A stretch of 64,000 bases of DNA. Origin: Tritonibacter multivorans. GTDB lineage: Bacteria; Pseudomonadota; Alphaproteobacteria; Rhodobacterales; Rhodobacteraceae. The stretch spans positions 496,001 through 560,000 of the forward strand of contig NZ_CYSD01000012.1 of NCBI RefSeq assembly GCF_001458415.1. Reading direction: 5' to 3'. Position numbers and translations under genes: made by a program. Below, piece by piece: positions 1 through 64,000 of the stretch. The notes beneath the pieces were generated by a model. That model was given only the letters and a program-made list of their open reading frames with translations, had not been told where the DNA came from and did no database searches. Numbering within the stretch: the first letter of the stretch is position 1; every line of letters begins with the position of its first letter.

Positions 1-241
1 CCACCACAGCCGACACATCCCAGCCCAACGCCAGCTGCGCGTCGCGGCGGGTGTCGAACTCCTGACTGGCAACGTAAGAATTCTTGACGTTAAGCCCCGG
101 AAAGGTCCGCACCGCATTCACCGCCAGCGAGATATTGACCGCGATAATGACCCCAAAAGCGCCCACGCAGACCGCCAGCATATGCCAGCCGGTGAATTCG
201 CGGGGCTTGCGTCCGGTGTGTTCAGCACTCTGATCAGCCAT
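1..241 (-). CDS. fixH: FixH family protein, 5' part only (cbb3 oxidase assembly)
   Basis: The minus strand encodes an N-terminus beginning MADQSAEHTGRKPREFTGWH, then a single hydrophobic stretch (about residues 20-40), then NAVRTFPGLNVKNSYVASQE. This is the usual FixH/CcoH pattern of one membrane anchor followed by a periplasmic domain with a conserved NSY(V)ASQ-like motif. The gene runs off the left edge. Its start lies 3 bp after the ccoG stop, so it is in the same operon. FixH helps assemble or stabilise the cbb3-type cytochrome c oxidase, probably with the copper-handling proteins that should follow outside the window. The identification rests on motif and context. Confidence 0.85.
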   Translation of the reverse strand, partial: MADQSAEHTGRKPREFTGWHMLAVCVGAFGVIIAVNISLAVNAVRTFPGLNVKNSYVASQEFDTRRDAQLALGWDVSAVV

Positions 242-244
242 GGG

Positions 245-1675
245 TCAGTTCCCCCGTCCATTAAAGGTGGTGTCGCGGTGCGCGCGCTCTCCATTGATAA
301 CATCTTCGGCCCAGATCCGCAGGTCTGTGGCCTCTGCCTCGGCAGCAGCACTGTCTTTGGGTGCCACAATATAGACCCGCTGCAGCAGCGCCGTGTCGGC
401 CGGAACGGTGACCGCAGTGCCATCCTGACCCTCCAGCCGCAGATCCAGCCCATCGGCCTTGCCCAAGCTCAGCTCAAACGGGCGCGCCTCCCCATGTTTG
501 TTGCGCAGGCGCACATCATAGGTATTGCGGATCGCGCCATCGGACAATGTGACAAATGTGGGGTTGCGCACCGGTGCCACGGTCAGGTCGATGTCCGACC
601 GAATGAACAGCGCAAACACCAGCGCCAGACCGACGCCGCCCCAAAGCACGGTATAAACCATCGTCCGCAGGCGGAAGACATGCTGCCAGATCGGGCGTGG
701 CGGCTGGCCTTCGCGCTCGCGCGGCTCGTCCGACAGCGCCATATAGTCGATCAGACCGCGGGGTTTGCCAACCTTGTCCATAATGTCGTCGCAGGCATCA
801 ATGCACAGTGCGCAGGTGATGCATTCCATCTGCTGGCCGTCGCGAATGTCGATGCCCATGGGGCAGACGTTGACGCAGGCCATACAGTCGATGCAGTCCC
901 CCATCGTTTTGGCTTCCTCGGATTTGCGATGTTTGCCGCGCGGCTCTCCACGCCAGGGGCGGTAGCCGACGGTCAGCGTGTCCTCGTCCATCATCGCCGC
1001 CTGAATGCGCGGCCAGGGGCAGGCATAGATACAGATCTGCTCGCGGGCAAACCCACCAAAAAAGAAGGTGGTGAAAGTCAGGATCGCCATTGTCGTATAG
1101 GCGACAGGATGCGCTTGGCCTGTGACCAGATCCACCGCCAGCGTCGGCGCATCGGCAAAATAGAACACCCAAGCCCCCCCGGTGGCGAGGCCGATCAGCA
1201 GCCAAGCCACCCATTTGGTCACCCGCAGACGGGCCTTGCGCAGGTCCCATTTGGCTTGCCGGTGCAAACGCAGGCGGGCGTTCCGGTCGCCTTCAATCCA
1301 GCGCTCCACCAGAATGAACAAATCCGTCCAGACAGTCTGCGGACAGGCATAGCCGCACCAGACCCGCCCCAGCGCAGAGGTAAACAGAAACAGGCCCAGC
1401 CCTGCCATGATCAAAAGGCCCGCAACGAAATAGAACTCATGCGGCCAGATCTCGATCCAGAAGAAGTAAAACCGCCGCCCGGCCAGATCCAACAGAACCG
1501 CCTGATCCGGCAATTCCGGCCCCCGGTCCCAGCGGATCCAAGGGGTCAGGTAATAAATCCCAAGCGTCACCGCGAGGATGACCCATTTCAGATTGCGGAA
1601 CTTGCCGCTGACCCGTCGGGGAAAGATCGGTTCACGGGCAGCATAGAGGCTGGGGACTTGTTGGGAATCGCTCAC
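245..1675 (-). CDS. ccoG: Cytochrome c oxidase accessory protein CcoG (FixG/RdxA)
   Basis: A 476-residue membrane ferredoxin-type protein. It has several hydrophobic segments in the first 230 residues (with CGYACPQTVWTDLF around residue 100) and two [4Fe-4S] motifs, CIDCMACVNVCP and CITCALCIDACD, around residues 260-300. The C-terminal third is an Ig-like periplasmic domain. CcoG is required for copper delivery (cupric reductase activity in characterised homologues) during cbb3 oxidase maturation. It is the first gene of a leftward operon with fixH. An FNR box lies about 70 bp upstream, so induction under low oxygen is expected. Length and motifs are normal for the family. Confidence 0.96.
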   Translation of the reverse strand: MSDSQQVPSLYAAREPIFPRRVSGKFRNLKWVILAVTLGIYYLTPWIRWDRGPELPDQAVLLDLAGRRFYFFWIEIWPHEFYFVAGLLIMAGLGLFLFTSALGRVWCGYACPQTVWTDLFILVERWIEGDRNARLRLHRQAKWDLRKARLRVTKWVAWLLIGLATGGAWVFYFADAPTLAVDLVTGQAHPVAYTTMAILTFTTFFFGGFAREQICIYACPWPRIQAAMMDEDTLTVGYRPWRGEPRGKHRKSEEAKTMGDCIDCMACVNVCPMGIDIRDGQQMECITCALCIDACDDIMDKVGKPRGLIDYMALSDEPREREGQPPRPIWQHVFRLRTMVYTVLWGGVGLALVFALFIRSDIDLTVAPVRNPTFVTLSDGAIRNTYDVRLRNKHGEARPFELSLGKADGLDLRLEGQDGTAVTVPADTALLQRVYIVAPKDSAAAEAEATDLRIWAEDVINGERAHRDTTFNGRGN

Positions 1676-1737
1676 GGAGGCTCTCCGGTCTGGCTATTGG
1701 CTCAGCTTGCTTGTCCCAGAAGCACGCGGCCAGAACT

Positions 1738-1751
1738 TTGACGTGGATCAA
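1738..1751. promoter_or_regulatory. FNR box upstream of ccoG
   Basis: TTGACGTGGATCAA matches the FNR/FnrL consensus TTGAT-N4-ATCAA with one mismatch (C for T in the left half). It lies between ccoG (starts 1675, minus) and the DUF2270 gene (plus). It is the weakest of three such sites in the window, all next to microaerobic genes. Regulation by the FnrL encoded at 8303-9043 is inferred. Confidence 0.85.
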
Positions 1752-1874
1752 AAATGGGTATCGTACTTGGATGTTTTCATCGGTCGTTTTGTCGCGTCCT
1801 TCAAAAAACATGCTTTTGACCCACAGCATTTCCCTGCGCTAGGCTGGGGGTGACTGCGGAAGGGAGGAGCCGCC

Positions 1875-2561
1875 ATCGCCGACGCCAGCAAACCGGACCC
1901 GTTAGACCGAAAATCCCTGAACGCCGCCGAGATCGGGGCGCTGGCCCATTTGTACCGGGCCGAGGTTTACCGTTCGACCATCTGGCGCACGCGGCTTGAC
2001 ACAACCACCAACTGGTCCGTGGTCACGCTGGGCGTGGCGCTGTCGATTTCCTTCTCGTCCCCCGATGCCTCCCCCCTGCCCTTGGTGTTGGTGGGGGTTT
2101 TGATCATCTTCTTTCTGATGCTCGAGGCGCGGCGTTACAGGTACTTCAACGTCTGGCGTGCCCGCGCCCGATGGATGGAAACCCATTTCTACGCGCCGAT
2201 GCTGGATGATGGCGATCTGCATCTGGAGGAGAACTGGCAGAAAGTGCTGGCCGGGGACTATCGTAAACCGGGCTATCACGTGTCGTTCCTCACCGCGATC
2301 GGGCGACGCATCCGGCGCAATTACCTATGGATCCTGCTGATCCAATCCGCCGCCTATGCAGGCAAGGTCATGGTGCATCCGGGTCCGATCTCGCATTGGA
2401 GTGACGTGATCACCCGATCAGATGTCGGCCCCATTCCGGGCGAGGTCATGATTGGCCTTGGCGCAGCCTATGTGATCAGCTGGACCGGCCTCGCCATCTG
2501 GAGCGAAATCCATGACGGCAACCGCGCCATCGACCATGGCTCTGACACGTCAATGGGTTAG
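1875..2561 (+). CDS. DUF2270 domain membrane protein
   Basis: About 228 residues if translation begins at 1875. The protein has a conserved stretch NAAEIGALAHLYRAEVYRST, a first hydrophobic pair (about residues 45-85), the motif MLEARRYRYFNVWRARARWM, and a C-terminal hydrophobic pair. This is the layout of DUF2270 proteins, whose function is unknown. The start is unusual. There is a good AGGGAGGAG ribosome site at 1861-1869, but the codon at the right distance is ATC (1875), there is no in-frame ATG, and an in-frame TGA lies at 1851. The next plausible start, TTG at 1950, would delete the conserved N-terminal block. The gene faces the ccoNOQP operon and shares its left intergenic region with the ccoG FNR box. 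Confidence 0.8.
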   Translation: MADASKPDPLDRKSLNAAEIGALAHLYRAEVYRSTIWRTRLDTTTNWSVVTLGVALSISFSSPDASPLPLVLVGVLIIFFLMLEARRYRYFNVWRARARWMETHFYAPMLDDGDLHLEENWQKVLAGDYRKPGYHVSFLTAIGRRIRRNYLWILLIQSAAYAGKVMVHPGPISHWSDVITRSDVGPIPGEVMIGLGAAYVISWTGLAIWSEIHDGNRAIDHGSDTSMG

Positions 2562-2755
2562 CGTTTTTGGAAAAAACGCCGGTCTCTCAGGAAACGCGCG
2601 AACACTCGAAAGACCGGCGCCAGAGGAACGGCAGGTATTGGGCCATCCCTAGTGGAGGTAGACCCCTCATGGGAAAGGGGCCAACGTGCAGCCCCAATGT
2701 GCCACCACCACCACTTGCAGACTTTGACCTCGATCAACCAAATGGCGCAAAATGC

Positions 2756-2785
2756 AAAAAGCCGCCCGGTTGGGCGGCTTTCTTT
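2756..2785 (-). terminator. Terminator of ccoNOQP (possibly bidirectional)
   Basis: The stem GCCGCCC/GGGCGGC with loop AACC is followed on the minus strand by TTTTTGC. It lies just beyond the ccoP stop. On the plus strand the same stem is followed by TTTCTTT, so it may also end the DUF2270 transcript. Confidence 0.8.
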
Positions 2786-2803
2786 GGGTCTGCCTCAGCG
2801 CAC

Positions 2804-3673
2804 TTATTCACCGCCACCCAGCTGGTGCACATAGGCGGTGACCGCGCGGATCTCGGCCTCGGTCAGGCGGCTGTCCCAATTGGGCATGACGCCATAGCGC
2901 GAATTGGTCACGGTCTCTTTCAGGCTGGCGTAGTCCCCACCATAGAGCCAGATCGCATCCGCCAAGTTCGGCGCCCCCTGGTCGCGGTCGCCCAGCGCAG
3001 TGTCGCCGTGACAAGACGCGCAGTTGTCGGCAAAGACCTCAGCCCCTACGGTGACAAGCGTTGCATCCTCTGGGGTGCCGGACAGCGACATGACATAGTT
3101 CACAACCGCGTCGATCTCGCCTTTTTCCAACAGCTCATCGCGGCCAAAAGCGGGCATCTCGGAATAGCGCGCATCGTCGCTTTCCTCATTGCGGATGCCA
3201 TAAGACACGGTGGCGTGGATGTCCTCGACAGAGCCACCCCAGAGCCAGTCATCGTCCAGAAGGTTCGGATAGCCAACAGCCCCCGCCGCACCAGAGCCAT
3301 GGCACTGCGCACACCAGGTTTTAAACACCGCCCCCCCCGCAGAGACCGCATAGCGGTTCAGCTCTGGGTCGCTGGTGAGGGCCGCAAGCTCCATTTGCTC
3401 CAGCTTGGCATTGATCGGGCCATTGGCCTCTTCCACAGCGGCGATCTCTGCCGCGACATCGGCACGCGACGACCAGCCCATCAGACCTGCGGTGGCCGAA
3501 TTGACCAGCGGCCAGGCCGGGTAGGCAATGGTATAGATCACGCCCCAGATGATGGTGGCATAGAAGGTCCATAGCCACCACCGCGGCATTGGGTTGTCAA
3601 ACTCTTCGATCCCGTCCCACTGGTGGCCAGTGGTATTTGGATCGCCTTTGAATTTATCGACAGGTTTGGTCAT
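2804..3673 (-). CDS. ccoP: cbb3-type cytochrome c oxidase subunit III (dihaem CcoP)
   Basis: A 289-residue protein with an N-terminal membrane anchor (about residues 31-55, [20 protein letters not shown]) and two periplasmic class I cytochrome c domains. The haem motifs are CAQCH (121-125) and CASCH (218-222), each with a distal Met in a (Y)xxMPxF/W context. It passes electrons from soluble or membrane cytochrome c to CcoO/CcoN. It is the last gene of the ccoNOQP operon, 3 bp after ccoQ, followed by a strong terminator. Length is normal. Confidence 0.97.
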
Positions 3674-3676
3674 CGC

Positions 3677-3859
3677 TCAGACCTCCGTCTCTTGGGCCGC
3701 AGGCTTATCAGCATTGCGGAAGGGGATATTGGCGCTGTCTTGATGTTCCGCGCGGCTGCCGGGGCGAAAGACCCAGAACACAACGCCCATGAAGAAGGTG
3801 AACAGGAACAAAAGCATCCAGCTGTCTGCGAATTCCCGAAGCAGGGTATAGGTTTCCAT
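3677..3859 (-). CDS. ccoQ: cbb3-type oxidase small subunit CcoQ (FixQ)
   Basis: A 60-residue protein with one transmembrane helix (about residues 12-32, DSWMLLFLFTFFMGVVFWVF) followed by the typical arginine-rich RPGSR turn and a polar tail. CcoQ is a small accessory subunit that stabilises cbb3 oxidase and influences its oxygen-dependent activity in Rhodobacter. It is placed between ccoO (11 bp) and ccoP (3 bp), as in the canonical operon. Confidence 0.95.
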   Translation of the reverse strand: METYTLLREFADSWMLLFLFTFFMGVVFWVFRPGSRAEHQDSANIPFRNADKPAAQETEV

Positions 3860-3870
3860 GGTTCCCTCCC

Positions 3871-4599
3871 TCAGCGGCTTGCATCAGGCGTGAAGGTCGA
3901 GAAATCGACCAGCGTGCCCAGCATTTGCAGGTAAGCGATCAGCGCATCGGCCTCGGACACGCCCGGCTGGCCATCAAAGTTGCGCACATTGATGTCCTCG
4001 CCGTAGCGCTCCAGCAGCCCGTCATAGTCGCTGTCGGGATCCGCCTGCGCGCGGAAGTCCCGCTGCGCTTCCTTGATCATGTCCTCGGTGTAAGGCACAC
4101 CAACCAGCGCATTGGTGGCCATAATGTCACCGATGTATTCGCCTTCCAGCAGGGTGCGTTCAAGGAAGCCATATTTCGGCATCACCGATTCCGGCACCAC
4201 GGCCTGCGGGTTGCGCAGGTGGTCCACATGCCACTCGTCCGAATACCGCCCGCCCAGACGGGCCAGATCCGGCCCGGTGCGTTTGGACCCCCACTGGAAC
4301 GGGTGGTCATACATGGATTCTGCCGCCAGCGAATAATGCCCGTAGCGTTCTTCTTCGTCGCGCATGGGGCGGATCATCTGGCTGTGGCAGACATAGCAGC
4401 CTTCGCGGATGTAGATCTCGCGCCCCGCCATCTCGAGAGGGGTGTAGGGCCGCATGCCCTCCACCTTCTCGATGGTGTTCTCCAGATAGAACAGCGGGGT
4501 GATCTGCACCAGGCCACCAATGGTGACAACAAGGAAGGAACAGATCAGCAGAAGCGTCGCGTTCGTCTCTAGGATTTTATGTTTGTCGAGAATTGCCAT
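3871..4599 (-). CDS. ccoO: cbb3-type cytochrome c oxidase subunit II (monohaem CcoO)
   Basis: A 242-residue protein with an N-terminal anchor (about residues 14-38) and a single haem-binding motif CYVCH at 68-72. It also has the characteristic FixO sequence [20 protein letters not shown] and a Met ligand region [13 protein letters not shown]. It receives electrons from CcoP and donates them to the CcoN binuclear site. It starts 13 bp after the ccoN stop on the minus strand. Confidence 0.97.
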
Positions 4600-4612
4600 T
4601 GCTCATCCCTCC

Positions 4613-6223
4613 TTATTCAGCCGGGACTGCGACAGAGAGGCTGGCCTCGCGGGCCGGGGCCTTCCGGACAGTCATCCAGAGGTTCACGCACATGATGATG
4701 GAGCCCGCGAGGAACATGACCCCGCCCAGACCGCGCACCACATACATCGGGAATTTCGCAGCCACGGTGTCGGCGAAAGAGTTCACAAGGAAACCGTTCG
4801 CATCCACTTCACGCCACATCAGGCCTTCCATAATGCCGGTCACCCACATGGAGGCGGCGTAAAGGACGATCCCAATGGTGGCGAGCCAGAAGTGCCAGCT
4901 GACCATGGACAGCGAATACAGACGCTCGCGTTTCCACAGCACCGGAACCAGATAGTAGAGCGCCCCAAAGGTGATCATACCGTTCCAACCCAGCGCACCA
5001 GAGTGCACGTGACCAATGGTCCAGTCGGTGTAGTGCGACAGAGAGTTCACCGCGCGGATCGACATCATCGGGCCCTCAAAGGTGGACATGCCGTAGAAGC
5101 CAACCGAGATCACCAGCATCCGCAGAACCGGGTCGGTGCGCAGCTTGTCCCAGGCGCCAGACAGCGTCATCAGACCGTTGATCATGCCACCCCAGCTGGG
5201 CATCCACAGCACGATCGAGAACACCATGCCAAGGGTCGAGGCCCAGTCCGGCAGCGCGGTGTAATGCAGGTGGTGCGGACCGGCCCAGATGTACAGGAAG
5301 ATCAGCGCCCAGAAGTGGATGATCGACAGTTTGTACGAAAACACCGGACGTTCGGCCTGCTTGGGGATGAAGTAATACATCATGCCCAGGAAGCCCGCCG
5401 TCAGGAAGAAGCCCACAGCGTTGTGGCCATACCACCACTGCACCATCGCGTCCTGAACACCGGACCAGACGATCACGGATTTGCTGCCCCAGATCGACAC
5501 CGGAATGGTCAGGTTATTGACCAGATGCAGCATCGCAACGGTCACGATAAACGCCAGGAAGAACCAGTTCGCCACATAGATATGGCGCTCCTTGCGGTTG
5601 ATAATGGTGCCTAGGAACACCGCCAAATAGGCCACCCAGACCACGGTCAGCCACAGGTCCACATACCATTCAGGTTCCGCATATTCTTTCGATTGGGTGC
5701 CGCCCAGCAGATAGCCGGTCGCCGCCAGCACGATGAACAGCTGATAGCCCCAGAACACAAACCACGCGAGGTTGCCGCCCCACAGGCGCGCCGCCGAGGT
5801 GCGCTGCACAATGTAGAACGAGGTCGCAATCAGCGCGTTGCCGCCAAAGGCAAAGATCACCGCCGATGTATGCAACGGCCGCAGACGCCCAAAGTTGGCA
5901 AAACCCTCCGCCCAGTCAAAGTTCAGAACCGGGAAGGCCAGTTGAAACGCAATAAAGGTCCCCGCCAGAAACCCAACCACGCCCCAGAAGGCCGTCGCAA
6001 TGACGCCTGCCCGAATGACGCTGTCAAAGTATTCACCGGGATTGTAAACACCGACGGGCTCTGGCTCATCAGTGTTGCGAAGGGTGTAGAGAAACAACCC
6101 GCCAGCCACGACCATCAACAGGATGGCATGGACCTGATAGGCCAGATCTCGCCCGTAGTTTGCCGCAATCGCCATGAAGACGGTGATTACGCCAAGCACG
6201 ATTAGCTTGATATAATTAGACAT
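4613..6223 (-). CDS. ccoN: cbb3-type cytochrome c oxidase subunit I (CcoN)
   Basis: A 536-residue integral membrane haem-copper oxidase with 12 or more hydrophobic segments. Metal and haem ligand histidines are visible in [15 protein letters not shown], in [11 protein letters not shown] (CuB His next to the family Tyr), in [13 protein letters not shown] (two His) and in [16 protein letters not shown] (haem ligands). This is the high-affinity oxygen-reducing subunit. It is first in ccoNOQP. A perfect FNR box lies about 130 bp upstream and is shared with the divergent universal stress protein gene. Confidence 0.98.
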
Positions 6224-6353
6224 TTCATGCCCCTTTGAGAAGTTTCGAAGAACCTCTTGCGAAGTTTGGCGCCGACGGAAAATGCGTTTGGGGCGCAGGC
6301 CCGCCGGACGTAGTGATCCGAGGCGGTTCTAAATCACGCAACTTCAACGCACC

Positions 6354-6367
6354 TTGATCTGCATCAA
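6354..6367. promoter_or_regulatory. FNR box between ccoN and usp
   Basis: TTGATCTGCATCAA is a perfect match to the FNR consensus. On the plus strand a CATAAA hexamer at 6390-6395 is about 30 bp from the site centre. On the minus strand TTTAGA (complement of 6328-6333) is at a similar distance. Both fit class II activated promoters (site centred near -41) firing in opposite directions. The start sites are inferred. Confidence 0.92.
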
Positions 6368-6489
6368 GACACCACTCTGGCCAGAGCGGCATAAAGGGGA
6401 TGGAAACACGCACCTTCGCCGCAGAGCCTGCGGCATGTTCAGCGGGCTCCGATCCTGACGGAGCCCTTTTGCAGGAAAGGTCCAGACCC

Positions 6490-7326
6490 ATGACCTACAA
6501 GACAATTTTGGCCACGCGCACAGCGCCGGATCAGAATCACACGGCCCTGGCACAGGCCGAAGCCATTGCCGCCAAGGCAGGCGGGCATCTGGATGTGCTG
6601 TGCATCGGCATCGACCACACCCGCACCGCCTATTACGATTCGACCGCCTCGGCGATCACGGTGCAGCACGCGATGGAGCAAGCGCAGTCGGTGGCCAAAT
6701 CCCTGCGTGCAGAAACCAACGCGCAGCTGAAAACCTCGCAGGTGCCCTTTGCCGTAGAGGCCACCGTGGCCCGCAGCGAAGAAATCGGCCGCCTTGTGGG
6801 CCACCATGCCCGCTATGCCGACCTGATGGTGGCGGGCCTGCCCTATGGCCCCGGCGCTAACCCGGAAGACGAATCCATTGTAGAAGCCGCCCTGTTCGAC
6901 GCCCGCGTCCCCGTTCTGGCGCTGCCCACTGGCACCACGCTAGAGCCCCCGCGTCAGGTGGTTGTGGCCTGGGACGAAAGCATCGAAGCACTGACCGCCG
7001 CGAAGAAAGCGCTGCCGCTGCTGCAACAGGCGGATCTGGTGCGGATTGTGGTTGTCGACCCGCCGCGTCATGGGCCGGAACGCTCTGACCCCGGCGGGCG
7101 GCTCTGCCAGCTCTTGGTGCGTCACGGCATCTCTTGCGAGATCGACATCCTGTCGCGCACGTTGCCACGGATCTCGGATGTGCTCTTGCGCCATGTACAA
7201 GACTGCGACGCCAACCTTCTGGTCATGGGCGCCTATGGGCATTCCCGCTTCCGCGAGGCAATTCTGGGCGGCACCACGCGGTCGATGCTGGAACACGCCA
7301 CCCTGCCGGTGTTCTTGGCGCATTAA
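6490..7326 (+). CDS. Universal stress protein, two UspA domains
   Basis: 278 residues from the ATG at 6490, chosen because AGGAAAGG lies just upstream and the family begins MTYKTIL. An in-frame upstream extension to 6400 would run across the likely promoter. It has two tandem UspA folds: residues about 1-140, and about 150-278 ending in LVMGAYGHSRFREAILGG, a form of the nucleotide-binding G-x2-G-x9-G(S/T) loop. It is divergent from ccoN with a shared FNR box, a common arrangement in Rhodobacterales that suggests anaerobic or microaerobic induction. Its molecular role is not established. Confidence 0.92.
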   Translation: MTYKTILATRTAPDQNHTALAQAEAIAAKAGGHLDVLCIGIDHTRTAYYDSTASAITVQHAMEQAQSVAKSLRAETNAQLKTSQVPFAVEATVARSEEIGRLVGHHARYADLMVAGLPYGPGANPEDESIVEAALFDARVPVLALPTGTTLEPPRQVVVAWDESIEALTAAKKALPLLQQADLVRIVVVDPPRHGPERSDPGGRLCQLLVRHGISCEIDILSRTLPRISDVLLRHVQDCDANLLVMGAYGHSRFREAILGGTTRSMLEHATLPVFLAH

Positions 7327-7351
7327 CACCCCAGAACGGGCAATCGCATTG

Positions 7352-7384
7352 CGGGCGCGGCCTTTCGGGGCAGCGCCCGTTTTT
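7352..7384 (+). terminator. Terminator of the universal stress protein gene
   Basis: Stem CGGGCGC (7352-7358) pairs with GCGCCCG (7373-7379), followed by TTTTT, 25 bp after the stop codon. Confidence 0.88.
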
Positions 7385-7544
7385 GTACGCAATCCAAACA
7401 CCAAAGCGCCCTCACCTGCACGCCCAGCTTTCAACTTTCGGAATATAGCGGCACAAAATCGCCGCGCCCGGTTGATTTCCGATTGTTTTAATCAGATATA
7501 AGCGGAGCACAACAAACCAGAATCATCAGAATACGACGCCTCCC

Positions 7545-7835
7545 ATGATTATCTGCCACTGCACCCGCATCTCTGATCACGACATCAATGCCGCGATCGA
7601 TTGGATGCGCACCGCTGACCCAGAAGTCATTATAACTCCGGGGAAAATTTACCACGCGCTTGGCAAGAAGGCTGACTGTGGTGGGTGCATGTCCCTGTTC
7701 CTCGACACAATGCGCGCCAATGATAAGCTGAGCGTACCGGCGCAGCTGCGCAACCTGCGCGCTGGCCGAACTGTGTCAGGGAGTGAGGAGGCACCCCATG
7801 AAGGGCGACCCGAAGGTTATCGACTATCTCAATAA
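7545..7835 (+). CDS. bfd: Bacterioferritin-associated ferredoxin-like [2Fe-2S] protein
   Basis: A 96-residue protein starting [20 protein letters not shown], with [10 protein letters not shown] around residues 43-52. The C-x-C and C-x2-C pairs are the four cluster ligands of the Bfd/BFD-like [2Fe-2S] domain. Bfd binds bacterioferritin and supplies electrons to release stored iron. The tail past residue about 70 is low-complexity and overlaps the bfr start by 38 bp. The two genes are thus translationally linked, which supports the functional pairing. Confidence 0.88.
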
Positions 7836-8286
7836 AGCGCTGCGCCACGAACTGACGGCGGTCAGCCAGTTCTGGCTACATTACCGGCTTCAGGATGACT
7901 GGGGTCTGGGCTCCATGGCAAAGAAAAGCCGGGAGGAAAGTATTGAGGAGATGGAACACGCCGACAAGCTGATCGAGCGTATTATCTTTCTCGAAGGCCA
8001 TCCCAACCTGCAAACCCTTGCGCCGCTGCGCATCGGTGAAACCCCCAAAGAGTGCATGGAATGCGACCTCAAGGCCGAATACGAGGCGCAGGCGCTCTAT
8101 AAAGAAGCCCGCGACGTGTGCAAAGACGCGGGCGATTACGTGTCCATGTCCCTGTTTGAGCAACTTCTGAAGGATGAGGAAGGCCATATCGACTTCCTTG
8201 AAACGCAGATTGAACTGCATGATCGCATTGGCGCGGAAAACTATGCGCAGCTGAATGCGACCAAAATGGAAGACATCGAAGGCTAA
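7798..8286 (+). CDS. bfr: Bacterioferritin
   Basis: 162 residues from the ATG at 7798, preceded by a strong GTGAGGAGG site. An in-frame ATG 15 bp upstream lacks such a site. It is a ferritin-like four-helix protein. Diiron ligands sit in [15 protein letters not shown] (Glu18 region), [13 protein letters not shown] (Glu and His), and YEAQALY plus [11 protein letters not shown]. The Met in EEM aligns with the haem ligand Met52 of E. coli Bfr. It stores iron as a 24-mer cage in the cytoplasm. It overlaps the upstream bfd. Confidence 0.96.
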
Positions 8287-8302
8287 CCCGAACCGGGCGG
8301 CG

Positions 8303-9043
8303 TCAGACGAGGAACCCACCGTCGCTGTCGTCGCCCGCTTCTTCCATCAGGCGCTGCATATCGGGCACCGTCACATGGCGTTTGCCCTGCAGCACGATCA
8401 CACCGTCCTTTTTGAGCGCAGAAATCTGGCGGCTCACGGTTTCCAGCGTCAGACCCAGATAATCCGCCATCGCCTCGCGGGTGAGTTTCAGGTCAAAGAC
8501 CATTTCGCCTTTGACCGTTTCCTTATGCAGGGACGCTTCGCGACGGGCGATAATGGCGAGCAAGCTGGCGATCTTTTCGCGTGCGGTTTTGCGCCCCAGA
8601 ACCAGCATCCATTCCCGCGCCGCGTCCAGTTCATCAAGGGTCATTTCCAGCAGACGCTGCGCAATATGCGGCGTCTCGACCATCATGTCCTCGAACGGCT
8701 TTTTGCGGAAACAGCACATGACCAGTTCGGTCGTCGCCACAACATTGTAAGCCGCCGTATCGCGCCCCGGCCGGCCGACAAAATCAGACGGCAGCAGCAG
8801 CCCCACCATCTGGGTGCGGCCGTCTTCCATGGTCTGGGTCAGGGTCGCGATCCCCGACACCACAGAGCCCACAAAGCTCATGGCATCGCCGGACCAGATC
8901 ACCGGCTGCCCGGCCTCAAAGGTGCGATAGTATTTGATGTGATCCAGCGTCTCGAGCTCATCCGTGTTGCACTTCGCACAGACCGCGCGGTGGCGGATCG
9001 GGCAATCGGCACATTGTACAGCTTGCAGTTGTGGCGCGCTCAT
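8303..9043 (-). CDS. fnrL: FnrL, oxygen-sensing Crp/Fnr-type regulator
   Basis: A 246-residue protein. The N-terminal cysteines in CADCPIRHRAVCAKC (residues 11-25), plus an internal Cys in the beta-roll (ELVMCCF), are the [4Fe-4S] ligands. The C-terminal helix-turn-helix contains LGLTLETVSRQISAL, where E..SR are the FNR residues that read TTGAT. FnrL activates microaerobic respiration and tetrapyrrole genes when the cluster is intact. An FNR box lies 12 bp upstream of its start and is shared with hemN, so autoregulation is likely. It converges with bfr. Confidence 0.97.
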   Translation of the reverse strand: MSAPQLQAVQCADCPIRHRAVCAKCNTDELETLDHIKYYRTFEAGQPVIWSGDAMSFVGSVVSGIATLTQTMEDGRTQMVGLLLPSDFVGRPGRDTAAYNVVATTELVMCCFRKKPFEDMMVETPHIAQRLLEMTLDELDAAREWMLVLGRKTAREKIASLLAIIARREASLHKETVKGEMVFDLKLTREAMADYLGLTLETVSRQISALKKDGVIVLQGKRHVTVPDMQRLMEEAGDDSDGGFLV

Positions 9044-9054
9044 CTGGACCTCGA

Positions 9055-9068
9055 TTGATCTGCATCAA
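9055..9068. promoter_or_regulatory. FNR box between fnrL and hemN
   Basis: TTGATCTGCATCAA, a perfect FNR consensus identical to the site upstream of ccoN. It is 12 bp upstream of the fnrL start codon and 27 bp upstream of the annotated hemN start. Activation of hemN and autoregulation (probably repression) of fnrL are inferred. Confidence 0.93.
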
Positions 9069-9095
9069 AGCGATGCGTAGGATTTCACTTATCCT

Positions 9096-10457
9096 ATGCG
9101 CATGACACAGGATTCACAATTGGCCAAACTCGGCCTTTTCGACGCCAAAGTGCCGCGGTACACAAGCTATCCCACTGCGCCCCACTTCCGAAACGATGTG
9201 GACGCAGGGCGCTTTGGTACGTGGATTAGCCAGATTCCGGCGGGGAGTGAAATCTCTCTTTACGTGCATGTGCCCTTCTGTCGCAGGCTCTGCTGGTTCT
9301 GCGCCTGCCGCACGCAGGGCACCCAGACGCTGTCCCCTGTGCAGGCCTATGTGGATCTTCTGAAAGAAGAAATCGCGCTGTTTGCACGGCATTTGCCCAG
9401 TGGCGTCACCCTGTCGCGGCTGCATTGGGGCGGTGGCACGCCAACGCTTCTGTCGCCTGACATGATGCGGGATTTGGCAGAGGCCATCTTTGCCGTGACC
9501 CCAATGGCCAAGGGCGCAGAGTTCTCGGTTGAAATCGACCCGATGGAAATCGACGCGCCGCGCATGGATGTGTTGGCGGCCTTGGGTATGAACCGCGCCT
9601 CTCTTGGGGTGCAGGACTTTGACCCGCAAATTCAGGACACTATTGGCCGCATCCAACCCTATGAGGACACCCGCCGGGTGGTCGACGGTCTGCGCGCGCG
9701 GGGCATTGCCAGCCTGAACGCCGATATCCTGTATGGGCTGCCGCATCAGACCCGCGAACGGCTGACGGAAAGTGTGCAAAAGCTGCTGAGCCTGTCGCCC
9801 GATCGTGTCGCCCTTTATGGCTATGCCCATGTGCCGTGGATGGCGCGGCGTCAGACCATGATCCCGACCGAGGCCCTGCCCACACCGCAAGCGCGTCTGG
9901 GTCTGTTTGACACCGCCCGGCGGCTGTTTACCTGGGACGGCTACCGCGAGATCGGCATTGACCATTTCGCCCTCCCCGATGACAGCATGGCGATCGCGCA
10001 ACGCACCGGGCAGCTGCGGCGCAATTTTCAGGGCTATACGGTGGACCCCAGCCCGGTTTTGGTCGGGCTGGGGGCCTCGTCGATTTCACGCTTCCCGCAG
10101 GGTTATGCACAGAATGACCCCTCGACATCCGCCCACACTGCGGCGATCCGGGCGGGTCGGTTTTCGACCAAACGCGGGCATCAGTTTATGGGCGACGACA
10201 TATTGCGCGCCCGGATGATTGAAAGCCTGATGTGCAGTTTCGAAATCTCCGCCCCGGCGTTGGAGGCCGAATTTGGCGGTGGTCGCGCACAGATAGACGC
10301 GCTGTTTGCCGAGGCCGCGCGCGCCTTTCCCGGCATGGTCGAAATCACCGATGGGGTGCTCTGTGTTCTAAGCGAGGGCCGCCCCCTGACCCGGATGATT
10401 GCACAGGTGTTCGATGCCTATGGTATGGACACCGCCAAACATTCTTCTGCGATCTGA
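9096..10457 (+). CDS. hemN: Oxygen-independent coproporphyrinogen III dehydrogenase
   Basis: A 453-residue radical SAM enzyme. The cluster motif CRRLCWFCACRTQ (CX3CX2CXC, about residues 60-70) is typical of HemN. The N-terminal YTSYPTAPHF block, GGGTPTLL, and a C-terminal HemN domain (QLRRNFQGYT) are also present. It converts coproporphyrinogen III to protoporphyrinogen IX without oxygen. Two start codons (9096 and 9102) are possible, and no ribosome site is well placed for either. If FNR acts at -41.5 the transcript would begin near 9102, so a leaderless mRNA is possible. Confidence 0.95.
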   Translation: MRMTQDSQLAKLGLFDAKVPRYTSYPTAPHFRNDVDAGRFGTWISQIPAGSEISLYVHVPFCRRLCWFCACRTQGTQTLSPVQAYVDLLKEEIALFARHLPSGVTLSRLHWGGGTPTLLSPDMMRDLAEAIFAVTPMAKGAEFSVEIDPMEIDAPRMDVLAALGMNRASLGVQDFDPQIQDTIGRIQPYEDTRRVVDGLRARGIASLNADILYGLPHQTRERLTESVQKLLSLSPDRVALYGYAHVPWMARRQTMIPTEALPTPQARLGLFDTARRLFTWDGYREIGIDHFALPDDSMAIAQRTGQLRRNFQGYTVDPSPVLVGLGASSISRFPQGYAQNDPSTSAHTAAIRAGRFSTKRGHQFMGDDILRARMIESLMCSFEISAPALEAEFGGGRAQIDALFAEAARAFPGMVEITDGVLCVLSEGRPLTRMIAQVFDAYGMDTAKHSSAI

Positions 10458-10478
10458 CACGCATAGTCAAAAAAGAGT

Positions 10479-10527
10479 GAGGGGCGCTGCCCCTCATACT
10501 CCCCGGAGTATTTTGGGCCAAAAGAAA
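10479..10527 (-). repeat. Dispersed palindromic repeat, family A copy 1
   Basis: Hairpin GAGGGGC-GCT-GCCCCTC is followed by the second palindrome ATACTCC/GGAGTAT and then TTTTGGGCCAAAAGAAA. The reverse complement is closely similar to copies at 25849 and 53027 (TTTTCC/GGCC, AAATA(C/T)TC/CC, GGGG, then an AGGGG...CCCCT hairpin). It lies between convergent hemN and yejF, where it may act as a terminator for both. Confidence 0.75.
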
Positions 10528-10536
10528 CAGCAGGGG

Positions 10537-12117
10537 TCAGTGCGCGGCCGCGAGCAAGGTGCGAGTGTAGTCCTGTTCGGGCGCGTCGAAGATTTTCTCT
10601 ACAGCGCCTGCCTCGACCACATCGCCCTGTTTCATCACCAGCACCTTATGCGACATGGCACGCACCACCTTGAGGTCGTGGCTGATGAACAGATAGGCCA
10701 GCCCATAGCGGGCCTGCAGGTCGCGCAGCAGTTCCACGATCTGCACCTGAACCGTCATGTCGAGCGCCGATGTGGGTTCATCCAGCACCACCAGTTTCGG
10801 GCGCAGCACCATGGCGCGGGCAATGGCGATCCGCTGGCGCTGACCGCCGGAAAATTCATGCGGGTAGCGGTCCATTGCCGCCGGGTCGAGCCCGACCTCT
10901 TCCATGATCTCGGCCACCAGATCGCGCGGGGCGCGGGATTTATCGACGTCGTGAACAGCCAGACCTTCGGCAATGATCTGCGCGCAGGTCATCCGGGGAC
11001 TGAGCGAGCCGAACGGATCTTGGAACACGATCTGCATGTCCTTGCGCAGACGCCGCAATTCGCGCGTGGACCATTGGCGCAGGTCATTGCCTTGAAAGCG
11101 CACCGCACCTTCGGAGGCGATCAGCCGCATGATGGCAAGCGCCAGCGTGGTCTTGCCCGACCCGCTTTCGCCCACGATCCCAAGGGTTTCGCCTGCGCGC
11201 ACCGACAGTGACATCGGGTTCACCGCCTTCACATGGCCGACGGTTTTACGCAGAAACCCCTGCTGGATTGGGAACCAGACTTTCAGGTCCTCGGCCGAGA
11301 CCAGCTCTGCCCCGTCTGCAGGCACTGGTTCTGGCGTGCCCGAGGGCTCTGCCGCCAGAAGCATCTGTGTGTAGGGGTGTTGTGGCGCGTCAAACACTTC
11401 GGCTGTGGGGCCGGTCTCAACAATTTCGCCATCCTTCATCACGCAGACGCGGTCGGCAAATTTACGCACGATGCCAAGATCATGGGTGATGAACAAAAGC
11501 CCCATGCCTTCGCTGTCCTTAAGCTCGGCCAGAAGCTCAAGGATCTGCGCCTGAATGGTCACATCCAGAGCCGTGGTGGGTTCGTCCGCAATCAGCACGT
11601 CCGGTTTGTTTGCCAGCGCCATGGCGATCATCACCCGCTGGCGTTGGCCGCCCGACAACTGGTGCGGGTAAGCGCCCAGACGGCTTGCTGCATCGCGAAT
11701 GCCGACCTTGTTCAGAAGGTCCAAAATACGGCCACGGGCCGCGCCGCCGACAACCCCCTGATGCAGCGCAAGGGCTTCGCCCAGCTGTTTTTCAATGGTG
11801 TGCAACGGGTTCAGGGACGTCATCGGTTCCTGAAAGATGAACGAGATATCATTGCCCCGCACCCGGCGCAGGGTGCGTTCGTCTGCGCCGATCATCTCGG
11901 TTCCGTCATAGGTTACGGAGCCTTCGACGATGGCGCTGTCCCCCAGCAATTGCACGGTCGAGAGCGCCGAGACGGATTTCCCCGACCCGGATTCACCAAC
12001 CAGTGCCACGGTTTCCCCGCGATCGACCGCGAAGGACACGCCTTTGACGGCCTGACTGATGCGGCCCTCCTGACGGAAGGACACCCGCAGATCTTTCACC
12101 TGCAAAATCGCGCTCAT
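10537..12117 (-). CDS. yejF: ABC transporter ATP-binding protein, two fused domains (YejF type)
   Basis: A 526-residue protein carrying two complete ATPase domains. First: Walker [14 protein letters not shown], signature [15 protein letters not shown], Walker [13 protein letters not shown]. Second: Walker [15 protein letters not shown], signature [15 protein letters not shown], Walker [13 protein letters not shown]. Each is followed by an oligopeptide/dipeptide-type C-terminal extension. It energises uptake through YejB/YejE. It overlaps yejE by 4 bp and is the last gene of the yejABEF operon. Confidence 0.94.
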
Positions 12118-13220
12118 GAGAAGGTCTTTCTGGGGTCAAAGGCATCGCGCACGCCTTCAAAGATGAAGACCAGAAGCGACAGCATGGTGGCAAAAGTGGT
12201 AAAGGCGACAAAGGCCAGCCAGGGCGCCTGCAGGTTCTGTTTTGCCTGCAGCGTCAGCTCACCCAAAGAGGGCGCCGAAGATGGCAGACCAAAGCCAAGG
12301 AAATCGAGCGACGCCAGCCCGCCAATGGTGCCGGTAATGATAAACGGCAGCATGGTCACCGTCGCCACCATCGCATTGGGCAGCATATGGCGGAACATGA
12401 TCGTCATATTGCCCACCCCCAGCGCCTTGGCTGCGCGGACATATTCCAGATTGCGTGCGCGCAGAAACTCGGCCCGCACCACACCAACCAGCGCGGTCCA
12501 GCTGAACAGGATCATCAGGATCACCAAGAGCCAGAAACTTCGCCCCAAGATCGCAAACATGATGATGATCACATAGAGCGAGGGGGTAGAGCCCCAGATC
12601 TCAATAATCCGTTGGAAAATCAGGTCCGTAAGGCCGCCGAAATATCCCTGAATGGCACCGGCAAAAATCCCGATCAGGGTCGCGGCCCCGGTCACGATCA
12701 GGGTAAAAACAATCGACAGGCGGAAGCCGTGAATGACGCGCGCCAGCACGTCGCGTTTGGTATCATCGGTGCCCAGCAGGTTCTGCCCATTGGGCGGCAA
12801 CGGTGCAGCACCGGGACGGTCCACAGCAGTGTCAAAGCTGTAAGGGATCGGCGGCCAGATCGCCCAACCCTTGTCAAACCCATCCGCCGCAAAGGTGCCT
12901 GCCGCGACCGCGTCGATGATGCCTTCGGGATCGTCGAAACAGTCTTCCACCCCACCCGTTGCAATCAGGCATTTGACCTCCGGGTCGCCATAAACAGCCT
13001 CGGTCTGGAAATCGCCGCCAAAGGCGGTCTCGGGATAGAAATTCCAGATCGGCGTGAAATACTCACCGCGATAGTTCACCAGGATCGGCTTGTCATTGGC
13101 CAGAAGGTCAGCAAACAGCGACAGGCCAAAGAGGATGCCAAAGATCCACAAGGACCAGAAGGCGCGGCGGTTGCGTTTGAAGTTGTTCCAGCGTCGCTGG
13201 TTCAGCGGAGAAAGCGCCAT
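12114..13220 (-). CDS. yejE: ABC transporter permease (YejE type)
   Basis: 368 residues from the ATG at 13220, preceded by GAGGG. A longer frame to 13298 overlaps yejB. It has an N-terminal anchor (FWSLWIFGILFGLSLFADLL), then the long periplasmic insertion typical of YejE (aromatic YRGEYFTPIWNFYPETAFGG). A five-helix BPD permease domain follows, with the cytoplasmic EAA-type loop (EYVRAAKALGVGNMTIMFRHML). It pairs with YejB to form the inner-membrane pore. Confidence 0.93.
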   Translation of the reverse strand: MALSPLNQRRWNNFKRNRRAFWSLWIFGILFGLSLFADLLANDKPILVNYRGEYFTPIWNFYPETAFGGDFQTEAVYGDPEVKCLIATGGVEDCFDDPEGIIDAVAAGTFAADGFDKGWAIWPPIPYSFDTAVDRPGAAPLPPNGQNLLGTDDTKRDVLARVIHGFRLSIVFTLIVTGAATLIGIFAGAIQGYFGGLTDLIFQRIIEIWGSTPSLYVIIIMFAILGRSFWLLVILMILFSWTALVGVVRAEFLRARNLEYVRAAKALGVGNMTIMFRHMLPNAMVATVTMLPFIITGTIGGLASLDFLGFGLPSSAPSLGELTLQAKQNLQAPWLAFVAFTTFATMLSLLVFIFEGVRDAFDPRKTFS

Positions 13221-13224
13221 GGCC

Positions 13225-14313
13225 TCAGCCCTCCCTCTTCTCGAAATCAATGCGCGGATCGACCAGCACATACATAATATCCGACAGGATCCCAACAACG
13301 AGGCCCATCAGGCCAAAGATAAACAGCGTGCCAAAGATCACCGGGTAATCGCGCGCCACAGCGGCCTCGAACCCCAGACGCCCCAACCCGTCGAGCGAGA
13401 AAATCGTCTCGATAATCAGGCTGCCAGTGAAAAAGATGCCGACAAAGACCGACGGGAAGCCCGCGATCACAATCAGCATCGCATTGCGGAAAACATGGCC
13501 GTACAGAACGCGGCTCTCGCTCAGCCCCTTGGCCCGCGCGGTCATCACATACTGTTTCTTGATCTCATCCAGGAACGAATTCTTCGTCAGCAGCGTCAGC
13601 GTGGCAAAGGCCGAAATGGTAGAGGCAATCACCGGCAGGGTGATGTGCCACATGTAATCGGCGATTTTGCCCATCAGGCTCAGGCTTTCCCAATTGTCCG
13701 AGGTCAGCCCGCGCAGTGGGAAAATCTGCCAATAGGACCCGCCCGCCAAGAGCACCAGCAGAAGGATCGCAAACAGAAAACCGGGGATCGCATAGGCCGC
13801 AATGATCACGGCGCTTGTCCAGCTGTCGAACTTGCTGCCATCGCGCAGCGCCTTGCGCACGCCAAGCGGGATCGAGATCAGATAGGCGATCAGCGTCGAC
13901 CAGAGCCCAAGCGAGATCGACACCGGCATTTTCTCCATCACCAGATCAATCACCCCGATCTTGCGGAAATAGCTCTCCCCGAAATCCAGCCGCATGTAAT
14001 TCCACAGCATGGTCGCAAAACGTTCGAGCGGCGGCTTATCAAGGCCGTATTGCCGCTCCAGTTCTTCGATCAGTTCGGGCGGCAGGCCGCGCGCACCGAC
14101 GTATCGGCTGTCGACCTCGCCCACGCTTTCGCCGCCTGCGTCATTGTTGCCACCGGCAAAGCCACCAAACACATCACCGCCGCCTTCCAGGCGTGCAATG
14201 GCCTGTTCAACGGGGCCACCGGGGACAAATTGCACGAGGGCAAAATTGACGATCATGATCCCCAGAAGTGTGGGGAGCACAAGCGCAAGACGCCGCAGAA
14301 TATAGCTTGCCAT
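13225..14313 (-). CDS. yejB: ABC transporter permease (YejB type)
   Basis: A 362-residue protein with N-terminal [21 protein letters not shown] followed by [17 protein letters not shown], the family hallmark of DppB/YejB permeases. A periplasmic loop, a multi-helix BPD domain and the EAA loop ([21 protein letters not shown]) follow. In E. coli, YejABEF imports peptides and the peptide-nucleotide antibiotic microcin C. The substrate here is unknown. It is separated by 7 bp from yejA and 4 bp from yejE. Confidence 0.94.
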
Positions 14314-14320
14314 CAGGGGG

Positions 14321-16261
14321 TTACCTCAGAACGCCCGCATCGCGCAGGGTGGCTGCCTTGTCGGCGTTCCACCACCAGAAATCAAGGTAGCCCAGACCGT
14401 AAGGGGGGATTTCCGCCGGATGTTCGTATTCATCGTAATAGGCAACCCAGTGATCGGGATTGTACCACAGCGGGATCAGGATGAACTCATACCGCAGCGC
14501 GCGGTCCAGCGCGGTCAGGATGGCTTCTTCTTCTTCGCGGGTCGTGGCCGCAAGCGCGGATTCAATGATCTTGTCGACCAGCGGCGAGGCCAGACCTGCC
14601 GGGTTGAACAGCGAAAACTCTGCCGCCTCAGAGCCGAACCGCTGCATCAGGCCGGTGCCCGCGCCAAGGAAGCTCGCATAGCTGTCGACCACCAGATCGT
14701 AATCCCGGTCGCGTTCGCGCTTGGTGTATTGCGCGGTGTCCACCGCATCAAACACCACCTCAATGCCGATCGCCTGCAGGTTGGCGACATAGTTCTCCAT
14801 CACCGCGCTGGTGGTCGGCGAGGACGCCGAGGAAAACAGGAACTCCAGTTTGAACGGTTCCCCATCCGGGGTCAGGCGCTTGCCTTCGCCGTTAACACCA
14901 TAGCCCGCCTCGTCCAGCAGCTTCGCCGCCGCGCGCGCCTTGCGACGGTCAAACAGACGGGCCGCATTCGAGGTCTCGGGCACATAGACCGCGGTCTCAA
15001 TCATCTCGGTCGGGACCAGATCACCAAGGCCCTGAAGGAACTCCAGTTCCGCGCCTGTGGGGGCTTCCATCGCCATCAAGGGCGTGCTTTGGGTAAAGGA
15101 CTCGCGACGGGCAAACAGGCTGTTCAGCAGGCTTTCATTGGTCCATTCAAAGTTGAACATCAACGCCAGCGCCTGACGCACGCGCACATCTTTGAACGGT
15201 TCCGAGGCCAGGTTGAACACGATCCCCGACGGCGTCGGCGGTGACCCATTGGGCAGCGCCTCTTGCTTTACAAAGCCATCGCGCACCTTGGGGAAGTCAT
15301 AAGCCGTCGCCCATTTGCGACTGTCGCTCTCGGCACGGAAGGTATATTCGCCCGCCTTAAAGCCCTCGAAAGACGCCGTGTCATCGGCAAAGATTTCCAG
15401 ACGGATGCTGTCGAAATTGTTGCGCCCGACGTTAAACGCCAGATCCTTGCCCCAATAGTCCGGGTCGCGTTTCAGCACGATCCGGCGGCTGAGGTCGATT
15501 TCATCAATAACATAGGGGCCAGAGCCGGGCGGGCCTTCGATCCAGGTTTCGTTCAGTTTCTGGCCGGTTTCATCAAACCATTTCTTCGAAAACGTCGGCA
15601 CGCCGCCCACCTGATCAATCAGACTGCGGCGCGAAATGCCATCGGCAAAATAGAACTTCAGCGTCAGGTCATCCAGAACCTCGACCTTCGGGATCCGTTT
15701 GCGCACCGCATCGGCATAGGATTTCAGACCCTGATCCAAAAACAGATTGTGGCTGAAGGCCACGTCATGCGCGGTCACAGGTGTCCCATCCGAGAACCGC
15801 GCCTCGGGGCGCATATGGAAAATCACCCAAGGCTTGTCCGCCGGGTATTCCAGACTTTCACACAGCAGGCAGTATTGTTCACCGTACACATCTGCAGGGG
15901 CAGAGGTGGTTGGCGCGTCGCCCAGCAGGCTCTCATAGGGGTAGATCGAAAACAGATGCGCACGCCCTTTGCCGGAATAGGGGTTCATGGAATCAAGCGA
16001 ACCCACAAAGGGAATGGAAATCTCGCCCCCCTTTGGTGCGTCGGGGTTCACATAGTCAAAATGCGTGTAATCGGCCGGGTATTTCAGATCACCGTAGAAG
16101 GAATAGCCGTGGCTTGTGACCATCGCGTCGGTGTCAGCACGGGCCTGTCCCACCATCAGCGCCAGCGCGGCAGCCCCGGCCATCATGACACCACCCCAGG
16201 TTTTGACCCGCTTGTGGTCAACTGCGACGGCTTTGGTGACGCTCTTCGATCTCTGCAACAT
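14321..16261 (-). CDS. yejA: Periplasmic extracellular solute-binding protein (YejA type)
   Basis: 646 residues from the ATG at 16261, preceded by GGAAGGGG; an upstream in-frame start lacks a ribosome site. An unusually long charged n-region precedes the hydrophobic core [14 protein letters not shown] and cleavage near AQARA-DTD. The mature domain is SBP family 5 (oligopeptide-binding), with YEGLVRP-like substitutions such as [20 protein letters not shown]. It is the first gene of the minus-strand yejABEF operon. Confidence 0.93.
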
Positions 16262-16440
16262 CTGTTTCCCCTTCCTGCCTATGACTTTGCCTGAGGGCAA
16301 TATTCTTAGCCTTCAAGCTAATGGTCCGTCACATAGAGTTTCAAGCAACGAATTCGAGATTACAGCGAATTGAAGCAGAGGAGAGCTAAGCGAAAATTAA
16401 CCACGATTGCAGATTGCTGAATAAAACGCCGCAAAATGCG

Positions 16441-16469
16441 CAAAAGCCGCTGCGACACGCGCAGCGGCT
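16441..16469 (-). terminator. Terminator of the membrane cytochrome c gene
   Basis: Perfect 10-bp stem AGCCGCTGCG/CGCAGCGGCT with a 5-nt loop, followed on the minus strand by TTTTGCGCATTTTGC. The 16262-16440 stretch between it and yejA shows no gene. Confidence 0.85.
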
Positions 16470-16524
16470 CTGGTTCTCGGAACAAGCCCCGAGACAGCCT
16501 AGATTTTTTCAGGCAGGTCCGGCC

Positions 16525-17028
16525 TTAGCCGCCAATGCCCTGCAGATAGGCGATCAGATTGGCGCGATCTTTGTCTTTCTTCAGACCAGAGAAGGACATG
16601 GATGTGCCCGGCGCGTAAGCAGAGGGTTTGGTCAGGAAAGCGTTCAGGTTGTCGACGGTCCAGTCGCCGCCCATGCCAGCCAATGTGCCAGAATAGGCAT
16701 AGCCCGCTTCCGCCGCTTTCGGGCGATCGACGATACCATACAGGCTGGGACCGGTAGAGTTCACGCCCGCTTCCAGCTTGTGGCAAGCAGAGCACTTCTT
16801 GAAGACCTTCGCGCCTTTGCCCACATCGGCAGATGCCAGCAGCTCAGAGAAATCAACCTCCGGCTCATCGGCGGCGGCGCCCGCGTCGGCCACTTCAACC
16901 ACATAAGAAGCCTCACCATGTGCTTCCACGTGATACAGCTCTTCGGCAACCCATTTGCCAAGGAGGAGAACAAGAAGCGCGCCGCACAAACCAGCGGTCG
17001 CTTTGGTCAGGGTCATAGTGTCAAACAT
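16525..17028 (-). CDS. Membrane-anchored c-type cytochrome (CycM / cytochrome cy-like)
   Basis: A 167-residue protein with an uncleaved N-terminal helix (about residues 8-27, TKATAGLCGALLVLLLGKWV), an Ala/Glu-rich linker and one class I cytochrome c domain. The haem motif is CSACH, followed by GPSLYGIVDR, and the Met ligand is in GTSMSFSG. Similar anchored cytochromes carry electrons from the bc1 complex to terminal oxidases in Rhodobacter and Paracoccus. It is divergent from pheA and ends at a strong terminator. Confidence 0.92.
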   Translation of the reverse strand: MFDTMTLTKATAGLCGALLVLLLGKWVAEELYHVEAHGEASYVVEVADAGAAADEPEVDFSELLASADVGKGAKVFKKCSACHKLEAGVNSTGPSLYGIVDRPKAAEAGYAYSGTLAGMGGDWTVDNLNAFLTKPSAYAPGTSMSFSGLKKDKDRANLIAYLQGIGG

Positions 17029-17148
17029 GATGGCGTGTCCATTTCAGCTGTCTGTTTTGATGTCTAAGGCTTCCCCAATACCCTGACAAGGTATACACAC
17101 CGCGACCAAATGACCGGATGAAAAAGTTTTTGCAAAGATGACGCACCT

Positions 17149-17979
17149 ATGACCCAGAAAATCGCGATCCAAGGGGAGCTCGGCTCCTACAGCCACGAAG
17201 CTTGCCGCAACAAACGCCCCGACATGGAGGTGCTGCCCTGCCGCGGTTTCGAGGATGCGATCAATGCGGTGCGCTCGGGCGAGGCGGAACTGGCGATGCT
17301 GCCGGTGGAAAACACCACCTATGGCCGGGTGGCTGATATTCACCGCCTGCTGCCCCATTCCGGTCTGCACATCATTGATGAAACCTTTGTGCGGGTGCAC
17401 ATCAATCTGCTTGGCGTGCCCGGCGCCACGGTCGAGGATATCGAAGAAGCCTATTCGCATCTGGTGCTGCTGCCGCAATGCGCCACCTACCTGTCCGACC
17501 ATGGGATTCGCGGCCGGGTGAGTTCTGACAATGCCCGCGCCGCCCGCGAAGTGGCCGCCAAAGGTGACAAACGCACCGCTGCGCTGGCCAGCGAACTGGC
17601 CGGTGAAATCTACGGGCTCAATGTGCTGGCCCGCCATATTGAGGATCAGGGCAACAACACCACCCGCTTCCTGACCATGTCACGCGAACCGGATCTGACC
17701 CGGCGCGGCGAGAACGGGATGATGACCAGCTTTGTCTTTCAGGTCCGCAACATCCCCGCCGCGCTGTACAAGGCGATGGGCGGCTTTGCGACCAATGGCG
17801 TCAACATGACCAAACTGGAAAGCTATATGGTCGGCGGGTCTTTCACCGCGACCCAGTTTTATGCCGATATTGACGGCCACCCGGACGACGCAAATGTGCA
17901 GCTCGCGCTGGACGAGCTGCGGTATTTCACCACCAATGTGGAAATCCTTGGCGTCTACCCGACCGACCGCAAGCGCTAA
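17149..17979 (+). CDS. pheA: Prephenate dehydratase
   Basis: A 276-residue monofunctional enzyme. The catalytic domain starts KIAIQGELGSYSHEAC and carries ELAMLPVENTTYGRV and NNTTRFLTMSR (the TRF catalytic motif). The C-terminal ACT domain (about 190-276) contains NGVNMTKLESYMVGG, the ESRP-like Phe-binding segment, for feedback inhibition. It converts prephenate to phenylpyruvate in phenylalanine synthesis. No chorismate mutase domain is present. Confidence 0.96.
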   Translation: MTQKIAIQGELGSYSHEACRNKRPDMEVLPCRGFEDAINAVRSGEAELAMLPVENTTYGRVADIHRLLPHSGLHIIDETFVRVHINLLGVPGATVEDIEEAYSHLVLLPQCATYLSDHGIRGRVSSDNARAAREVAAKGDKRTAALASELAGEIYGLNVLARHIEDQGNNTTRFLTMSREPDLTRRGENGMMTSFVFQVRNIPAALYKAMGGFATNGVNMTKLESYMVGGSFTATQFYADIDGHPDDANVQLALDELRYFTTNVEILGVYPTDRKR

Positions 17980-18077
17980 GCCTGGCGCGATCCACCGCGA
18001 CCGCTTTGGCGGCGGGACAATCAGCGGGCTGATCCGGTCAAACGCCCAAGTGCAGGGCGCGGATCAGCCGAATCGAC

Positions 18078-18545
18078 TCAGGCGACCTGCGCGTTCTTGT
18101 CGACCGCCATCCGGGCAAAATCCGACACGCGGGATTTGAACCGACGCGCCACCTTGCCCCGCACCAGTTTCAGCGATTGCACCATCAGGCGGCCTGCCAG
18201 TGTTTTTGGCTTCAGCTTCAGGGTTACGGTCAGACGTGTGCGGCGCGGCGACAGGGCGATCAGCTCGACCTCCATATCCGAAGAGATCCCGCTGCCTTCG
18301 CCGGTAAAGGCCATAATGGTGCTGGGCTCAAAGGTGACCAGTTCCACGGCGATCTTGCGCTGCGCACTGCGGAAGGTGAATTCGGTGTCCCAGGCCAGCC
18401 CCGGCGCAGGGGCCGAAATATCGCCTTTGCGCTGGACCTCAACACCGCGCCGGATGGCAGAGCGTTCCATCCCTTCAAAATCGGACAAAGCTTCAAACAG
18501 CTCCTCGATTGGGGCATCAATGTCTTCTTTGGCCACAAACTGCAT
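18078..18545 (-). CDS. SRPBCC family protein (START-like fold)
   Basis: A 155-residue protein, MQFVAKEDIDAPIEELFEAL..., showing the alternating beta pattern of the SRPBCC ligand-binding fold (polyketide cyclase/CoxG-like). No catalytic residues or ligand can be named. No signal peptide is seen. The gene stands alone, convergent with pheA and upstream of nudC on the same strand (102 bp gap). Function is unassigned. Confidence 0.75.
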   Translation of the reverse strand: MQFVAKEDIDAPIEELFEALSDFEGMERSAIRRGVEVQRKGDISAPAPGLAWDTEFTFRSAQRKIAVELVTFEPSTIMAFTGEGSGISSDMEVELIALSPRRTRLTVTLKLKPKTLAGRLMVQSLKLVRGKVARRFKSRVSDFARMAVDKNAQVA

Positions 18546-18647
18546 ATGCGTTCACCTCTTCCACTTCGCGTATGGGCGCGCTCGCTGCGGGCTACATCCC
18601 ATCCAGCCCTGAGTCGCACCACGCCAATTAAGTATCCACTATGTTCA

Positions 18648-19625
18648 TTACCCGAGCGTATCCGCCAGCCAATTTTCCAGAAGAAAATGTGCAATTGCAC
18701 CTTTGCGCGCGGGCTTCACCAATGGGTGGGCGCCCGCAAAAGAGGCCATGACCTCCTGACGGGTCAGCCAGCGGGCATCTTCAATCTCCAGCGGGTCAAT
18801 TTTGATCTCATCACTGGTGGCCACGCCGACACAGCCCATCATCAGCGACATGGGGAAGGCCCAGGGCTGGCTGGACAGATAGGACACCGCGCCAACGGTG
18901 ATGCCCGCCTCCTCGAAAACTTCGCGCCGCACGGCGGCTTCCAGCGTCTCGCCGGGCTCCACAAACCCCGCCAGCAGCGAATACATCCCCTCGGGCCACC
19001 CCGGCGACCGGCCAAGCAGCACCTTGTCGCCATGGGTGATCAACATAATAACCACCGGATCGGTGCGCGGGAAATGGCGGGTGCCGCAGGACGGGCACTG
19101 CCGCTGCCAGCCTGCTTCCAGCATCTCGGATTTCGCGCCGCAGGCCGAACAGAAGCCGTGGCTCTGGTGCCAGCTCAGCACCGCACGTGCGGTGGCGGCC
19201 AGCTCTGCTTCACGCGGGGTCAGCCGGGTCATCACCCGGCGCAATTCGGCAAAGACATGGGTCTGTGGCAGGTCGGGATGCTGCTGTTCGCTCAGATCCA
19301 GAAACCCGTCGGGGATCGCATCGCCCGCAGGGTCCCAGACCAGATTTTGCGCAAAATAGCCGCCGCCGTCTTCGTCCAGCCCCAGAAAAAGCGTGCCCTC
19401 GAACCCGACCAGATCATGTGTTGTCGGCAGCAGGCCCAGGCCATCAGGTGCGTAATCTTCAGGCAGGTCAGCAGCCCGGAAACACAGCGGTTTTCCACGC
19501 CACATCAGCAGCACGCGGCTGCGTGGATCCTGCCACAGGGCTTGCAGCCCTTCGGGATCATTGCGCAGCGCCGCGGCCCGATCCAGCCCGCTGCCGCCAA
19601 AGACAACCTCTTCTGCCCGTTTCAT
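18648..19625 (-). CDS. nudC: NAD(+)/NADH diphosphatase (NudC; RNA deNADding family)
   Basis: 325 residues from the ATG at 19625, where MKRAEEVVFGGSGLDRAA matches the family N-terminus and AGGG precedes it; an upstream ATG at 19661 is also possible. It has a zinc ribbon CSACG...CPSCG, the Nudix box (GFVEPGETLE, then REVFEEAG), and the NudC-specific SQPWAFPMSLM that binds the nicotinamide side. It hydrolyses NAD(H) to NMN(H) and AMP and can remove NAD caps from RNA. Confidence 0.95.
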   Translation of the reverse strand: MKRAEEVVFGGSGLDRAAALRNDPEGLQALWQDPRSRVLLMWRGKPLCFRAADLPEDYAPDGLGLLPTTHDLVGFEGTLFLGLDEDGGGYFAQNLVWDPAGDAIPDGFLDLSEQQHPDLPQTHVFAELRRVMTRLTPREAELAATARAVLSWHQSHGFCSACGAKSEMLEAGWQRQCPSCGTRHFPRTDPVVIMLITHGDKVLLGRSPGWPEGMYSLLAGFVEPGETLEAAVRREVFEEAGITVGAVSYLSSQPWAFPMSLMMGCVGVATSDEIKIDPLEIEDARWLTRQEVMASFAGAHPLVKPARKGAIAHFLLENWLADTLG

Positions 19626-19873
19626 AAATCCCTGCCCGCAGCCTTTGGCCACATTGGTCATACCTCAGATACTTGCACCGCTTGTAGCGATAGGGCGGCC
19701 CGCAGCACAAGCGGGACTGTGCCCGGATCCGGCCGCCCGCGCTCCGGTGGCAACAGGGTCACGCGCTACTGCAAAAATGCCACGCTCTTCCAAAACATCT
19801 CGGCAAAAAATCGCCGGGCTTCCCCCGAACCCGCTTCCCTGATTGAAGAAAGGTTAAGACATCCAGAAGGACC

Positions 19874-21793
19874 ATGCCCCGCGTCATGACACAGCCGCAG
19901 GCAAAATCAGTCGAAACCAGATCTGCCGCAGACGCGGCAGCCGGGCGGCTGCGTGTATTGGCGACCTCGGATGTGCATGTTCATCTGCAAAGTTTCGACT
20001 ACTACTCAGACAACCACAATCCGACCATTGGCCTGACCCGGACCGCCAAGCTGATTGCCGATGCGCGCGCCGAAATGGACCGCGACGCCGCGCCGGGGGC
20101 CACGCTGTTGGTCGACAATGGCGACTGGATGCAGGGCACGCCCATGGGCGAAGTGGCGGTTCAGGGCGGCTCTGTGGTGCTGCGCGCGGGGCGTGTGCAC
20201 CCGGCCGTTCGTGCCTTTGACTATCTTGCCTATGACGCCGTGGGGCTGGGCAATCACGAGTTCAACTTTGGTCTGGATGTGCTGCGGGATGTGCTGACAA
20301 CAGCCCCCTGCCCGGTCCTCTGCGCCAATATCCAGCTGACACAGGACACCGCGCCGCTGCCAATTGCGCCTCATGTGGTGCTGGAGCGGCAGATCAGCGA
20401 CAACGCGGACCTTCCGCCGCTGCGGATTGGCGTGTTCTCCGTCCTGCCACCGCAGACCGCCACCTGGGACAGCGCCCATCTGAGCGGCCGGGCCACTTTC
20501 CTTGATATGGTAGAGGTGGCGCGCGCCAGCATTGCCGCCCTGCGCGACCAGGGCTGCGACGCGGTTGTGGCGCTTGCCCATACCGGGCTTGGCGCAGAAC
20601 ATGCAGAACCCATGATGGAAAACGCCCTGCGCCCCATCGCCGCCCTGCCCGGGCTTGATGCGGTGGTGGGCGGCCACACCCATCTGCTGCTGCCGGACCC
20701 CGAAGGCAAGGCCCCCGCCCTGCCCGCGCCCACCGTCATGCCCGGCACAGCCGGGTCGCACCTTGGGGTCATCGACCTCAGCTTTGCCTTTGACGGCACG
20801 CGCTGGCAGCGTCAGGCCGCACAGACAGAGCTGCGCGCCATCTGCCCGGCGGGCCTGCCGCCGGTGGACACCGATCTGGGGCTGGAAACCCTGCTGGAAG
20901 AAGATCACCAGCTGACCCGCGCCGCCATGGCTGAACCCGTGGGACAGGCGTCGCAGAATCTGCATTCCTATTTCACCTTCTTGGCCCCCGACCGCGCGCT
21001 TGCACTGGCCGCAGAGGCCCAGGCCGCCGCTGTCCGGCAGGCGCTGGCGGGCACGGGCTGGGCAGATCTGCCGCTTTTGTCGGCCATGTCGCCTGCAAAG
21101 TTTGGCGGTCGCGCCGGGCCGCGCTGTTTTACCGATGTGCCCGCAGGCCCGCTGAGCCTGCGCCATGTGGCCGACCTCTATATGTATCCCAACGAACTGC
21201 GCTGCCTTGTGGTTGATGGCGCGACCCTGCGCGACTGGCTGGAGATGGCTGCGGGCTACTTCCGCCACGCCACGGCTGGCCGCACCGGCCAGAACAGCGC
21301 GCCCCTGCTGGGGGATCCGCTGCGGGCCGGGCATAATTTTGACAGTATTTTTGGCATCCAGTACCAGATCGACCCCACTGCGCCTGCGCGCTTTGGCGCG
21401 GATGGCACCCTTGTCGCGTCCGAGGCCCATCGCATTCGCGACCTGCGCTATCAGGGCCAACCAGTGAGCGATGACATGCGCTTTGCCGTGGCGGTGAACA
21501 GCTACCGCGCAGATGGCGGCGGCAACTTCCTGATGCTGAAATCGGCAACCCCGGTTGAACTGCCGCCAATTTCGGTGCGCGATGCGCTGCAATCCTACAT
21601 TCAGGGCCAACTGCCGCAGGATCCGCTGGCAGACCTGCCGTACCCCTGGCGATTTGCCAAAGATCTCGGCGTTTCGGCGCTTGCCCTGACCGGCCCCGGC
21701 GCCCGCGCGCATCTGGACGACCTGCCCGCTGGCGTGCGCCTGCAGGAAGACCTGACCCCGCGCGGGTTCCTTGCGCTGGAACTGGATCTCTGA
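19874..21793 (+). CDS. 2',3'-cyclic-nucleotide phosphodiesterase / 3'-nucleotidase-like metallophosphatase
   Basis: A 639-residue protein of the 5'-nucleotidase/CpdB superfamily. It has metal motifs SDVHVHLQSFDYY, DNGDWMQGTP, GNHEFNFG, AHTG and GGHTHLLL in the N-terminal half. A C-terminal 5'-nucleotidase domain has an NELRCLVVDGATLRDWLE block and NSYRADGGG. The family is normally periplasmic, but the first 35 residues (MPRVMTQPQAKSVETRSAAD...) show no signal peptide or anchor. AGAAGGAC precedes the chosen start. A downstream SRP RNA gene follows. Confidence 0.9.
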   Translation: MPRVMTQPQAKSVETRSAADAAAGRLRVLATSDVHVHLQSFDYYSDNHNPTIGLTRTAKLIADARAEMDRDAAPGATLLVDNGDWMQGTPMGEVAVQGGSVVLRAGRVHPAVRAFDYLAYDAVGLGNHEFNFGLDVLRDVLTTAPCPVLCANIQLTQDTAPLPIAPHVVLERQISDNADLPPLRIGVFSVLPPQTATWDSAHLSGRATFLDMVEVARASIAALRDQGCDAVVALAHTGLGAEHAEPMMENALRPIAALPGLDAVVGGHTHLLLPDPEGKAPALPAPTVMPGTAGSHLGVIDLSFAFDGTRWQRQAAQTELRAICPAGLPPVDTDLGLETLLEEDHQLTRAAMAEPVGQASQNLHSYFTFLAPDRALALAAEAQAAAVRQALAGTGWADLPLLSAMSPAKFGGRAGPRCFTDVPAGPLSLRHVADLYMYPNELRCLVVDGATLRDWLEMAAGYFRHATAGRTGQNSAPLLGDPLRAGHNFDSIFGIQYQIDPTAPARFGADGTLVASEAHRIRDLRYQGQPVSDDMRFAVAVNSYRADGGGNFLMLKSATPVELPPISVRDALQSYIQGQLPQDPLADLPYPWRFAKDLGVSALALTGPGARAHLDDLPAGVRLQEDLTPRGFLALELDL

Positions 21794-21831
21794 GCGCAGA
21801 TCACGCGGGGGTTTGTTTCCCAACCTCAAGC

Positions 21832-21871
21832 CCCCTCTCAATCTGCCCCTTCTCAATCTGCCCCTTCAATG
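21832..21871 (+). repeat. Short tandem repeat after cpdB-like gene
   Basis: About 2.8 units of a 14-15-bp sequence, CCCCT(T)CTCAATCTG, lie between the nucleotidase stop and the SRP RNA. One of several such arrays at gene borders in this window. Confidence 0.7.
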
Positions 21872-21919
21872 TCCAAAGGCACCTTGTCATTTTTCCGTCA
21901 CTTCCCTATATCGGGATTC

Positions 21920-22013
21920 GAGAGGTTGGCGCGGGCGAGCGCCTCGCCAACCTGGTCAGGTCCGGAAGGAAGCAGCCACAACGAGCCCCGCTTGGGTCGA
22001 TGTCCAACCTCTC
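21920..22013 (+). ncRNA. ffs: Signal recognition particle RNA, small bacterial type (4.5S)
   Basis: The invariant SRP core GGTCAGGTCCGGAAGGAAGC followed by AGCC and the returning strand ending ...GGGTCGATGT is present. The outer arms GAGAGGTTGG (21920-21929) and CCAACCTCTC (22004-22013) pair perfectly to close the hairpin. About 94 nt, the usual alphaproteobacterial size. It binds Ffh to target nascent membrane proteins to FtsY. Exact ends are inferred from the closing stem. Confidence 0.96.
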
Positions 22014-22204
22014 ACTTATCTCCCCCCGCACACATCCGCAGACATCCGAAGACATTCAATGGATCGGCCAAGGGATCGGCCTTTGTGTGCGACCGGGCAA
22101 CGCGCAACTAAATTGCGCTGATCCGCACTGCAATGCAGCAAAAATTTCTGCGCACGCAAAATCCTCCGTTGACGACTCCCGATCTGCACCGCTAGCGTGA
22201 TGGC

Positions 22205-22400
22205 AGATGGTTTCCGCTTCCTCAAAACTGAGGCGGCAGAATGAAAAGGGAACACGGTGCGGCGCCTCTGGTGCCTATGCCGCGACTGCCCCCGCAACTG
22301 TAAGCGGCGAGCGTCCTTGTAAATGCCACTGGCCACGGCCCTCGGCCCGGCTGGGAAGGTGCAAGCGACGTCGTGACCCGCAAGTCAGGAGACCTGCCAT
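22205..22400 (+). promoter_or_regulatory. Cobalamin (B12) riboswitch
   Basis: The conserved elements occur in order: GGGAACACGGTGC (22248-22260), GACTGCCCCCGCAACTG then TAAGCGG (22285-22308), GCCACTGG (from 22325), CTGGGAAGG (about 22351), and GTCAGGAGACCTGCC (22384-22398). This is a complete Cbl riboswitch. It stands about 140 bp upstream of the small gene at 22542, whose expression should fall when cobalamin is plentiful. A C-rich stretch near the ribosome site suggests translational control, but I did not fold it. Confidence 0.95.
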
Positions 22401-22541
22401 CCGTGAAAACTCGAACCCGGGCGGGGTGTCCGGCAGAGATCCGGTGGCCCGTTTCCGCCCCGCGCAGCCCTTGGGCTGGCAGGCATCCCAAACGCCCCGG
22501 TTCTGTCCACACCCTCCCCTTTGCGCGGAGGTCGCAGTGAA

Positions 22542-22949
22542 ATGAACGATATGACCCCCGGCTTCACCGCCGATATGACCGCCGAAGACACCCACAGCTT
22601 TACCCTATCGATGTGTATGCACCTTGGCCGCCCCTGCCCGGCGGCCAACCGGATGCTGCGCACGCTGGCCAGGGCCCTGGCCAGCGCCAAAGGCGCTACA
22701 GAAGACGGGTTTGAAGTGACCGGCGAAAGCCAGCTTGAAGGCTGCGACCGTGCCTGTCTCGCGCGGTTTCAGGCCAGCCACGACCGCATCCGGGTCTTCT
22801 GCGGCACCGAAGACGACGCCGATTTCACCGCGCTGAACCACTTTGCCGATGCCATGCTGTCGCCCTCTGCTGCGCCCTATCACGGCACCGCCGCGCCTCA
22901 GAGCTTTGGAGAGGCCCGCCCCTTGGCAGCCCCCGCAGCGCTTGTCTAA
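22542..22949 (+). CDS. Small cysteine-rich protein under B12 control (DUF1636-like)
   Basis: 135 residues from the ATG at 22542. Cysteines occur as C-x5-C (CMHLGRPC, about residues 24-31), then GCDRAC (about 66-71), then VFCG. Spacing and the pattern LRTLARAL...VTGESQLEGCDRAC resemble DUF1636 predicted metal-binding, thioredoxin-like ferredoxin proteins, which often sit in cobalamin gene clusters. This family call is tentative. It is the only gene after the riboswitch, because the next gene is on the opposite strand. A role in cobalt or cobalamin handling is inferred only from the riboswitch. Confidence 0.65.
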   Translation: MNDMTPGFTADMTAEDTHSFTLSMCMHLGRPCPAANRMLRTLARALASAKGATEDGFEVTGESQLEGCDRACLARFQASHDRIRVFCGTEDDADFTALNHFADAMLSPSAAPYHGTAAPQSFGEARPLAAPAALV

Positions 22950-22958
22950 ACCGCAGCG

Positions 22959-23435
22959 CTAGCCGGTATAGGCCCATTGAAGCTGCGCACCGGTGTGCAC
23001 GGCGCAGGGGCGCAAGGCCCGCAGCCGGGACAGGGCCTGTTCGGGGGCCTCGCCACATTCGATCATCAGCCGCAGCGCCATCATCCCCGATCGGCCACAG
23101 CCGCGCCGACAATGCATCAGCACACGCCCGCCCCCTGACAGGGCCTGCCGCATCTGTGCACTGGCGTCCGGCCACAGGGCAGAGACATCGGGGCTTGGAA
23201 CCGTGTCCTTCCAGATCGGCAAGTGGATCCAGCGGCTGCCCAGGCTTTGAATATCGCTGCCAAGATGCGGGGATCCGAATTCCACATGTTCGGCATCGGT
23301 GGTCATCGACACCACCAGACCCGGACGCCAGACGTGAATGTCATCCAGATCCGCCTGATAGTTGCCCCGCCACCCCGGCGCGGCGCAGATCGCAAGCATG
23401 CCGTCCAGCACAGACAGCGCATGCAATGTCTTCAT
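22959..23435 (-). CDS. Dual-specificity/tyrosine phosphatase-like protein
   Basis: 158 residues from the ATG at 23435. It has the CX5R active-site loop HCRRGCGRSG (about residues 109-118) and an upstream acidic segment PIWKDTVPSPD that may supply the general acid. The C-terminus is short. The frame stays open to 23576, and that extension translates a 12-bp tandem array as VLGDVLGD repeats. The true start is uncertain, and I chose the one closest to the conserved core. Substrate unknown. It is convergent with the DUF1636-like gene (9 bp apart). Confidence 0.8.
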   Translation of the reverse strand: MKTLHALSVLDGMLAICAAPGWRGNYQADLDDIHVWRPGLVVSMTTDAEHVEFGSPHLGSDIQSLGSRWIHLPIWKDTVPSPDVSALWPDASAQMRQALSGGGRVLMHCRRGCGRSGMMALRLMIECGEAPEQALSRLRALRPCAVHTGAQLQWAYTG

Positions 23436-23490
23436 ACTCGAGGCGGTTTCCACCTCGATGGCTCTGTTTTCCCCCATGGTTTCCCCCATG

Positions 23491-23546
23491 TCACCCAGTA
23501 CGTCACCCAGTACGTCACCCAGTACTTTACCCAGTACTTCACTAGG
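23491..23546 (-). repeat. 12-bp tandem repeat at the 5' side of the phosphatase gene
   Basis: Units TCACCCAGTACG, TCACCCAGTACG, TCACCCAGTACT and TTACCCAGTACT, then a partial TCACTAGG. On the minus strand in frame with the phosphatase the array reads as (V/K)LGD repeats. It lies upstream of the most likely start codon. Confidence 0.85.
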
Positions 23547-23785
23547 TCGCAGCCCTGCAGCTGGCTGCTCCGGCATTCAGCTTAGGGGGGAATCAGCCAT
23601 TGTCCCTAACGATTCCTTTTTCGCCGCAGTTTCAGCCCCACCCACCGCGCGGGGCGCTCAATGGTGGACGCCGCCGCCGCAACAGCATAGGCTGTGCAAG
23701 TTGCCGCAACCGGCCCGGCTTTCAGGGTCGCCCAAGATGGCACAGATTGACCCAAGACACCTCCCAATACCGGGGCCCAGAATTC

Positions 23786-25621
23786 ATGAGCGACCTCTCC
23801 AGCGATCCCCAATCCGGCACCCCATCCGGTGGCCAGTATCAGGTTCTCGCGCGCAAATACCGTCCCGAGACCTTTGCCGACCTTGTGGGTCAGGACGCGA
23901 TGGTGCGGACGCTGAAGAACGCTTTTGCCGCCGACCGGATTGCGCAGGCCTTCATTATGACAGGCATTCGCGGCACCGGTAAAACGACGACCGCCCGGAT
24001 CATTGCCAAGGGCATGAACTGCATTGGCGAAGACGGCAACGGCGGCCCCACCACCGAACCCTGCGGCAAATGCGAACATTGTCAGGCGATCATGGAAGGG
24101 CGCCATGTGGACGTGATGGAGATGGACGCGGCCTCGCGCACCGGTGTCAATGACATCCGCGAAATCATCGACAGCGTGGCCTATCGCGCGGCCTCTGCGC
24201 GCTACAAGATCTACATCATCGATGAGGTCCACATGCTGTCGACCTCGGCTTTCAACGCGTTGTTGAAAACGCTGGAAGAGCCGCCCGCCCATGTGAAATT
24301 CATCTTTGCCACGACCGAGATCCGCAAGGTCCCCGTCACCGTTCTGTCCCGCTGCCAGCGCTTTGACCTGCGCCGGATCGAACCCGAGGTGATGATTGGC
24401 CTGTTGCAGAAAATCGCGGGCGCAGAAAACGCCCAGATCACGGAGGACGCGCTGGCGCTGATCACCCGCGCCGCCGAAGGCTCGGCCCGCGATGCGACAT
24501 CGCTTCTGGATCAGGCGATTTCCCATGGCGCAGGCGAAACCACCGCCGATCAGGTCCGCGCCATGCTGGGTCTGGCCGACCGCGGCCGGGTGCTTGATCT
24601 GATCGATATGATCCTGCGCGGCGATGCGGCGGCCGCCCTGACCGAACTGTCGGCGCAATATGCCGAAGGCGCTGACCCCATGGCCGTCCTGCGCGATCTG
24701 GCCGAAATCACCCATTGGGTTTCGGTGGTGAAAATCACCCCCGACGCGGCTGAGGATCCCACCATCAGCCCCGATGAACGCCAGCGCGGTCAGGCCATGG
24801 CACAGGCCCTGCCGATGCGGGTTCTGACGCGCATGTGGCAGATGCTGCTGAAAGCGCTGGAAGAGGTCGCCAGCGCCCCGAACGCGATGATGGCGGCAGA
24901 AATGGCGGTGATCCGTCTGACCCATGTGGCCGATCTGCCCTCGCCCGAGGAACTGCTGCGCAAGCTGCAAGACACCCCGCCCCCGCCGCATCCCGGTGGT
25001 CCAGGTGGACCCGGTGGCGGCATGCCCGTGCAACACGCCCCACAAGGTCAGGGACAGCCCCAAGCCTACAGCATGAACCAGGGTGGCCCGCAGGGCAATC
25101 CCGCCGGGCACACCATGTCCGCCAGTAATCCGGGCGGTCAGGCAGGGGGGCAGGTTGTGGCCCTCGCCCCCCGTGCCGATGCCGCCCTTGCCCGCTATCC
25201 CAGCTTTGAACATGTCATCGAACTGATCCGTCAGAACCGCGATGTGAAACTGCTGGTCGAGGTCGAAGGCGGCGTGCGCCTTGTCGCCTATCAGCCGGGC
25301 CGGATCGAATTCACGCCCTCCGCCAACGCGCCCAAAGACCTCGCCGCCCGGCTGGGCTCGGCGCTGCAGAACTGGACCGGCAGTCGCTGGGTGGTCTCGA
25401 TCGTACCCGACGGCACCGCTGAAACCATTTCTGAGGCCCGCGACGCCGCCGCCAACGCACTCAAGGAAGAGGCCACCGCTCACCCGCTGGTACAGGCCGT
25501 GCTGCACGCCTTCCCCAAGGCCAAGATCGCCAAGATCCGCACCGTTGAGGAACTGCAGGCCGAGGTCCAGGCCGAAGCCCTCCCCGAGGTCGAAGACGAA
25601 TGGGACCCCTTCGAGGAGTGA
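23786..25621 (+). CDS. dnaX: DNA polymerase III gamma/tau subunit
   Basis: 611 residues from the ATG at 23786 (MSDLSSDPQSG...); an in-frame extension upstream is not family-like. It is an AAA+ clamp-loader ATPase with Walker A GIRGTGKTTTAR, zinc module CGKCEHC, Walker B IYIIDEVHML and sensor motif LSRCQRFDLR. A Pro/Gly/Gln-rich linker (about residues 395-470) and a C-terminal tau-like domain follow. It is the first gene of the conserved dnaX-ybaB-recR locus, here interrupted. No obvious A-rich frameshift slippery site was noticed. Confidence 0.97.
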   Translation: MSDLSSDPQSGTPSGGQYQVLARKYRPETFADLVGQDAMVRTLKNAFAADRIAQAFIMTGIRGTGKTTTARIIAKGMNCIGEDGNGGPTTEPCGKCEHCQAIMEGRHVDVMEMDAASRTGVNDIREIIDSVAYRAASARYKIYIIDEVHMLSTSAFNALLKTLEEPPAHVKFIFATTEIRKVPVTVLSRCQRFDLRRIEPEVMIGLLQKIAGAENAQITEDALALITRAAEGSARDATSLLDQAISHGAGETTADQVRAMLGLADRGRVLDLIDMILRGDAAAALTELSAQYAEGADPMAVLRDLAEITHWVSVVKITPDAAEDPTISPDERQRGQAMAQALPMRVLTRMWQMLLKALEEVASAPNAMMAAEMAVIRLTHVADLPSPEELLRKLQDTPPPPHPGGPGGPGGGMPVQHAPQGQGQPQAYSMNQGGPQGNPAGHTMSASNPGGQAGGQVVALAPRADAALARYPSFEHVIELIRQNRDVKLLVEVEGGVRLVAYQPGRIEFTPSANAPKDLAARLGSALQNWTGSRWVVSIVPDGTAETISEARDAAANALKEEATAHPLVQAVLHAFPKAKIAKIRTVEELQAEVQAEALPEVEDEWDPFEE

Positions 25622-25718
25622 ACCACGCCTCGAAGACGGCCCAGTAGATCTTTTCCGCAAGGCCCGGTCGGAGGCCAAGCCGCCGCCGCCTCGCGCGGCA
25701 CGGCCCACCTGAAAGATT

Positions 25719-25840
25719 TGGGCTCCGCCCGTTCGCACCTCAAACGACGCCCAACCTCGTTGCACTTCGTGGTCCGGCTGGGCTCCGCCCGTTCGAGCCT
25801 CAAACGACGCCCCACGTCGTTTGCCACTTCGTGATCCGGC
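25719..25840 (+). repeat. Two adjacent ~60-bp direct repeats after dnaX
   Basis: Copy 1 (25719-25778) and copy 2 (25779-25840) share TGGGCTCCGCCCGTTCG, then CCTCAAACGACGCCC, then the CACTTCGTG segment and TCCGGC, with a few substitutions and a 2-bp length difference. Each contains GGGCTCCGCCC palindrome-like arms. No coding function is seen. They fill most of the 379-bp gap between dnaX and ybaB. Confidence 0.8.
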
Positions 25841-25848
25841 TCTCACTT

Positions 25849-25910
25849 CATCTTTTCCAAAATATCCCGGGGGTGAGACCGCTTGCGGTCGAGGGGGCAG
25901 CGCCCCCTTC
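25849..25910 (+). repeat. Dispersed palindromic repeat, family A copy 2
   Basis: CATCTTTTCCAAAATATCCC then GGGGGTGAG, a GACCGCTTGCGGTC hairpin, and GAGGGGGC-A-GCGCCCCCTTC. Same plan as copies at 10479 (opposite strand) and 53027. Confidence 0.7.
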
Positions 25911-26000
25911 TCCCAACAGCTATAAACCCCAGCCCCCTTGCCCTAGGGCAGAAGCGTTCGTATCTAGAGCGCAAAGAAGACGGATGGATTGGAGATACCC

Positions 26001-26345
26001 ATGTTCAAAGGCCTCGGTGCCCTCGGTGATATGGCCGGGATGATGAAAAAAGCCCAGGAAATGCAAAGCAAGATGGGCGAAATGCAGGAAGAACTGCACA
26101 ATATTATGGTCGTCGGCGAAGCAGGCGCAGGGCTCGTCAAAGCCACCGCCTCCGCCAAAGGCGACCTGAAGGCGCTGGACATTGATCCTTCGATCTTCAA
26201 CAGCGACGACAAAGAAGTGGTCGAAGACCTGATCCTCGCCGCGGTCAAAGACGCGCAAGCCAAAGCGGCCGAGCGGTCCCAGGAAGAAATGGGCAAGCTG
26301 ACCGAAGGCCTCGGCCTGCCGGCAGACATGAAACTGCCCTTCTGA
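26001..26345 (+). CDS. YbaB/EbfC family nucleoid-associated protein
   Basis: 114 residues from the ATG at 26001 (MFKGLGALGDMAGMMKKAQEMQ). The charged helical N-terminus, the central MVVGEAGAGLVKATASAKGDLKAL and the C-terminal helix DLILAAVKDAQAKA are those of YbaB/EbfC. These are small dimeric DNA-binding proteins usually encoded between dnaX and recR. Here dnaX is 379 bp upstream, but recR is 2.5 kb downstream behind three inserted genes. Confidence 0.95.
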   Translation: MFKGLGALGDMAGMMKKAQEMQSKMGEMQEELHNIMVVGEAGAGLVKATASAKGDLKALDIDPSIFNSDDKEVVEDLILAAVKDAQAKAAERSQEEMGKLTEGLGLPADMKLPF

Positions 26346-26371
26346 TCAAGGCTGTCCCGCTCAGGATCTGC

Positions 26372-26404
26372 AACGCCCCGGCCCTGCGCCGAGGCGTTTT
26401 TTTG
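26372..26404 (+). terminator. Terminator of ybaB
   Basis: Stem AACGCCCCGGC with GCCGAGGCGTT (one mismatch) and a 5-nt loop, followed by TTTTTTT. A strong stop here separates ybaB from the downstream recR, unlike the usual operon. Confidence 0.88.
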
Positions 26405-26416
26405 TGCGCCCAGCTG

Positions 26417-27046
26417 TCAAAACACCCGGGTCTCAAGGTCAAAGGCGCGAAAGGCATTGGGAAAAAACCCCAGCTCTTTTGCCGCCAGCTTTTCCATTAG
26501 CGTGTCAGACCCCAGAAGACTGCCCTGAAACCGCCTCTCGCGCCACAGATGCAGCCCCGTCTGCCGGTCCGGGTCCACGGTGACGCGATCCTCTCCATCG
26601 TGGAAAAAACTGCACAGCTCCTCGGGGTGGTCCTTGCTCTGATAGACACAGGATTTTTCCATCACAACACTGTCCTGACGGGCAAAGACATTCATGGCAA
26701 ACCACGGCCCCGCGATTGCATTGCCATAAGGCGTCTCCAGCCGCAGCGGGAAAAACTGATGTCGGGCGGGGTCAAGTGTGTCGATGATCTCGGCAATCGC
26801 CTCGCGCACCACGTACAAAGACCCGGTCGCCAGAAACGCATCCGGCCAGATCCTGCGCGGATGTTTGGCGATCAGCCGTTTTGGCACTTCTTCCGACAAC
26901 AGCCGCCGTTCGCCATACATGAACACAGCCGACAAATCGGCCCCATTGGGTTTGTGTTCAGAAGGAACCGGGTATCTCTTGCGCCACTCCGGCATATCCG
27001 TCGCGCGCACATTGCCCTGCCCCGGCGGGCAAAACACATAGGTCAT
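26417..27046 (-). CDS. Imm11 (DUF1629)-like protein, paralogue 1
   Basis: 209 residues from ATG at 27046 (MTYVFCPPGQGN), with GGAG just upstream. The centre reads LYVVREAIAEIIDTLDPARHQFFP and the end GSLLGSDTLMEKLAAKELGFFP. The "interface residue - sequence - HQFFP - ... - LLGSD.L - ... - FFP" layout matches the Imm11/DUF1629 family. Members are immunity proteins of polymorphic toxin systems, but many are uncharacterised. The family call comes from pattern recognition. It is the most diverged of three tandem copies and ends 13 bp past the ybaB terminator on the opposite strand. No toxin gene is adjacent. Confidence 0.7.
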   Translation of the reverse strand: MTYVFCPPGQGNVRATDMPEWRKRYPVPSEHKPNGADLSAVFMYGERRLLSEEVPKRLIAKHPRRIWPDAFLATGSLYVVREAIAEIIDTLDPARHQFFPLRLETPYGNAIAGPWFAMNVFARQDSVVMEKSCVYQSKDHPEELCSFFHDGEDRVTVDPDRQTGLHLWRERRFQGSLLGSDTLMEKLAAKELGFFPNAFRAFDLETRVF

Positions 27047-27085
27047 AATGAAACTCCACAAAGCACTCGTTCAAACAAGACCACT

Positions 27086-28393
27086 ATGCCACAGATTGGC
27101 CGTTTCAGCAAAATCTCCTGTATCAACAGCGCCCTGCCAGAACCGGATGGCCTGTCTGACGCCAGCGAACGGCAGCTAAACCGGTGACTGGCCTCAGGAG
27201 GGGGCGTTCAGTCCGCCTCGACCACAAGGTCCAGCGCCCGAAACGCGCGGGGAAAGAACCGCAGCTTTTGCGCTTTCAGCTCAGCCATCAAAGCGTCCGA
27301 ACCCAAGAGGCTCCCCCGAAACCGTTGCTCGCGCCATAAATGCAGACCGGATTGACGACCAGCGTCCACCGTGACCCGATCCTCGCCGTCATGAAAAAAA
27401 CTGCAAAGTTCATCGGGAAAACGCTTATTCACATTGACAGACGATTGCTCCATCACAACCGAGTCCTGTCGCGCCGTGACATTCATCGCAAACCACGGTC
27501 CCTCAATGATTTTCCCGCGTTTTGTTTCGATGGTTAGCGGGAAAAACTGATGGACCCCGGGGTCCAGCCTTTCGATAATGTCTTTGACAGGTTCGCGCAC
27601 AACACTCAGCGCGTCACTCACTCGAAAACTATCGTGCCACTTTTGGGGGATTTTTTTTGCGATTAACCTTTTTGGCACCTCGTCCTCAAGCAGCTCCCGC
27701 AATCCATAATGGAACACGCTTGACAGTGCAGCAGCGCTCGGATCGCTACCGGAACCGACGCCAAATTTTTCCTTCCATTCCGGTTTCTCAACACCGACCA
27801 TGTTCCCGGGCCCGCTTGGGTGAAATATGTAAGTCACTCGCAAAATCCTCAACTCATAAAACAACACCCAAAGCATGCCACAGATTGGCCGTTTCGGCAA
27901 AATCCCCTGTATCAACAGCGCCCTGCCGGAACCGGACGGCCTGTCTGACGCCAGCGAACGACAGCTAAACCGGTGGCTGGCCTCGGGAGGCGGCGTTCAG
28001 TCCGCCTCGACCAAAAGGTCCAGCGCCCGAAACGCGCGGGGAAAGAACCGCAGCTTTTGCGCTTTCAGCTCAGCCATCAAAGCGTCCGAACCCAAGAGGC
28101 TCCCCCGAAACCGTTGCTCGCGCCATAAATGCAGACCGGATTGACGACCAGCGTCCACCGTGACCCGATCCTCGCCGTCATGAAAAAAACTACAAAGTTC
28201 ATCGGGGAAGCGCTTATTCACATTGACAGACGATTGCTCCATCACAACCGAGTCCTGTCGCGCCGTGACATTCATCGCAAACCACGGCCCCTCAATCATC
28301 TTCCCGCGTTTGGTTTCAATCGTCAGCGGGAAAAATTGATGGACCCCAGGATCCAGTCCTTCGATAATGTCTTTGACAGGTTCGCGCACAACG
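27086..28393 (+). repeat. 519-bp direct repeat spanning Imm11 paralogues 2 and 3
   Basis: 27086-27604 and 27875-28393 align without gaps at an offset of 789 bp, at well over 90% identity by eye. Each copy covers about 120 bp of intergenic DNA (starting ATGCCACAGATTGGCCG) plus the C-terminal half of one Imm11 gene. The intergenic part lies both downstream of each gene and upstream of the next one. Confidence 0.88.
27208..27837 (-). CDS. Imm11 (DUF1629)-like protein, paralogue 2
   Basis: 209 residues using the GTG at 27837 (VTYIFHPSGPGN). This aligns with the ATG start of paralogue 1 and is preceded by TTGAGGATTTTGCGA. Upstream in-frame codons would lie in a repeated non-coding block. Key segments: LSVVREPVKDIIERLDPGVHQFFP, FFHDGEDRVTV and GSLLGSDALMAEL. 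The C-terminal half is almost identical to paralogue 3, and only the N-terminal ~95 residues differ. This suggests gene conversion or recent duplication with a variable specificity half. Confidence 0.7.
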   Translation of the reverse strand: MTYIFHPSGPGNMVGVEKPEWKEKFGVGSGSDPSAAALSSVFHYGLRELLEDEVPKRLIAKKIPQKWHDSFRVSDALSVVREPVKDIIERLDPGVHQFFPLTIETKRGKIIEGPWFAMNVTARQDSVVMEQSSVNVNKRFPDELCSFFHDGEDRVTVDAGRQSGLHLWREQRFRGSLLGSDALMAELKAQKLRFFPRAFRALDLVVEAD

Positions 28394-28626
28394 CTAAGCG
28401 ATCCGGTGATTAAGAAGCTGTCATACCATTTCTTGCGAGTTTCGTTCGCGATCAACCTTTGTGGCACTTCGTTGCATTTTAAAGACCGCAATCCATAGCG
28501 AAACACACCGGATAGAGCGGCAGCGCCGTGGTCTTCGCCTGCGATGATGCCAAATTCAGCGTCCCATTCTGGCGTCGCAACGCCAACGATGTTCCCGGGG
28601 CCCATTGGGTGAAATATGTAGGTCAC
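27997..28626 (-). CDS. Imm11 (DUF1629)-like protein, paralogue 3
   Basis: 209 residues from the GTG at 28626 (VTYIFHPMGPGN), with the same TTGAGGATTTTGCGA leader as paralogue 2. Residues from about 97 to the end (VREPVKDIIEGLDPG onward) are nearly identical to paralogue 2, while the first half is diverged. It is the furthest upstream of the three on the minus strand, next to recR. Function (immunity?) is by family analogy only. Confidence 0.7.
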   Translation of the reverse strand: MTYIFHPMGPGNIVGVATPEWDAEFGIIAGEDHGAAALSGVFRYGLRSLKCNEVPQRLIANETRKKWYDSFLITGSLSVVREPVKDIIEGLDPGVHQFFPLTIETKRGKMIEGPWFAMNVTARQDSVVMEQSSVNVNKRFPDELCSFFHDGEDRVTVDAGRQSGLHLWREQRFRGSLLGSDALMAELKAQKLRFFPRAFRALDLLVEAD

Positions 28627-28720
28627 TCGCAAAATCCTCAACACATACAATAAAAACATCCACAGTATGCCACAGCGCGGGCCTGCGCGCAAAACTGTGG
28701 TGCGGGCTCGCAAAACCCTT

Positions 28721-28780
28721 GTCGAAATCCCGGTCAAAATCCCAGTCGAAAACCCTGTCGAAATCCCAGTCAGAATCTAT
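28721..28780 (+). repeat. 12-bp tandem repeat upstream of recR
   Basis: Five degenerate units: GTCGAAATCCCG, GTCAAAATCCCA, GTCGAAAACCCT, GTCGAAATCCCA, GTCAGAATCTAT. They lie between Imm11 paralogue 3 and the recR start. Confidence 0.85.
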
Positions 28781-28848
28781 GCGATGCCCCTTGCACCGCC
28801 CCGCCCTTCATAGGCTATATGAACAGACCCAGAACAGGATCCCGCCCC

Positions 28849-29448
28849 ATGGCCGACACTGACATTGGCGATATTGAACATCTGATTGCGATGATGGCGA
28901 AACTGCCGGGGCTTGGGCCGCGCTCAGCGCGGCGCGCGGTGCTGCATATGATCCGCAAACGGGCGCTGGTGCTGACGCCGCTGGCGGATTCGCTGGGGCG
29001 CGTGGCCGAAACCGCGCGCGAATGCCTGAACTGCGGCAATGTCGGCACCTCGGACATCTGCGGCATCTGCGCCGATGAGACCCGCGCCAATGGCGAGATC
29101 TGCGTGGTCGAGGATGTCAGCGACCTCTGGGCGATGGAGCGCTCTGGCGTGTTCAAGGGACGGTACCATGTGCTGGGTGGCACGCTGTCGGCGCTGGATG
29201 CGGTCGGCCCCGAAGACCTGCGCATCCCGCGTCTGGTGGACCGGGTTGCCGCCGAAGCGGTGAGCGAGGTGATCCTTGCGCTGAACGCCACCATCGACGG
29301 CCAGACCACCGCGCATTACATCGCGGATCAGCTGGGCGGGCAGGTCAAGCTCACCTCGCTGGCACAGGGCGTGCCAGTTGGCGGAGAGCTGGACTACCTC
29401 GACGACGGCACCATCACCGCCGCCATGATGGCCCGCAAGGAAATCTAG
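28849..29448 (+). CDS. recR: Recombination mediator RecR
   Basis: 199 residues from the ATG at 28849 ([20 protein letters not shown]). Helix-hairpin-helix [16 protein letters not shown]; zinc finger [16 protein letters not shown]; Toprim domain starting [19 protein letters not shown]-terminal Walker B-like segment. It works with RecF/RecO to load RecA at gaps. It normally follows ybaB in an operon, but here it must have its own promoter. Confidence 0.97.
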
Positions 29449-29517
29449 CTCCATCTCGGCCCAGGTGCAGCCCCGCCGACACTGCGTTCCGCTTGGCTGC
29501 GCCAAGCGGCCGGGGCG

Positions 29518-29590
29518 CTCCCGCCCGTCGATCAATCATCACAGATGATTTCCTCCCGTTGGGCCAGGCAGCGCGCCTGCGGCGCGCTGC
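29518..29590 (+). repeat. Dispersed double-hairpin repeat, family B copy 1
   Basis: CTCCCGCCCGTCG, then hairpin AATCATC-ACA-GATGATT, then CCTCCCGTTGGGCCA, then hairpin GCAGCGCGCC-TGC-GGCGCGCTGC. It shares its single-stranded blocks with copies 2 and 3 while the stem sequences differ but remain paired. It lies in the gap between recR and the aldolase, facing copy 2. Confidence 0.8.
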
Positions 29591-29630
29591 GGCGGTGGCA
29601 CATGGCCAATGTAGCGCGCCCACTCAGCGC

Positions 29631-29717
29631 CAAACGGTGCCGCGCCGCGCCACGGGCGCGGCGCCATGCCCAACCGATCGCAACGCAGCTTTGCTGCGAC
29701 AAGCGATCGGGCGGGAG
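29631..29717 (-). repeat. Dispersed double-hairpin repeat, family B copy 2 (inverted)
   Basis: On the minus strand: GCTCCCGCCCGATCGC, hairpin CGCAGCAAAGCTGCG inside GATCGC...GCGATC, then CGGTTGGGCATG, hairpin GCGCCGCGCC...GGCGCGGCGC, then GGCACCGTTTG. Same block order as copies 1 and 3. Together with copy 1 it occupies the gap up to the aldolase stop. Confidence 0.72.
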
Positions 29718-29743
29718 CGCGCCCTTTGCGGCAGGCGCTTTGG

Positions 29744-30790
29744 TCAGCTGTAAAACCGCTGCAATCCACCTTGCACCGCCGCCAGCGCCTCATCCGTCAC
29801 ATCGCGGTGCAGCACCATGCGGATCGGCCCCGCCTCACCTGCTGCAATCAGAACGCCCTGCGCCGCCAACTCTGCCCCAAGCTGCGCATTTACCGCGCTG
29901 TCCGGCGTGAAGAACACCATATTGCTGTTGTGCTCGACCGCACCAGCGCCAAGGGCGCGCAGCGTTCCGGCCAGCGCCTCGGCCCGTGCATGATCTGCGG
30001 CCAGCCCCGCCACGTTGTGGTCCAGCGCGTGCAGCCCCGCCGCCGCCAGCACACCGGCCTGACGCAACCCGCCGCCCAGCATTTTGCGCCAGCGCCGCGC
30101 CCGCGCGATAAACGCGTCAGGCCCCAGCAGGACCGAGCCCACCGGCGCGCCAAGCCCCTTGGACAGGCAGACCGACACCGTATCAAACGGTGCCGTGACC
30201 TCTGCCGCAGCCGCTCCCAGCGCAGTGGCCGCATTGAACAGCCGCGCGCCGTCCAGATGCACCATCAGCCCCGCCGCACGGCCCGCGTCCACCGCAACGC
30301 GGATCCGCTCCAGTGACACGGCTTTGCCATTGTGGGTGTTCTCGAGGCTCAGCAGCCGACTGACCGGATGGTGGCTGTCGTCTTCCTTTACCGCAGCCGC
30401 AATCGCCGCAGGCTCCAGCCCGCCATCAGATGCCACTTCCAGCGGATCCATCACAATCCCGCCCAAGGCCGAGGCCCCGCCGGCCTCGTATTTAAACACA
30501 TGATAGCCGCGCCCGGTGATGACCTCTTCGCCGCGCCCGCAATGGGACAGCATCGCCGCCAGATTGCTTTGCGTGCCCGAAGGCAGGAACAGCCCCGCCG
30601 CTTTGCCCAGACGTTCGGCCAGCGTGGCCTCGAGCCGGGCCACCGTGGGGTCATCGCCCATGACGTCATCACCGACCTCAGCCGCGGCCATGGCGGCGCG
30701 CATGGCGGCATCGGGGCGGGTGACGGTATCGCTGCGCAGATCGCAGAGGACAGCGCCCGTGGGCGCGCTGGCTTTGGCGTATTGGTTCAT
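29744..30790 (-). CDS. ltaE: Low-specificity L-threonine aldolase-like PLP enzyme
   Basis: 348 residues from the ATG at 30790 (MNQYAKASAPTG). DLRSDTVTRPDAAMR, VGDDVMGDDPTVARLE and LPSGTQSNLAAML are threonine aldolase signatures. The PLP lysine is in VSVCLSKGLGAPVG, and HLDGARLFNAA contains the Asp that binds the pyridine nitrogen. It cleaves L-threonine or allo-threonine to glycine and acetaldehyde; close relatives act on beta-hydroxy amino acids more broadly. No operon partner. Confidence 0.92.
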   Translation of the reverse strand: MNQYAKASAPTGAVLCDLRSDTVTRPDAAMRAAMAAAEVGDDVMGDDPTVARLEATLAERLGKAAGLFLPSGTQSNLAAMLSHCGRGEEVITGRGYHVFKYEAGGASALGGIVMDPLEVASDGGLEPAAIAAAVKEDDSHHPVSRLLSLENTHNGKAVSLERIRVAVDAGRAAGLMVHLDGARLFNAATALGAAAAEVTAPFDTVSVCLSKGLGAPVGSVLLGPDAFIARARRWRKMLGGGLRQAGVLAAAGLHALDHNVAGLAADHARAEALAGTLRALGAGAVEHNSNMVFFTPDSAVNAQLGAELAAQGVLIAAGEAGPIRMVLHRDVTDEALAAVQGGLQRFYS

Positions 30791-30986
30791 GGCGGGTCTC
30801 CTCGACGCTCGAAACGGCAGATTTGGCACAACCCTAAGCCAGCTCAGCCCTGCCACGCGACGTCTAAAATGTACCCCTCACGATTTCCACAGCTCCTGCC
30901 CAGATAGCATCCCCGCAGAGTGTCAGGCCCATTGCGCAAATTCGCGACAGCGTAGAGTGTGAGCGCAATAGAGAGAGACAGCCGCC

Positions 30987-32006
30987 ATGACACCGCAGAC
31001 GTCCCAGATCGCCGCCCGCTATCGCCGCTTTGCCACCACCGAGGCGGCGGGTCAGGCGCCGCTATACGAGGCGCTGGCGTTGGCTGTGGCCGCCTCAGCC
31101 TCGGCCTGTTCGTTTCTCGCCCCCCTGCCAGCCAACCGGCAACAGCCGAACCTGTTTCTGGCCGCCCTGCGTCTGGTCGCCGGGCGGGTGATTGCGCCCG
31201 AAGAGCTTGAAGATCTCCTGACCGAGAAGGGCGCCGACATCGCCGCTGTCATGCAGACCCGCACCACCCAGACCAACGAACCCGCCCGCTGCGCCACCCT
31301 GCTGCCCGCGCTGGCCCAGATTCAGGACCAGACACAGCGCCCCATTGCGCTGATCGAGGTCGGCGCCTCTGCCGGTCTGTGCCTGTTGCCGGATGCCTAT
31401 GGCTATGACTGGGGCCATGCGACCCTGCCCGCGCCCCCCAGTGGAACGAGCCCGCCCGTTTCACCGGTGCCATACGCCCCCCCGGTCTTTGCCTGCAAGA
31501 CATCCGCCAATGCGCCGCTGCCCCGTCAGCATCCGGATATTGTCTGGCGCGCCGGGCTGGATCTGAACCCGCTGGATGTGAACAACCCCGAGGATGTGGC
31601 CTGGCTGGAAACGCTGGTCTGGCCAGGGCAGGACGCCCGTCTTGCCCGGCTGCGCGCCGCCATATCCGTGGCGCAGGCCGCGCCCCCGCGCCTCTGTGCC
31701 GGTGACCTGACCCGCGACCTTGCCCCGCTGATGGCAGAGGCCCCGCAGGGCGCGACCCTTGTGGTCTTTCACACGGCCGTCCTGACCTATGTCCAAAATC
31801 AGGCCGCGCGGGATCGATTTGCCCAAGACATGCTCAATTCACAGGCAGTCTGGCTCAGCAATGAGGGGCTGCGCGTGTTCCCGCAATACGCCGGTCCTGA
31901 GACCCCGCGCCATGCGGACAAGTTTCTGCTGCTCAGGAACGGCCAGCCGCTTGCCCGGACCGGCCCGCATGGTCAATCCCTTGACTGGATTGACCAAGTC
32001 GGCTGA
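30987..32006 (+). CDS. DUF2332 family protein
   Basis: A 339-residue protein starting MTPQTSQIAARYRRFATTEAAGQAPLYE, with NLFLAALR, IEVGASAGLCLLPDAYGYDW and LVVFHTAVLTYV. These match the DUF2332 family, which shows a Rossmann-like GASAGL segment resembling SAM-dependent methyltransferases. Function not established. Divergent from ltaE (196 bp apart). Confidence 0.88.
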   Translation: MTPQTSQIAARYRRFATTEAAGQAPLYEALALAVAASASACSFLAPLPANRQQPNLFLAALRLVAGRVIAPEELEDLLTEKGADIAAVMQTRTTQTNEPARCATLLPALAQIQDQTQRPIALIEVGASAGLCLLPDAYGYDWGHATLPAPPSGTSPPVSPVPYAPPVFACKTSANAPLPRQHPDIVWRAGLDLNPLDVNNPEDVAWLETLVWPGQDARLARLRAAISVAQAAPPRLCAGDLTRDLAPLMAEAPQGATLVVFHTAVLTYVQNQAARDRFAQDMLNSQAVWLSNEGLRVFPQYAGPETPRHADKFLLLRNGQPLARTGPHGQSLDWIDQVG

Positions 32007-32074
32007 CAGCCGCCCCCTGTGGTTGCTCATTTTTTTGGCAAACCCCTTGCCGGATGCCCGGTTTGCGTGAATAA

Positions 32075-32094
32075 ATTTGACTATACGGTCAAAT
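32075..32094. promoter_or_regulatory. Inverted repeat upstream of tpa-like gene, putative operator
   Basis: Perfect arms ATTTGAC and GTCAAAT around TATACG. A further TTTGGACTTA follows at 32095-32104, so direct-repeat half sites (TTTGACTATA / TTTGGACTTA) of the kind bound by GntR/MocR regulators such as TauR may also be present. The regulator is not in this window. Confidence 0.55.
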
Positions 32095-32222
32095 ATTTGG
32101 ACTTATCTGAGCACAGCGGCTGGCCCTACTCAGCGGGACCGAACTGGCCTCATGTGGAGACAGATGAACAATCGGCCGTCCTTTTCACGAAGGCTCCGGC
32201 CTTACAGGGAAAGGATCTCGCT

Positions 32223-33626
32223 ATGCACGGCGCGTTCTCGGAAAACGATCTCAGCGATGTTATTGCGGCCGACAAGGCCCATGTCTGGCACCATCTGGTG
32301 CAGCACAAACCGTTCGAGACTTCGGACCCCCGCATTATTGTCGAAGGCAAGGGCATGCGTGTCTGGGACCAGAACGGCAAAGAGTGGCTCGACGCTGTCT
32401 CTGGCGCGGTTTGGACCGTCAACGTCGGCTACGGCCGCGAAAGCATTGCCAAGGCGGTCTATGATCAGGTTCTGAAAATGAACTACTTTGCTCAGGCCGC
32501 AGGCTCTGTGCCTGGCGCGCTGTTTGCGGAAAAACTGATCGAGAAGATGCCCGGCATGTCCCGCGTCTACTATGTGAACTCCGGTTCCGAGGCGAACGAG
32601 AAAGCCTTTAAGCTGATCCGTCAGATCGCACACAAGAAATACGGCGGCAAGAAAACCAAGATCCTGTACCGCGAGCGCGACTACCACGGCTCCACGCTGG
32701 CAACCATGTCGGCCGGCGGTCAGGACGAACGCAACGCGCAATACGGCCCCTTTGCACCGGATTTCGTCCGCGTGCCGCACTGCATGGAATACCGCAAGCA
32801 CGAGCTGGGTCCGGAACTGGCGGCCCTGTCGGGGCGCGAGTTTGGCATTGCCTGCGCCAATGAGATCGAAAAGGTCATCCTGCGCGAAGGCCCCGAAACC
32901 GTCGGCGCCCTTTGTCTGGAACCCGTCACCGCAGGCGGCGGCGTGATTGAGGCGCCCGAAGGCTATTGGGACCGCGTGCAGGAAATCTGCAAGCAGTATC
33001 AGGTTCTGCTGCACATCGACGAAGTCGTCTGCGGCGTTGGTCGGACCGGCACCTGGTTTGGCTACCAGCACTATGGCATCCAGCCCGACTTCGTGACCAT
33101 GGCCAAAGGTGTGGCCTCTGGTTACGCGGCGATTGCCTGCCTTGTGACCACCGAAGAAGTCTTTGACATGTTCAAAGACGATGCCACCGATCCGATGAAC
33201 TACTTCCGTGACATCTCCACCTTTGGGGGCTGTACAGCGGGTCCGGCGGCGGCGCTGGAAAACATGCGGATCATCGAAGACGAAAACCTGCTCGAGAACT
33301 GCATCGCCATGGGCGAACGCATGAACGCGAACCTGAAGGCGCTGATGGAGAAGCACGAGGTCATCGGCGACGTGCGCGGCAAAGGCCTGTTCCAGGGCTG
33401 CGAACTGGTCACCGACCGCACCACCAAGGACCCGGTCCCCGAAGCCAAGGCCCAAGCGGTGGTTGCAGAATGTGGCAAGCATGGCGTGATCATCGGTGTC
33501 ACCAACCGCTCGATCCCCGGTCGCAACAATACGCTCTGCTTCAGCCCGGCGCTGATCGCAACCGCGGATGACATCGACCAGATCACCGATGCAGTGGACA
33601 AGGCGCTGACTGCGGTCTTCGGCTAA
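32223..33626 (+). CDS. tpa: Class III aminotransferase, taurine–pyruvate aminotransferase-like
   Basis: 467 residues from the ATG at 32223, preceded by AAGGATC. VWHHLVQHKPFETSDPRIIVEGKGMRVWD is very close to what I recall of Tpa from roseobacters. PLP-binding class III motifs: YYVNSGSEANEKAFKLIRQ, YHGSTLATMSAGG, LHIDEVVCGVGRTG, and the catalytic Lys in TMAKGVASGYAAI. Tpa moves the amino group of taurine (or hypotaurine) to pyruvate to give sulfoacetaldehyde. Xsc and transporter genes are not adjacent, so the substrate is inferred by similarity. A possible operator lies 130 bp upstream. Confidence 0.8.
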   Translation: MHGAFSENDLSDVIAADKAHVWHHLVQHKPFETSDPRIIVEGKGMRVWDQNGKEWLDAVSGAVWTVNVGYGRESIAKAVYDQVLKMNYFAQAAGSVPGALFAEKLIEKMPGMSRVYYVNSGSEANEKAFKLIRQIAHKKYGGKKTKILYRERDYHGSTLATMSAGGQDERNAQYGPFAPDFVRVPHCMEYRKHELGPELAALSGREFGIACANEIEKVILREGPETVGALCLEPVTAGGGVIEAPEGYWDRVQEICKQYQVLLHIDEVVCGVGRTGTWFGYQHYGIQPDFVTMAKGVASGYAAIACLVTTEEVFDMFKDDATDPMNYFRDISTFGGCTAGPAAALENMRIIEDENLLENCIAMGERMNANLKALMEKHEVIGDVRGKGLFQGCELVTDRTTKDPVPEAKAQAVVAECGKHGVIIGVTNRSIPGRNNTLCFSPALIATADDIDQITDAVDKALTAVFG

Positions 33627-33648
33627 ACGCTCTGAAAAACAGCCCTGC

Positions 33649-33689
33649 CAAATTGGACAGGTCAAATTGGACAAGTCAAAAAGTCAAAA
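33649..33689 (+). repeat. 14-bp tandem repeat after tpa-like gene
   Basis: CAAATTGGACAGGT, CAAATTGGACAAGT and a partial CAAAAAGT, immediately before the terminator. Confidence 0.8.
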
Positions 33690-33722
33690 AGCGGCCCTAC
33701 GCAAAGGGCCGCTTTATTTTTA
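33688..33722 (+). terminator. Terminator of tpa-like gene
   Basis: AAAGCGGCCC / GGGCCGCTTT perfect stem with an 8-nt loop, followed by ATTTTTAT. Confidence 0.9.
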
Positions 33723-33766
33723 TCTGAGGGGTCGAACGATACGATACGACTGTTGAAGGCCCTGAT

Positions 33767-34357
33767 ATGACCAAACTCTGGCTCACCCCGACCCATCTGC
33801 AAGGCAGCGTGTACGCCCTTGCCCCTCTGTCCCAAGACCACGCCGCCGACCTGCGCGCGGCCTCGGCGGACGGAGAACTGCACAAGCTCTGGTACACCAC
33901 CGTGCCCGCACCCGAGCAGATCGAGGCCGAGATTGACCGCCGCCTCGGCCTGCAGGACGCAGGCACCATGGTGCCCTTCGCCATTCTGGATCCCGAGGGC
34001 CGCGCGGTGGGGATGACCACCTATATGAACATCGACCACGCCAGCCGCCGGGTCGAGATCGGCTCCACCTGGTGCCGCAAGGCGGTGCAGCGCACAGGTC
34101 TGAACACGGCGTGCAAATTCCTGATGCTGCGCCACGCGTTTGAGGACAAAGACGCCATTTCGGTCGAATTCCGCACCCACCGCCTGAACCGGCAAAGCCG
34201 CGCGGCGATTGAACGGCTCGGCGCGCAGCTCGACGGGATCCTGCGATCGCATATAATTATGAAAAACGGCACGATCCGGGATACCGCGGTCTATTCGATC
34301 ATCGCGTCAGAGTGGCCTGCGGTGAAAGCGAACCTCGAACTCATGATGGCACGCTAA
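33767..34357 (+). CDS. GNAT family N-acetyltransferase (RimJ/RimL type)
   Basis: A 196-residue protein. MTYMNIDHASRRVEIGSTW, followed by the acetyl-CoA pyrophosphate region (RKAVQRTGLNTACK in place of QRRGIG), and VEFRTHRLNRQSRAAIERLGA are typical of RimJ/RimL-like acetyltransferases. The substrate is unknown. Stand-alone gene with no operon partner. Confidence 0.88.
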   Translation: MTKLWLTPTHLQGSVYALAPLSQDHAADLRAASADGELHKLWYTTVPAPEQIEAEIDRRLGLQDAGTMVPFAILDPEGRAVGMTTYMNIDHASRRVEIGSTWCRKAVQRTGLNTACKFLMLRHAFEDKDAISVEFRTHRLNRQSRAAIERLGAQLDGILRSHIIMKNGTIRDTAVYSIIASEWPAVKANLELMMAR

Positions 34358-34385
34358 ACCGCCGCCGCTGCGCGCAAGGCAAGCC

Positions 34386-34470
34386 CTCCCGCCCGTCGGC
34401 AGATCCTCCAAAGAGGATCGCCTCCCGTTGGGCCACGCGCCGCGCATCCGCGCGGCGCGGCACCGTTTTT
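34386..34470 (+). repeat. Dispersed double-hairpin repeat, family B copy 3
   Basis: CTCCCGCCCGTCG, hairpin GATCCTC-CAAA-GAGGATC, then GCCTCCCGTTGGGCCA, hairpin CGCCGCGC-ATCC-GCGCGGCG, then CGGCACCGTTTTTGG. It begins 28 bp after the acetyltransferase stop. The trailing GGCACCGTTTTT is shared with copy 2 and could terminate transcription. Confidence 0.8.
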
Positions 34471-34623
34471 GGCCCGTGTATCGCGCAACAGCAGCCCCCA
34501 AGCCAAACCTCAGCCCGTCGTCAGGCGGGCGGCCTGGCCTAATGCTGTGTGGGGCTAGTTGCTGGGGCGGTATGCTGCGCGACGGCTGCGCCACGGTTCC
34601 GCGTTACGGCAAAGAGCAGCTCT

Positions 34624-36083
34624 GAGCCGATTTTGTTGAAAAACAGCCGTTCGCTGGCGCAGAATAAAGACGGCTGAACCTGGCGCGCATGCCTTTTCTG
34701 GCAGGCTTTTCGCGGTTGCTGCGGTGCAGGAAGGATTTTGGCCAGTTTCCGGAGTTTCTGGGCGGTTGCGGCGAGTAGAAATTCGTCATTCGCACCGCAG
34801 GGTCCACGCAATCGCAGCCTGTTTATGCCCAGGATCCGTTAAAGGTGGGCGAAGAGCATCTCGACCTTCTTCCGCAGCTTCATGGAGATGACGTGTTGGT
34901 CTGTCTTCGCAATGTCGCGGGCGACCTGTCGGGCGTCTTCATGTTCCTCGCGGGTGATCTTGCGGGCATCAGTGTTCGGGCAGCATTTTGCCTTGGAGTG
35001 GCAAGCCTGGCAGACTTCTTTCAGAGCCCGATAGCGAGCCGTCCCCTTGCCAGTCGGACCTCGGTTCGGGTCGGAATAGTTCCTGCGAAATTGCTTCAGC
35101 TCGTGCCCCTCAGGGCAGATGTACTGGTCATTCTCGGCGTCCTACGCGAAATCGGCGCGGGTCCATGTCCCGTCATTCCGCCCTGACTTGTCGAAGACCG
35201 AGATGTGGGGTTCGTTCTTTCGGTCTACCAGCCAGCCCAGCATAGACGCAGTGCCGTAGGCCGTATCCGCGATCAGGTGCTCGGGATGAAGGTCGAACTT
35301 GGCCTTCACGCGCTTTAGCATGGTCTTCGTCGAGCCAACCTCGGCCTGCCGGATCGATCTGGTGGCCTCGACGTCCACGATGACGCCGTGGTCCGTGTCG
35401 ATCAGGTAGTTGTCGGAATAGCTGAAGAAAGCCGGTCCCTTGCGCGCCGCCGTCCATTGGCTGGCCGGGTCAGAATGGGAGGTGAACTTGGGCTGAACCT
35501 CGCTGGCGGCACCGAATGCAGCCTCATCCAGCATGGCGAGATACTCGCGAACGGCCCGGGGCGCGTCGGCGGGATTGATCGACCCGGCGTCCCACTCCTC
35601 CTTCGGCGTAGAGCTCTGCTTGTTGGCATCCGCTTCAATCAGGCTGGCATCAACGGCCATGCGCTGGCCACTGACCAAGCCCTTTTCGATGCACCGCGCG
35701 ACAGTCGTTTCGAACAGGTGCCGCAGCAGTTCGCTGTCACGGAAACGGCCATGCCGGTTCTTGGAAAAGGTTGAGTGGTCAGGGACGCGGGCGCTGAGGT
35801 CCAGGCGGCAAAACCAGCGATAGGCCAGGTTCGGATGCACCTCATCGCAAAGCCGCCGCTCAGACCGGATACCGAAGCAATAGCCGACCAGCAGCATCCG
35901 AATGGGGAGCTCCGGATCGACCGAAGGCCGCCCGGTATGGCTGTAGAAATCGGCAAGGCAGGTGCGGATCCCAGACAGATCCTTAAATCGATCAATATAG
36001 CGCAGCAGGTGGTTTTGCGGAACATGATCCTCAAGCGAGAACTCGTAGAACAGCGCCGGTTGCGCTTCCTGCCGCGGTCCCAT
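34624..36083 (-). pseudogene. IS1182-type transposase with two nonsense mutations
   Basis: Start at ATG 36083, preceded by GGGAGGATCGACG (MGPRQEAQPALFYEFSLEDHVP). HLLRYIDRF, FSKNRHGRF and the DDE region (AVDASLIEADANK, HLIADTAYGTASMLGWL) are IS1182-like. In frame, TAG at 35142-35144 replaces the Tyr of the usual F-x-YDAEND motif. After 101 further codons, including a cysteine-rich block (ICPEGHELKQFRRNY, CQACHSKAKCCPNTD), TAA at 34839-34841 replaces a Lys codon. Downstream sequence LRGPCGANDEFLLAATAQKL remains in frame. Both are single-base changes, so the element is dead but young. Confidence 0.88.
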
Positions 36084-36167
36084 AATCGTCGATCCTCCCA
36101 TCCCTACAGGAATTGAATCAGCCGACAGCCCTTCGATCAAGGACGAGTTTTTCAACAAAATCAGCCC
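34624..36167 (-). mobile_element. IS1182-family-like insertion sequence (decayed)
   Basis: About 1.54 kb bounded by 21-bp imperfect inverted repeats: GAGCCGATTTTGTTGAAAAAC at 34624-34644 and its near reverse complement at 36147-36167 (two mismatches at the outer end). It encodes one disrupted transposase. No clear target duplication was found. It marks the left border of the sulfatase cluster. Confidence 0.82.
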
Positions 36168-36283
36168 AAACTTGCCGTTCATGGGTGCGCGTAAGCGCTG
36201 CAGCGCAGCCCATCGTTTCCGGCATTCGTCATGACAAATAGGTTCGGCGTTGGTCGAAAGAATGCCGTGCAGTGGTACCTTGC

Positions 36284-37231
36284 CTATTCCGACCAGACCA
36301 CACGAAAACCTTGGTGGGTGGTGGTACTGTCTGGCGAGGTCCCGGACCGGGCGGCGATCCTGTAGCGATAGCAATAGGAGGCGTGACACAGGAACGATCC
36401 ACCCTTGGACAGTTTATAGCCTTTCATCGCTGCAAGTCGTTGGCGCACGTGTTTCTTCAAAGATTTGATGCGATAGGCGTCGGCCGTCCATTCCCATACA
36501 TTGCCGACCACATTGTAAAGTCCATAGCCATTCGGCTCGTAATGCCTAGCCGGTGCGGTGGTGACGAAACCGTCTTTGGCGCTGTTGGTTTTGGGAAAAT
36601 CGCCCTGCCAGATGTTGCAGGGTTGGAACGTGGCGTCATCGGGTTCGCGGTCGCCCCAGGGAAAGCGCACATCGCCAAGACCGCCACGGGCAGCATGTTC
36701 CCATTCGATCTCGGTGGGCAGTCGACCCCCGGCCCATTTGGCATAGGCCTGTGCATCGTTCCACGACACATGAACAACGGGATGGTCCGGCCTCCAGGCG
36801 GTCTCCATGGTGCCCGGCCCGTTGATATCGCGCCAATTGGCGCCATCCACGCGGCGCCACCATTCGACATCCTTGACGCCGAGTGTCGGGCCAAGCGCCT
36901 CTGGGACCTGCATCCAGAACACGAAGGACCAGCCGAATCTTTCGGCCTCGGTGAGATAGTTGGTGTCGCGGATGAACGCGGCAAATTGCGCGTTTGTGAC
37001 CGTGGTTGCCCCGATGCGAAAAGGGGTGACGCGGGTGTTGCGGAACGGGTCTTCGCCGTCATGCAGGATTTCGGGATGGTTGGTGCCCGTCAGCGACCTG
37101 CCGCCGGGAATGCGCAGGGCATCCTCTGGTATCCGGCTGCCGCAGGTCACGATGGGTGCGGCAGGCGGGGCGTCTGCCCCAGCACGTCGGGCGGGGCTAC
37201 AGCAGCTGCCTTGTTTCGTGTCTTTTGTCAT
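36284..37231 (-). CDS. Formylglycine-generating enzyme (sulfatase-activating, SUMF1 type)
   Basis: A 315-residue FGE-sulfatase domain protein. IPGGRSLTGTN, VTPFRIGATTVTNAQFAAF, HPVVHVSWNDAQAYAKWAGG, RLPTEIEWEHAARGG and GNVWEWTAD are family blocks. GGSFLCHASYCYRYR carries the two catalytic cysteines (C-x4-C) that bind copper and oxidise the sulfatase cysteine to formylglycine. That pair is present only in true FGEs. The protein appears cytoplasmic (no signal peptide; Cys pair SCC near the N-terminus). It sits next to two CxPxR sulfatases, its predicted clients, and about 120 bp from the dead IS1182 element. Confidence 0.93.
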   Translation of the reverse strand: MTKDTKQGSCCSPARRAGADAPPAAPIVTCGSRIPEDALRIPGGRSLTGTNHPEILHDGEDPFRNTRVTPFRIGATTVTNAQFAAFIRDTNYLTEAERFGWSFVFWMQVPEALGPTLGVKDVEWWRRVDGANWRDINGPGTMETAWRPDHPVVHVSWNDAQAYAKWAGGRLPTEIEWEHAARGGLGDVRFPWGDREPDDATFQPCNIWQGDFPKTNSAKDGFVTTAPARHYEPNGYGLYNVVGNVWEWTADAYRIKSLKKHVRQRLAAMKGYKLSKGGSFLCHASYCYRYRIAARSGTSPDSTTTHQGFRVVWSE

Positions 37232-37240
37232 GGGGTGAGC

Positions 37241-38314
37241 CTAAGTGTCTGTTGGGCCATTGCCAAACCGCTTGAACAGAAATCCGGCCAGGCCCACGGT
37301 GAACAATATGCGAAAAAGGTGATGGGTCGAGACAAGGACCGGACTGACACCGAGGCTCAATGCGATCAGGCTCATCTCGGTGACCCCGCCCGGCGCAAAG
37401 CTGATCAGCAATGTCTGGAAAGATATTGAAAGGAGCTGTCCCAGCATCAATGCAAACCCAGAAGCAATGGCAAGCGTCACCATGACCGATACACAACCAA
37501 GCGCGAGAGCCGACAGCAATCGTCGTGGGGTGGTCTTGGCAAACTGCGCGCCGAGGCTTGCGCCGACGATCAGTTGCGCCAAATTGAGAAGTGCTGGGGG
37601 CCCGCCCAGATCAATGGCCCCCGAAGATTGCAGGATCGCCGTTAAAACCAATGGGCCAAGCAGCGGGGCCGCTGGCAATCGCGAGGCTTTGCCGATCCAA
37701 AGGCCAATGGGGGCGATCAAAGCCACCATCAGCCAATCCCGCCAGTCGGAGGCGCTCTTTTCAAGGGTCTGGCTTGCGGCGCTGCCCACCGTTTCTCCGG
37801 TCATCACCAGAAAAAGCAAGGGAACAAGCAGGATCACCAGAATGATACGCACGAAATGCTGGATGCTCAGTGTCTCGACATTGCCGCCCGCTTGCGTCCC
37901 CAATTCCACCGCTTCGATCAACCCGCCCGGCATGGCTGCATAGAACGCAGTGGGCCGGTCATAGCCGCCCAGATAGTGAAAAATGGCATAGTTCGACGCC
38001 AGCGCGAGAACGACAAACACCATCATCGCGCACAGGGTGACGGCAAGGGTTGGCGCCATGGTCAACACGTCGGGCGTGAAGGTCGTGCCAATCATCGCGC
38101 CAATCACGGCAATGAACACCTCTCGCAGGGGTTTGGGGAAGAACACCGGCCTGCCGGCGCGCGCGGCAAATGTCAGCGCAAGGATCGCCGTTGCCACCAG
38201 ACTTCCCAGAAGGAAGGGAATAGGCCAGCCCATAACACGGGCTGCAAAAGCCCCTACAATGGCTGTTGCAAGGACCAGTGACACTTGCAGCACTTTGGAT
38301 GTGAAGTCTGTCAT
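37241..38314 (-). CDS. AbrB family membrane protein
   Basis: A 357-residue hydrophobic protein of about ten helices, MTDFTSKVLQVSLVLATAIVGAFAA..., with the duplicated layout of AbrB transporters (MGWPIPFLLGSLVATAI; GLWIGKASRLPAAPLLGPLV). The family (once labelled ammonia monooxygenase) is poorly characterised and may export or import small acids. It starts 43 bp after the FAD oxidase stop and ends 9 bp before FGE, so it is likely co-transcribed. Confidence 0.85.
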   Translation of the reverse strand: MTDFTSKVLQVSLVLATAIVGAFAARVMGWPIPFLLGSLVATAILALTFAARAGRPVFFPKPLREVFIAVIGAMIGTTFTPDVLTMAPTLAVTLCAMMVFVVLALASNYAIFHYLGGYDRPTAFYAAMPGGLIEAVELGTQAGGNVETLSIQHFVRIILVILLVPLLFLVMTGETVGSAASQTLEKSASDWRDWLMVALIAPIGLWIGKASRLPAAPLLGPLVLTAILQSSGAIDLGGPPALLNLAQLIVGASLGAQFAKTTPRRLLSALALGCVSVMVTLAIASGFALMLGQLLSISFQTLLISFAPGGVTEMSLIALSLGVSPVLVSTHHLFRILFTVGLAGFLFKRFGNGPTDT

Positions 38315-38357
38315 GCGGGGGCCGGTTCTGTTTGGCAGTACAACACGGCGTTTCCGG

Positions 38358-39743
38358 TCAGTTCACCGAGACCAGCTTGCCGGGGTTCATGATGTTCAGC
38401 GGATCAATGGACTGCTTGAGCTGCGCCATAAGCAGGTAGGCCTCTCCGTGTTCCTCTGGCATGTATTTCTTCTTGCCGGTCCCGACGCCGTGTTCGCCCG
38501 TCACCGTCCCCCCAAAAGAAAGCGCTGTCCGGCTCACATCGGATGCCAGTTGCTTGGCACGCGCCATTTCGTCGCCATTGTCCGGGTCGACCAGGATCAA
38601 AAGGTGGTAATTGCCGTCACCAACATGCCCTACGATTGGGGCGATCAGGCCGGATTCGGCGATCAGCTCTTTTGTGCGGGCGATGCAATCTGCCAGCGCC
38701 GAGATGGGCACACAGCAATCCGTGACAAGCCCCTCGCAGCCCTTGCGCAGCGACTTACCCGCGTAATAGGCGTTGTGACGCGCCTGCCACAACCGTTCGC
38801 GATCTTCCAGCTTTGTGGCCCAGTCAAAGCCGGAGACGCCGAATTCTTCCGCGACGCTTTCGAACAGGTCCACCTGTTCTTTGACGCCTGCCTCAGACCC
38901 GTGAAACTCGATGAAAAGATGCGGTTTTTCGGGCAGGTTCAGGTCAGGGTTGAAGATGTTCATGCCCTTCATCTGCACGTCGTCCAAAAGCTCGATCCGG
39001 GCCATGGGCAGTCCCATTTGAATGGCCGTGATCACCGTGTTCACCGCATCATCAATCGTGTCAAAGGCGCAGGTGGCTGACAGTTCGGAATCGGGTCGTC
39101 CAAACAGGCGCACCGTCAGTTCGGTGATGATACCCAAGGTGCCCTCGGAGCCGACGAACAGATGGGTCAGATCATACCCTGCCGAAGATTTGCGCGCACG
39201 CGATCCTGTGTTGATCACCCTGCCATCCGGCAACACAACCTCGAGCGCCATAACGTTTTCCCGCATGGTGCCATAGCGCACGGTATTGGTGCCCGACGCG
39301 CGGGTCGAGGTCATCCCGCCCAGCGTGGCATTTGCGCCCGGATCGACCGTGAACATCAGTCCCGTGGCCCGCAGATCGTCATTCAGCTGTTTGCGGGTCA
39401 CACCTGGTTGCACCACCGCGTCCAGATCGCTTTGGTGGATGTCCAGCACCTTGTTCATCCGGCTTGTGTCCACACTGATGCCGCCATGGATCGGGATCAC
39501 ATGGCCTTCCAGCGATGTGCCGATGCCAAAGGGCACAACGGGCACTTTATGCGCCGAACAGATCTTCATGATCGCCGACACCTCTTCGGTGTTGTCGGGG
39601 AAGGCCACGGCGTCCGGCAATGCGGGTTCCGAATAGGCCTCGTCGCGGCCATGGATTTCGCGCACGGATTGGCCGGTGGACAAACGGTCCCCCAAAAGAG
39701 CCCGCAGCTCAGACAAAGCCAAAGAAATAGTGTCCTGCGTCAT
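38358..39743 (-). CDS. FAD-linked D-2-hydroxyacid dehydrogenase (D-lactate dehydrogenase/GlcD type)
   Basis: A 461-residue protein. FAD-binding domain of the PCMH/vanillyl-alcohol-oxidase fold: VPVVPFGIGTSLEGHVIP, DAVVQPGVTRKQLND, TVDPGANATLGGMTSTRASG and VGSEGTLGIITELTVRL. The FAD-oxidase C-terminal domain has HVGDGNYHLLILVDP and GGTVTGEHGVGTGKKKYM with substrate/metal histidines. It oxidises a D-2-hydroxy acid such as D-lactate or glycolate to the 2-oxo acid, passing electrons to the respiratory chain. Within the cluster it may act on the alcohol released by a sulfatase (inference). Confidence 0.9.
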   Translation of the reverse strand: MTQDTISLALSELRALLGDRLSTGQSVREIHGRDEAYSEPALPDAVAFPDNTEEVSAIMKICSAHKVPVVPFGIGTSLEGHVIPIHGGISVDTSRMNKVLDIHQSDLDAVVQPGVTRKQLNDDLRATGLMFTVDPGANATLGGMTSTRASGTNTVRYGTMRENVMALEVVLPDGRVINTGSRARKSSAGYDLTHLFVGSEGTLGIITELTVRLFGRPDSELSATCAFDTIDDAVNTVITAIQMGLPMARIELLDDVQMKGMNIFNPDLNLPEKPHLFIEFHGSEAGVKEQVDLFESVAEEFGVSGFDWATKLEDRERLWQARHNAYYAGKSLRKGCEGLVTDCCVPISALADCIARTKELIAESGLIAPIVGHVGDGNYHLLILVDPDNGDEMARAKQLASDVSRTALSFGGTVTGEHGVGTGKKKYMPEEHGEAYLLMAQLKQSIDPLNIMNPGKLVSVN

Positions 39744-39778
39744 GGCAGATCCTCGTTTTGAATGGTCCCAAACGCCGC

Positions 39779-41224
39779 TCAGGTGGCGGGCGGCGGCGTC
39801 GCCGAAGGCGCCCCCAATTTCGACGCAGCCTCTTTGCCACCATAGGCCTCGATCATCGCGTCCTGATCCTCAAAGGCTTCGGTGTTGACGGCGTCCGGAT
39901 CGCAGATCTTGCGAAGCTCTGCCTGCATCCGGGCAAGATCATCCGCATAGGCCGGGTTCTGCGCCTGATTGGTCAGTTCCTCTGGGTCTTCGGCCAGATT
40001 GAACAGCTCAGGCTCGAAGCCGACATATTCGATCAGTTTAAGATCGCCCTTTCGCAGCATGAACTCGCCGGACACCGCGCCAATCGCGTGGTATTCGCTG
40101 AAGACGGCGCGGTCGGTGTCGTCTTCGCAGGCGGCAATGTCATACAGCGAAGTTCCGGGGCGTTCGCCCGGAAGCGCGGCGTCGAAGTGGTCGATGATCG
40201 TTTCCGAGATGTCCAGCAGGCTAGTCGTGGTCGCGCTGGTCGGTCGGGGATCGACCCCCAGATCGGGGGCTGGCGCGACAATCAACGGGATCGCGGCAGA
40301 TTCCTCGTACATGTTCATCTTGCCCCACAGGTCGCGCACGCCCAGGTTTTCGCCATGATCGCTTGAGTAGATGATCGTGGTGTTGTCGAACTGCCCGCTG
40401 TCTTTCAGCGCGCTTACGATCCGCCCGACATTGTGGTCCATGTAGCTGGTCAGACCGTAGTACGACGCAATCGCAACGCGCCGCTCTTCTTCGTCCTTCC
40501 AGCCGTCCTCCGCGACCATGGCGTCAGCCATTTTGTCCAGCCAGGGATGACGCACGTAGCCATCCTTGCGCCGCAGCTTGTCCGCCGGAAGCTTGTCCAA
40601 CGGATAAAGATCGTAGAATTCCTGAGGCGCGATCAGCGGGTGGTGCGGTGCCAAAAGCCCGACATAGAGACACCATGGCGCGGCGCTGTCCTGTGTTTTA
40701 GACAGCCAATCGCAGGTCATGTCCGTGACGCTGCGATCGTATTTTGTATAGCTGCTTTCGCCCGGCCCGATTGTGTCGCCCATCATCCGCACGTGTTTGT
40801 TGTAAACACGTTCGTCTTCGCGGCGGATGGAGCCCCACACCATGCCGACTCCATCGGCCACATGCATAGGAATATGCTGGGCGTCAAAGCCGCTGTCGTC
40901 CTCTTGGTGGCGGTAGTGCAGCTTGCCAATGGATTCTACGCGCACGCCTTTGTCCTGCAACGCATGCCCCCAGCCGCGCGGCGTTCCCTTGTAGGGCATC
41001 GCATTGTCCCAGTTGCGAATGTCATGCACCTGCCGACCTGTTGCAAAGGCGGCGCGGGCCGGCACACAAATGGGGGACGGCGTGTAGGCGTTGGTAAAGC
41101 GTGTGCCACGTGCTGCCAGTTCGTCCAGATGCGGTGTCTGCACCACCGGATGATCCGCACAGGACATGGCTCGCGCCTGGTGTTGATCCGAAAGGATGAC
41201 GAGGAGGTTGGGGGAGGATTTCAT
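39779..41224 (-). CDS. Cytoplasmic Cys-type sulfatase (type I), copy 1
   Basis: A 481-residue alkaline phosphatase-superfamily sulfatase. NLLVILSDQHQARAM carries the metal Asp residues. The formylglycine motif CVPAR followed by AAFATGR is intact. KDKGVRVESIGKLHYR and IYSSDHGENLGVRDLWGK hold further metal/sulfate ligands. No signal peptide, so the ester must be imported. It starts 3 bp after the marR stop and is 35 bp upstream of the dehydrogenase. It resembles choline-sulfatase-type enzymes, but the substrate is not known. Confidence 0.93.
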   Translation of the reverse strand: MKSSPNLLVILSDQHQARAMSCADHPVVQTPHLDELAARGTRFTNAYTPSPICVPARAAFATGRQVHDIRNWDNAMPYKGTPRGWGHALQDKGVRVESIGKLHYRHQEDDSGFDAQHIPMHVADGVGMVWGSIRREDERVYNKHVRMMGDTIGPGESSYTKYDRSVTDMTCDWLSKTQDSAAPWCLYVGLLAPHHPLIAPQEFYDLYPLDKLPADKLRRKDGYVRHPWLDKMADAMVAEDGWKDEEERRVAIASYYGLTSYMDHNVGRIVSALKDSGQFDNTTIIYSSDHGENLGVRDLWGKMNMYEESAAIPLIVAPAPDLGVDPRPTSATTTSLLDISETIIDHFDAALPGERPGTSLYDIAACEDDTDRAVFSEYHAIGAVSGEFMLRKGDLKLIEYVGFEPELFNLAEDPEELTNQAQNPAYADDLARMQAELRKICDPDAVNTEAFEDQDAMIEAYGGKEAASKLGAPSATPPPAT

Positions 41225-41227
41225 AGG

Positions 41228-41716
41228 TTATTCTTCTTCCATTGCAGGAATCGGGATGTCGAAATCGGTCTTTTGCGCAGCTGCTGCCATGACCCTGATC
41301 GCCTTGTAGATGACGGACAGCTCCTCTTCGCTGAGCGTCGCCACCAGATGCCGCTGGCGTTCGTCCAGCACTGGCCCAAGCCGCGCGTGGGCGAGATGCG
41401 CTTTGTCGGTCAACTCGATCACATGTTGGCGTTTGTCAGCTTTGTAAGGGTGAAGCACCACGTAACCCTTTTGCTCAAGAGCGCCCAGCATCTTGCTGAA
41501 CTGGCTCTTGTCTATACCGGCCGCTTTGCGCACCGGCGTTGTGGTGCTTTCGACGCCAAGGGCGACAACCCGAACGATCCGCCATTGGGCAAGATTCAGA
41601 TCACCATAGGCAGAGATGATGACCTTTGCCTGCGCGTTCAGCGCAGTGTGCAATTGCGCGATCTGGAAGGGCAGCAATAGGCCCAACCCGATCGCACTAT
41701 CATCCGAATTTGTCAT
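41228..41716 (-). CDS. MarR family transcriptional regulator
   Basis: 162 residues from the ATG at 41716 (MTNSDDSAIGLGLLLPF). The winged helix is LNLAQWRIVRVVALGVESTT, the recognition helix region is GIDKSQFSKMLGALEQKGYV and the wing is PYKADKRQHVIELTDKA. A long frame upstream overlaps tctC and is not used. It lies between divergent sulfatase 1 and tctC with a perfect palindrome (41757-41792) in the shared promoter region. Control of both arms is inferred. Confidence 0.92.
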   Translation of the reverse strand: MTNSDDSAIGLGLLLPFQIAQLHTALNAQAKVIISAYGDLNLAQWRIVRVVALGVESTTTPVRKAAGIDKSQFSKMLGALEQKGYVVLHPYKADKRQHVIELTDKAHLAHARLGPVLDERQRHLVATLSEEELSVIYKAIRVMAAAAQKTDFDIPIPAMEEE

Positions 41717-41756
41717 TTTCCGCGATCCTTCTTTCAAATCGAAATTCGGGCAGTTT

Positions 41757-41792
41757 GGTGGAAAAGTCAACTTAAATGTTGACTTTTCCACC
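41757..41792. promoter_or_regulatory. Perfect palindrome, predicted MarR operator
   Basis: GGTGGAAAAGTCAAC, spacer TTAAAT, then GTTGACTTTTCCACC: a perfect inverted repeat with 15-bp arms centred in the 126-bp marR/tctC intergenic region. It is much longer than chance would give and not a terminator position. It probably represses both divergent transcripts until the inducer appears. Confidence 0.88.
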
Positions 41793-41842
41793 TTTCGAAA
41801 TGACAAACGTTCCCAACGACATTGCACTTCAGGGAGGGAAAC

Positions 41843-42790
41843 ATGAGGAAGTTGCTTAAATCTGCGGTGGTTGCCGCCGCGGTTATCGGGACATCTACGG
41901 CCACATTGGCAGAGGATTGGGCCCCGCCGGGGCCCATCAAGATGGTGATTGCCTTTGCGGCGGGCGGCGGCGCTGACACACAGGCCCGCCTGATTGCCGA
42001 AGAGCTTGAAGCAACGCAAGGCTGGAAAGTCATTCCCGAGCAAGTCACTGGCAAGGGTGGGCTGAACGCAGTGAATGCAGTCAAAGATGCACCGGCAGAT
42101 GGCACAACGATTGCCATGATCGTCACAAGCAGCCTTGGCTATAGTATGGTCACCGCGAAAGCCGGGTCCCCACAGGACGTGACCCCGATCACCACCACCG
42201 CAGGCACGCAAATGGCGGTCGTTGCGCGGGCCGACAAAGGTTGGTCCACGTTGGGTGATGTGATCGAAGCCGCCAAAGGCGGTGAGGATATCCGTTTTGG
42301 CGTCATGTCCCCGGCCTTAGGTGACATTGCCTATTTGGTTGGTAAAGAAAACGGCGTCGACTTCAACATCATCTCGGTCAAGGGCGGCAAGGCTGTGATG
42401 AACGGTTTGAATGCAGGCGACATGGATGTGGGTTTTGGCGCGGGCATTCAGGCCAAAGCCGTTGCGGCTGGTGATATGGTCGAGCTGGCTTCGGCCCGCA
42501 GCGAACCTCTGATCAATTCGCCTGAGGCGCCGCTGCTTTCGGAATACGGCGTGAACTTTGTGAGTGAACTTGCGTTCCTGTTCGCCGGTCCAAAGGACAT
42601 GGATCCTGTGGCCCGCGCCGCGATCGCCTCTGCAATTGCTGAAGTTGCAACGCAAGAAGGTGGAAAAGCCAATGCGTTCCTGACCAAAGGGTTTGGCGGA
42701 GCCATGATCATCGCCGGAGAAGAACTTGAGGCCGTTGTTCAGAAGGGCTTTGAGTCTTCGGGCGCACTTGCTGCGGCAGCGGCCGAATAA
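41843..42790 (+). CDS. Tripartite tricarboxylate transporter substrate-binding protein (TctC)
   Basis: 315 residues from the ATG at 41843, preceded by AGGGAGGG. Signal peptide with core AVVAAAVIGTSTATLA and cleavage near LA-EDW. The mature part has the TctC/Bug fold pattern: PIKMVIAFAAGGGADTQAR, GKGGLNAVNAVKDAPADGTT. Periplasmic capture of a carboxylate for TctA/TctB. It heads the plus-strand operon tctC-tctB-tctA-sulfatase 2. Confidence 0.92.
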   Translation: MRKLLKSAVVAAAVIGTSTATLAEDWAPPGPIKMVIAFAAGGGADTQARLIAEELEATQGWKVIPEQVTGKGGLNAVNAVKDAPADGTTIAMIVTSSLGYSMVTAKAGSPQDVTPITTTAGTQMAVVARADKGWSTLGDVIEAAKGGEDIRFGVMSPALGDIAYLVGKENGVDFNIISVKGGKAVMNGLNAGDMDVGFGAGIQAKAVAAGDMVELASARSEPLINSPEAPLLSEYGVNFVSELAFLFAGPKDMDPVARAAIASAIAEVATQEGGKANAFLTKGFGGAMIIAGEELEAVVQKGFESSGALAAAAAE

Positions 42791-42866
42791 GGCTCTGTGC
42801 GAACACGCCTATAGCACGGGCGGCCGATACGCCGCCCGATCGTCTTTGCCAACATAAGAGACCGAT

Positions 42867-43409
42867 ATGCGCAATCTCTCTGCCAGCACGGCACTGGGTC
42901 TGGGCTGTATTGCCTTTGCTTTGATCCTTGCCTTCATCTGGATACCGCTCGATGTTGAAACCTGGTTGGTTGAACGCAAACGCGGTCGCTATATCGTTGG
43001 CGATAGCCTTGCGCCGACTTTGGCCGCGGCTTTCATTCTGTTGGCCGGAGTAATGCTGTGGTTCGAGCGCAGGTCTCGTGACCCGCGCCCTACACGCCAG
43101 AACCTGACATTCATCGGAGCGATTTCGTTTTTTGGTCTCGTTGGCATTCTGCTGATGCGCTGGTCTGGGCCGGTTGTGACCAGCGTGTTTGGGGCAGAAG
43201 AATACAGGCTTCTTCGTGACACGGCGCCCTGGAAATACATTGGTTTTGTCCTCGGCGGCAGCACGATGGTCTTTTGCATTGTGTCCTTTGTGGAGCAGCG
43301 TGTGTCCTGGCGTGCATTTTGGGTGGCACTGGCGGCGGTGGTCGGCATTATCGCCCTGTATGATCTCCCGTTTGACGACGTGCTGCTGCCACCGAATGGA
43401 GATGTCTGA
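42867..43409 (+). CDS. Tripartite tricarboxylate transporter small membrane subunit (TctB)
   Basis: A 180-residue hydrophobic protein with four predicted helices (starts MRNLSASTALGLGCIAFALILAF) and the polar IPLDVETWLVERKRGRYIVGD loop typical of TctB-like subunits. It is placed between tctC (76 bp) and tctA (TGATG junction, 1-bp overlap), which supports the call despite low sequence conservation. Confidence 0.85.
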   Translation: MRNLSASTALGLGCIAFALILAFIWIPLDVETWLVERKRGRYIVGDSLAPTLAAAFILLAGVMLWFERRSRDPRPTRQNLTFIGAISFFGLVGILLMRWSGPVVTSVFGAEEYRLLRDTAPWKYIGFVLGGSTMVFCIVSFVEQRVSWRAFWVALAAVVGIIALYDLPFDDVLLPPNGDV

Positions 43410-45007
43410 TGGCCGATTTGGGCACCTTTGACTATGTCTGGCTCGGCATCCTTGCGGTCTTTCAGGGGCCCGAGGCTTTTTCGCTTCTTGGCGTTTCGGT
43501 GTCGATCACTGTGATGATGGTTGCCTTCGGGCTGATCCTTGGAATCGTTGTTGGCGCAACACCGGGTCTTGGCGGGGTCATAGCGATGGCCATCTCCCTA
43601 CCCATCCTGATCTCAATCTTCGGCTTTAACGCGGATGCGCTTTTGCCGGTGATGGGGTTCCTGATCGGCGTCATGAAAGGGTCCACCGTCGGCGGCGCGG
43701 TTCCGGCGATCCTGTTCAACACCCCCGGCACGCCTGACGCCTATATGACCACGCTGGACGGCTATCCGATGGCGCAGTCGGGCAAAGCGCGCAAAGCCCT
43801 CAAGATCTCGCATTTTTCATCTGTCACAGGGGACACGTTTTCGGATGTTGTCCTGATCGTCTGTGCCCCATTTCTTGCGATCCTGGTTGAGGCCCATCTG
43901 GACCTGCCCGAGAAGACGGCGCTTCTTATCCTATCGCTCAGCTTTATCGCAGCCGTTGTCGGCGGGTCGGCGGCCAAAGGGCTGCTCAGCTGCGGGCTTG
44001 GGCTCTTGGCCGTCTATATCGGCACCGGAGAGGACTTTTACCCGCGGCTGAGCTTTGGCACGGCGGCCCTGTCAGACGGGATCCCCATCACCGCTGCGGT
44101 CATTGGCGTACTGGTTATTGGGGCAATCTTTTCCGAGCTTGAAAACCTTTGGGCCCAAAAACGCCAAACAGGCGCAATTCAAGTCGCAAAGGAGGAAGGC
44201 GACCAGCGACTGCACTGGGCCGACATTCGCCGGATCTTTCCTTATATCGGCCGCTCGGCCCTCATCGGCACGACCATCGGGGCCCTTCCGGGCGTTGGCT
44301 CAACGCTGGCGGCCACCATCGGGTACGCGACCAGCAAACGCCTTTATACCAAAACCAAGAAACCGGGCGATCCGGCGTTCGGGCAGGGCGCGCCTGAAGG
44401 TATTGCCGCGACCGAGGCCGCAAATTCTTCGGTTTCGGGCGCAAACCTGATCCCCGTCCTGTCCCTTGGCATTCCCGGCAATACGGCCGCCGTTTTCCTG
44501 ATCCTGGCTGCAGAATCCATTGGCGGTTTCAATCCGGGGCCGGCGGTTTTTCAGTTTTCGTCCGATCTGAACCCCGAACTGGTGATCGCCTTCGGGCTGT
44601 TCACGACCATGATCCTGGCCAATCTTTTGAACTGGACGGTGGGTGGGGTCTTCATGCGGTCACTTGGGGTCCTTGTGCGCATCCCAAAGCAATATCTCTT
44701 GCCGGTTGTCCTGCTGTTGACGCTTGCGTCCCTATATGTTCAGGAAACCTCAATGAGCGCCATCTGGTTTGCCTTCGGCTTTGGCATCCTTGGCTATTTC
44801 ATGATGCGCTTTGCGATCTCACCGCTCCCCTTTGTGATTGGGTTCATTCTCGGCGGGCGTATTGAGGACACCGCACGACAGGCATTTTCCGCGACCGGAG
44901 GCGATCCCTGGTTCCTCTTCAAAAGCCCGATCGCCGCCATGTTCATGCTCTGCGCATTGGCGGTGATTTTCGTGTCTCTTCGCAAGCCAAAAGGAGACAT
45001 GCCATGA
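43409..45007 (+). CDS. Tripartite tricarboxylate transporter large permease (TctA)
   Basis: A 532-residue protein with about twelve helices. Family motifs GATPGLGGVIAMAISLPI and LGIPGNTAAVFLILA form the duplicated PGxGG-type signatures, and FNTPGTPDAYMTTLDGYPMAQ is diagnostic of TctA. It forms the ion-coupled transport channel. It overlaps tctB by 1 bp and sulfatase 2 by 4 bp, so the sulfatase is translationally coupled to the transporter. Confidence 0.95.
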   Translation: MADLGTFDYVWLGILAVFQGPEAFSLLGVSVSITVMMVAFGLILGIVVGATPGLGGVIAMAISLPILISIFGFNADALLPVMGFLIGVMKGSTVGGAVPAILFNTPGTPDAYMTTLDGYPMAQSGKARKALKISHFSSVTGDTFSDVVLIVCAPFLAILVEAHLDLPEKTALLILSLSFIAAVVGGSAAKGLLSCGLGLLAVYIGTGEDFYPRLSFGTAALSDGIPITAAVIGVLVIGAIFSELENLWAQKRQTGAIQVAKEEGDQRLHWADIRRIFPYIGRSALIGTTIGALPGVGSTLAATIGYATSKRLYTKTKKPGDPAFGQGAPEGIAATEAANSSVSGANLIPVLSLGIPGNTAAVFLILAAESIGGFNPGPAVFQFSSDLNPELVIAFGLFTTMILANLLNWTVGGVFMRSLGVLVRIPKQYLLPVVLLLTLASLYVQETSMSAIWFAFGFGILGYFMMRFAISPLPFVIGFILGGRIEDTARQAFSATGGDPWFLFKSPIAAMFMLCALAVIFVSLRKPKGDMP

Positions 45008-46518
45008 CCCGCCCCAACATCCTGTTCATCACCTCTGACCAGCAACGCGGCGATTGCTATGGGTTTCGCGGCCGCAATGTCTACACGCCGCATCTGGATA
45101 TGCTTGCCGCTGAAGGCACCAGCCTTGAAACGGTTGTGACGCCTTGTGTGGTCTGTCAGCCCGCGCGGGCGTCGATCCTGACAGGTCTTCTGCCGCGCAC
45201 CCATGGTGTGCATGACAATGGAATCGATTTGGACCCTGAGCTGGGCGAAAAAGGCTTTGCCGCCTCGCTGTCTGCGGCGGGGTATCGCACCGCCAAGATC
45301 GGCAAGGCGCATTTTGCGACCTATCACACCTTTGGCGACAGCGACACGGTCGAGTCCATTCCCGGATCGGCCAAGGTGCCAGAGGGATGGCGCGGGCCCT
45401 ATATGGGTTTTGATCATGCCGAACTCGTCCACATCGGCCACAACTGGTGGCATCCCGAAGAACCACCTGCCGGTCTGGCCTATGAGGAATGGTACTACGG
45501 CGACGGTCGGGGCGCGCAGAAAAACAAGCTGCTGTGGGAAAGCCACCGCGATCATAAGGATGCGCCACAGGTCTGGTCATCAAAGTTGCCTGTGGCCTGG
45601 CACAATTCCTCATGGATCGCAGACCGCGCAATTGATTTCATCAAGCAGGACCACGAGAAACCGTTCTGTATGTGGGTGTCCTTTCCCGACCCCCACCACC
45701 CGTTTGACTGCCCCGAACCCTGGGCGTCCCTGCATCGGCCGGAAGACGTGGATCTGCCGGAACACCGAACCCGCGACTTCGAGGGCCGACCGTGGTGGCA
45801 CAAGGCGGCGGTCGAGACCAAGATCGAAGGCAAGGGCGCCGAGATCCGCACAAGCTATTCGCGTTATCCTGAAATTCCGGATGAACAGCTGCGCGAGGTG
45901 ATAGCCAATACCTATGGCCAGCTGTCCCTGATCGACCATTCAGTCGGACGCATCATCACCGAACTCGAAGCGCAGGGTTTGGCCGATAACACCTATATCG
46001 TCTACACCGCCGACCACGGCGACTGGCTGGGCGACCATGGGTTGGTTCTGAAAGGGCCGATGCCGTTTGAGGGACTGTTGAATGTCCGCGCCATCGTCAA
46101 AGGCCCCGATGTTCCGGTCGGAAAAGTCAGCTTTGAACCGCTCTCGACCCTTGATCTGGGCGCGACCTTCATGGATTGGGCAGGCGCAGACAGCCTGATG
46201 GATATTCACGGCCAGTCCATGCGCGATGTCATTTCGGGGGACGGCACGCGCAAGGCCGCAATGAGCGAATGGGAGCTTCTGCCCGGTCGCGTGGGTGTCG
46301 GATTGTCTCTGCGCACCGTGCGCAGCAAGACGGCCAAACTGACCCTGGACCTGCAATCCGGCGCAGGCGAGATGTATGATCTGGAGAAGGACCCGCATGA
46401 GCTTCGCAATGTCTTCGATGATCCCGACTACGCTGCGATGAAGGCTGACTTGAACGAGATCCTGATGGCGCGACCTGATGATATGCGACCCAATCAGGAG
46501 CCGGTGGGAATGGCGTAA
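45004..46518 (+). CDS. Cytoplasmic Cys-type sulfatase (type I), copy 2
   Basis: A 504-residue sulfatase. NILFITSDQQRGDCYG gives metal ligands, CQPAR followed by ASILTG is the intact formylglycine motif, AAGYRTAKIGKAHF carries the usual Lys/His pair, SFPDPHHPFDCPEPW lies in the active site, and VYTADHGDWLGDHGLVLKG is the second metal site. No signal peptide. ATGA overlap with tctA suggests that its substrate is what the transporter brings in. It is not closely similar to sulfatase 1, so the two may act on different esters. Confidence 0.94.
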   Translation: MTRPNILFITSDQQRGDCYGFRGRNVYTPHLDMLAAEGTSLETVVTPCVVCQPARASILTGLLPRTHGVHDNGIDLDPELGEKGFAASLSAAGYRTAKIGKAHFATYHTFGDSDTVESIPGSAKVPEGWRGPYMGFDHAELVHIGHNWWHPEEPPAGLAYEEWYYGDGRGAQKNKLLWESHRDHKDAPQVWSSKLPVAWHNSSWIADRAIDFIKQDHEKPFCMWVSFPDPHHPFDCPEPWASLHRPEDVDLPEHRTRDFEGRPWWHKAAVETKIEGKGAEIRTSYSRYPEIPDEQLREVIANTYGQLSLIDHSVGRIITELEAQGLADNTYIVYTADHGDWLGDHGLVLKGPMPFEGLLNVRAIVKGPDVPVGKVSFEPLSTLDLGATFMDWAGADSLMDIHGQSMRDVISGDGTRKAAMSEWELLPGRVGVGLSLRTVRSKTAKLTLDLQSGAGEMYDLEKDPHELRNVFDDPDYAAMKADLNEILMARPDDMRPNQEPVGMA

Positions 46519-46996
46519 GGAGGTCCCAACTTGCCGACGATCACATGTGCCGAGGGTTTTCGCCAGCTCTACAAACGGTGTGTGACAGGGTTTTCTATGA
46601 CTGTGTAGAAAATGAACCTTACCAGGAACCGACGTTTCACCGTAACGAAATCGTTTCCGAATAAATCCAAATCCGTCAACACGTCGGCGTCGATATAACC
46701 GGCATTTATGCCCGCAGGGCAATGGCCGGTGCAGCGGCCCGGACACCTGCCGCCATTGCGCCGGTCGGTATGAGGGCATACGGAACGCCACCAGGAAAAT
46801 CAAGGCCACCTTTGCCAGTAGGTTGCACGCGAACAGTAGACAGCAGAAGGTCAACCTGTGCTTGTGATAGAAGAGCTGGACCAACTTGCGCTCGCGGCGA
46901 ATGACCGGTTGCCAGTTCTTGGTGTTATTCTCTGAATACGCAAGGTGCCGAAAGCTGCCGTTGGGGCCAATGCGGCGAAAGGACGCTTTGTCCTGT
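46519..46996 (+). other. Gene-free stretch between sulfatase 2 and the IS110-type element
   Basis: No convincing gene. Several open frames on the minus strand (one encoding [20 protein letters not shown]) look like decayed coding sequence, possibly a dead transposase or membrane protein, but I could not match a family. It marks the right end of the sulfatase cluster. Confidence 0.5.
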
Positions 46997-47011
46997 GTGG
47001 ATGGCGTCTGC

Positions 47012-47240
47012 TTTGCAAGAAAAAAATGCGTTGATTGCGCGGTTGGTCAGTACAGTCCTGTGTCCGGCCTTTGGTCGCAGTGTTGGTATTTGCTGCTGGC
47101 CTTGATGGGTTCCGCAAACCTGTTCCCAATCGGCGACGCGAACCTGAGAGTTCAGGACAAAGCACGGGATTTCAGGTTTTCGGATGACCGCACGTGCCAT
47201 CATGGCATTCGTCTTGCAATTCGTGTTTTCTCGGCTCCTT
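47012..47240 (-). ncRNA. Candidate bridge/seek RNA region of the IS1111-group element
   Basis: In IS110-family elements a structured RNA in the non-coding end guides target choice; in IS1111-type elements it is downstream of the recombinase. This 229-bp non-coding end has the expected position. Short palindromes such as ATGCCATGATGGCA are present. I did not fold it or find the guide loops, so this is inference from element layout. Confidence 0.4.
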
Positions 47241-48260
47241 CTATGCCGCCGATTGGCGGTAGTAGGTATCTTTGGTGAGGATCGCCCAAATGATCCTGGC
47301 CGCCTTGTTCGCCATAGCAATCGTTGCGAGGCGAACGGGTTTGCGTTCAAGAAGCTGCATGATCCAAGGGTGCACACGTTCTGGATAGCCACGGGCACGC
47401 TGAACTTGAGAGGTCATGCCGATCACGAGTAATCGTCGAAGGTATCGGTCTCCCTTCTTGCTTATGCGGCCCAGGCGCTCTTTACCACCGCTCGACTTGT
47501 TCAGCGGCGTAAGTCCCAGCCAAGCAGCAAACTCGCGTCCATTCTTGAACTGTTGGCCGTCGCCGATGGTTGCGACAATGGCCGAAGCAGTGATGGGGCC
47601 GACGCCAGGAACGGTCCTAATGCGTTTGGCGCGTTCATCGATCCGAGAATGATACTCGATCAGTTTATCGTAAAACGTGACCCGGTCATCGAGCGCATTA
47701 ACCTGTTCGCAGAGCGTCTTGAGCATGCTCTTTGCCACGTCAGGCATGTCCAGGCAGTTATCCGTCTGGAACGTCTTGATGAAGCGCATTGCGGCGACTG
47801 GTCCGTTCCCGATTACATGACCAAACTCACGCAGAAGACCACGGATCACATTCAACATCTGGGTCTTCTGGCGAACGACAAGCTGGCGCACCCGGTGGAT
47901 GGTCAGTAGGGCCTGCTGCTCTTTCGACTTCACAGCGACAAACCGCATCGTTGGTCGTGTGACGGCCTCGCAAATCGCCTCAGCATCAACGGCGTCTGTC
48001 TTGCCGCGTTTAACATACGGCTTAACGTAGGTGGCAGGCATCAACCGTACATCATGACCGATCGCAGTCAGCTCACGTGCCCAATGATGCGCAGATCCGC
48101 AGGCTTCAATACCAACCAGACAACGCGGCAACGCTTCGAAGAACTTGAGCAATTGTCGCCGCCGGATCGAACGATTGAAGGCAACCGTGCCGTCAGCTGT
48201 GACACCGTGAACTTGGAAAACGTCCTTCCCAAGATCCAATCCTATTGTCGTAACTTCCAT
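47241..48260 (-). CDS. IS110-family transposase (DEDD recombinase)
   Basis: 339 residues from the ATG at 48260 (MEVTTIGLDLGKDVFQVHGV), preceded by GAAAGGAGC. The N-terminal DEDD RuvC-like domain has D in IGLDLGKDVFQ, E in VGIEACGSAHHWAREL and the D..D pair in GKTDAVDAEAI. The C-terminal Transposase_20 domain has VPGVGPITASAIVATIGD, FAAWLGLTP and NKSSGGKERLGRISKKGDRYLR with the catalytic serine. The frame is intact, so the element may still be active. Confidence 0.95.
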   Translation of the reverse strand: MEVTTIGLDLGKDVFQVHGVTADGTVAFNRSIRRRQLLKFFEALPRCLVGIEACGSAHHWARELTAIGHDVRLMPATYVKPYVKRGKTDAVDAEAICEAVTRPTMRFVAVKSKEQQALLTIHRVRQLVVRQKTQMLNVIRGLLREFGHVIGNGPVAAMRFIKTFQTDNCLDMPDVAKSMLKTLCEQVNALDDRVTFYDKLIEYHSRIDERAKRIRTVPGVGPITASAIVATIGDGQQFKNGREFAAWLGLTPLNKSSGGKERLGRISKKGDRYLRRLLVIGMTSQVQRARGYPERVHPWIMQLLERKPVRLATIAMANKAARIIWAILTKDTYYRQSAA

Positions 48261-48511
48261 GATGGGGCTCCTTTCCTGACAGAAGATGACTTCTGCAGTG
48301 TGCCGCAAAATGCGACGCTTGGTGCAGACGCCATCCACCCCATCCGCACTGCAGCTCTCCGAGTCCCAGCTGATCGACAGTCTGTCTTGGCCGCAAGCCC
48401 CCTCGGACCAATCAAAGGCTTAAAGGATGCAACATTGAAACCGTTCAAGCGGGACAGAGGCCGCCATAAGTCGTTGGTGCGGGGCTTCGCCCTATTTGCA
48501 ACGACCCCCAA

Positions 48512-48555
48512 AAGGGCGGAGCGAAAAAAGAGCGCTCCAGCCAGAGGCGCCCTTT
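48512..48555 (-). terminator. Hairpin region downstream of the 2-hydroxyacid dehydrogenase
   Basis: AAAAGGGCG...CGCCCTTTT outer arms enclose a GAGCG/CGCTC stem. The minus strand reads GCGCTCTTTTTTCGC, giving a U-run. It lies just past the 48559 stop and is a plausible terminator. The remaining 48339-48511 shows no gene. Confidence 0.6.
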
Positions 48556-48558
48556 TCC

Positions 48559-49512
48559 TCAGACCCGATTGGGCAGATCCCTGCCCGTCAGATGCGCCGC
48601 GAGGTTGTCCAGCGCCATATGCCCCATCGCACTGCGCACTTCCTCGGTCGCCGTGCCCAGATGCGGCAGCAGGGTCACCTGCTCCATTGCGCGCAGGGCC
48701 TCTGGCACCTTTGGTTCAAACTCATAGACATCAAGCCCCGCGCCCGCGATCTGCCCTGTTTCCAGCGCCGCGATCAGCGCCGCCTCATCGACCACCTCAC
48801 CCCGGGCAATATTGATCAGCAGCGCGCTGGGTTTCATGGCCGCGAGCACATCCGCGTTGATCAGATGGCGGGTGTCGTCCCCACCCGGCACCGCCAGCAC
48901 CAGCACATCGACGGTGGCCGCGAGCGCGCGCAGATCCGCCGCCCGCTCTGCCGGATAGGTCGTGGCTTTTGGGCTGCGTGCCACATAGGCGATCTCCATC
49001 CCGAACCCGAAATGCGCGCGTCGGGCAATGGCGTCGCCAATGCGGCCCAGCCCCACAACACCCAGACGTTTGCCGGTCAGGTGCATCCCCAGCATCTGAG
49101 TCGGGTGCCAGCCCTGCCACGCCCCACTGCGCACCAGCCGCTCGCCCTCGCCTGCACGCCGTGCGGTCATCAGCATCAGCGTCAGGGCAATATCGGCGGT
49201 GGCATCGGTCACGGCACCGGGCGTGTTGCTGACCGCCACCCCGGCCGCCTGTGCGGCTGCGACATCAATGTGGTTATATCCCACCCCAAAATTTGCCAGC
49301 AACCTGCAGCGGGGATTGGGAGCCGCCGCAAAAACCTCGGCCGTGAAAAGATCGCCCAGGGTGGGCACCACAAGGTCATAATCCTGCAAGCTTGCGACAA
49401 TTTCAGCGCGGGTCATTGGCGTGGTCGCAGCCCGGATCTCTGCGCTGAACTCCGACACTGCCCGCGCCGTCACGGCTTCCGTCATTGGCCGAGTGATCAG
49501 AACCCGCGCCAT
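48559..49512 (-). CDS. D-isomer 2-hydroxyacid dehydrogenase (glyoxylate reductase-like)
   Basis: A 317-residue protein. NAD-binding motif LGVVGLGRIGDAIARR; catalytic Arg in LINIARGEVVDEAAL, Glu in GLDVYEFEP and His in LLPHLGTATEEVR. Family resemblance is to glyoxylate/hydroxypyruvate reductases (GyaR-like). It reduces a 2-oxo acid or glyoxylate with NAD(P)H. It is the last of a tight minus-strand run (proC - CsaA-like - this gene), overlapping the previous stop by one base. Confidence 0.92.
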   Translation of the reverse strand: MARVLITRPMTEAVTARAVSEFSAEIRAATTPMTRAEIVASLQDYDLVVPTLGDLFTAEVFAAAPNPRCRLLANFGVGYNHIDVAAAQAAGVAVSNTPGAVTDATADIALTLMLMTARRAGEGERLVRSGAWQGWHPTQMLGMHLTGKRLGVVGLGRIGDAIARRAHFGFGMEIAYVARSPKATTYPAERAADLRALAATVDVLVLAVPGGDDTRHLINADVLAAMKPSALLINIARGEVVDEAALIAALETGQIAGAGLDVYEFEPKVPEALRAMEQVTLLPHLGTATEEVRSAMGHMALDNLAAHLTGRDLPNRV

Positions 49513-49865
49513 CAGTGCAGCCGTCCGCCCAGCGGCAGATCCGCGTCCACCGCGCCATCGGGTCCAATCAGCACCACCTCGCCGTTTTTATCCGGCAGGC
49601 CCAAGACCAGCACCTCGGACATGAACTTGCCGATCTGGCGCGGCGGGAAATTCACCACCGCCAGCACCTGCTTGCCGACCAGCGTTTCCGGCGCATAATG
49701 GGCGGTGACCTGAGCCGAGGTCTTTTTCTCCCCCAGCTCCGGGCCGAAATCGATCCACATCTTGATCGCCGGGCGCCGCGCCTCGGGGTAGGGTTCTGCG
49801 CGCATCACAGTGCCCATGCGCACGTCAACCTTCAGGAACTCATCGAAAGAGATCTCATCAGCCAC
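49512..49865 (-). CDS. tRNA-binding domain protein (CsaA-like)
   Basis: 117 residues from the GTG at 49865, the only start that fits. It overlaps the proC stop by 8 bp. FLKVDVRMGTVMRAEPYPEARRPAIKMWIDFG is the EMAP/tRNA-binding (OB-fold) domain of CsaA, with VTAHYAPETLVGKQVLAVVNFPPRQIG and FMSEVLVLG as family blocks. CsaA acts as a small chaperone or tRNA-binding protein. Confidence 0.9.
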   Translation of the reverse strand: MADEISFDEFLKVDVRMGTVMRAEPYPEARRPAIKMWIDFGPELGEKKTSAQVTAHYAPETLVGKQVLAVVNFPPRQIGKFMSEVLVLGLPDKNGEVVLIGPDGAVDADLPLGGRLH

Positions 49866-50676
49866 GCGACAGCTCCTCTGACCGTTTGGTCGCGGCCTCA
49901 ACGGCACGGGGCAGCAGCACCGGAAAGCCACCCTCCTCGTTCATCAGCACCTCAAGTGCCGCCTGCGTGGTGCCATTGGGAGAGGTCACATTGACCCGCA
50001 GCTGCGACGGGCTGTCGCCGGACTGCTCCGCCAGCGCGCCCGCGCCTGCAACGGTTGCTTTGGCCAGTTGCATTGCCAGCTCCTCAGACAGGCCCTGCGC
50101 CACCCCGCCTGCGGCCAGTGTTTCGATCAGGTGGAACACATAAGCCGGGCCAGACCCCGACACCCCGGTCACCGCATCCATCTGGCCTTCGGCGTCCAGA
50201 CGCACCACTTGGCCGACGGCCGACAGCAGCGCCTCGGCCCGGTCCAGATCAGTGGCATTGGTGCGCGTGTTGCCAATGATCGCAGTGATGCCACGGCCCA
50301 CGGCCGCAGGTGTGTTGGGCATAGCGCGCACAATCGGCGTCTCTGCGCCCAGCATCTTTTCGTAAGTGGCCAGCGAGGTGCCCGCCGCAACCGACAGGAA
50401 CAAGGTCGCGCCCCCACCCAGATCGGCCATGCCCGGCAGGGCTGCGCCCATCATCTGTGGTTTCACGGCAATCAGCACAATCGACGGGGTGCCATCCAGC
50501 GCCGCATTGATATGCACGCCGGTGGATTTCAGCCAGTCCGAGGGATTGGGATCCATGACCCAGACCTTTTCCGGGCTCAGCCCGCGCTCCAGCCAGCCCG
50601 CCAGCATCGCAGAGCCCATCTTGCCGCAGCCCAGAAGCACCAGGCCACGGCCTGCAATATCGGTCATGTTCATCAT
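49858..50676 (-). CDS. proC: Pyrroline-5-carboxylate reductase
   Basis: A 272-residue protein. NADPH-binding LVLLGCGKMGSAMLAGWL, IVLIAVKPQMM, VRAMPNTPAAVGRGITA, and the dimer/substrate segment DAVTGVSGSGPAYVFHLIE...GLSEELAMQLA are characteristic. It makes L-proline from pyrroline-5-carboxylate. Its start is chosen at 50676 with AGAAGGGG upstream. It is first of the proC-csaA-like-dehydrogenase run. Confidence 0.96.
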   Translation of the reverse strand: MMNMTDIAGRGLVLLGCGKMGSAMLAGWLERGLSPEKVWVMDPNPSDWLKSTGVHINAALDGTPSIVLIAVKPQMMGAALPGMADLGGGATLFLSVAAGTSLATYEKMLGAETPIVRAMPNTPAAVGRGITAIIGNTRTNATDLDRAEALLSAVGQVVRLDAEGQMDAVTGVSGSGPAYVFHLIETLAAGGVAQGLSEELAMQLAKATVAGAGALAEQSGDSPSQLRVNVTSPNGTTQAALEVLMNEEGGFPVLLPRAVEAATKRSEELSRG

Positions 50677-50726
50677 CAGTCCCCTTCTGTTGCGGCCCCT
50701 CCGCAGAGGGGCCTTTGGGGACAGGT

Positions 50727-51227
50727 TTACGCGCGCCCGTAGGCCTCTGCAATGGCGACATTCATCGCCTCATCCGCAGGGCGGTCGCCCCATGTGGTCA
50801 GCTGGATCGCCGGGTAATAGCGTTCACAATTGGCCACGGCGGTCTGCACCATGGCGTCCACCTGTTGCGGGCTCGCCATCTGGCCACCGGCCAGCACGAG
50901 ACCATAGCGGAACAGCATCAGCTTTTGCTCGGCCCAATAGGTAAACGCGCCCGTCCAGCACTGGTCATTCATCTTGTTGACCAGCTCATAGAGGGCCGCT
51001 TCTTTGTCTTTTGGCGGCTCCATTTCGAACGAACACACCATGCGCAGGCATTCGTCGTAATCCGACCACGCCAAGGTCAGTGAATAGGTCCGCCACTGCC
51101 CCTCGACCGCCATAGCGATCTGATCATCGGCGATACGATCGAAATCCCAGTCATGATGGGATGCGATGTTCTCGACAATGTCGATTGGGTGTAGATCGTC
51201 CTGAAACTGATGCTCGGAAAGGGCCAT
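50727..51227 (-). CDS. YbjN domain-containing protein
   Basis: A 166-residue protein, with blocks WRTYSLTLAWSDYDECLRMVCSFEM, LYELVNKMNDQCWTGAFTYW and LMLFRYGLVLAGGQ. These match the YbjN family (putative sensory-transduction or chaperone-like proteins of unknown role), common upstream of proC in Rhodobacterales. No catalytic residues can be named. It is 50 bp upstream of proC on the same strand. Confidence 0.9.
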   Translation of the reverse strand: MALSEHQFQDDLHPIDIVENIASHHDWDFDRIADDQIAMAVEGQWRTYSLTLAWSDYDECLRMVCSFEMEPPKDKEAALYELVNKMNDQCWTGAFTYWAEQKLMLFRYGLVLAGGQMASPQQVDAMVQTAVANCERYYPAIQLTTWGDRPADEAMNVAIAEAYGRA

Positions 51228-51685
51228 GTCGTCACCTCTCTGGTCTCTAGCTGAGGGGCCAGCAGATAGCCCCCAACACTAGCTTTCGCCTCTATGGACC
51301 GGGGAGGTTTCCCCGCTCCATACTAGATATGGTGCGGCGACATGAGATCTGTGGCAACCTTTATTTTGGGGATAACTGCAATAAGTTGTGGATGAGATCA
51401 AATTAACCTCAAAATGCCGGCCCTTGGTCAAAACGTCACAAAACCCTGCCAAGGTCGGCGGCAGCAACCCCCAGTGCCCCGCCACAAGCTGGCGCAATAT
51501 GCGCCGCATTTCGGAAGAATCACGCCATATCCGCGCGGGCTCACAGCAAGGTGACCCCGATTTGCCCGCATCCCCAGACGCCCGTACAGGCAGGCGCTGG
51601 CCTTTCCCACCTTTGCAGGATAAGCGCAAGAGCATACCTGCCCGACGAGGGGCCCGCTCACACTTCAGACTGCACAACACGCGCC
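51228..51685 (+). other. Gap between YbjN and the VirJ-like gene
   Basis: 458 bp with divergent flanking genes; open frames here are short and unlike known families. No RNA gene or strong palindrome was seen. Promoters for both neighbours must lie here. Confidence 0.6.
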
Positions 51686-52996
51686 ATGACCCGTATCCAG
51701 ATTATCCTGCTCTTCCTGTTTCTGATCTTTCTGACCTTTGCGCCGCTGCTGGCCCGCCTGCCGGCCTTCCTGCGCCCTGTCGGCCCGCCGGGCCTTTTGG
51801 CCGTGCAACTGCCCGACGGCAAAGAGGCCCGCTCCACCGCCCTGTTCATCACCGGCAAGGATGGCTGGGGCGCGGAGGAAACCGCCCGCGCCCAGCGCCT
51901 GAGCGAGATGCACACCATGGTGCTGGTCATCGATGGCGAAGGGCTCCTGACCCGCGTGGGCGGCGACTGCAGCGCGCTTGGCACCGCACTGGCCGATCTG
52001 GCGCGCAGCCAGCAGCAACAGCACGGCGCGCTGGCCCGCACGCCGGTTCTGGTCGGCCTGCCCAATGGTGGCGGCGCCATCGCACTGGCGGCCGCCTCCA
52101 CCGGCGGCACGGCGCAGTTCAAAGGACTGGTTACGCTTGATCTGAAACCAGGCACAGCCCCCTGCCCAACCCCATTGACCGCAGGCCAAAAGGCCCCGCT
52201 GCGCTGGCTGGATGTCACGGAAACGGCTGAAACCTCCGCCACGCAGGGCATTTCGGGGGCCACCATCGTCGCGCCTGACCCCGACCCGCGCAAAGCCTTC
52301 TACCAAAGCTACCTGCGCGTGGCGGGCACCGACAGCGCCTTTGATCTGGGCACCGCAGCACAGCCCGGCCCCCTCGCCGATCTGCCCCTGACGCTCCATC
52401 AGAACGCCACCGCCACCCAATCGGACACTTACGCAATTTTCCTGTCCGGCGACGGCGGCTGGGCGGCCTTTGACAAAGAAGTCTCCGACCGCCTCGCGGC
52501 CGCAGGCATTCCGGTAGTGGGCCTCTCAGCCCTGCGCTACCTCTGGCAGGAAAAACGCCCCGTCCAGATCGCCGCAGACATCGCCCGCATTGACGCGCAC
52601 TACCGCCGGGCCTTCGGGACAAACCGCCTGATGCTGGTCGGCTTCTCGCTGGGGGCCAATACCATGCCCTTTGCCGCCAATGCCCTGCCCCCCAGTTTAC
52701 AACAGGACCTCGCCGCCGTGGCGCTGCTGGCCCCCGAACAACAAACCGGCTTTGAAATCCGCGTTGGCGGCTGGCTGGGGCAGGCCACCGGCGCAACCAA
52801 GGTCACACCGGAAATCGACCGCCTCGCCGCCGCCCTGCCCGCAGATAAAATCCTCTGTCTCTATGGCACCAAAGAAAAAGTCTCGGCCTGCCCCGGCGTG
52901 TCAGCACCTATTGCCAAACACAGCTTTGAAGGCGGCCACCACCTCGCCAAGGACTACGACACCATCGCCGCGCGGCTGACCGCCGCCGCGCAGTAA
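51686..52996 (+). CDS. AcvB/VirJ-like protein (probable lysyl-phosphatidylglycerol hydrolase)
   Basis: 436 residues from the ATG at 51686 (MTRIQIILLFLFLIFLTFAPLL), giving a signal or anchor. The N-terminal part carries one alpha/beta domain with GLPNGGGAIALA. The C-terminal VirJ domain starts YAIFLSGDGGWAAFDKEVSD and has the nucleophile elbow GFSLGANTMPF, with His in FEGGHHLAKDY. In Agrobacterium AcvB removes lysine from lysyl-phosphatidylglycerol; the usual partner LpiA/MprF is not adjacent here. Role inferred by family. Confidence 0.87.
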   Translation: MTRIQIILLFLFLIFLTFAPLLARLPAFLRPVGPPGLLAVQLPDGKEARSTALFITGKDGWGAEETARAQRLSEMHTMVLVIDGEGLLTRVGGDCSALGTALADLARSQQQQHGALARTPVLVGLPNGGGAIALAAASTGGTAQFKGLVTLDLKPGTAPCPTPLTAGQKAPLRWLDVTETAETSATQGISGATIVAPDPDPRKAFYQSYLRVAGTDSAFDLGTAAQPGPLADLPLTLHQNATATQSDTYAIFLSGDGGWAAFDKEVSDRLAAAGIPVVGLSALRYLWQEKRPVQIAADIARIDAHYRRAFGTNRLMLVGFSLGANTMPFAANALPPSLQQDLAAVALLAPEQQTGFEIRVGGWLGQATGATKVTPEIDRLAAALPADKILCLYGTKEKVSACPGVSAPIAKHSFEGGHHLAKDYDTIAARLTAAAQ

Positions 52997-52998
52997 AA

Positions 52999-53030
52999 AA
53001 CGGCGCCCCACCCGGAACGCCGTTGTTTTC
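52999..53030 (+). terminator. Terminator after the AcvB/VirJ-like gene
   Basis: Stem AACGGCG/CGCCGTT with a 12-nt loop, then GTTTTCTTTT. Confidence 0.8.
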
Positions 53031-53089
53031 TTTTGGCCGGAAATACTCTGGGGTGAATGCGCCGCTGCGCAGAGGGGCAAAGCCCCTTC
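53027..53089 (+). repeat. Dispersed palindromic repeat, family A copy 3
   Basis: TTTCTTTTGGCCGGAAATAC, TCTGGGGTGAATGC, a GCGC...GCGC segment, then AGGGGC-AAA-GCCCCTTC. Same plan as copy 1 (reverse complement) and copy 2. It lies between convergent genes, as copy 1 does. Confidence 0.75.
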
Positions 53090-53093
53090 CCCT

Positions 53094-53146
53094 GATCAGG
53101 CCCAGATCAGGACCAGATCGGACTTGATCAGACTTGATCAGCCCTT
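53094..53146 (+). repeat. 10-11-bp tandem repeat between AcvB/VirJ-like gene and ubiK
   Basis: Five units: GATCAGGCCCA, GATCAGGACCA, GATCGGACTT, GATCAGACTT, GATCAGCCCTT. The last unit runs into the end of ubiK. Confidence 0.85.
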
Positions 53147-53380
53147 GGCGTCCAACGCATCCAGACGCGCCTTCAGGGCTTCGTTTTCTTCCCGCGCCTT
53201 CTGCGCCATGGCACGCACCGCGTCGAACTCCTCGCGGGTGACAAAGTCGCGATCGGCAAGCCAGCGGTCCAGCATGCTTTTCATCGCGGTTTCTGCCTCT
53301 TCGCGTGCGCCCTGAGCTACGCCCATGGCATTGGTCATCAGCTGCGAAATATCATCAAGGATCTTATTGCGGGTCTGCAT
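53138..53380 (-). CDS. ubiK: UbiK family ubiquinone biosynthesis accessory factor (BMFP type)
   Basis: 80 residues from the ATG at 53380 ([20 protein letters not shown]). An amphipathic N-terminal helix and a C-terminal coiled coil ([25 protein letters not shown]) are the BMFP/UbiK layout. It associates with the Ubi complex needed for aerobic ubiquinone synthesis. Convergent with the VirJ-like gene and divergent from lgt. Confidence 0.9.
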
Positions 53381-53503
53381 CAGCTTGGCTCTCCCAGAAA
53401 TCACTTACCCCCGAAGGGCTCGCCCTCTATATGGAGATCAAACAGTGAAACGGCAAGCCGTTCCCGCCCCTCCATTTGCCCGCAGTCCACAGCCGAGGAC
53501 CCC

Positions 53504-54397
53504 ATGATCCCTTTTCCCAATCTCTCACCCGAGATTTTCACCATTTCTCTGTTCGGGATGGAATTTGCCCTGCGCTGGTATGCCATGGCCTATATTGTGG
53601 GGCTGCTGATAGCATGGTGGCTGGCAGTGCGCGCGGTCCGGCGTGCCGACCTCTGGCCAGCCGTTCAGGCCCCAATGCAGCCTCGTCAGGTCGAGGATCT
53701 GATGACCTGGATCATCCTTGGCGTTATCCTTGGTGGCCGTCTGGGATATGTGCTGTTCTATCAACCCGCTTACTATCTGGCGAACCCCGCGCAGATCCTG
53801 CGGGTCTGGGAAGGCGGCATGGCCTTCCATGGCGGGCTGATCGGCGTGATCGTCGCCGCCTGGATCTACAGCGCGCGCCACGGCATCACCCGTCTGTCCA
53901 TGGCGGATCTGATCGCCCATACCGTCGCCCCCGGCCTCCTGCTGGGGCGGGTTGCGAATTTCATCAATGCCGAACTTTGGGGCCGCGCCACCAGTTCGCC
54001 CTTTGGGGTGATCTTTCCCGGTCAGGCCGCACAAGACTGCGGCCAGCCCCTTGGCGATCTCTGCGCCCGTCACCCCAGCCAGCTTTATGAAGCCGGGCTC
54101 GAAGGGCTGTTGCTGGGCGCGGTTCTTCTCTGGCTGGTCTACGCGCGGCGCGCCTTCCTGCGCCCCGGTCTTGTTCTCGGCTTATTTCTTGCAGGCTATG
54201 GCGCCGCGCGCTTCATTGTCGAATTTTTCCGCCAGCCCGATGCGCAGTTTGTCAGCCCCGGCAACCCCTTGGGTCTTGCATGGCAGATTGACGGCTGGGG
54301 CCTCACCCAAGGCCAGGCGCTGTCGATCCCGATGATCGCCCTTGGCCTGTGGTTTATGCTCCGCGCCCGGCCCGCAGCGGAAGGCAAACCCGCATGA
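53504..54397 (+). CDS. lgt: Prolipoprotein diacylglyceryl transferase
   Basis: A 297-residue integral membrane enzyme with about seven helices. [23 protein letters not shown], the HGG motif in [12 protein letters not shown], and the Lgt signature [16 protein letters not shown] are all present. It attaches diacylglycerol to the lipobox Cys of prolipoproteins. It starts a three-gene operon lgt-MidA-like-pgeF with 4-bp ATGA overlaps. Confidence 0.97.
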
Positions 54398-55461
54398 GCC
54401 TATTGGACCACCTGACCAGCCGCATTCAGCAAGACGGCCCCCTGACCGTAGCGGATTACATGGCCGACTGCCTGCTGCACCCGGTCCACGGCTATTACAC
54501 CACCCGCGACCCGCTGGGTGAGGCGGGGGACTTTACCACCGCGCCCGAGATCAGCCAGATGTTTGGCGAACTGCTGGGTCTGAGTTTGGCGCAAAGCTGG
54601 CTCGATCAGGGCGCCCCTGCGCCTTTCACTCTGGCCGAGCTGGGCCCCGGACGCGGCACCCTGATGGTCGATCTTCTGCGCGCCACCAAAGCCGTGCCCG
54701 GCTTTCATGCCGCCATGCGGATCAAACTGGTCGAGGCCTCCCCCACCCTGCGCGCCGCGCAGGCCAAGACGCTTGCGGGCTATGCCCCGGACTGGCTCGA
54801 CACGGTTGCCGACCTGCCCGACGCCCCGCTGTTTCTGCTGGCCAATGAGTTCTTCGACGCCCTGCCCGTGCGCCAGTTCCTGCGCGATGGCGATCTGTGG
54901 CGCGAACGCTGTGTTGGTCTGAATGACGGTACGCTCACCTTCGGCCTCGGCGCTGCCGCGCCGCAAGCCGCACTGACCGATCGGTTGGCAGACACCAAAG
55001 ACGGCGATCTGGTCGAACTTTGCCCAGCTGCAGCGCCGATCACCGAACAGATCGCACAGATCATTGCCACCCAGGGCGGTGCGGCGGTGATTGTGGATTA
55101 CGGCGACTGGCGTTCGCTTGGGGACACACTGCAGGCGCTGCGCGCCCATGCGCCCGCCGACCCGCTGCACACACCCGGCGAAGCCGACCTTACCACCCAT
55201 GTGGACTTTGAAGCGCTGGCCACCGCCACCACCGCAGGCGGCGCGCGCCACAGCCGGGTGACCCCACAAGGGATCTTTCTGGAACGTCTTGGCATCACCC
55301 AACGGGCAAATTCTCTCGCCCAAGGTCTGTCCGGGTCGCAATTGGACCGGCTGATTGCCGCGCATCGACGGTTGACGCACCCGCAGGAAATGGGAAACCT
55401 GTTCAAAGTCATCGGGATCTACCCCGAACACGCACAACCGCCGGCAGGGCTCGAGCCATGA
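54394..55461 (+). CDS. SAM-dependent methyltransferase, NDUFAF7/MidA family
   Basis: 355 residues from the ATG at 54394, overlapping lgt by 4 bp. [41 protein letters not shown], the SAM site [29 protein letters not shown], and VIVDYGDW identify the family. In eukaryotes the homologue methylates a complex I subunit; the bacterial substrate is unknown. It overlaps pgeF by 4 bp. Confidence 0.93.
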
Positions 55462-56216
55462 CACTAGACCCCATCACCTCTGACCTTCTCTCCCCTGTTG
55501 CCCACGGGTTCTTCACCCGTCAGGGCGGCGCGTCTTCGGGCATCTTCGAGGGTCTGAACTGCGGCCTTGGGTCAAGTGACCTGCGCGAAGCCGTCATGCT
55601 GAACCGCACCCGCGTGGCCGATGCCATGGGCGCGGACAGTCTTGTGCGCATGCATCAGATCCACTCCGCCGAGGTTGCGGTGATCGACGCCCCGCAGGCT
55701 GCAGATGACGCCGCCCCCCGCGCCGATGCGCTGGTCACGGCCACCCCCGGTCTGGTGCTGTCAGTGCTGACCGCCGATTGCCAGCCGGTGCTGTTTGCGG
55801 ATCCTGAGGCAGGCGTTGTCGCCGCCGCCCATGCGGGCTGGCGCGGCACGCTGGATGGGGTGCTGGATGCAACGGTGGACACCATGGAGTCCTTGGGCGC
55901 CAAACGCGACCAGATCCGCGCGGTGATCGGGCCGAGCATTTCGCAACCCGCCTACGAAGTCGGCCCGGAATTCCACGCCGATTTCACCGACAAAGACCCC
56001 GAATTCGCCCGCTTCTTTATTGCAGGCGAAGGGGACCGTTTCCTGTTTGACCTTCCGGGCCTTGGCCTTGCCCGCCTGCGCGCACTGGGGATCAAAGCCG
56101 CGGAATGGACGCGCCACTGCACCTATGCAGACCCGGCGTTGTTCTATTCGTACCGCCGCACCACCCATGCGCGCGAGGCCGACTATGGCCGTCTGGTGGC
56201 CTGCATCCGCCTTTAA
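55458..56216 (+). CDS. pgeF: Peptidoglycan editing factor PgeF (YfiH / polyphenol oxidase-like)
   Basis: A 252-residue protein. HGFFTRQGGASSGIFEGLNCG, MHQIHSAEV, VLTADCQPVLFADPEAG, AAAHAGWRGTLDGV and IGPSISQPAYEVG place His-Cys-His zinc ligands as in YfiH family proteins. These act as cytoplasmic hydrolases correcting L-Ser misincorporation in peptidoglycan precursors (PgeF). It ends the lgt operon. Confidence 0.94.
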   Translation: MTLDPITSDLLSPVAHGFFTRQGGASSGIFEGLNCGLGSSDLREAVMLNRTRVADAMGADSLVRMHQIHSAEVAVIDAPQAADDAAPRADALVTATPGLVLSVLTADCQPVLFADPEAGVVAAAHAGWRGTLDGVLDATVDTMESLGAKRDQIRAVIGPSISQPAYEVGPEFHADFTDKDPEFARFFIAGEGDRFLFDLPGLGLARLRALGIKAAEWTRHCTYADPALFYSYRRTTHAREADYGRLVACIRL

Positions 56217-56673
56217 ACCCGATCGGGCTTGCCCCCGTGTTGGCCCTGTCTTGGGCCTGTGTTGACCCTGTCTCGACCTTATTGCGCGCCCACCGGCCGC
56301 CGCCGGATCACCGGGGCGCACGCCGGATCACCTGCAAGGTCAAGGCGGCGCATCGATACATTATAACCTCACAATATGGCGCAGAGCGAACCTGCTCCCG
56401 CATATCGTGCCACATTCCCACCGCAGGCTGCCCACATTGCCGGCACAGCAAAAATAACATCACCGTAAATATCTAATTTATAAGGATTACTTCCTGACCA
56501 AAAGGTTAGGACGCCTAGCCTCATTTCTGACGTTTCACCTACGAATTTCACCATGCAGCCATATTCGCACCGCATTAGGATGCCAAATCTTAAGACAGAT
56601 ACGTGATTTTAGGCCCTGCCTTCGCCCCTGCGGTCCTCCGCTACGGTGCAGGGCAGTACTCAGGAGTTAAAGT
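56217..56673 (+). other. Gap with tandem repeat and AT-rich stretch before the small-protein gene
   Basis: A four-unit 11-bp array (56237-56280: GTGTTGGCCCT, GTCTTGGGCCT, GTGTTGACCCT, GTCTCGACCTT) follows pgeF. The rest is unusually AT-rich for this genome (for example around 56455-56580) and has no gene. It probably holds the promoter for the small protein and Hint protein. Confidence 0.7.
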
Positions 56674-56838
56674 ATGCCGAAGACGAAACGGTTCGTTCAA
56701 TCCATCCTGCGATCCTCCGAAACGGATGTGATTGCCCTGCCGTGGATGCATGGTTCGACCCAACCGGCACAGGACGCTCCGCTGATCACCAAGCCCGGCT
56801 CGACGCAGACGAACCCTCTGCAGGGCTGCCACGGCTGA
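56674..56838 (+). CDS. Small 54-residue protein of unknown function
   Basis: The frame from ATG 56674 has a well-placed CAGGAGTTAAAGT ribosome site and reads MPKTKRFVQSILRSSETDVI, then ALPWMHGSTQPAQDAP, ending NPLQGCHG. It is basic at the N-terminus, then polar and proline-rich, with no signal peptide or membrane segment. It lies 141 bp before the Hint-domain gene on the same strand and may be co-transcribed. Reality is judged from the ribosome site and the downstream stop; the family is not recognised. Confidence 0.55.
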   Translation: MPKTKRFVQSILRSSETDVIALPWMHGSTQPAQDAPLITKPGSTQTNPLQGCHG

Positions 56839-56979
56839 ACCTGAACCGATCTTCTCACGGAGAACCCTGAGAGAATTCGGCACCCCCCGGCCTGCTCGCC
56901 CCGGTGGTGTCGCACTCCGTCCGGACCCGGTTGCACCCCAGCCTGTCCGGACGACCGTGCTTAAAGAGGACCCGAGACC

Positions 56980-57747
56980 ATGACGCTCGCACACTCGCTG
57001 CAACGTGCAGCTGCCAATGCCACAGCGGCCAATCAGCTGCTGCGCAACACGCCAAAGACCGATGGCAAGCCCTCGGCGCAGCTGCGCCGCTACGAGGTCT
57101 GCACCCTGCTGCCCAATGGGTCGGTGACGGAAACCCGCCACATCGCCCCGGCCCTGCCGCTGTTTGAACAGGCCTTTACCGCCTTTTCCCGCGGCTCGCT
57201 GGTGGAGACGGATTTTGGCCCCGTCGCGATCGAAGATCTGCTGCCCGGCGACCAGATCCAGACGGCCGATGGCCACTTTGAAGAAGTGGTCTGGAAAGGC
57301 ATGACCACGCTGATCCCCGCCCGTAGCTCTGCCACGGGGGCGTCGATGAAGCTGACCTCTTTTATGGCGGACAGCTTTGGCATGCAAAAGCCAAGCTCCT
57401 GTGTGGTGGCCGGCCCTGCGGCGCGGCTTCTGGCAACGCCGCCGCATCTGCGCCACAGCGCCCAGTCCGGTGAAATCCTGACACCCGTGCAGGATTTTCA
57501 GGACGGGATAAACATCTTTGAAACCGCCCCGCCCGCGCCGGTGGATATGTTCCACATCTGCCTGCGCAACCACGCGGTCATAAAGGTCGGCGGGCTGCTG
57601 TTTGAAAGCTACCACCCCGGCACGGATGCGCTGCGGCTGGTCAGCTATCCGATCAAAACCCTGTTCCTGAACATGTTCCCCCATGTGGAGAGCATTGCCG
57701 ACTTTGGCCCTCTGGCCTTTGAACGCGCCTTGACCACACAGGCCTAA
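56980..57747 (+). CDS. Hint-domain (Hint_2) protein without the catalytic cysteine
   Basis: 255 residues, start preceded by AGAGGACCCGAGACC. The central block FSRGSLVETDFGPVAIEDLL, PGDQIQTADGH, and the later HICLRNHAVIKVGGLLFES and FPH fit the Hint (hedgehog/intein-like) fold seen in many Rhodobacterales proteins. In active members the sequence begins CFxxGT. Here the aligned position is Ala (TAFSRGS), so self-splicing or cleavage is unlikely. Function unknown. Confidence 0.78.
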   Translation: MTLAHSLQRAAANATAANQLLRNTPKTDGKPSAQLRRYEVCTLLPNGSVTETRHIAPALPLFEQAFTAFSRGSLVETDFGPVAIEDLLPGDQIQTADGHFEEVVWKGMTTLIPARSSATGASMKLTSFMADSFGMQKPSSCVVAGPAARLLATPPHLRHSAQSGEILTPVQDFQDGINIFETAPPAPVDMFHICLRNHAVIKVGGLLFESYHPGTDALRLVSYPIKTLFLNMFPHVESIADFGPLAFERALTTQA

Positions 57748-57753
57748 GGCCCG

Positions 57754-58350
57754 TCACTTCAAGAGCTTCAGCAGCCGCTCTCGGGCGGCTGTTGCGCGTT
57801 TGGCCTGCGCGCGCGCGCTTGGTTCTGGCAGGCGCCCAATCACCCGGCGGATCTGCTGGTCTCCGATCAGCAACGACAGATACAGATCCACCGCTGCCGC
57901 AGGATCGTCAATCACAAGCCCCTCTTGCGTTCGGGCGCGCAGAAACACCGCCTCCAGAAGCGGCAGAATCGCCTCACGCCCGCTGGCGGCAATTTCGCCC
58001 CCCAATGCGCCCGAGACATCCGCCGCCGCCGCCCGATTGAGCGTCACCGCGCGATCAGACAGCAAAATCGACAGCAGTCGCGGGCCAAAGACATCCAATG
58101 TCTCGGCAAGGGTTTCGCCCTGGGCCGGTGCGGCTACCAACAGCGCCCGCGCCGCCGCCGCATTGCGTGCCACCATGGCCCGCATCAGACCCAGTTTGTC
58201 GCCATACCAATTGTAAAGCGTTTCGTTTGAGCAACGCGCCCGTTTGGCAATGGCCAGCATGGACGTCCCGGCAAAGCCCTTTTCCGCCAAAAGCGCATAG
58301 GCCGCAGCCTCGATCTGATCGCGCCGCTCTCTTTGTTTGTCTTCCCTCAT
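57754..58350 (-). CDS. TetR family transcriptional regulator
   Basis: 198 residues from the ATG at 58350 (MREDKQRERRDQIEAAAYAL), preceded by GAGGG; a longer GTG-started form to 58368 is possible. Helix-turn-helix: GFAGTSMLAIAKRARCSNETLYNWYGDK. C-terminal ligand-binding domain of about 130 residues. Divergent from the small membrane protein, with two copies of an 18-bp palindromic site between them. Confidence 0.92.
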   Translation of the reverse strand: MREDKQRERRDQIEAAAYALLAEKGFAGTSMLAIAKRARCSNETLYNWYGDKLGLMRAMVARNAAAARALLVAAPAQGETLAETLDVFGPRLLSILLSDRAVTLNRAAAADVSGALGGEIAASGREAILPLLEAVFLRARTQEGLVIDDPAAAVDLYLSLLIGDQQIRRVIGRLPEPSARAQAKRATAARERLLKLLK

Positions 58351-58386
58351 TGCCCGCCCTCGGTTCACGGCCCTGTTGACAGGGGA

Positions 58387-58432
58387 CCGTACACTTGATT
58401 ACGGATATAGACAACCGTACACTTCATTACGG
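58387..58432. promoter_or_regulatory. Double operator between TetR gene and membrane protein
   Basis: Two sites CCGTA-N8-TACGG at 58387-58404 and 58415-58432, each with perfect 5-bp arms and nearly identical spacers (CACTTGAT and CACTTCAT), 28 bp centre to centre. A TTGACA hexamer (58376-58381) precedes the first site. The design is that of a TetR-type autoregulated operator pair; binding is inferred. Confidence 0.88.
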
Positions 58433-58463
58433 ATTCACCCTCATGCTTCGAATGGAGACCAAA

Positions 58464-58841
58464 ATGCACGCCCCCAAACCTGAAACCGCTGCGCTCTTGG
58501 TGCTGATTGTGTTGCAAACGGTCATGCTCAGCGCGCTCTATGCAGGCATCCCGCCGCATCCGCCTGTGGCCACCCCACTCTTCGGCATTGCGCCTTTTAT
58601 TGGCGCTAGCCTCGCTGTGGCGGCGGCCGCCATCGTATTAGGCCCGGATCACGGGACGGGGCGCCAGCTGGCGGTTCTGGCCGCCCTGATGGGGCTCGTG
58701 TCGTTTGGCCCACAAAAATACCTGGATGCACAGTTTGCGCTGATCTGGCCTGCCGTGATGGTTGGGCAAGCGGCGGTTGTCACGATCTGCCTCCGGGCGG
58801 GTCTCGATATGCTGCGCCAGCGCACCGAAGCCCCCACCTGA
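58464..58841 (+). CDS. Small membrane protein, TetR-controlled
   Basis: 125 residues from the ATG at 58464, chosen for GGAG 6 bp upstream; two earlier in-frame ATGs exist. Four hydrophobic segments (ETAALLVLIVLQTVMLSALY; APFIGASLAVAAAAIVLG; LAVLAALMGLVSFGPQKYL; ALIWPAVMVGQAAVVTICL). No family recognised. Its position beside a TetR gene with a dedicated operator pair suggests it is the regulated target. Confidence 0.72.
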   Translation: MHAPKPETAALLVLIVLQTVMLSALYAGIPPHPPVATPLFGIAPFIGASLAVAAAAIVLGPDHGTGRQLAVLAALMGLVSFGPQKYLDAQFALIWPAVMVGQAAVVTICLRAGLDMLRQRTEAPT

Positions 58842-58861
58842 AGCGCACAGTCAGCAAAGAA

Positions 58862-58889
58862 AAAAGCAGACAGCAAGCTGTCTGCTTTT
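58862..58889. terminator. Bidirectional terminator
   Basis: AAAAGCAGACAGC with GCTGTCTGCTTTT, perfect stem and AA loop, with A-run on one side and T-run on the other. It lies between the convergent membrane protein and Lrp genes. Confidence 0.9.
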
Positions 58890-58926
58890 GCATGGCATGG
58901 CGGCTGGTCAGCCGATGGCGGGTGGC

Positions 58927-59427
58927 TCAGGCTTCGCGCGCCAGCCGCTCTTCGAGCACATCGAAAGGCACGCCCGGTTCATCCTTGGCGCCGCGAATGA
59001 CCAGCGAGGTTTTGACACTGGCCACATTCGGCGTGGTCAGAAGGTCACCGGTCAGGAAGCACTGGAAGGTCGACAGATCGGGGGAGACACATTTCAGGAT
59101 GAAATCCACCTCGCCGTTCAGCATGTGACATTCCCGGACCAAAGGCCAGCTGCGGCATTTTTCCTCGAAGGCCGACAGTTCTGCCTCGGCCTGGCTTTCC
59201 AGCCCGACCATGGCAAACACCTGCACTTCGAATCCCAATTCGCGCGAGTTCACCTCCGCGTGGTAGCCCCGGATATAGCCCGCCTCTTCAAGGCTGCGCA
59301 CCCGGCGCAAACAGGGCGGCGCTGAGATACCAACACGTTTGGCAAGCTCGACATTGGTCATACGACCATCGGCCTGCAGCTCGGAAAGAATCTTGCGATC
59401 AATGGGATCAAGACGGGTTGTGACCAT
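58927..59427 (-). CDS. Lrp/AsnC family transcriptional regulator
   Basis: 166 residues from the ATG at 59427 (MVTTRLDPIDRKILSELQAD), with GAGG upstream. HTH: MTNVELAKRVGISAPPCLRRVRSLEEAGYI. C-terminal RAM/ligand domain with ECHMLNGEVDFILKC. It is divergent from trxB, a conserved pairing in roseobacters. The effector is unknown. Confidence 0.93.
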   Translation of the reverse strand: MVTTRLDPIDRKILSELQADGRMTNVELAKRVGISAPPCLRRVRSLEEAGYIRGYHAEVNSRELGFEVQVFAMVGLESQAEAELSAFEEKCRSWPLVRECHMLNGEVDFILKCVSPDLSTFQCFLTGDLLTTPNVASVKTSLVIRGAKDEPGVPFDVLEERLAREA

Positions 59428-59655
59428 GCGGACCTCTTCAGGCAATTGGGATTCTTATAGCAGCACCTGTTTGGCACGCAATATTATTTCACACCCAAGC
59501 AACATTATTGATGGCTTTGCGACAGCCCTGCGCTGAAGTTGCGACAACATTGATCACACAACTTCGTAACCCAGGGCTTTAAGCGAACGCGGGCTGCAGT
59601 TATATGCATGTTCCGACGGCGGCAAGACCGCTTTTGGCAAATTCGAGGATGAGAC

Positions 59656-60600
59656 ATGAGCGAAACGCGCCACACCAAGGTCCTGATCATTGGCTCCGGC
59701 CCTGCAGGCTATACCGCAGGGGTCTATGCCTCCCGCGCGATGCTGGAGCCGATCCTGGTTCAGGGCATTGAACCCGGCGGTCAGCTGACCACCACAACCG
59801 AGGTCGAAAACTGGCCCGGTCACACCGAAATTCAAGGCCCTGACCTGATGGTCAATATGGAAGCCCACGCCCGCGCCATGGGCACCGAAATCATCGGCGA
59901 TATTATCACCTCGCTCGACACCAGCCAGCGCCCCTTTGTGGCCAAGGGTGACAGCGGCAACACATATACTGCCGATGCGGTGATCCTGGCGACCGGTGCG
60001 CGCGCCAAATGGCTGGGCCTGCCGACGGAAGAAAAATTCAAAGGCTTTGGCGTCTCTGCCTGTGCCACCTGTGACGGCTTCTTCTATCGCGGTCAGGAGA
60101 TCGTGGTGATCGGCGGCGGCAACACCGCCGTCGAAGAGGCGCTGTTCCTGACGAACTTTGCCTCCAAAGTGACGCTGATCCACCGCCGCGACGAGCTGCG
60201 CGCGGAAAAGATCCTGCAAAACCGCCTGATGAAGAACGAAAAGATCGAAACCCTCTGGTTCCACCAGCTGGACGAGGTCTATGGCACCGACAGCCCGCTG
60301 GGTGTTGAAGGCGTCAAAGTCAAACATGTTGAAACCGGCGAAATCACCGATATCCCGGCCAAAGGCGTGTTTGTGGCGATTGGCCATGCGCCCGCGACCG
60401 AACTGGTGGCAGACGTGCTGGAAACCCACAATGGCGGCTACGTCAAAGTGAAACCGGGCACAACTGAAACCTCGATCCCCGGTATTTTTGCCGCAGGTGA
60501 CCTGACCGACCACAAATACCGTCAGGCTGTGACCTCGGCCGGTATGGGCTGCATGGCCGCGCTGGACGCGGAACGCTTCCTCGCTGAACAAGACGACTAA
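59656..60600 (+). CDS. trxB: Thioredoxin-disulfide reductase
   Basis: A 314-residue flavoprotein. FAD site [18 protein letters not shown], redox-active [16 protein letters not shown] site [17 protein letters not shown], and the FAD C-terminal block [18 protein letters not shown] are present. It reduces thioredoxin with NADPH. It follows a divergent Lrp gene and ends at a strong terminator. Confidence 0.97.
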
Positions 60601-60619
60601 TTGGTCCCAAAATCCCAAA

Positions 60620-60648
60620 AAAGGCCGCCCCCTGAGGCGGCCTTTTAT
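60620..60648 (+). terminator. Terminator of trxB
   Basis: AAAGGCCGCC with GGCGGCCTTT and a short loop, followed by TATT. Also usable by the opposite-strand hypothetical gene. Confidence 0.88.
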
Positions 60649-60677
60649 TGTGGGAGTTTCGGGGGCCTTCGACGGGC

Positions 60678-61331
60678 TCAGCGCGGCATTAGGATCGCGC
60701 GGATCCGGCAGACGTCGTGTTCCGCCTTGTAGGTGGCCTTGTCCCAGGCAGAGGGCTTGCCCTTTTTGCCACTTTTGACGTTTTCCCGACAGCCCTGCAG
60801 CGCTTTGGTTTTGGCGTCGGCGAGGCTCTTTTCGCTGACGCGCCAGGCCCAGGTCTCTTTCATGTTGGTGGCCATCGCAAAATAAGCGTTCGGGGCATCC
60901 AGACGCTCCAACAACATATACTCGTATTCACGCAGGGCCCGCGCCGACAGCATCTGCGACTCGGGCGGCAGCTTGGTGCGGTTCTCCGGGACAACGGTTG
61001 CCAGCAGCACGCAGTCTGACGGGGTCTTGGCCTTGTGCCGACAGGAGTCCATCGCAATCGAGGTCGCCGCCTTGAGCGAATGTTTATTCCAAGCCGCACC
61101 AAACGCCTCATCGCGCAGATCGGTCACATTCGCCGCCAGCGCGCCGTAAAAATCCGCCTTCTTCAGAAACCGGTCCAACCGGCGCTGCTGTTTGCGGGTC
61201 AGGTCCACATCCTGATGCAGCACCAATTGTTTGCCGCGTGCATCCACGTCTACGGTCTGCGCCCCTGCGGCCAGCGGCAGGGCCAAGATCACACCACTGC
61301 TGACCAGCTGTAGAAATTTCCGGATCGTCAT
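60678..61331 (-). CDS. Exported protein of unknown function
   Basis: 217 residues from the ATG at 61331 (MTIRKFLQLVSSGVILALPLAAGAQ). A clear signal peptide with AxA-type cleavage after GAQ/AGA. The mature part is helical and basic, with four or more cysteines (SCRHKAKTPSDC, GCRENVK, DVCRIRA) that may form disulfides. No family recognised. Function unknown. Confidence 0.75.
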   Translation of the reverse strand: MTIRKFLQLVSSGVILALPLAAGAQTVDVDARGKQLVLHQDVDLTRKQQRRLDRFLKKADFYGALAANVTDLRDEAFGAAWNKHSLKAATSIAMDSCRHKAKTPSDCVLLATVVPENRTKLPPESQMLSARALREYEYMLLERLDAPNAYFAMATNMKETWAWRVSEKSLADAKTKALQGCRENVKSGKKGKPSAWDKATYKAEHDVCRIRAILMPR

Positions 61332-61533
61332 CAAATCAACCTTCTTCAAATTCCAGCCCCAAGGTCCAGAAAGCCCTCGCGAGAAAACCTCTGAAACACC
61401 TGCGGCTGCGCAGCACCTGATTACAGGTCGCTTTGTTTTTCAAGTCCTGACCCAGAGGCGCAAGAAACAGCGCAAGGGCTTGACCCGCAGAAGCATCTGA
61501 CACACCTAGAAACAAACAAGGCAGGGCAGATGC

Positions 61534-63204
61534 ATGGCAAATTCTATCTGGCAAGGCAGCCTGAAAGCTCGGGCGCGGATCATCAGCGGCTTGATCCTGT
61601 TTGTCTGGGCTCTGTTTCACTTCCTGAACCTCGGCCTTGGCCTGCTCAGCCCCAGCTGGATGGACGCGCTGCAAGACGCCCGCCAGCTGCTCCAGCGCAG
61701 CCTGCCGGGGTCTGTACTGCTCTATGGGGCGCTGCTGATCCACGCCGGGCTGGCCGTGTGGGATTTGTCACAGCGGCGCAATCTGCGCCTGCCCCCCACC
61801 GCCTGGGTGCAGACCATTCTGGGCCTGCTGATCCCGGTGCAGCTGATCGCTCATATCACCTTTACCCGCGTCGCAGACGAGGTGCTGGAGGTCAATGACA
61901 GCTATGCCTATGAAATCCTGCTGATGTGGGGCAACCCGTCGATCTGGTGGCAGAGCGCGCTTTTGCTGGTGGTTTGGGTGCACGGCTGCATTGGCCTGCA
62001 CCATTGGCTGAAACTCACGCCGTTTTGGCAGCGCTGCCAGAGCGTCCTGTTTGCCGGCGCCGTGCTGCTGCCTGCATTTTCGCTGGCGGGCTTGCTCACC
62101 GAAGGGCGGCGGCTGGTCGATTTGGCCTTTGAGGATGGCTACTGGGACGACATGCGCGCCGATTTCAACTGGCCGGATCCCGAAGGCTTTGCGTTTCTGG
62201 CCATGGTCAGCGACCGCGGCAATGCCACCTATGGGCTGCTCTTGGGGGCGGCCTTTGTCAGCTATGCGCTCACCCGCTGGCTGCGCCTGCGGCGCTCGGT
62301 GCGGATCACCTATACCGAAGGCCCGCAGATCACCGGCGAACGCGGCATGACGCTTTTGGAAATCGCCCAGAGCAATGGCATGGATCACCCTTCGCTGTGC
62401 GGCGGCAAGGGGCGTTGCACCACCTGCCGGGTGCTGATCCCGCAGGGCGGCGACACGCTGGATCCCCCAAGCGAAGCCGAGGCCCGCGCCCTGCGCGCCG
62501 CCAAAGCCCCCGAAGGCAGCCGCCTCGCCTGCCAGATCCGCCCCACCGCCCCCCTGACCGTGACCCGCGCCTTTGCCCCCGTCAGCCGGCGCCGCAACCG
62601 CAATGGCGCGGGCGAAGAAAAACCGGTGGCGGTGATGTTCCTCGACATTCGGGGGTTCACCGCACGCTCCACCGGCCTGCTGCCCTATGATGTGGTGTTC
62701 CTTCTGAACCGCTTCTTTGATGCGGTGGTGCCGCAGATCACGGCGCAGGGCGGACGGGTGGACAAATATCTGGGCGATGGGTTCCTTGCCCTGTTCGAGG
62801 CCGGCCCTGCCGACACCGTGGCGGGGGCCGCGCTGCGGGCGTTGGAAGGCGTGGGCGCGGCGCTCGAACAGTTCAATACCGCCATGGAAGCAGATGGCGA
62901 ACAGCCCCTGCGGATCGGCATTGGCCTGCATCTGGGCACCGTTGTGCTGGGGGAAATCGGCACCGCCGACCATGCGCCGCGCACCCTGATCGGCAATACC
63001 GTCAATGCCGCCAGCCGGTTGGAGGCGGAAACCAAACAGCTGGGCGTCGAACTTCTGGTCAGCCGCGCGGTGATCGAGGCGGCGGGGATCAAACGGCCGG
63101 CCAGCGACTACCAACGCCATGTCCTGCGCGGCGTGAAGAAACCCGTTGAGGCGCTGGCCCTGCCCCGCGCGGCGGACCTATCGAGTCGCCTAAACGCAGA
63201 ATAA
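61534..63204 (+). CDS. Membrane anchor–[2Fe-2S] ferredoxin–nucleotide cyclase fusion
   Basis: 556 residues. Residues about 18-250 hold six hydrophobic helices with histidines (ALFHFLNLG; LIHAGLAVWD; LIAHITFTR; VVWVHGCIGLHHWLK), like the succinate-dehydrogenase-type anchors of S. meliloti CyaC. Residues about 270-350 form a plant-type ferredoxin domain (SLCGGKGRCTTCRVLI, then RLACQI). Residues about 365-530 are a class III adenylate/guanylate cyclase catalytic domain (VAVMFLDIRGFTARS; GRVDKYLGDGFLALFE; GNTVNAASRLEAET) with metal Asp and transition-state Asn/Arg present. A redox- or quinone-controlled cyclase is inferred. Stand-alone gene. Confidence 0.9.
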   Translation: MANSIWQGSLKARARIISGLILFVWALFHFLNLGLGLLSPSWMDALQDARQLLQRSLPGSVLLYGALLIHAGLAVWDLSQRRNLRLPPTAWVQTILGLLIPVQLIAHITFTRVADEVLEVNDSYAYEILLMWGNPSIWWQSALLLVVWVHGCIGLHHWLKLTPFWQRCQSVLFAGAVLLPAFSLAGLLTEGRRLVDLAFEDGYWDDMRADFNWPDPEGFAFLAMVSDRGNATYGLLLGAAFVSYALTRWLRLRRSVRITYTEGPQITGERGMTLLEIAQSNGMDHPSLCGGKGRCTTCRVLIPQGGDTLDPPSEAEARALRAAKAPEGSRLACQIRPTAPLTVTRAFAPVSRRRNRNGAGEEKPVAVMFLDIRGFTARSTGLLPYDVVFLLNRFFDAVVPQITAQGGRVDKYLGDGFLALFEAGPADTVAGAALRALEGVGAALEQFNTAMEADGEQPLRIGIGLHLGTVVLGEIGTADHAPRTLIGNTVNAASRLEAETKQLGVELLVSRAVIEAAGIKRPASDYQRHVLRGVKKPVEALALPRAADLSSRLNAE

Positions 63205-63462
63205 TCCGCCCGCCCCCACATCTGTCTTACTTTTGACGCAGTCTCTTGCGTAATTTCCAAGCAGCCGCGCACGGAAAGCGTTCCAATTGCGCAGCTTCAG
63301 GGGGAACTGTTTCCCATGGGGAAGCAGATCTGACAAAGACCGGCGTTTTTCTGCAGTGCCACAAAAATTTCACTTCCTTCAACAGACCGCCTGTGTAATG
63401 TGTTCACGCATGAACGCGTTCAATGCTGAACGCATATCCAGAGCCACGCCAAAAGACCTGAT
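63205..63462 (+). promoter_or_regulatory. Intergenic region carrying paired TTCA-N4-TGAA sites
   Basis: Two sites TTCACGCATGAA (63403-63414) and TTCAATGCTGAA (63419-63430), spaced by CGTG/CGCG-type 4 bp, lie 33-60 bp before the start of the MarR-like gene at 63463. Their geometry suggests an autoregulatory operator. No gene is present here. Confidence 0.75.
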
Positions 63463-63828
63463 ATGACCGCGCAAAAGACCAAAGCCACCATTGCAGAGGA
63501 AGACATGCTCTTTCGGCTGCTGCGTCAGCTGGAGCTGACGCCGGAGGCGTCGCAGCGCAGCATTGCCGGGGAACTTGGGGTGTCTTTGGGCTCGCTCAAT
63601 ACCCAGCTGCGCACCGCCGCAGAGGCTGGTCTGATCCAAATCTCGGACCGGGCAGGCCCCGACAAGCGCCAGCGCTTTACCTACGGGATCACGGAACACG
63701 GGAATGCGGAAAAAGCCCGCCTTGCCAAAGATTTCCTGGACCGAAAATTTGCTGAATACGATGCACTTCACGCCGAAATTACCGGTGTCGCAAGCGGCCT
63801 TGTGCCATTGAAATCGAGGATGAAACTC
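63463..63828 (+). CDS. EPS-associated MarR-like HTH regulator (frame continues into sat)
   Basis: The frame begins MTAQKTKATIAEEDMLFRLL, then RQLELTPEASQRSIAGELGV and ITEHGNAEKARLAKDFLDRK. This is the short winged-helix pattern of MarR family EPS-associated regulators. After FAEYDALHAEITGVASGLVP no stop codon occurs before the sat ATG at 63829 (frame offset 366, an exact multiple of three), so the reading frame is continuous to the window end. Either a fusion protein or sat translated from its own start. The regulator family is inferred by pattern. Confidence 0.75.
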
Positions 63829-64000
63829 ATGAAAAACAATCTCGCCCCCATCCCGGAGCTGTATGTTTCCTATGACAGCGCGCAGAAACTGAAAGTCGAA
63901 GCAGGCGAACTGGTCAGCCTTGACCTGACCCCGCGTCAGATCTGCGATCTGGAACTGCTGATGAACGGTGGCTTCAACCCGCTCAAAGGCTTCCTGTCCG
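63829..64000 (+). CDS. sat: ATP sulfurylase, probable bifunctional SAT/APS kinase, 5' part
   Basis: The start MKNNLAPIPELYVSYDSAQKL, then EAGELVSLDLTPRQICDLELLMNGG and FNPLKGFLS, is the N-terminal PUA-like domain of bacterial sulfate adenylyltransferase, often fused to APS kinase. It activates sulfate for assimilation. GAGG lies 9 bp before the ATG at 63829. The gene runs off the right edge. Confidence 0.93.
   Translation, partial: MKNNLAPIPELYVSYDSAQKLKVEAGELVSLDLTPRQICDLELLMNGGFNPLKGFLS

Follow-up and report, generated by a model that had tools for sequence, protein, structure and literature searches.

Within the window (the whole 64,000-nucleotide stretch of Tritonibacter multivorans DNA that was analysed) lies a conserved, mobile cassette, which probably constitutes a MarR-controlled pathway for the import of a 2-hydroxy-acid sulfate, its desulfation in the cytoplasm and the oxidation of the released acid by a flavin enzyme. 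More tentatively, lactate 2-sulfate is put forward as the specific substrate. The gene families, the catalytic motifs, the sulfatases without a signal-like start, the linkage of the genes, the operator and the three dehydrogenase families are carried by the sequence itself.

Organisation of the locus

The minus-strand arm of the cluster begins with a MarR-family regulator gene (41228..41716; PF13463 and PF12802 above their cut-offs), which, with its start read from the sequence, sits 3 nt before the gene of S1, a Cys-type sulfatase with the motif C53-V-P-A-R (39779..41224; PF00884 and alignment to 6fny). The arm continues, on the same strand, with an FAD-linked D-2-hydroxyacid dehydrogenase nearest to LDHD (38358..39743; PF01565 and PF02913), an AbrB-type membrane protein with the TIGR03082 duplication (37241..38314; 184.7 bits versus a cut-off of 94.7) and a formylglycine-generating enzyme (FGE; 36284..37231; PF03781, 239.5 bits). 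The plus-strand arm encodes a tripartite tricarboxylate transporter (TTT) in the order TctC-TctB-TctA, followed by a second Cys-type sulfatase, S2 (45004..46518; C51-Q-P-A-R; PF00884, 131 bits versus 25). The periplasmic solute-binding protein TctC (41843..42790, ATG at 41843; PF03401, 48.2 bits versus 27) and the large permease TctA (43409..45007; PF01970, 331 bits) are above the curated cut-offs. The small membrane subunit TctB (42867..43409) is divergent and scores below the cut-off of PF07331 (19.7 versus 29.1 bits); its size and position fit TctB, and in an alignment of 14 members, to which the window protein belongs, 13 give a PF07331 match at E<=0.01.

After S2 comes what is left of an LldD-type FMN 2-hydroxyacid dehydrogenase gene, a degraded N-terminal remnant with a broken frame (46522..46892, plus strand; tblastn), which was also matched by a genome search (G000:C12:542566-542784, stop included). 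Insertion sequence elements stand on both sides of the cluster, at its left edge an IS1182-like transposase ORF (35142..36389, minus strand; Pfam DUF772, PF05598, 84.8 bits; NCBIfam IS1182, 259.7 bits, just below the cut-off of 270) and at its right edge an IS110-family transposase (47241..48338, minus strand; NF033542, 339.9 bits versus 140). In its listed extent, the IS1182-like ORF runs into the final part of the FGE gene, which is encoded on the same strand. The original prediction had named eight genes, all of which were recovered in the profile searches with the coordinates and families claimed, and the claimed overlap of the S2 start with the tctA stop was confirmed (ATGA); it had omitted the MarR gene, the palindromic operator, the LldD remnant and the flanking transposases. 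Inspection of the N-termini also agreed that S1 and S2 are without a signal-like stretch; TctC has one.

Between the arms lies a 36-bp palindrome (41757..41792, no strand), a candidate operator with the core GTCAAC-N6-GTTGAC at 41766-41783. With a spacer of N4-7 the exact core occurs once in the whole genome, and among the named loci it lies upstream of S1 in 14 of 25 for type A (a relaxed form in 5 more) and in 29 of 42 for type B (types as defined below). Among random 900-nt stretches the exact core was present in 0 of 931, and a second random set of 1337 gave no exact and one relaxed occurrence. Judged by sequence, the operator is conserved across relatives. The best NCBIfam match of the window MarR protein is HpaR, of aromatic catabolism, at 41.9 bits, far below the cut-off of 121.2.

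Sulfatases and dehydrogenases

Both S1 and S2 fit the type I (formylglycine) sulfatases, with C-x-P-x-R within PF00884, and the FGE, being the single FGE-family match genome-wide, has the catalytic pair Cys282/Cys287 in a C-terminal C-x4-C. The reference residues of the choline sulfatase SmCS (Asp14, Cys54, Asn75, Lys102, His104, His201, Asp296, His297 and Lys309) have the counterparts D13, C53, N74, K101, H103, H194, D289, H290 and K302 in S1, which are invariant across 75 rows, with one exception each for N74 and the motif Arg57. The nearest solved structures of S1 are choline sulfatases, and matches to S1 at E<=1e-20 occur in 296 of 345 genomes of the family, sulfatases being common there. 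An assignment of S1 as choline sulfatase was rejected, since the equivalent of SmCS Glu386 is missing in 75 of 75 rows: the position holds Ile381 in the window S1, I or V in 27/27 type A rows and A, V, I or T in 48/48 type B rows. In the choline-sulfatase model TIGR03417 (cut-off 433.45 bits), S1 (248.2) and S2 (179.8) are both below the cut-off, and a separate true choline sulfatase is present in the same genome (L217, 896.9 bits). By alignment, S1 is a distant relative of choline sulfatase without its substrate glutamate.

Among solved structures, mouse LDHD is the closest relative to the FAD enzyme (475.6 bits), and all five LDHD subsite-A residues (Arg347, His398, His405, Glu442 and His443) are retained in the alignment. 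In subsite B four residues change from LDHD to the FAD enzyme (Val101 to Leu, Trp351 to Tyr, Ser365 to Val and Ile407 to Leu), and the pocket stays hydrophobic. At the position of LDHD Ala363 the FAD enzyme has Gly and GlcD has Tyr, which PMC10589216 ties to glycolate use in GlcD. The same paper describes mouse LDHD as inactive on glycolate and L-lactate, and as accepting 2-hydroxy-3-phenylpropionate 4.3-fold less well. An assignment as GlcD was rejected (TIGR00387, 350.9/567.9 bits; Gly replaces the Tyr that distinguishes GlcD). As the pocket resembles that of a D-lactate dehydrogenase and is without the glycolate-linked Tyr, lactate 2-sulfate is favoured as substrate, whereas glycolate sulfate, an earlier example, is disfavoured.

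A copy of the FAD enzyme (80%) is also located beside gyrB in the window genome, which is the exception to the finding that a cluster-type dehydrogenase (at least 69%) lies inside the cluster in 8 of 8 related genomes having it. Intact LldD-like genes are found directly after S2 in L037, L081, L082, L063 and L219, of which L037 (421.7) and L082 (413.8) pass the PRK11197 L-lactate dehydrogenase cut-off of 376; the narrower LldD model is not passed. The LldD remnant occurs in three of the four rows that combine S2 with the FAD enzyme (the window, L078 and L080), and intact LDHD-like and LldD-like genes occur together in 0 of 27 type A stretches. The proposed D-2-hydroxy acid may be incomplete as a description, given that in some close relatives the place after S2 is taken instead by an FMN enzyme of the L-lactate dehydrogenase type, of which the window keeps a decayed copy.

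Conservation among relatives

In an S1 tree of 90 rows, type A is a 27-row clade that includes the window (SH-aLRT 98), and type B is its sister group (48 rows, or 50 after adding eight loci earlier left out). S1, MarR and TctCBA occur together in most S1 relatives whose surroundings were scanned, which places the arrangement beyond chance; of the 27 type A rows, 21 have an intact TctA and one a fragmented TctA. In 18/27 type A rows a flavin 2-hydroxyacid dehydrogenase is present intact at a distance of at most 6.5 kb, versus 1/48 of type B (Fisher 8e-10, the rows not being independent), or 2/50 of type B with the added loci, the type B loci concerned being L063 and L046 only. By family, the type A enzymes comprise 11 LDHD-like, 4 D2HGDH-like and 3 LldD-like dehydrogenases, so that, by homology, three families are present at the locus. 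In a dehydrogenase tree of 36 rows, the remaining LDHD-like cluster enzymes form a group, with a support of only 94/66, that does not include L089/L092; the D2HGDH-like enzymes branch at a large distance, and LldD belongs to a separate family. Eight of the 27 type A rows are without such a dehydrogenase within 6.5 kb, among them L099 and L157, which adjoin Opp-type ABC genes; L152 has partial matches only.

Type B named loci contain S2 in 33/42 and an MBL-fold hydrolase in 36/42; the nearest solved structure to this hydrolase (8gyg) carries the label arylsulfatase. That the type B majority runs sulfatase and TTT without a dehydrogenase speaks against the pathway class. Plasmid relatives of S1 pair such dehydrogenases with TTT, Opp-type ABC or MFS transporters. 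S1 and such a dehydrogenase stand with Opp-type ABC genes in L089, L092, L220 and L223, and with an MFS symporter in L225; in five of the 12 plasmid records examined (L226, by annotation, and L227, L228, L229 and L231) no such dehydrogenase is present. The ABC-type clusters contain a HisC-like aminotransferase, a hint of a larger side chain than that of lactate, and in L220 an aromatic-ring-hydroxylating dioxygenase subunit is annotated ~6 kb from S1. A more distant S1/TTT/S2/FGE set in Sulfitobacter mediterraneus (S1 48%) lies beside homogentisate-pathway genes, which points to aromatic acids. No aromatic-ring genes were recognised in the window cluster or in the subset of type A neighbours that was scanned.

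The original prediction of import, desulfation and oxidation thus holds as far as co-occurrence is concerned, since sulfatase, TTT and 2-hydroxyacid dehydrogenase do accompany each other in other genomes. The dehydrogenases at the locus belong to differing families. A fixed D-specific enzyme was not borne out, and the dehydrogenase pocket disfavours glycolate sulfate. Nor does the combination of sulfatase and TTT alone imply a 2-hydroxy acid, as type B has S1 and TTT, usually S2, and mostly no dehydrogenase.

Proposed pathway and alternatives

In the proposed pathway, TctCBA would bring in the anionic 2-hydroxy-acid sulfate ester intact, the active-site Cys of S1 and S2 having been converted to formylglycine by the FGE, after which S1/S2 would release the sulfate in the cytoplasm. 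The freed hydroxy acid would then be oxidised by the flavin 2-hydroxyacid dehydrogenase, yielding a 2-oxo acid that would enter central metabolism, and the AbrB protein possibly exports a product. MarR, bound to the palindrome, would repress both arms until relieved by an effector. It is the substrate, its stereochemistry, the direction of regulation and the role of AbrB that we infer. With lactate 2-sulfate as the favoured substrate, the D form would be handled by S1 and the LDHD-like enzyme, and an L form by S2 and then a chromosomal LldD, since the local copy has decayed. A doubtful extension is a stereo-complementary division of labour, in which the two sulfatases would each act on one mirror form of a single hydroxy-acid sulfate (e.g. 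lactate 2-sulfate), S1 being paired with the FAD enzyme specific for D and S2 with an FMN enzyme specific for L.

As an unlikely alternative, the imported ester could be a phenolic acid that is sulfated on the aryl group and also bears a 2-hydroxy-acid group (e.g. sulfated hydroxyphenyllactate), to be cut at the phenol by the sulfatases and then oxidised by the dehydrogenase to the phenylpyruvate. The HpaR match (far below cut-off as it is), the arylsulfatase-labelled relative of the type B MBL protein, the homogentisate-side set, the dioxygenase subunit in L220, the HisC-like aminotransferase and the activity of mouse LDHD on 2-hydroxy-3-phenylpropionate all fit such a substrate, whereas the lack of recognised aromatic-ring genes in the window cluster and the type A neighbours scanned and an LldD-type partner above an L-lactate dehydrogenase cut-off do not. 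The pocket changes are divided, Ser365Val and Val101Leu suggesting a smaller pocket and Trp351Tyr and Ala363Gly the opposite.

Glycolate sulfate seems more improbable still, despite the fact that glycolate is achiral, so that D-type FAD and L-type FMN enzymes could be interchangeable, which would account for the decayed LldD-type gene beside the FAD enzyme. The mutual exclusion of intact LDHD-like and LldD-like genes, the recurring remnant and the abundance of glycolic acid sulfate in aerosol (as given in part of PMC12224290) agree with this, but the FAD enzyme is LDHD-like rather than GlcD-like, and mouse LDHD is inactive on glycolate. Least probable is a plain sulfur- or choline-sulfate-scavenging cluster with a dehydrogenase adjacent by chance: it would suit the choline sulfatase relatives of S1 and the frequency of sulfatases in the family, yet it is contradicted by the missing choline-binding Glu, by the scores of both sulfatases, by the true choline sulfatase elsewhere in the genome and by the recurrence of three dehydrogenase families at the locus.

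Lactic and glycolic acid sulfates are often among the five most abundant organosulfates of fine aerosol, according to part of PMC12224290. In our literature search no paper turned up that assigns their consumption to named bacterial genes and, in agreement with the earlier statement that this gene set was not known as a described system, none on the gene set itself. If the 2-hydroxy-acid sulfate pathway is correct, marine Rhodobacterales hold a movable, operator-controlled pathway for hydroxy-acid sulfates, by which organosulfate turnover would be tied to lactate metabolism, and sulfatase annotation would gain a specificity group distinct from choline sulfatase. A gene-level candidate would also be available for the D-lactate-2-sulphatase activity of a 1984 title. 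Should the stereo-complementary reading hold, this would be, to our knowledge, the first genetically defined route by which hydroxy-acid sulfates, which as a class are abundant in atmospheric aerosol, are broken down.

Comparison with known systems

The regulator, importer and partner enzymes of BetC, the choline sulfatase of Sinorhizobium meliloti, differ from those of the S1 locus. BetC (6fny), which hydrolyses a small alkyl sulfate and binds the quaternary ammonium of choline through Glu386 (PMC5870055), shares its fold family with S1, in which the metal, nucleophile, Lys/Asn and His/Lys residues are all matched. In S1, by contrast, Glu386 is replaced by Ile, Val, Ala or Thr, and an invariant His379 stands where choline sulfatase has Ala. 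We know of no sequence for the D-lactate-2-sulphatase of 1984. Compared by its title alone, as it appears in the references of PMC5870055 (Biochem J 223:487), that enzyme would perform the reaction proposed for S1.

Mammalian LDHD (PMC10589216, in part) shares all five substrate-head residues with the FAD enzyme, and the side-chain pocket is hydrophobic in both, whereas the FAD enzyme is bacterial, is encoded in a sulfatase operon and has four side-chain-pocket residues altered. With known tripartite tricarboxylate transporters the TctCBA genes have their order in common, as well as a TctA and a TctC that pass the Pfam cut-offs; they differ in that TctC and TctB of the window are divergent and that the operon closes with a sulfatase.

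Organisation of the sulfatase cluster

The minus-strand arm of the cluster encodes, in order, a MarR-type regulator (41228-41716), the first Cys-type sulfatase (S1, 39779-41224), an FAD dehydrogenase (38358-39743), AbrB and the formylglycine-generating enzyme (FGE), separated by 3, 35, 43 and 9 bases, while the plus-strand arm encodes TctC, TctB and TctA (the TTT importer), the second sulfatase (S2, 45004-46518) and a broken LldD-like remnant. Both sulfatases contain C-x-P-x-R. As originally predicted, neither appears to carry a signal peptide: both start non-signal-like, the start of TctC being signal-like (by inspection). The predicted catalytic pair of the FGE is also present (Cys282/Cys287). 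In a genome-wide search this was the sole FGE-family match in the 4.17 Mb genome, in which the window occupies G000:C12:496001-560000. The genome has two other strong PF00884 matches, a choline sulfatase (L217) and an S1 homologue (L056), and the FGE therefore presumably serves these two proteins as well.

The cluster is flanked by IS elements, and S1 is 95% identical to the S1 of Lentibacter versus 75% for the single flanking gene compared (32019-33626), a contrast that may be taken as an indication of horizontal transfer. Just past the IS110 element lies a gene for an NAD-dependent D-2-hydroxyacid dehydrogenase (48559-49512), which is probably unrelated to the cluster. This enzyme and the NAD-dependent 2-hydroxyacid dehydrogenase of the type A locus L095 were rejected as parts of the pathway, being outside the conserved block and situated past an IS element or beside dihydroxyacetone kinase.

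Relatives of S1

When 345 genomes of the family were searched with S1, scoring no more than four candidates in each, 33 matches of at least 56% identity were listed, including the window, followed by a gap down to 50% and below. The surroundings of the other 32 matches and of eight weaker homologues, up to 19.7 kb each, were scanned with nine window proteins. Profile searching of named genomes confirmed 251 relatives, of which the best 80 were scanned with the same proteins and three further queries; among these 80, and in the S1 tree, the closest relatives of the window cluster are those of Lentibacter and Shimia.

In a tree of 90 S1 rows (quick method; L109 dropped as identical to L108), 27 rows including the window form one clade (type A, SH-aLRT 98) and 48 its sister clade (type B, SH-aLRT 95), with 15 rows outside both. 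From the 40 first-fetched loci this tree holds only L037, L056, L058, L061, L063, L065, L066, L067, L069 and L073; most remaining S1 orthologue loci duplicate the S1 of a named locus, and eight distinct ones (L043, L046, L048, L053, L060, L062, L064 and L068) were left out. Adding these eight and excluding S1 below 50% identity (and thereby L069 and L073) gave a wider set of 96 distinct rows (FastTree), in which type A consists of the same 27 rows.

Within type A, TctA is intact in 21 of 27 rows, in pieces in L113 and absent from L089, L092, L099, L152 and L157, and S2 is present in seven. Of the 42 named type B rows, 40 have TctA (truncated at contig ends in some), 33 have S2 and 36 an MBL-fold hydrolase; plasmid loci are outside these counts. 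Type B loci (L094-L155) combine S1, MarR and TctCBA, usually S2, and an MBL-fold hydrolase, for which the best match of known structure carries the label arylsulfatase (8gyg), and the sulfate ester they act on may belong to a different class. A further S1-MarR/TctCBA cluster, of type B and lacking both S2 and the MBL gene (L056, G000:C2:465-19883), is present in the window genome (G000) itself, so that two related importer-sulfatase systems coexist there.

Association with 2-hydroxyacid dehydrogenases

Of the 27 type A rows, 18 have an intact flavin 2-hydroxyacid dehydrogenase no more than 6.5 kb from S1, a limit set after LldD genes were found 5.3 kb away. The enzyme is LDHD-like in the window, L078, L079, L080, L087, L088, L089, L092, L097, L100 and L141, D2HGDH-like in L084, L085, L086 and L103, and LldD-like in L037, L081 and L082; the two matches in L152 are partial, and within this distance none was found in L083, L090, L091, L093, L095, L099, L113 and L157. 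In type B the count is one in 48 (L063), the neighbours of the six rows besides the 42 named ones being taken from separate neighbourhood scans. The wider set leaves type A at 18/27 and brings type B to 2/50 by adding L046, with a D2HGDH-like enzyme (41%) 0.9 kb from S1, while in L059/L127 such a gene lies at 7.5 kb, beyond the limit. Fisher's test gives 8e-10 for 18/27 versus 1/48, which overstates the evidence because the rows are related, and recruitment is therefore the better argument.

In a dehydrogenase tree of 36 rows, the window group stands beside the chromosomal copy next to gyrB (80%), a second group (L087, L088, L097, L100 and L141) joins it weakly (94/66), and L089/L092 fall outside both LDHD-like groups at an unresolved fork, the D2HGDH-like and LldD-like enzymes being separate families. 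Judged from this placement and the other families, the recruitment of three dehydrogenase families to the locus can be regarded as certain, and LDHD-like enzymes were likely recruited more than once. Given that relatives of the FAD enzyme occur at three further places in the window genome, at one of them together with a neighbouring fragment, about one locus in 70-90 would be expected to have such a neighbour by chance within a 15-kb stretch. A relative outside the cluster (E<=1e-100) occurs in 20 of 21 related genomes, G360 having the cluster copy alone. The type of at least 69% identity was seen solely in the cluster in all 8 related genomes having it, the exception being the window genome's own 80% copy.

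S1 homologues also occur on 16 plasmid records, and in seven of the 12 neighbourhoods read (H1, H5, H6 and H8 left out) such a flavin enzyme is near S1. The Alisedimentitalea plasmid has LldD, S2, TTT, MarR and S1; those of Paracoccus seriniphilus and Sulfitobacter SK012 have S1 followed by an LDHD-like enzyme, with TTT and MarR; the Mameliella alba plasmid, typed conjugative, has S1, an LDHD-like enzyme, a HisC-like aminotransferase and an Opp-type binding protein, resembling L089/L092; the Neorhizobium plasmid has S1 (56%), a D2HGDH-like enzyme, an aminotransferase and Opp-type genes; and on two Paraburkholderia plasmids S1 (49%) occurs with a D2HGDH-like enzyme, an MFS symporter lying between the two in the annotated one. 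The other five, from Nocardia (L226, by annotation alone), Paraburkholderia PREW-6R, Chelativorans, Sulfitobacter mediterraneus and Marinovum, show no such dehydrogenase. Sulfatase, TTT importer and 2-hydroxyacid dehydrogenase are thus found together in other genomes, in type A and on plasmids, as expected if the original prediction of a common pathway holds.

Several loci deviate in their surroundings. In L070, a weaker family homologue (48%), TTT genes are accompanied by an enzyme of the FAD_binding_4/FAD-oxidase_C type. In L089, L092 and L220, which have S1, HutD, a HisC-like aminotransferase and an LDHD-like enzyme, Opp-type ABC genes replace TTT, making this a separate variant; in L220, HglS and a second FAD enzyme appear to form a lysine route and were left out of account. 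On the Sulfitobacter mediterraneus plasmid (L229) a related S1/TctCBA/S2/FGE set adjoins homogentisate-pathway genes, which suggests an aromatic acid sulfate as the substrate there. The Sulfitobacter SK012 locus (L222) has FGE gene pieces on both sides of the cluster, an adjoining second MarR-TctCBA set, and pyruvate-dehydrogenase-type E2/E3 genes past TctA.

The shared candidate operator

Between the two arms lies a palindromic operator candidate with a GTCAAC-N4-7-GTTGAC core. Of the 25 named type A loci, 14 have the exact core upstream of S1 and five more a relaxed form; the six that lack it are L113, which is decaying, and the five loci devoid of this TTT. Among the named type B loci 29 of 42 have the exact core and 13 miss it. 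Random stretches gave 0/931 exact cores, and in a second set of 1337 there was again no exact core and one relaxed form. Of 26 loci tried, 21 of type A showed the longer palindrome in the intergenic region, three of them weakly (L093, L097 and L100).

A wider MarR regulon was rejected, the exact core occurring once in the window genome versus three times for the backward control pattern. Of 19 related genomes, 17 contain the exact core, in one to four copies that often include the one at the cluster and are mostly near the backward-control number; G200 (4 versus 1) and G354 (4 versus 0) exceed it. Three of the cores in G354 lie within 5 kb on one contig (L232, G354:C19:5299-10158), a stretch that encodes no relatives of the cluster proteins.

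Stereochemistry and substrate

An intact LldD-like gene directly follows S2 in L037, L081, L082, L063 and the plasmid locus L219, stretches in which the FAD enzyme was not found. The FAD enzyme occurs in the window and in L078, L079 and L080, where all that is left at the LldD place is a broken or truncated piece (in L079 none could be detected). Type A loci without S2 have D-type enzymes or none; elsewhere the window genome has an LldD-like gene of 54%. This pattern fits either two stereo-specific branches (S1 with a D enzyme, S2 with an L enzyme) or one achiral product, which would allow the exchange of D and L enzymes but is weakened by the pocket of the FAD enzyme. By manual position count on the alignment, its LDHD subsite A is complete (Arg347, His398, His405, Glu442 and His443), and it has Gly at the position of LDHD Ala363 (Tyr in GlcD), subsite B still being hydrophobic. 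According to PMC10589216, mouse LDHD acts on D-lactate and other hydrophobic D-2-hydroxy acids and is inactive on glycolate, L-lactate, D-malate and D-2-hydroxyglutarate. For the FAD enzyme of the window, a GlcD/glycolate oxidase identity was rejected on the curated cut-off and the pocket. In L084, the sole D2HGDH-like member aligned, the charged pocket is gone, with Thr390, Lys401 and Asn443 replaced by Ala, Met and Thr.

Of the original prediction, the genome comparison supports the pathway class well (import of a sulfated 2-hydroxy acid by a carboxylate-type importer, desulfation and oxidation) and gives no such support to the chemical identity of the ester. Among the predicted substrates lactate 2-sulfate ranks first, sulfated hydroxyphenyl acids coming next. 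Literature searches on the gene set and on the candidate substrates, with most subscription journals outside their coverage, found no published description of this system.

Comparison with choline sulfatase

S1 aligns to the choline sulfatase of S. meliloti (E 4e-52) with the catalytic residues kept, the catalytic and choline-binding residues being those given in PMC5870055. A choline sulfatase identity was rejected: the choline glutamate is missing, both sulfatases are under the choline-sulfatase cut-off, and the genome has a separate, true choline sulfatase with a divergent LysR-like gene (L217, G000:C14:177000-196500; 896.9 bits over a cut-off of 433.45). At the glutamate position all 27 type A rows have Ile or Val and all 48 type B rows have Ala, Val, Ile or Thr, and the histidine two positions before it is invariant (75/75). 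With a negative side chain lost and possibly a positive one gained nearby, the alcohol pocket of S1, compared to that of choline sulfatase, would suit an anionic substrate.
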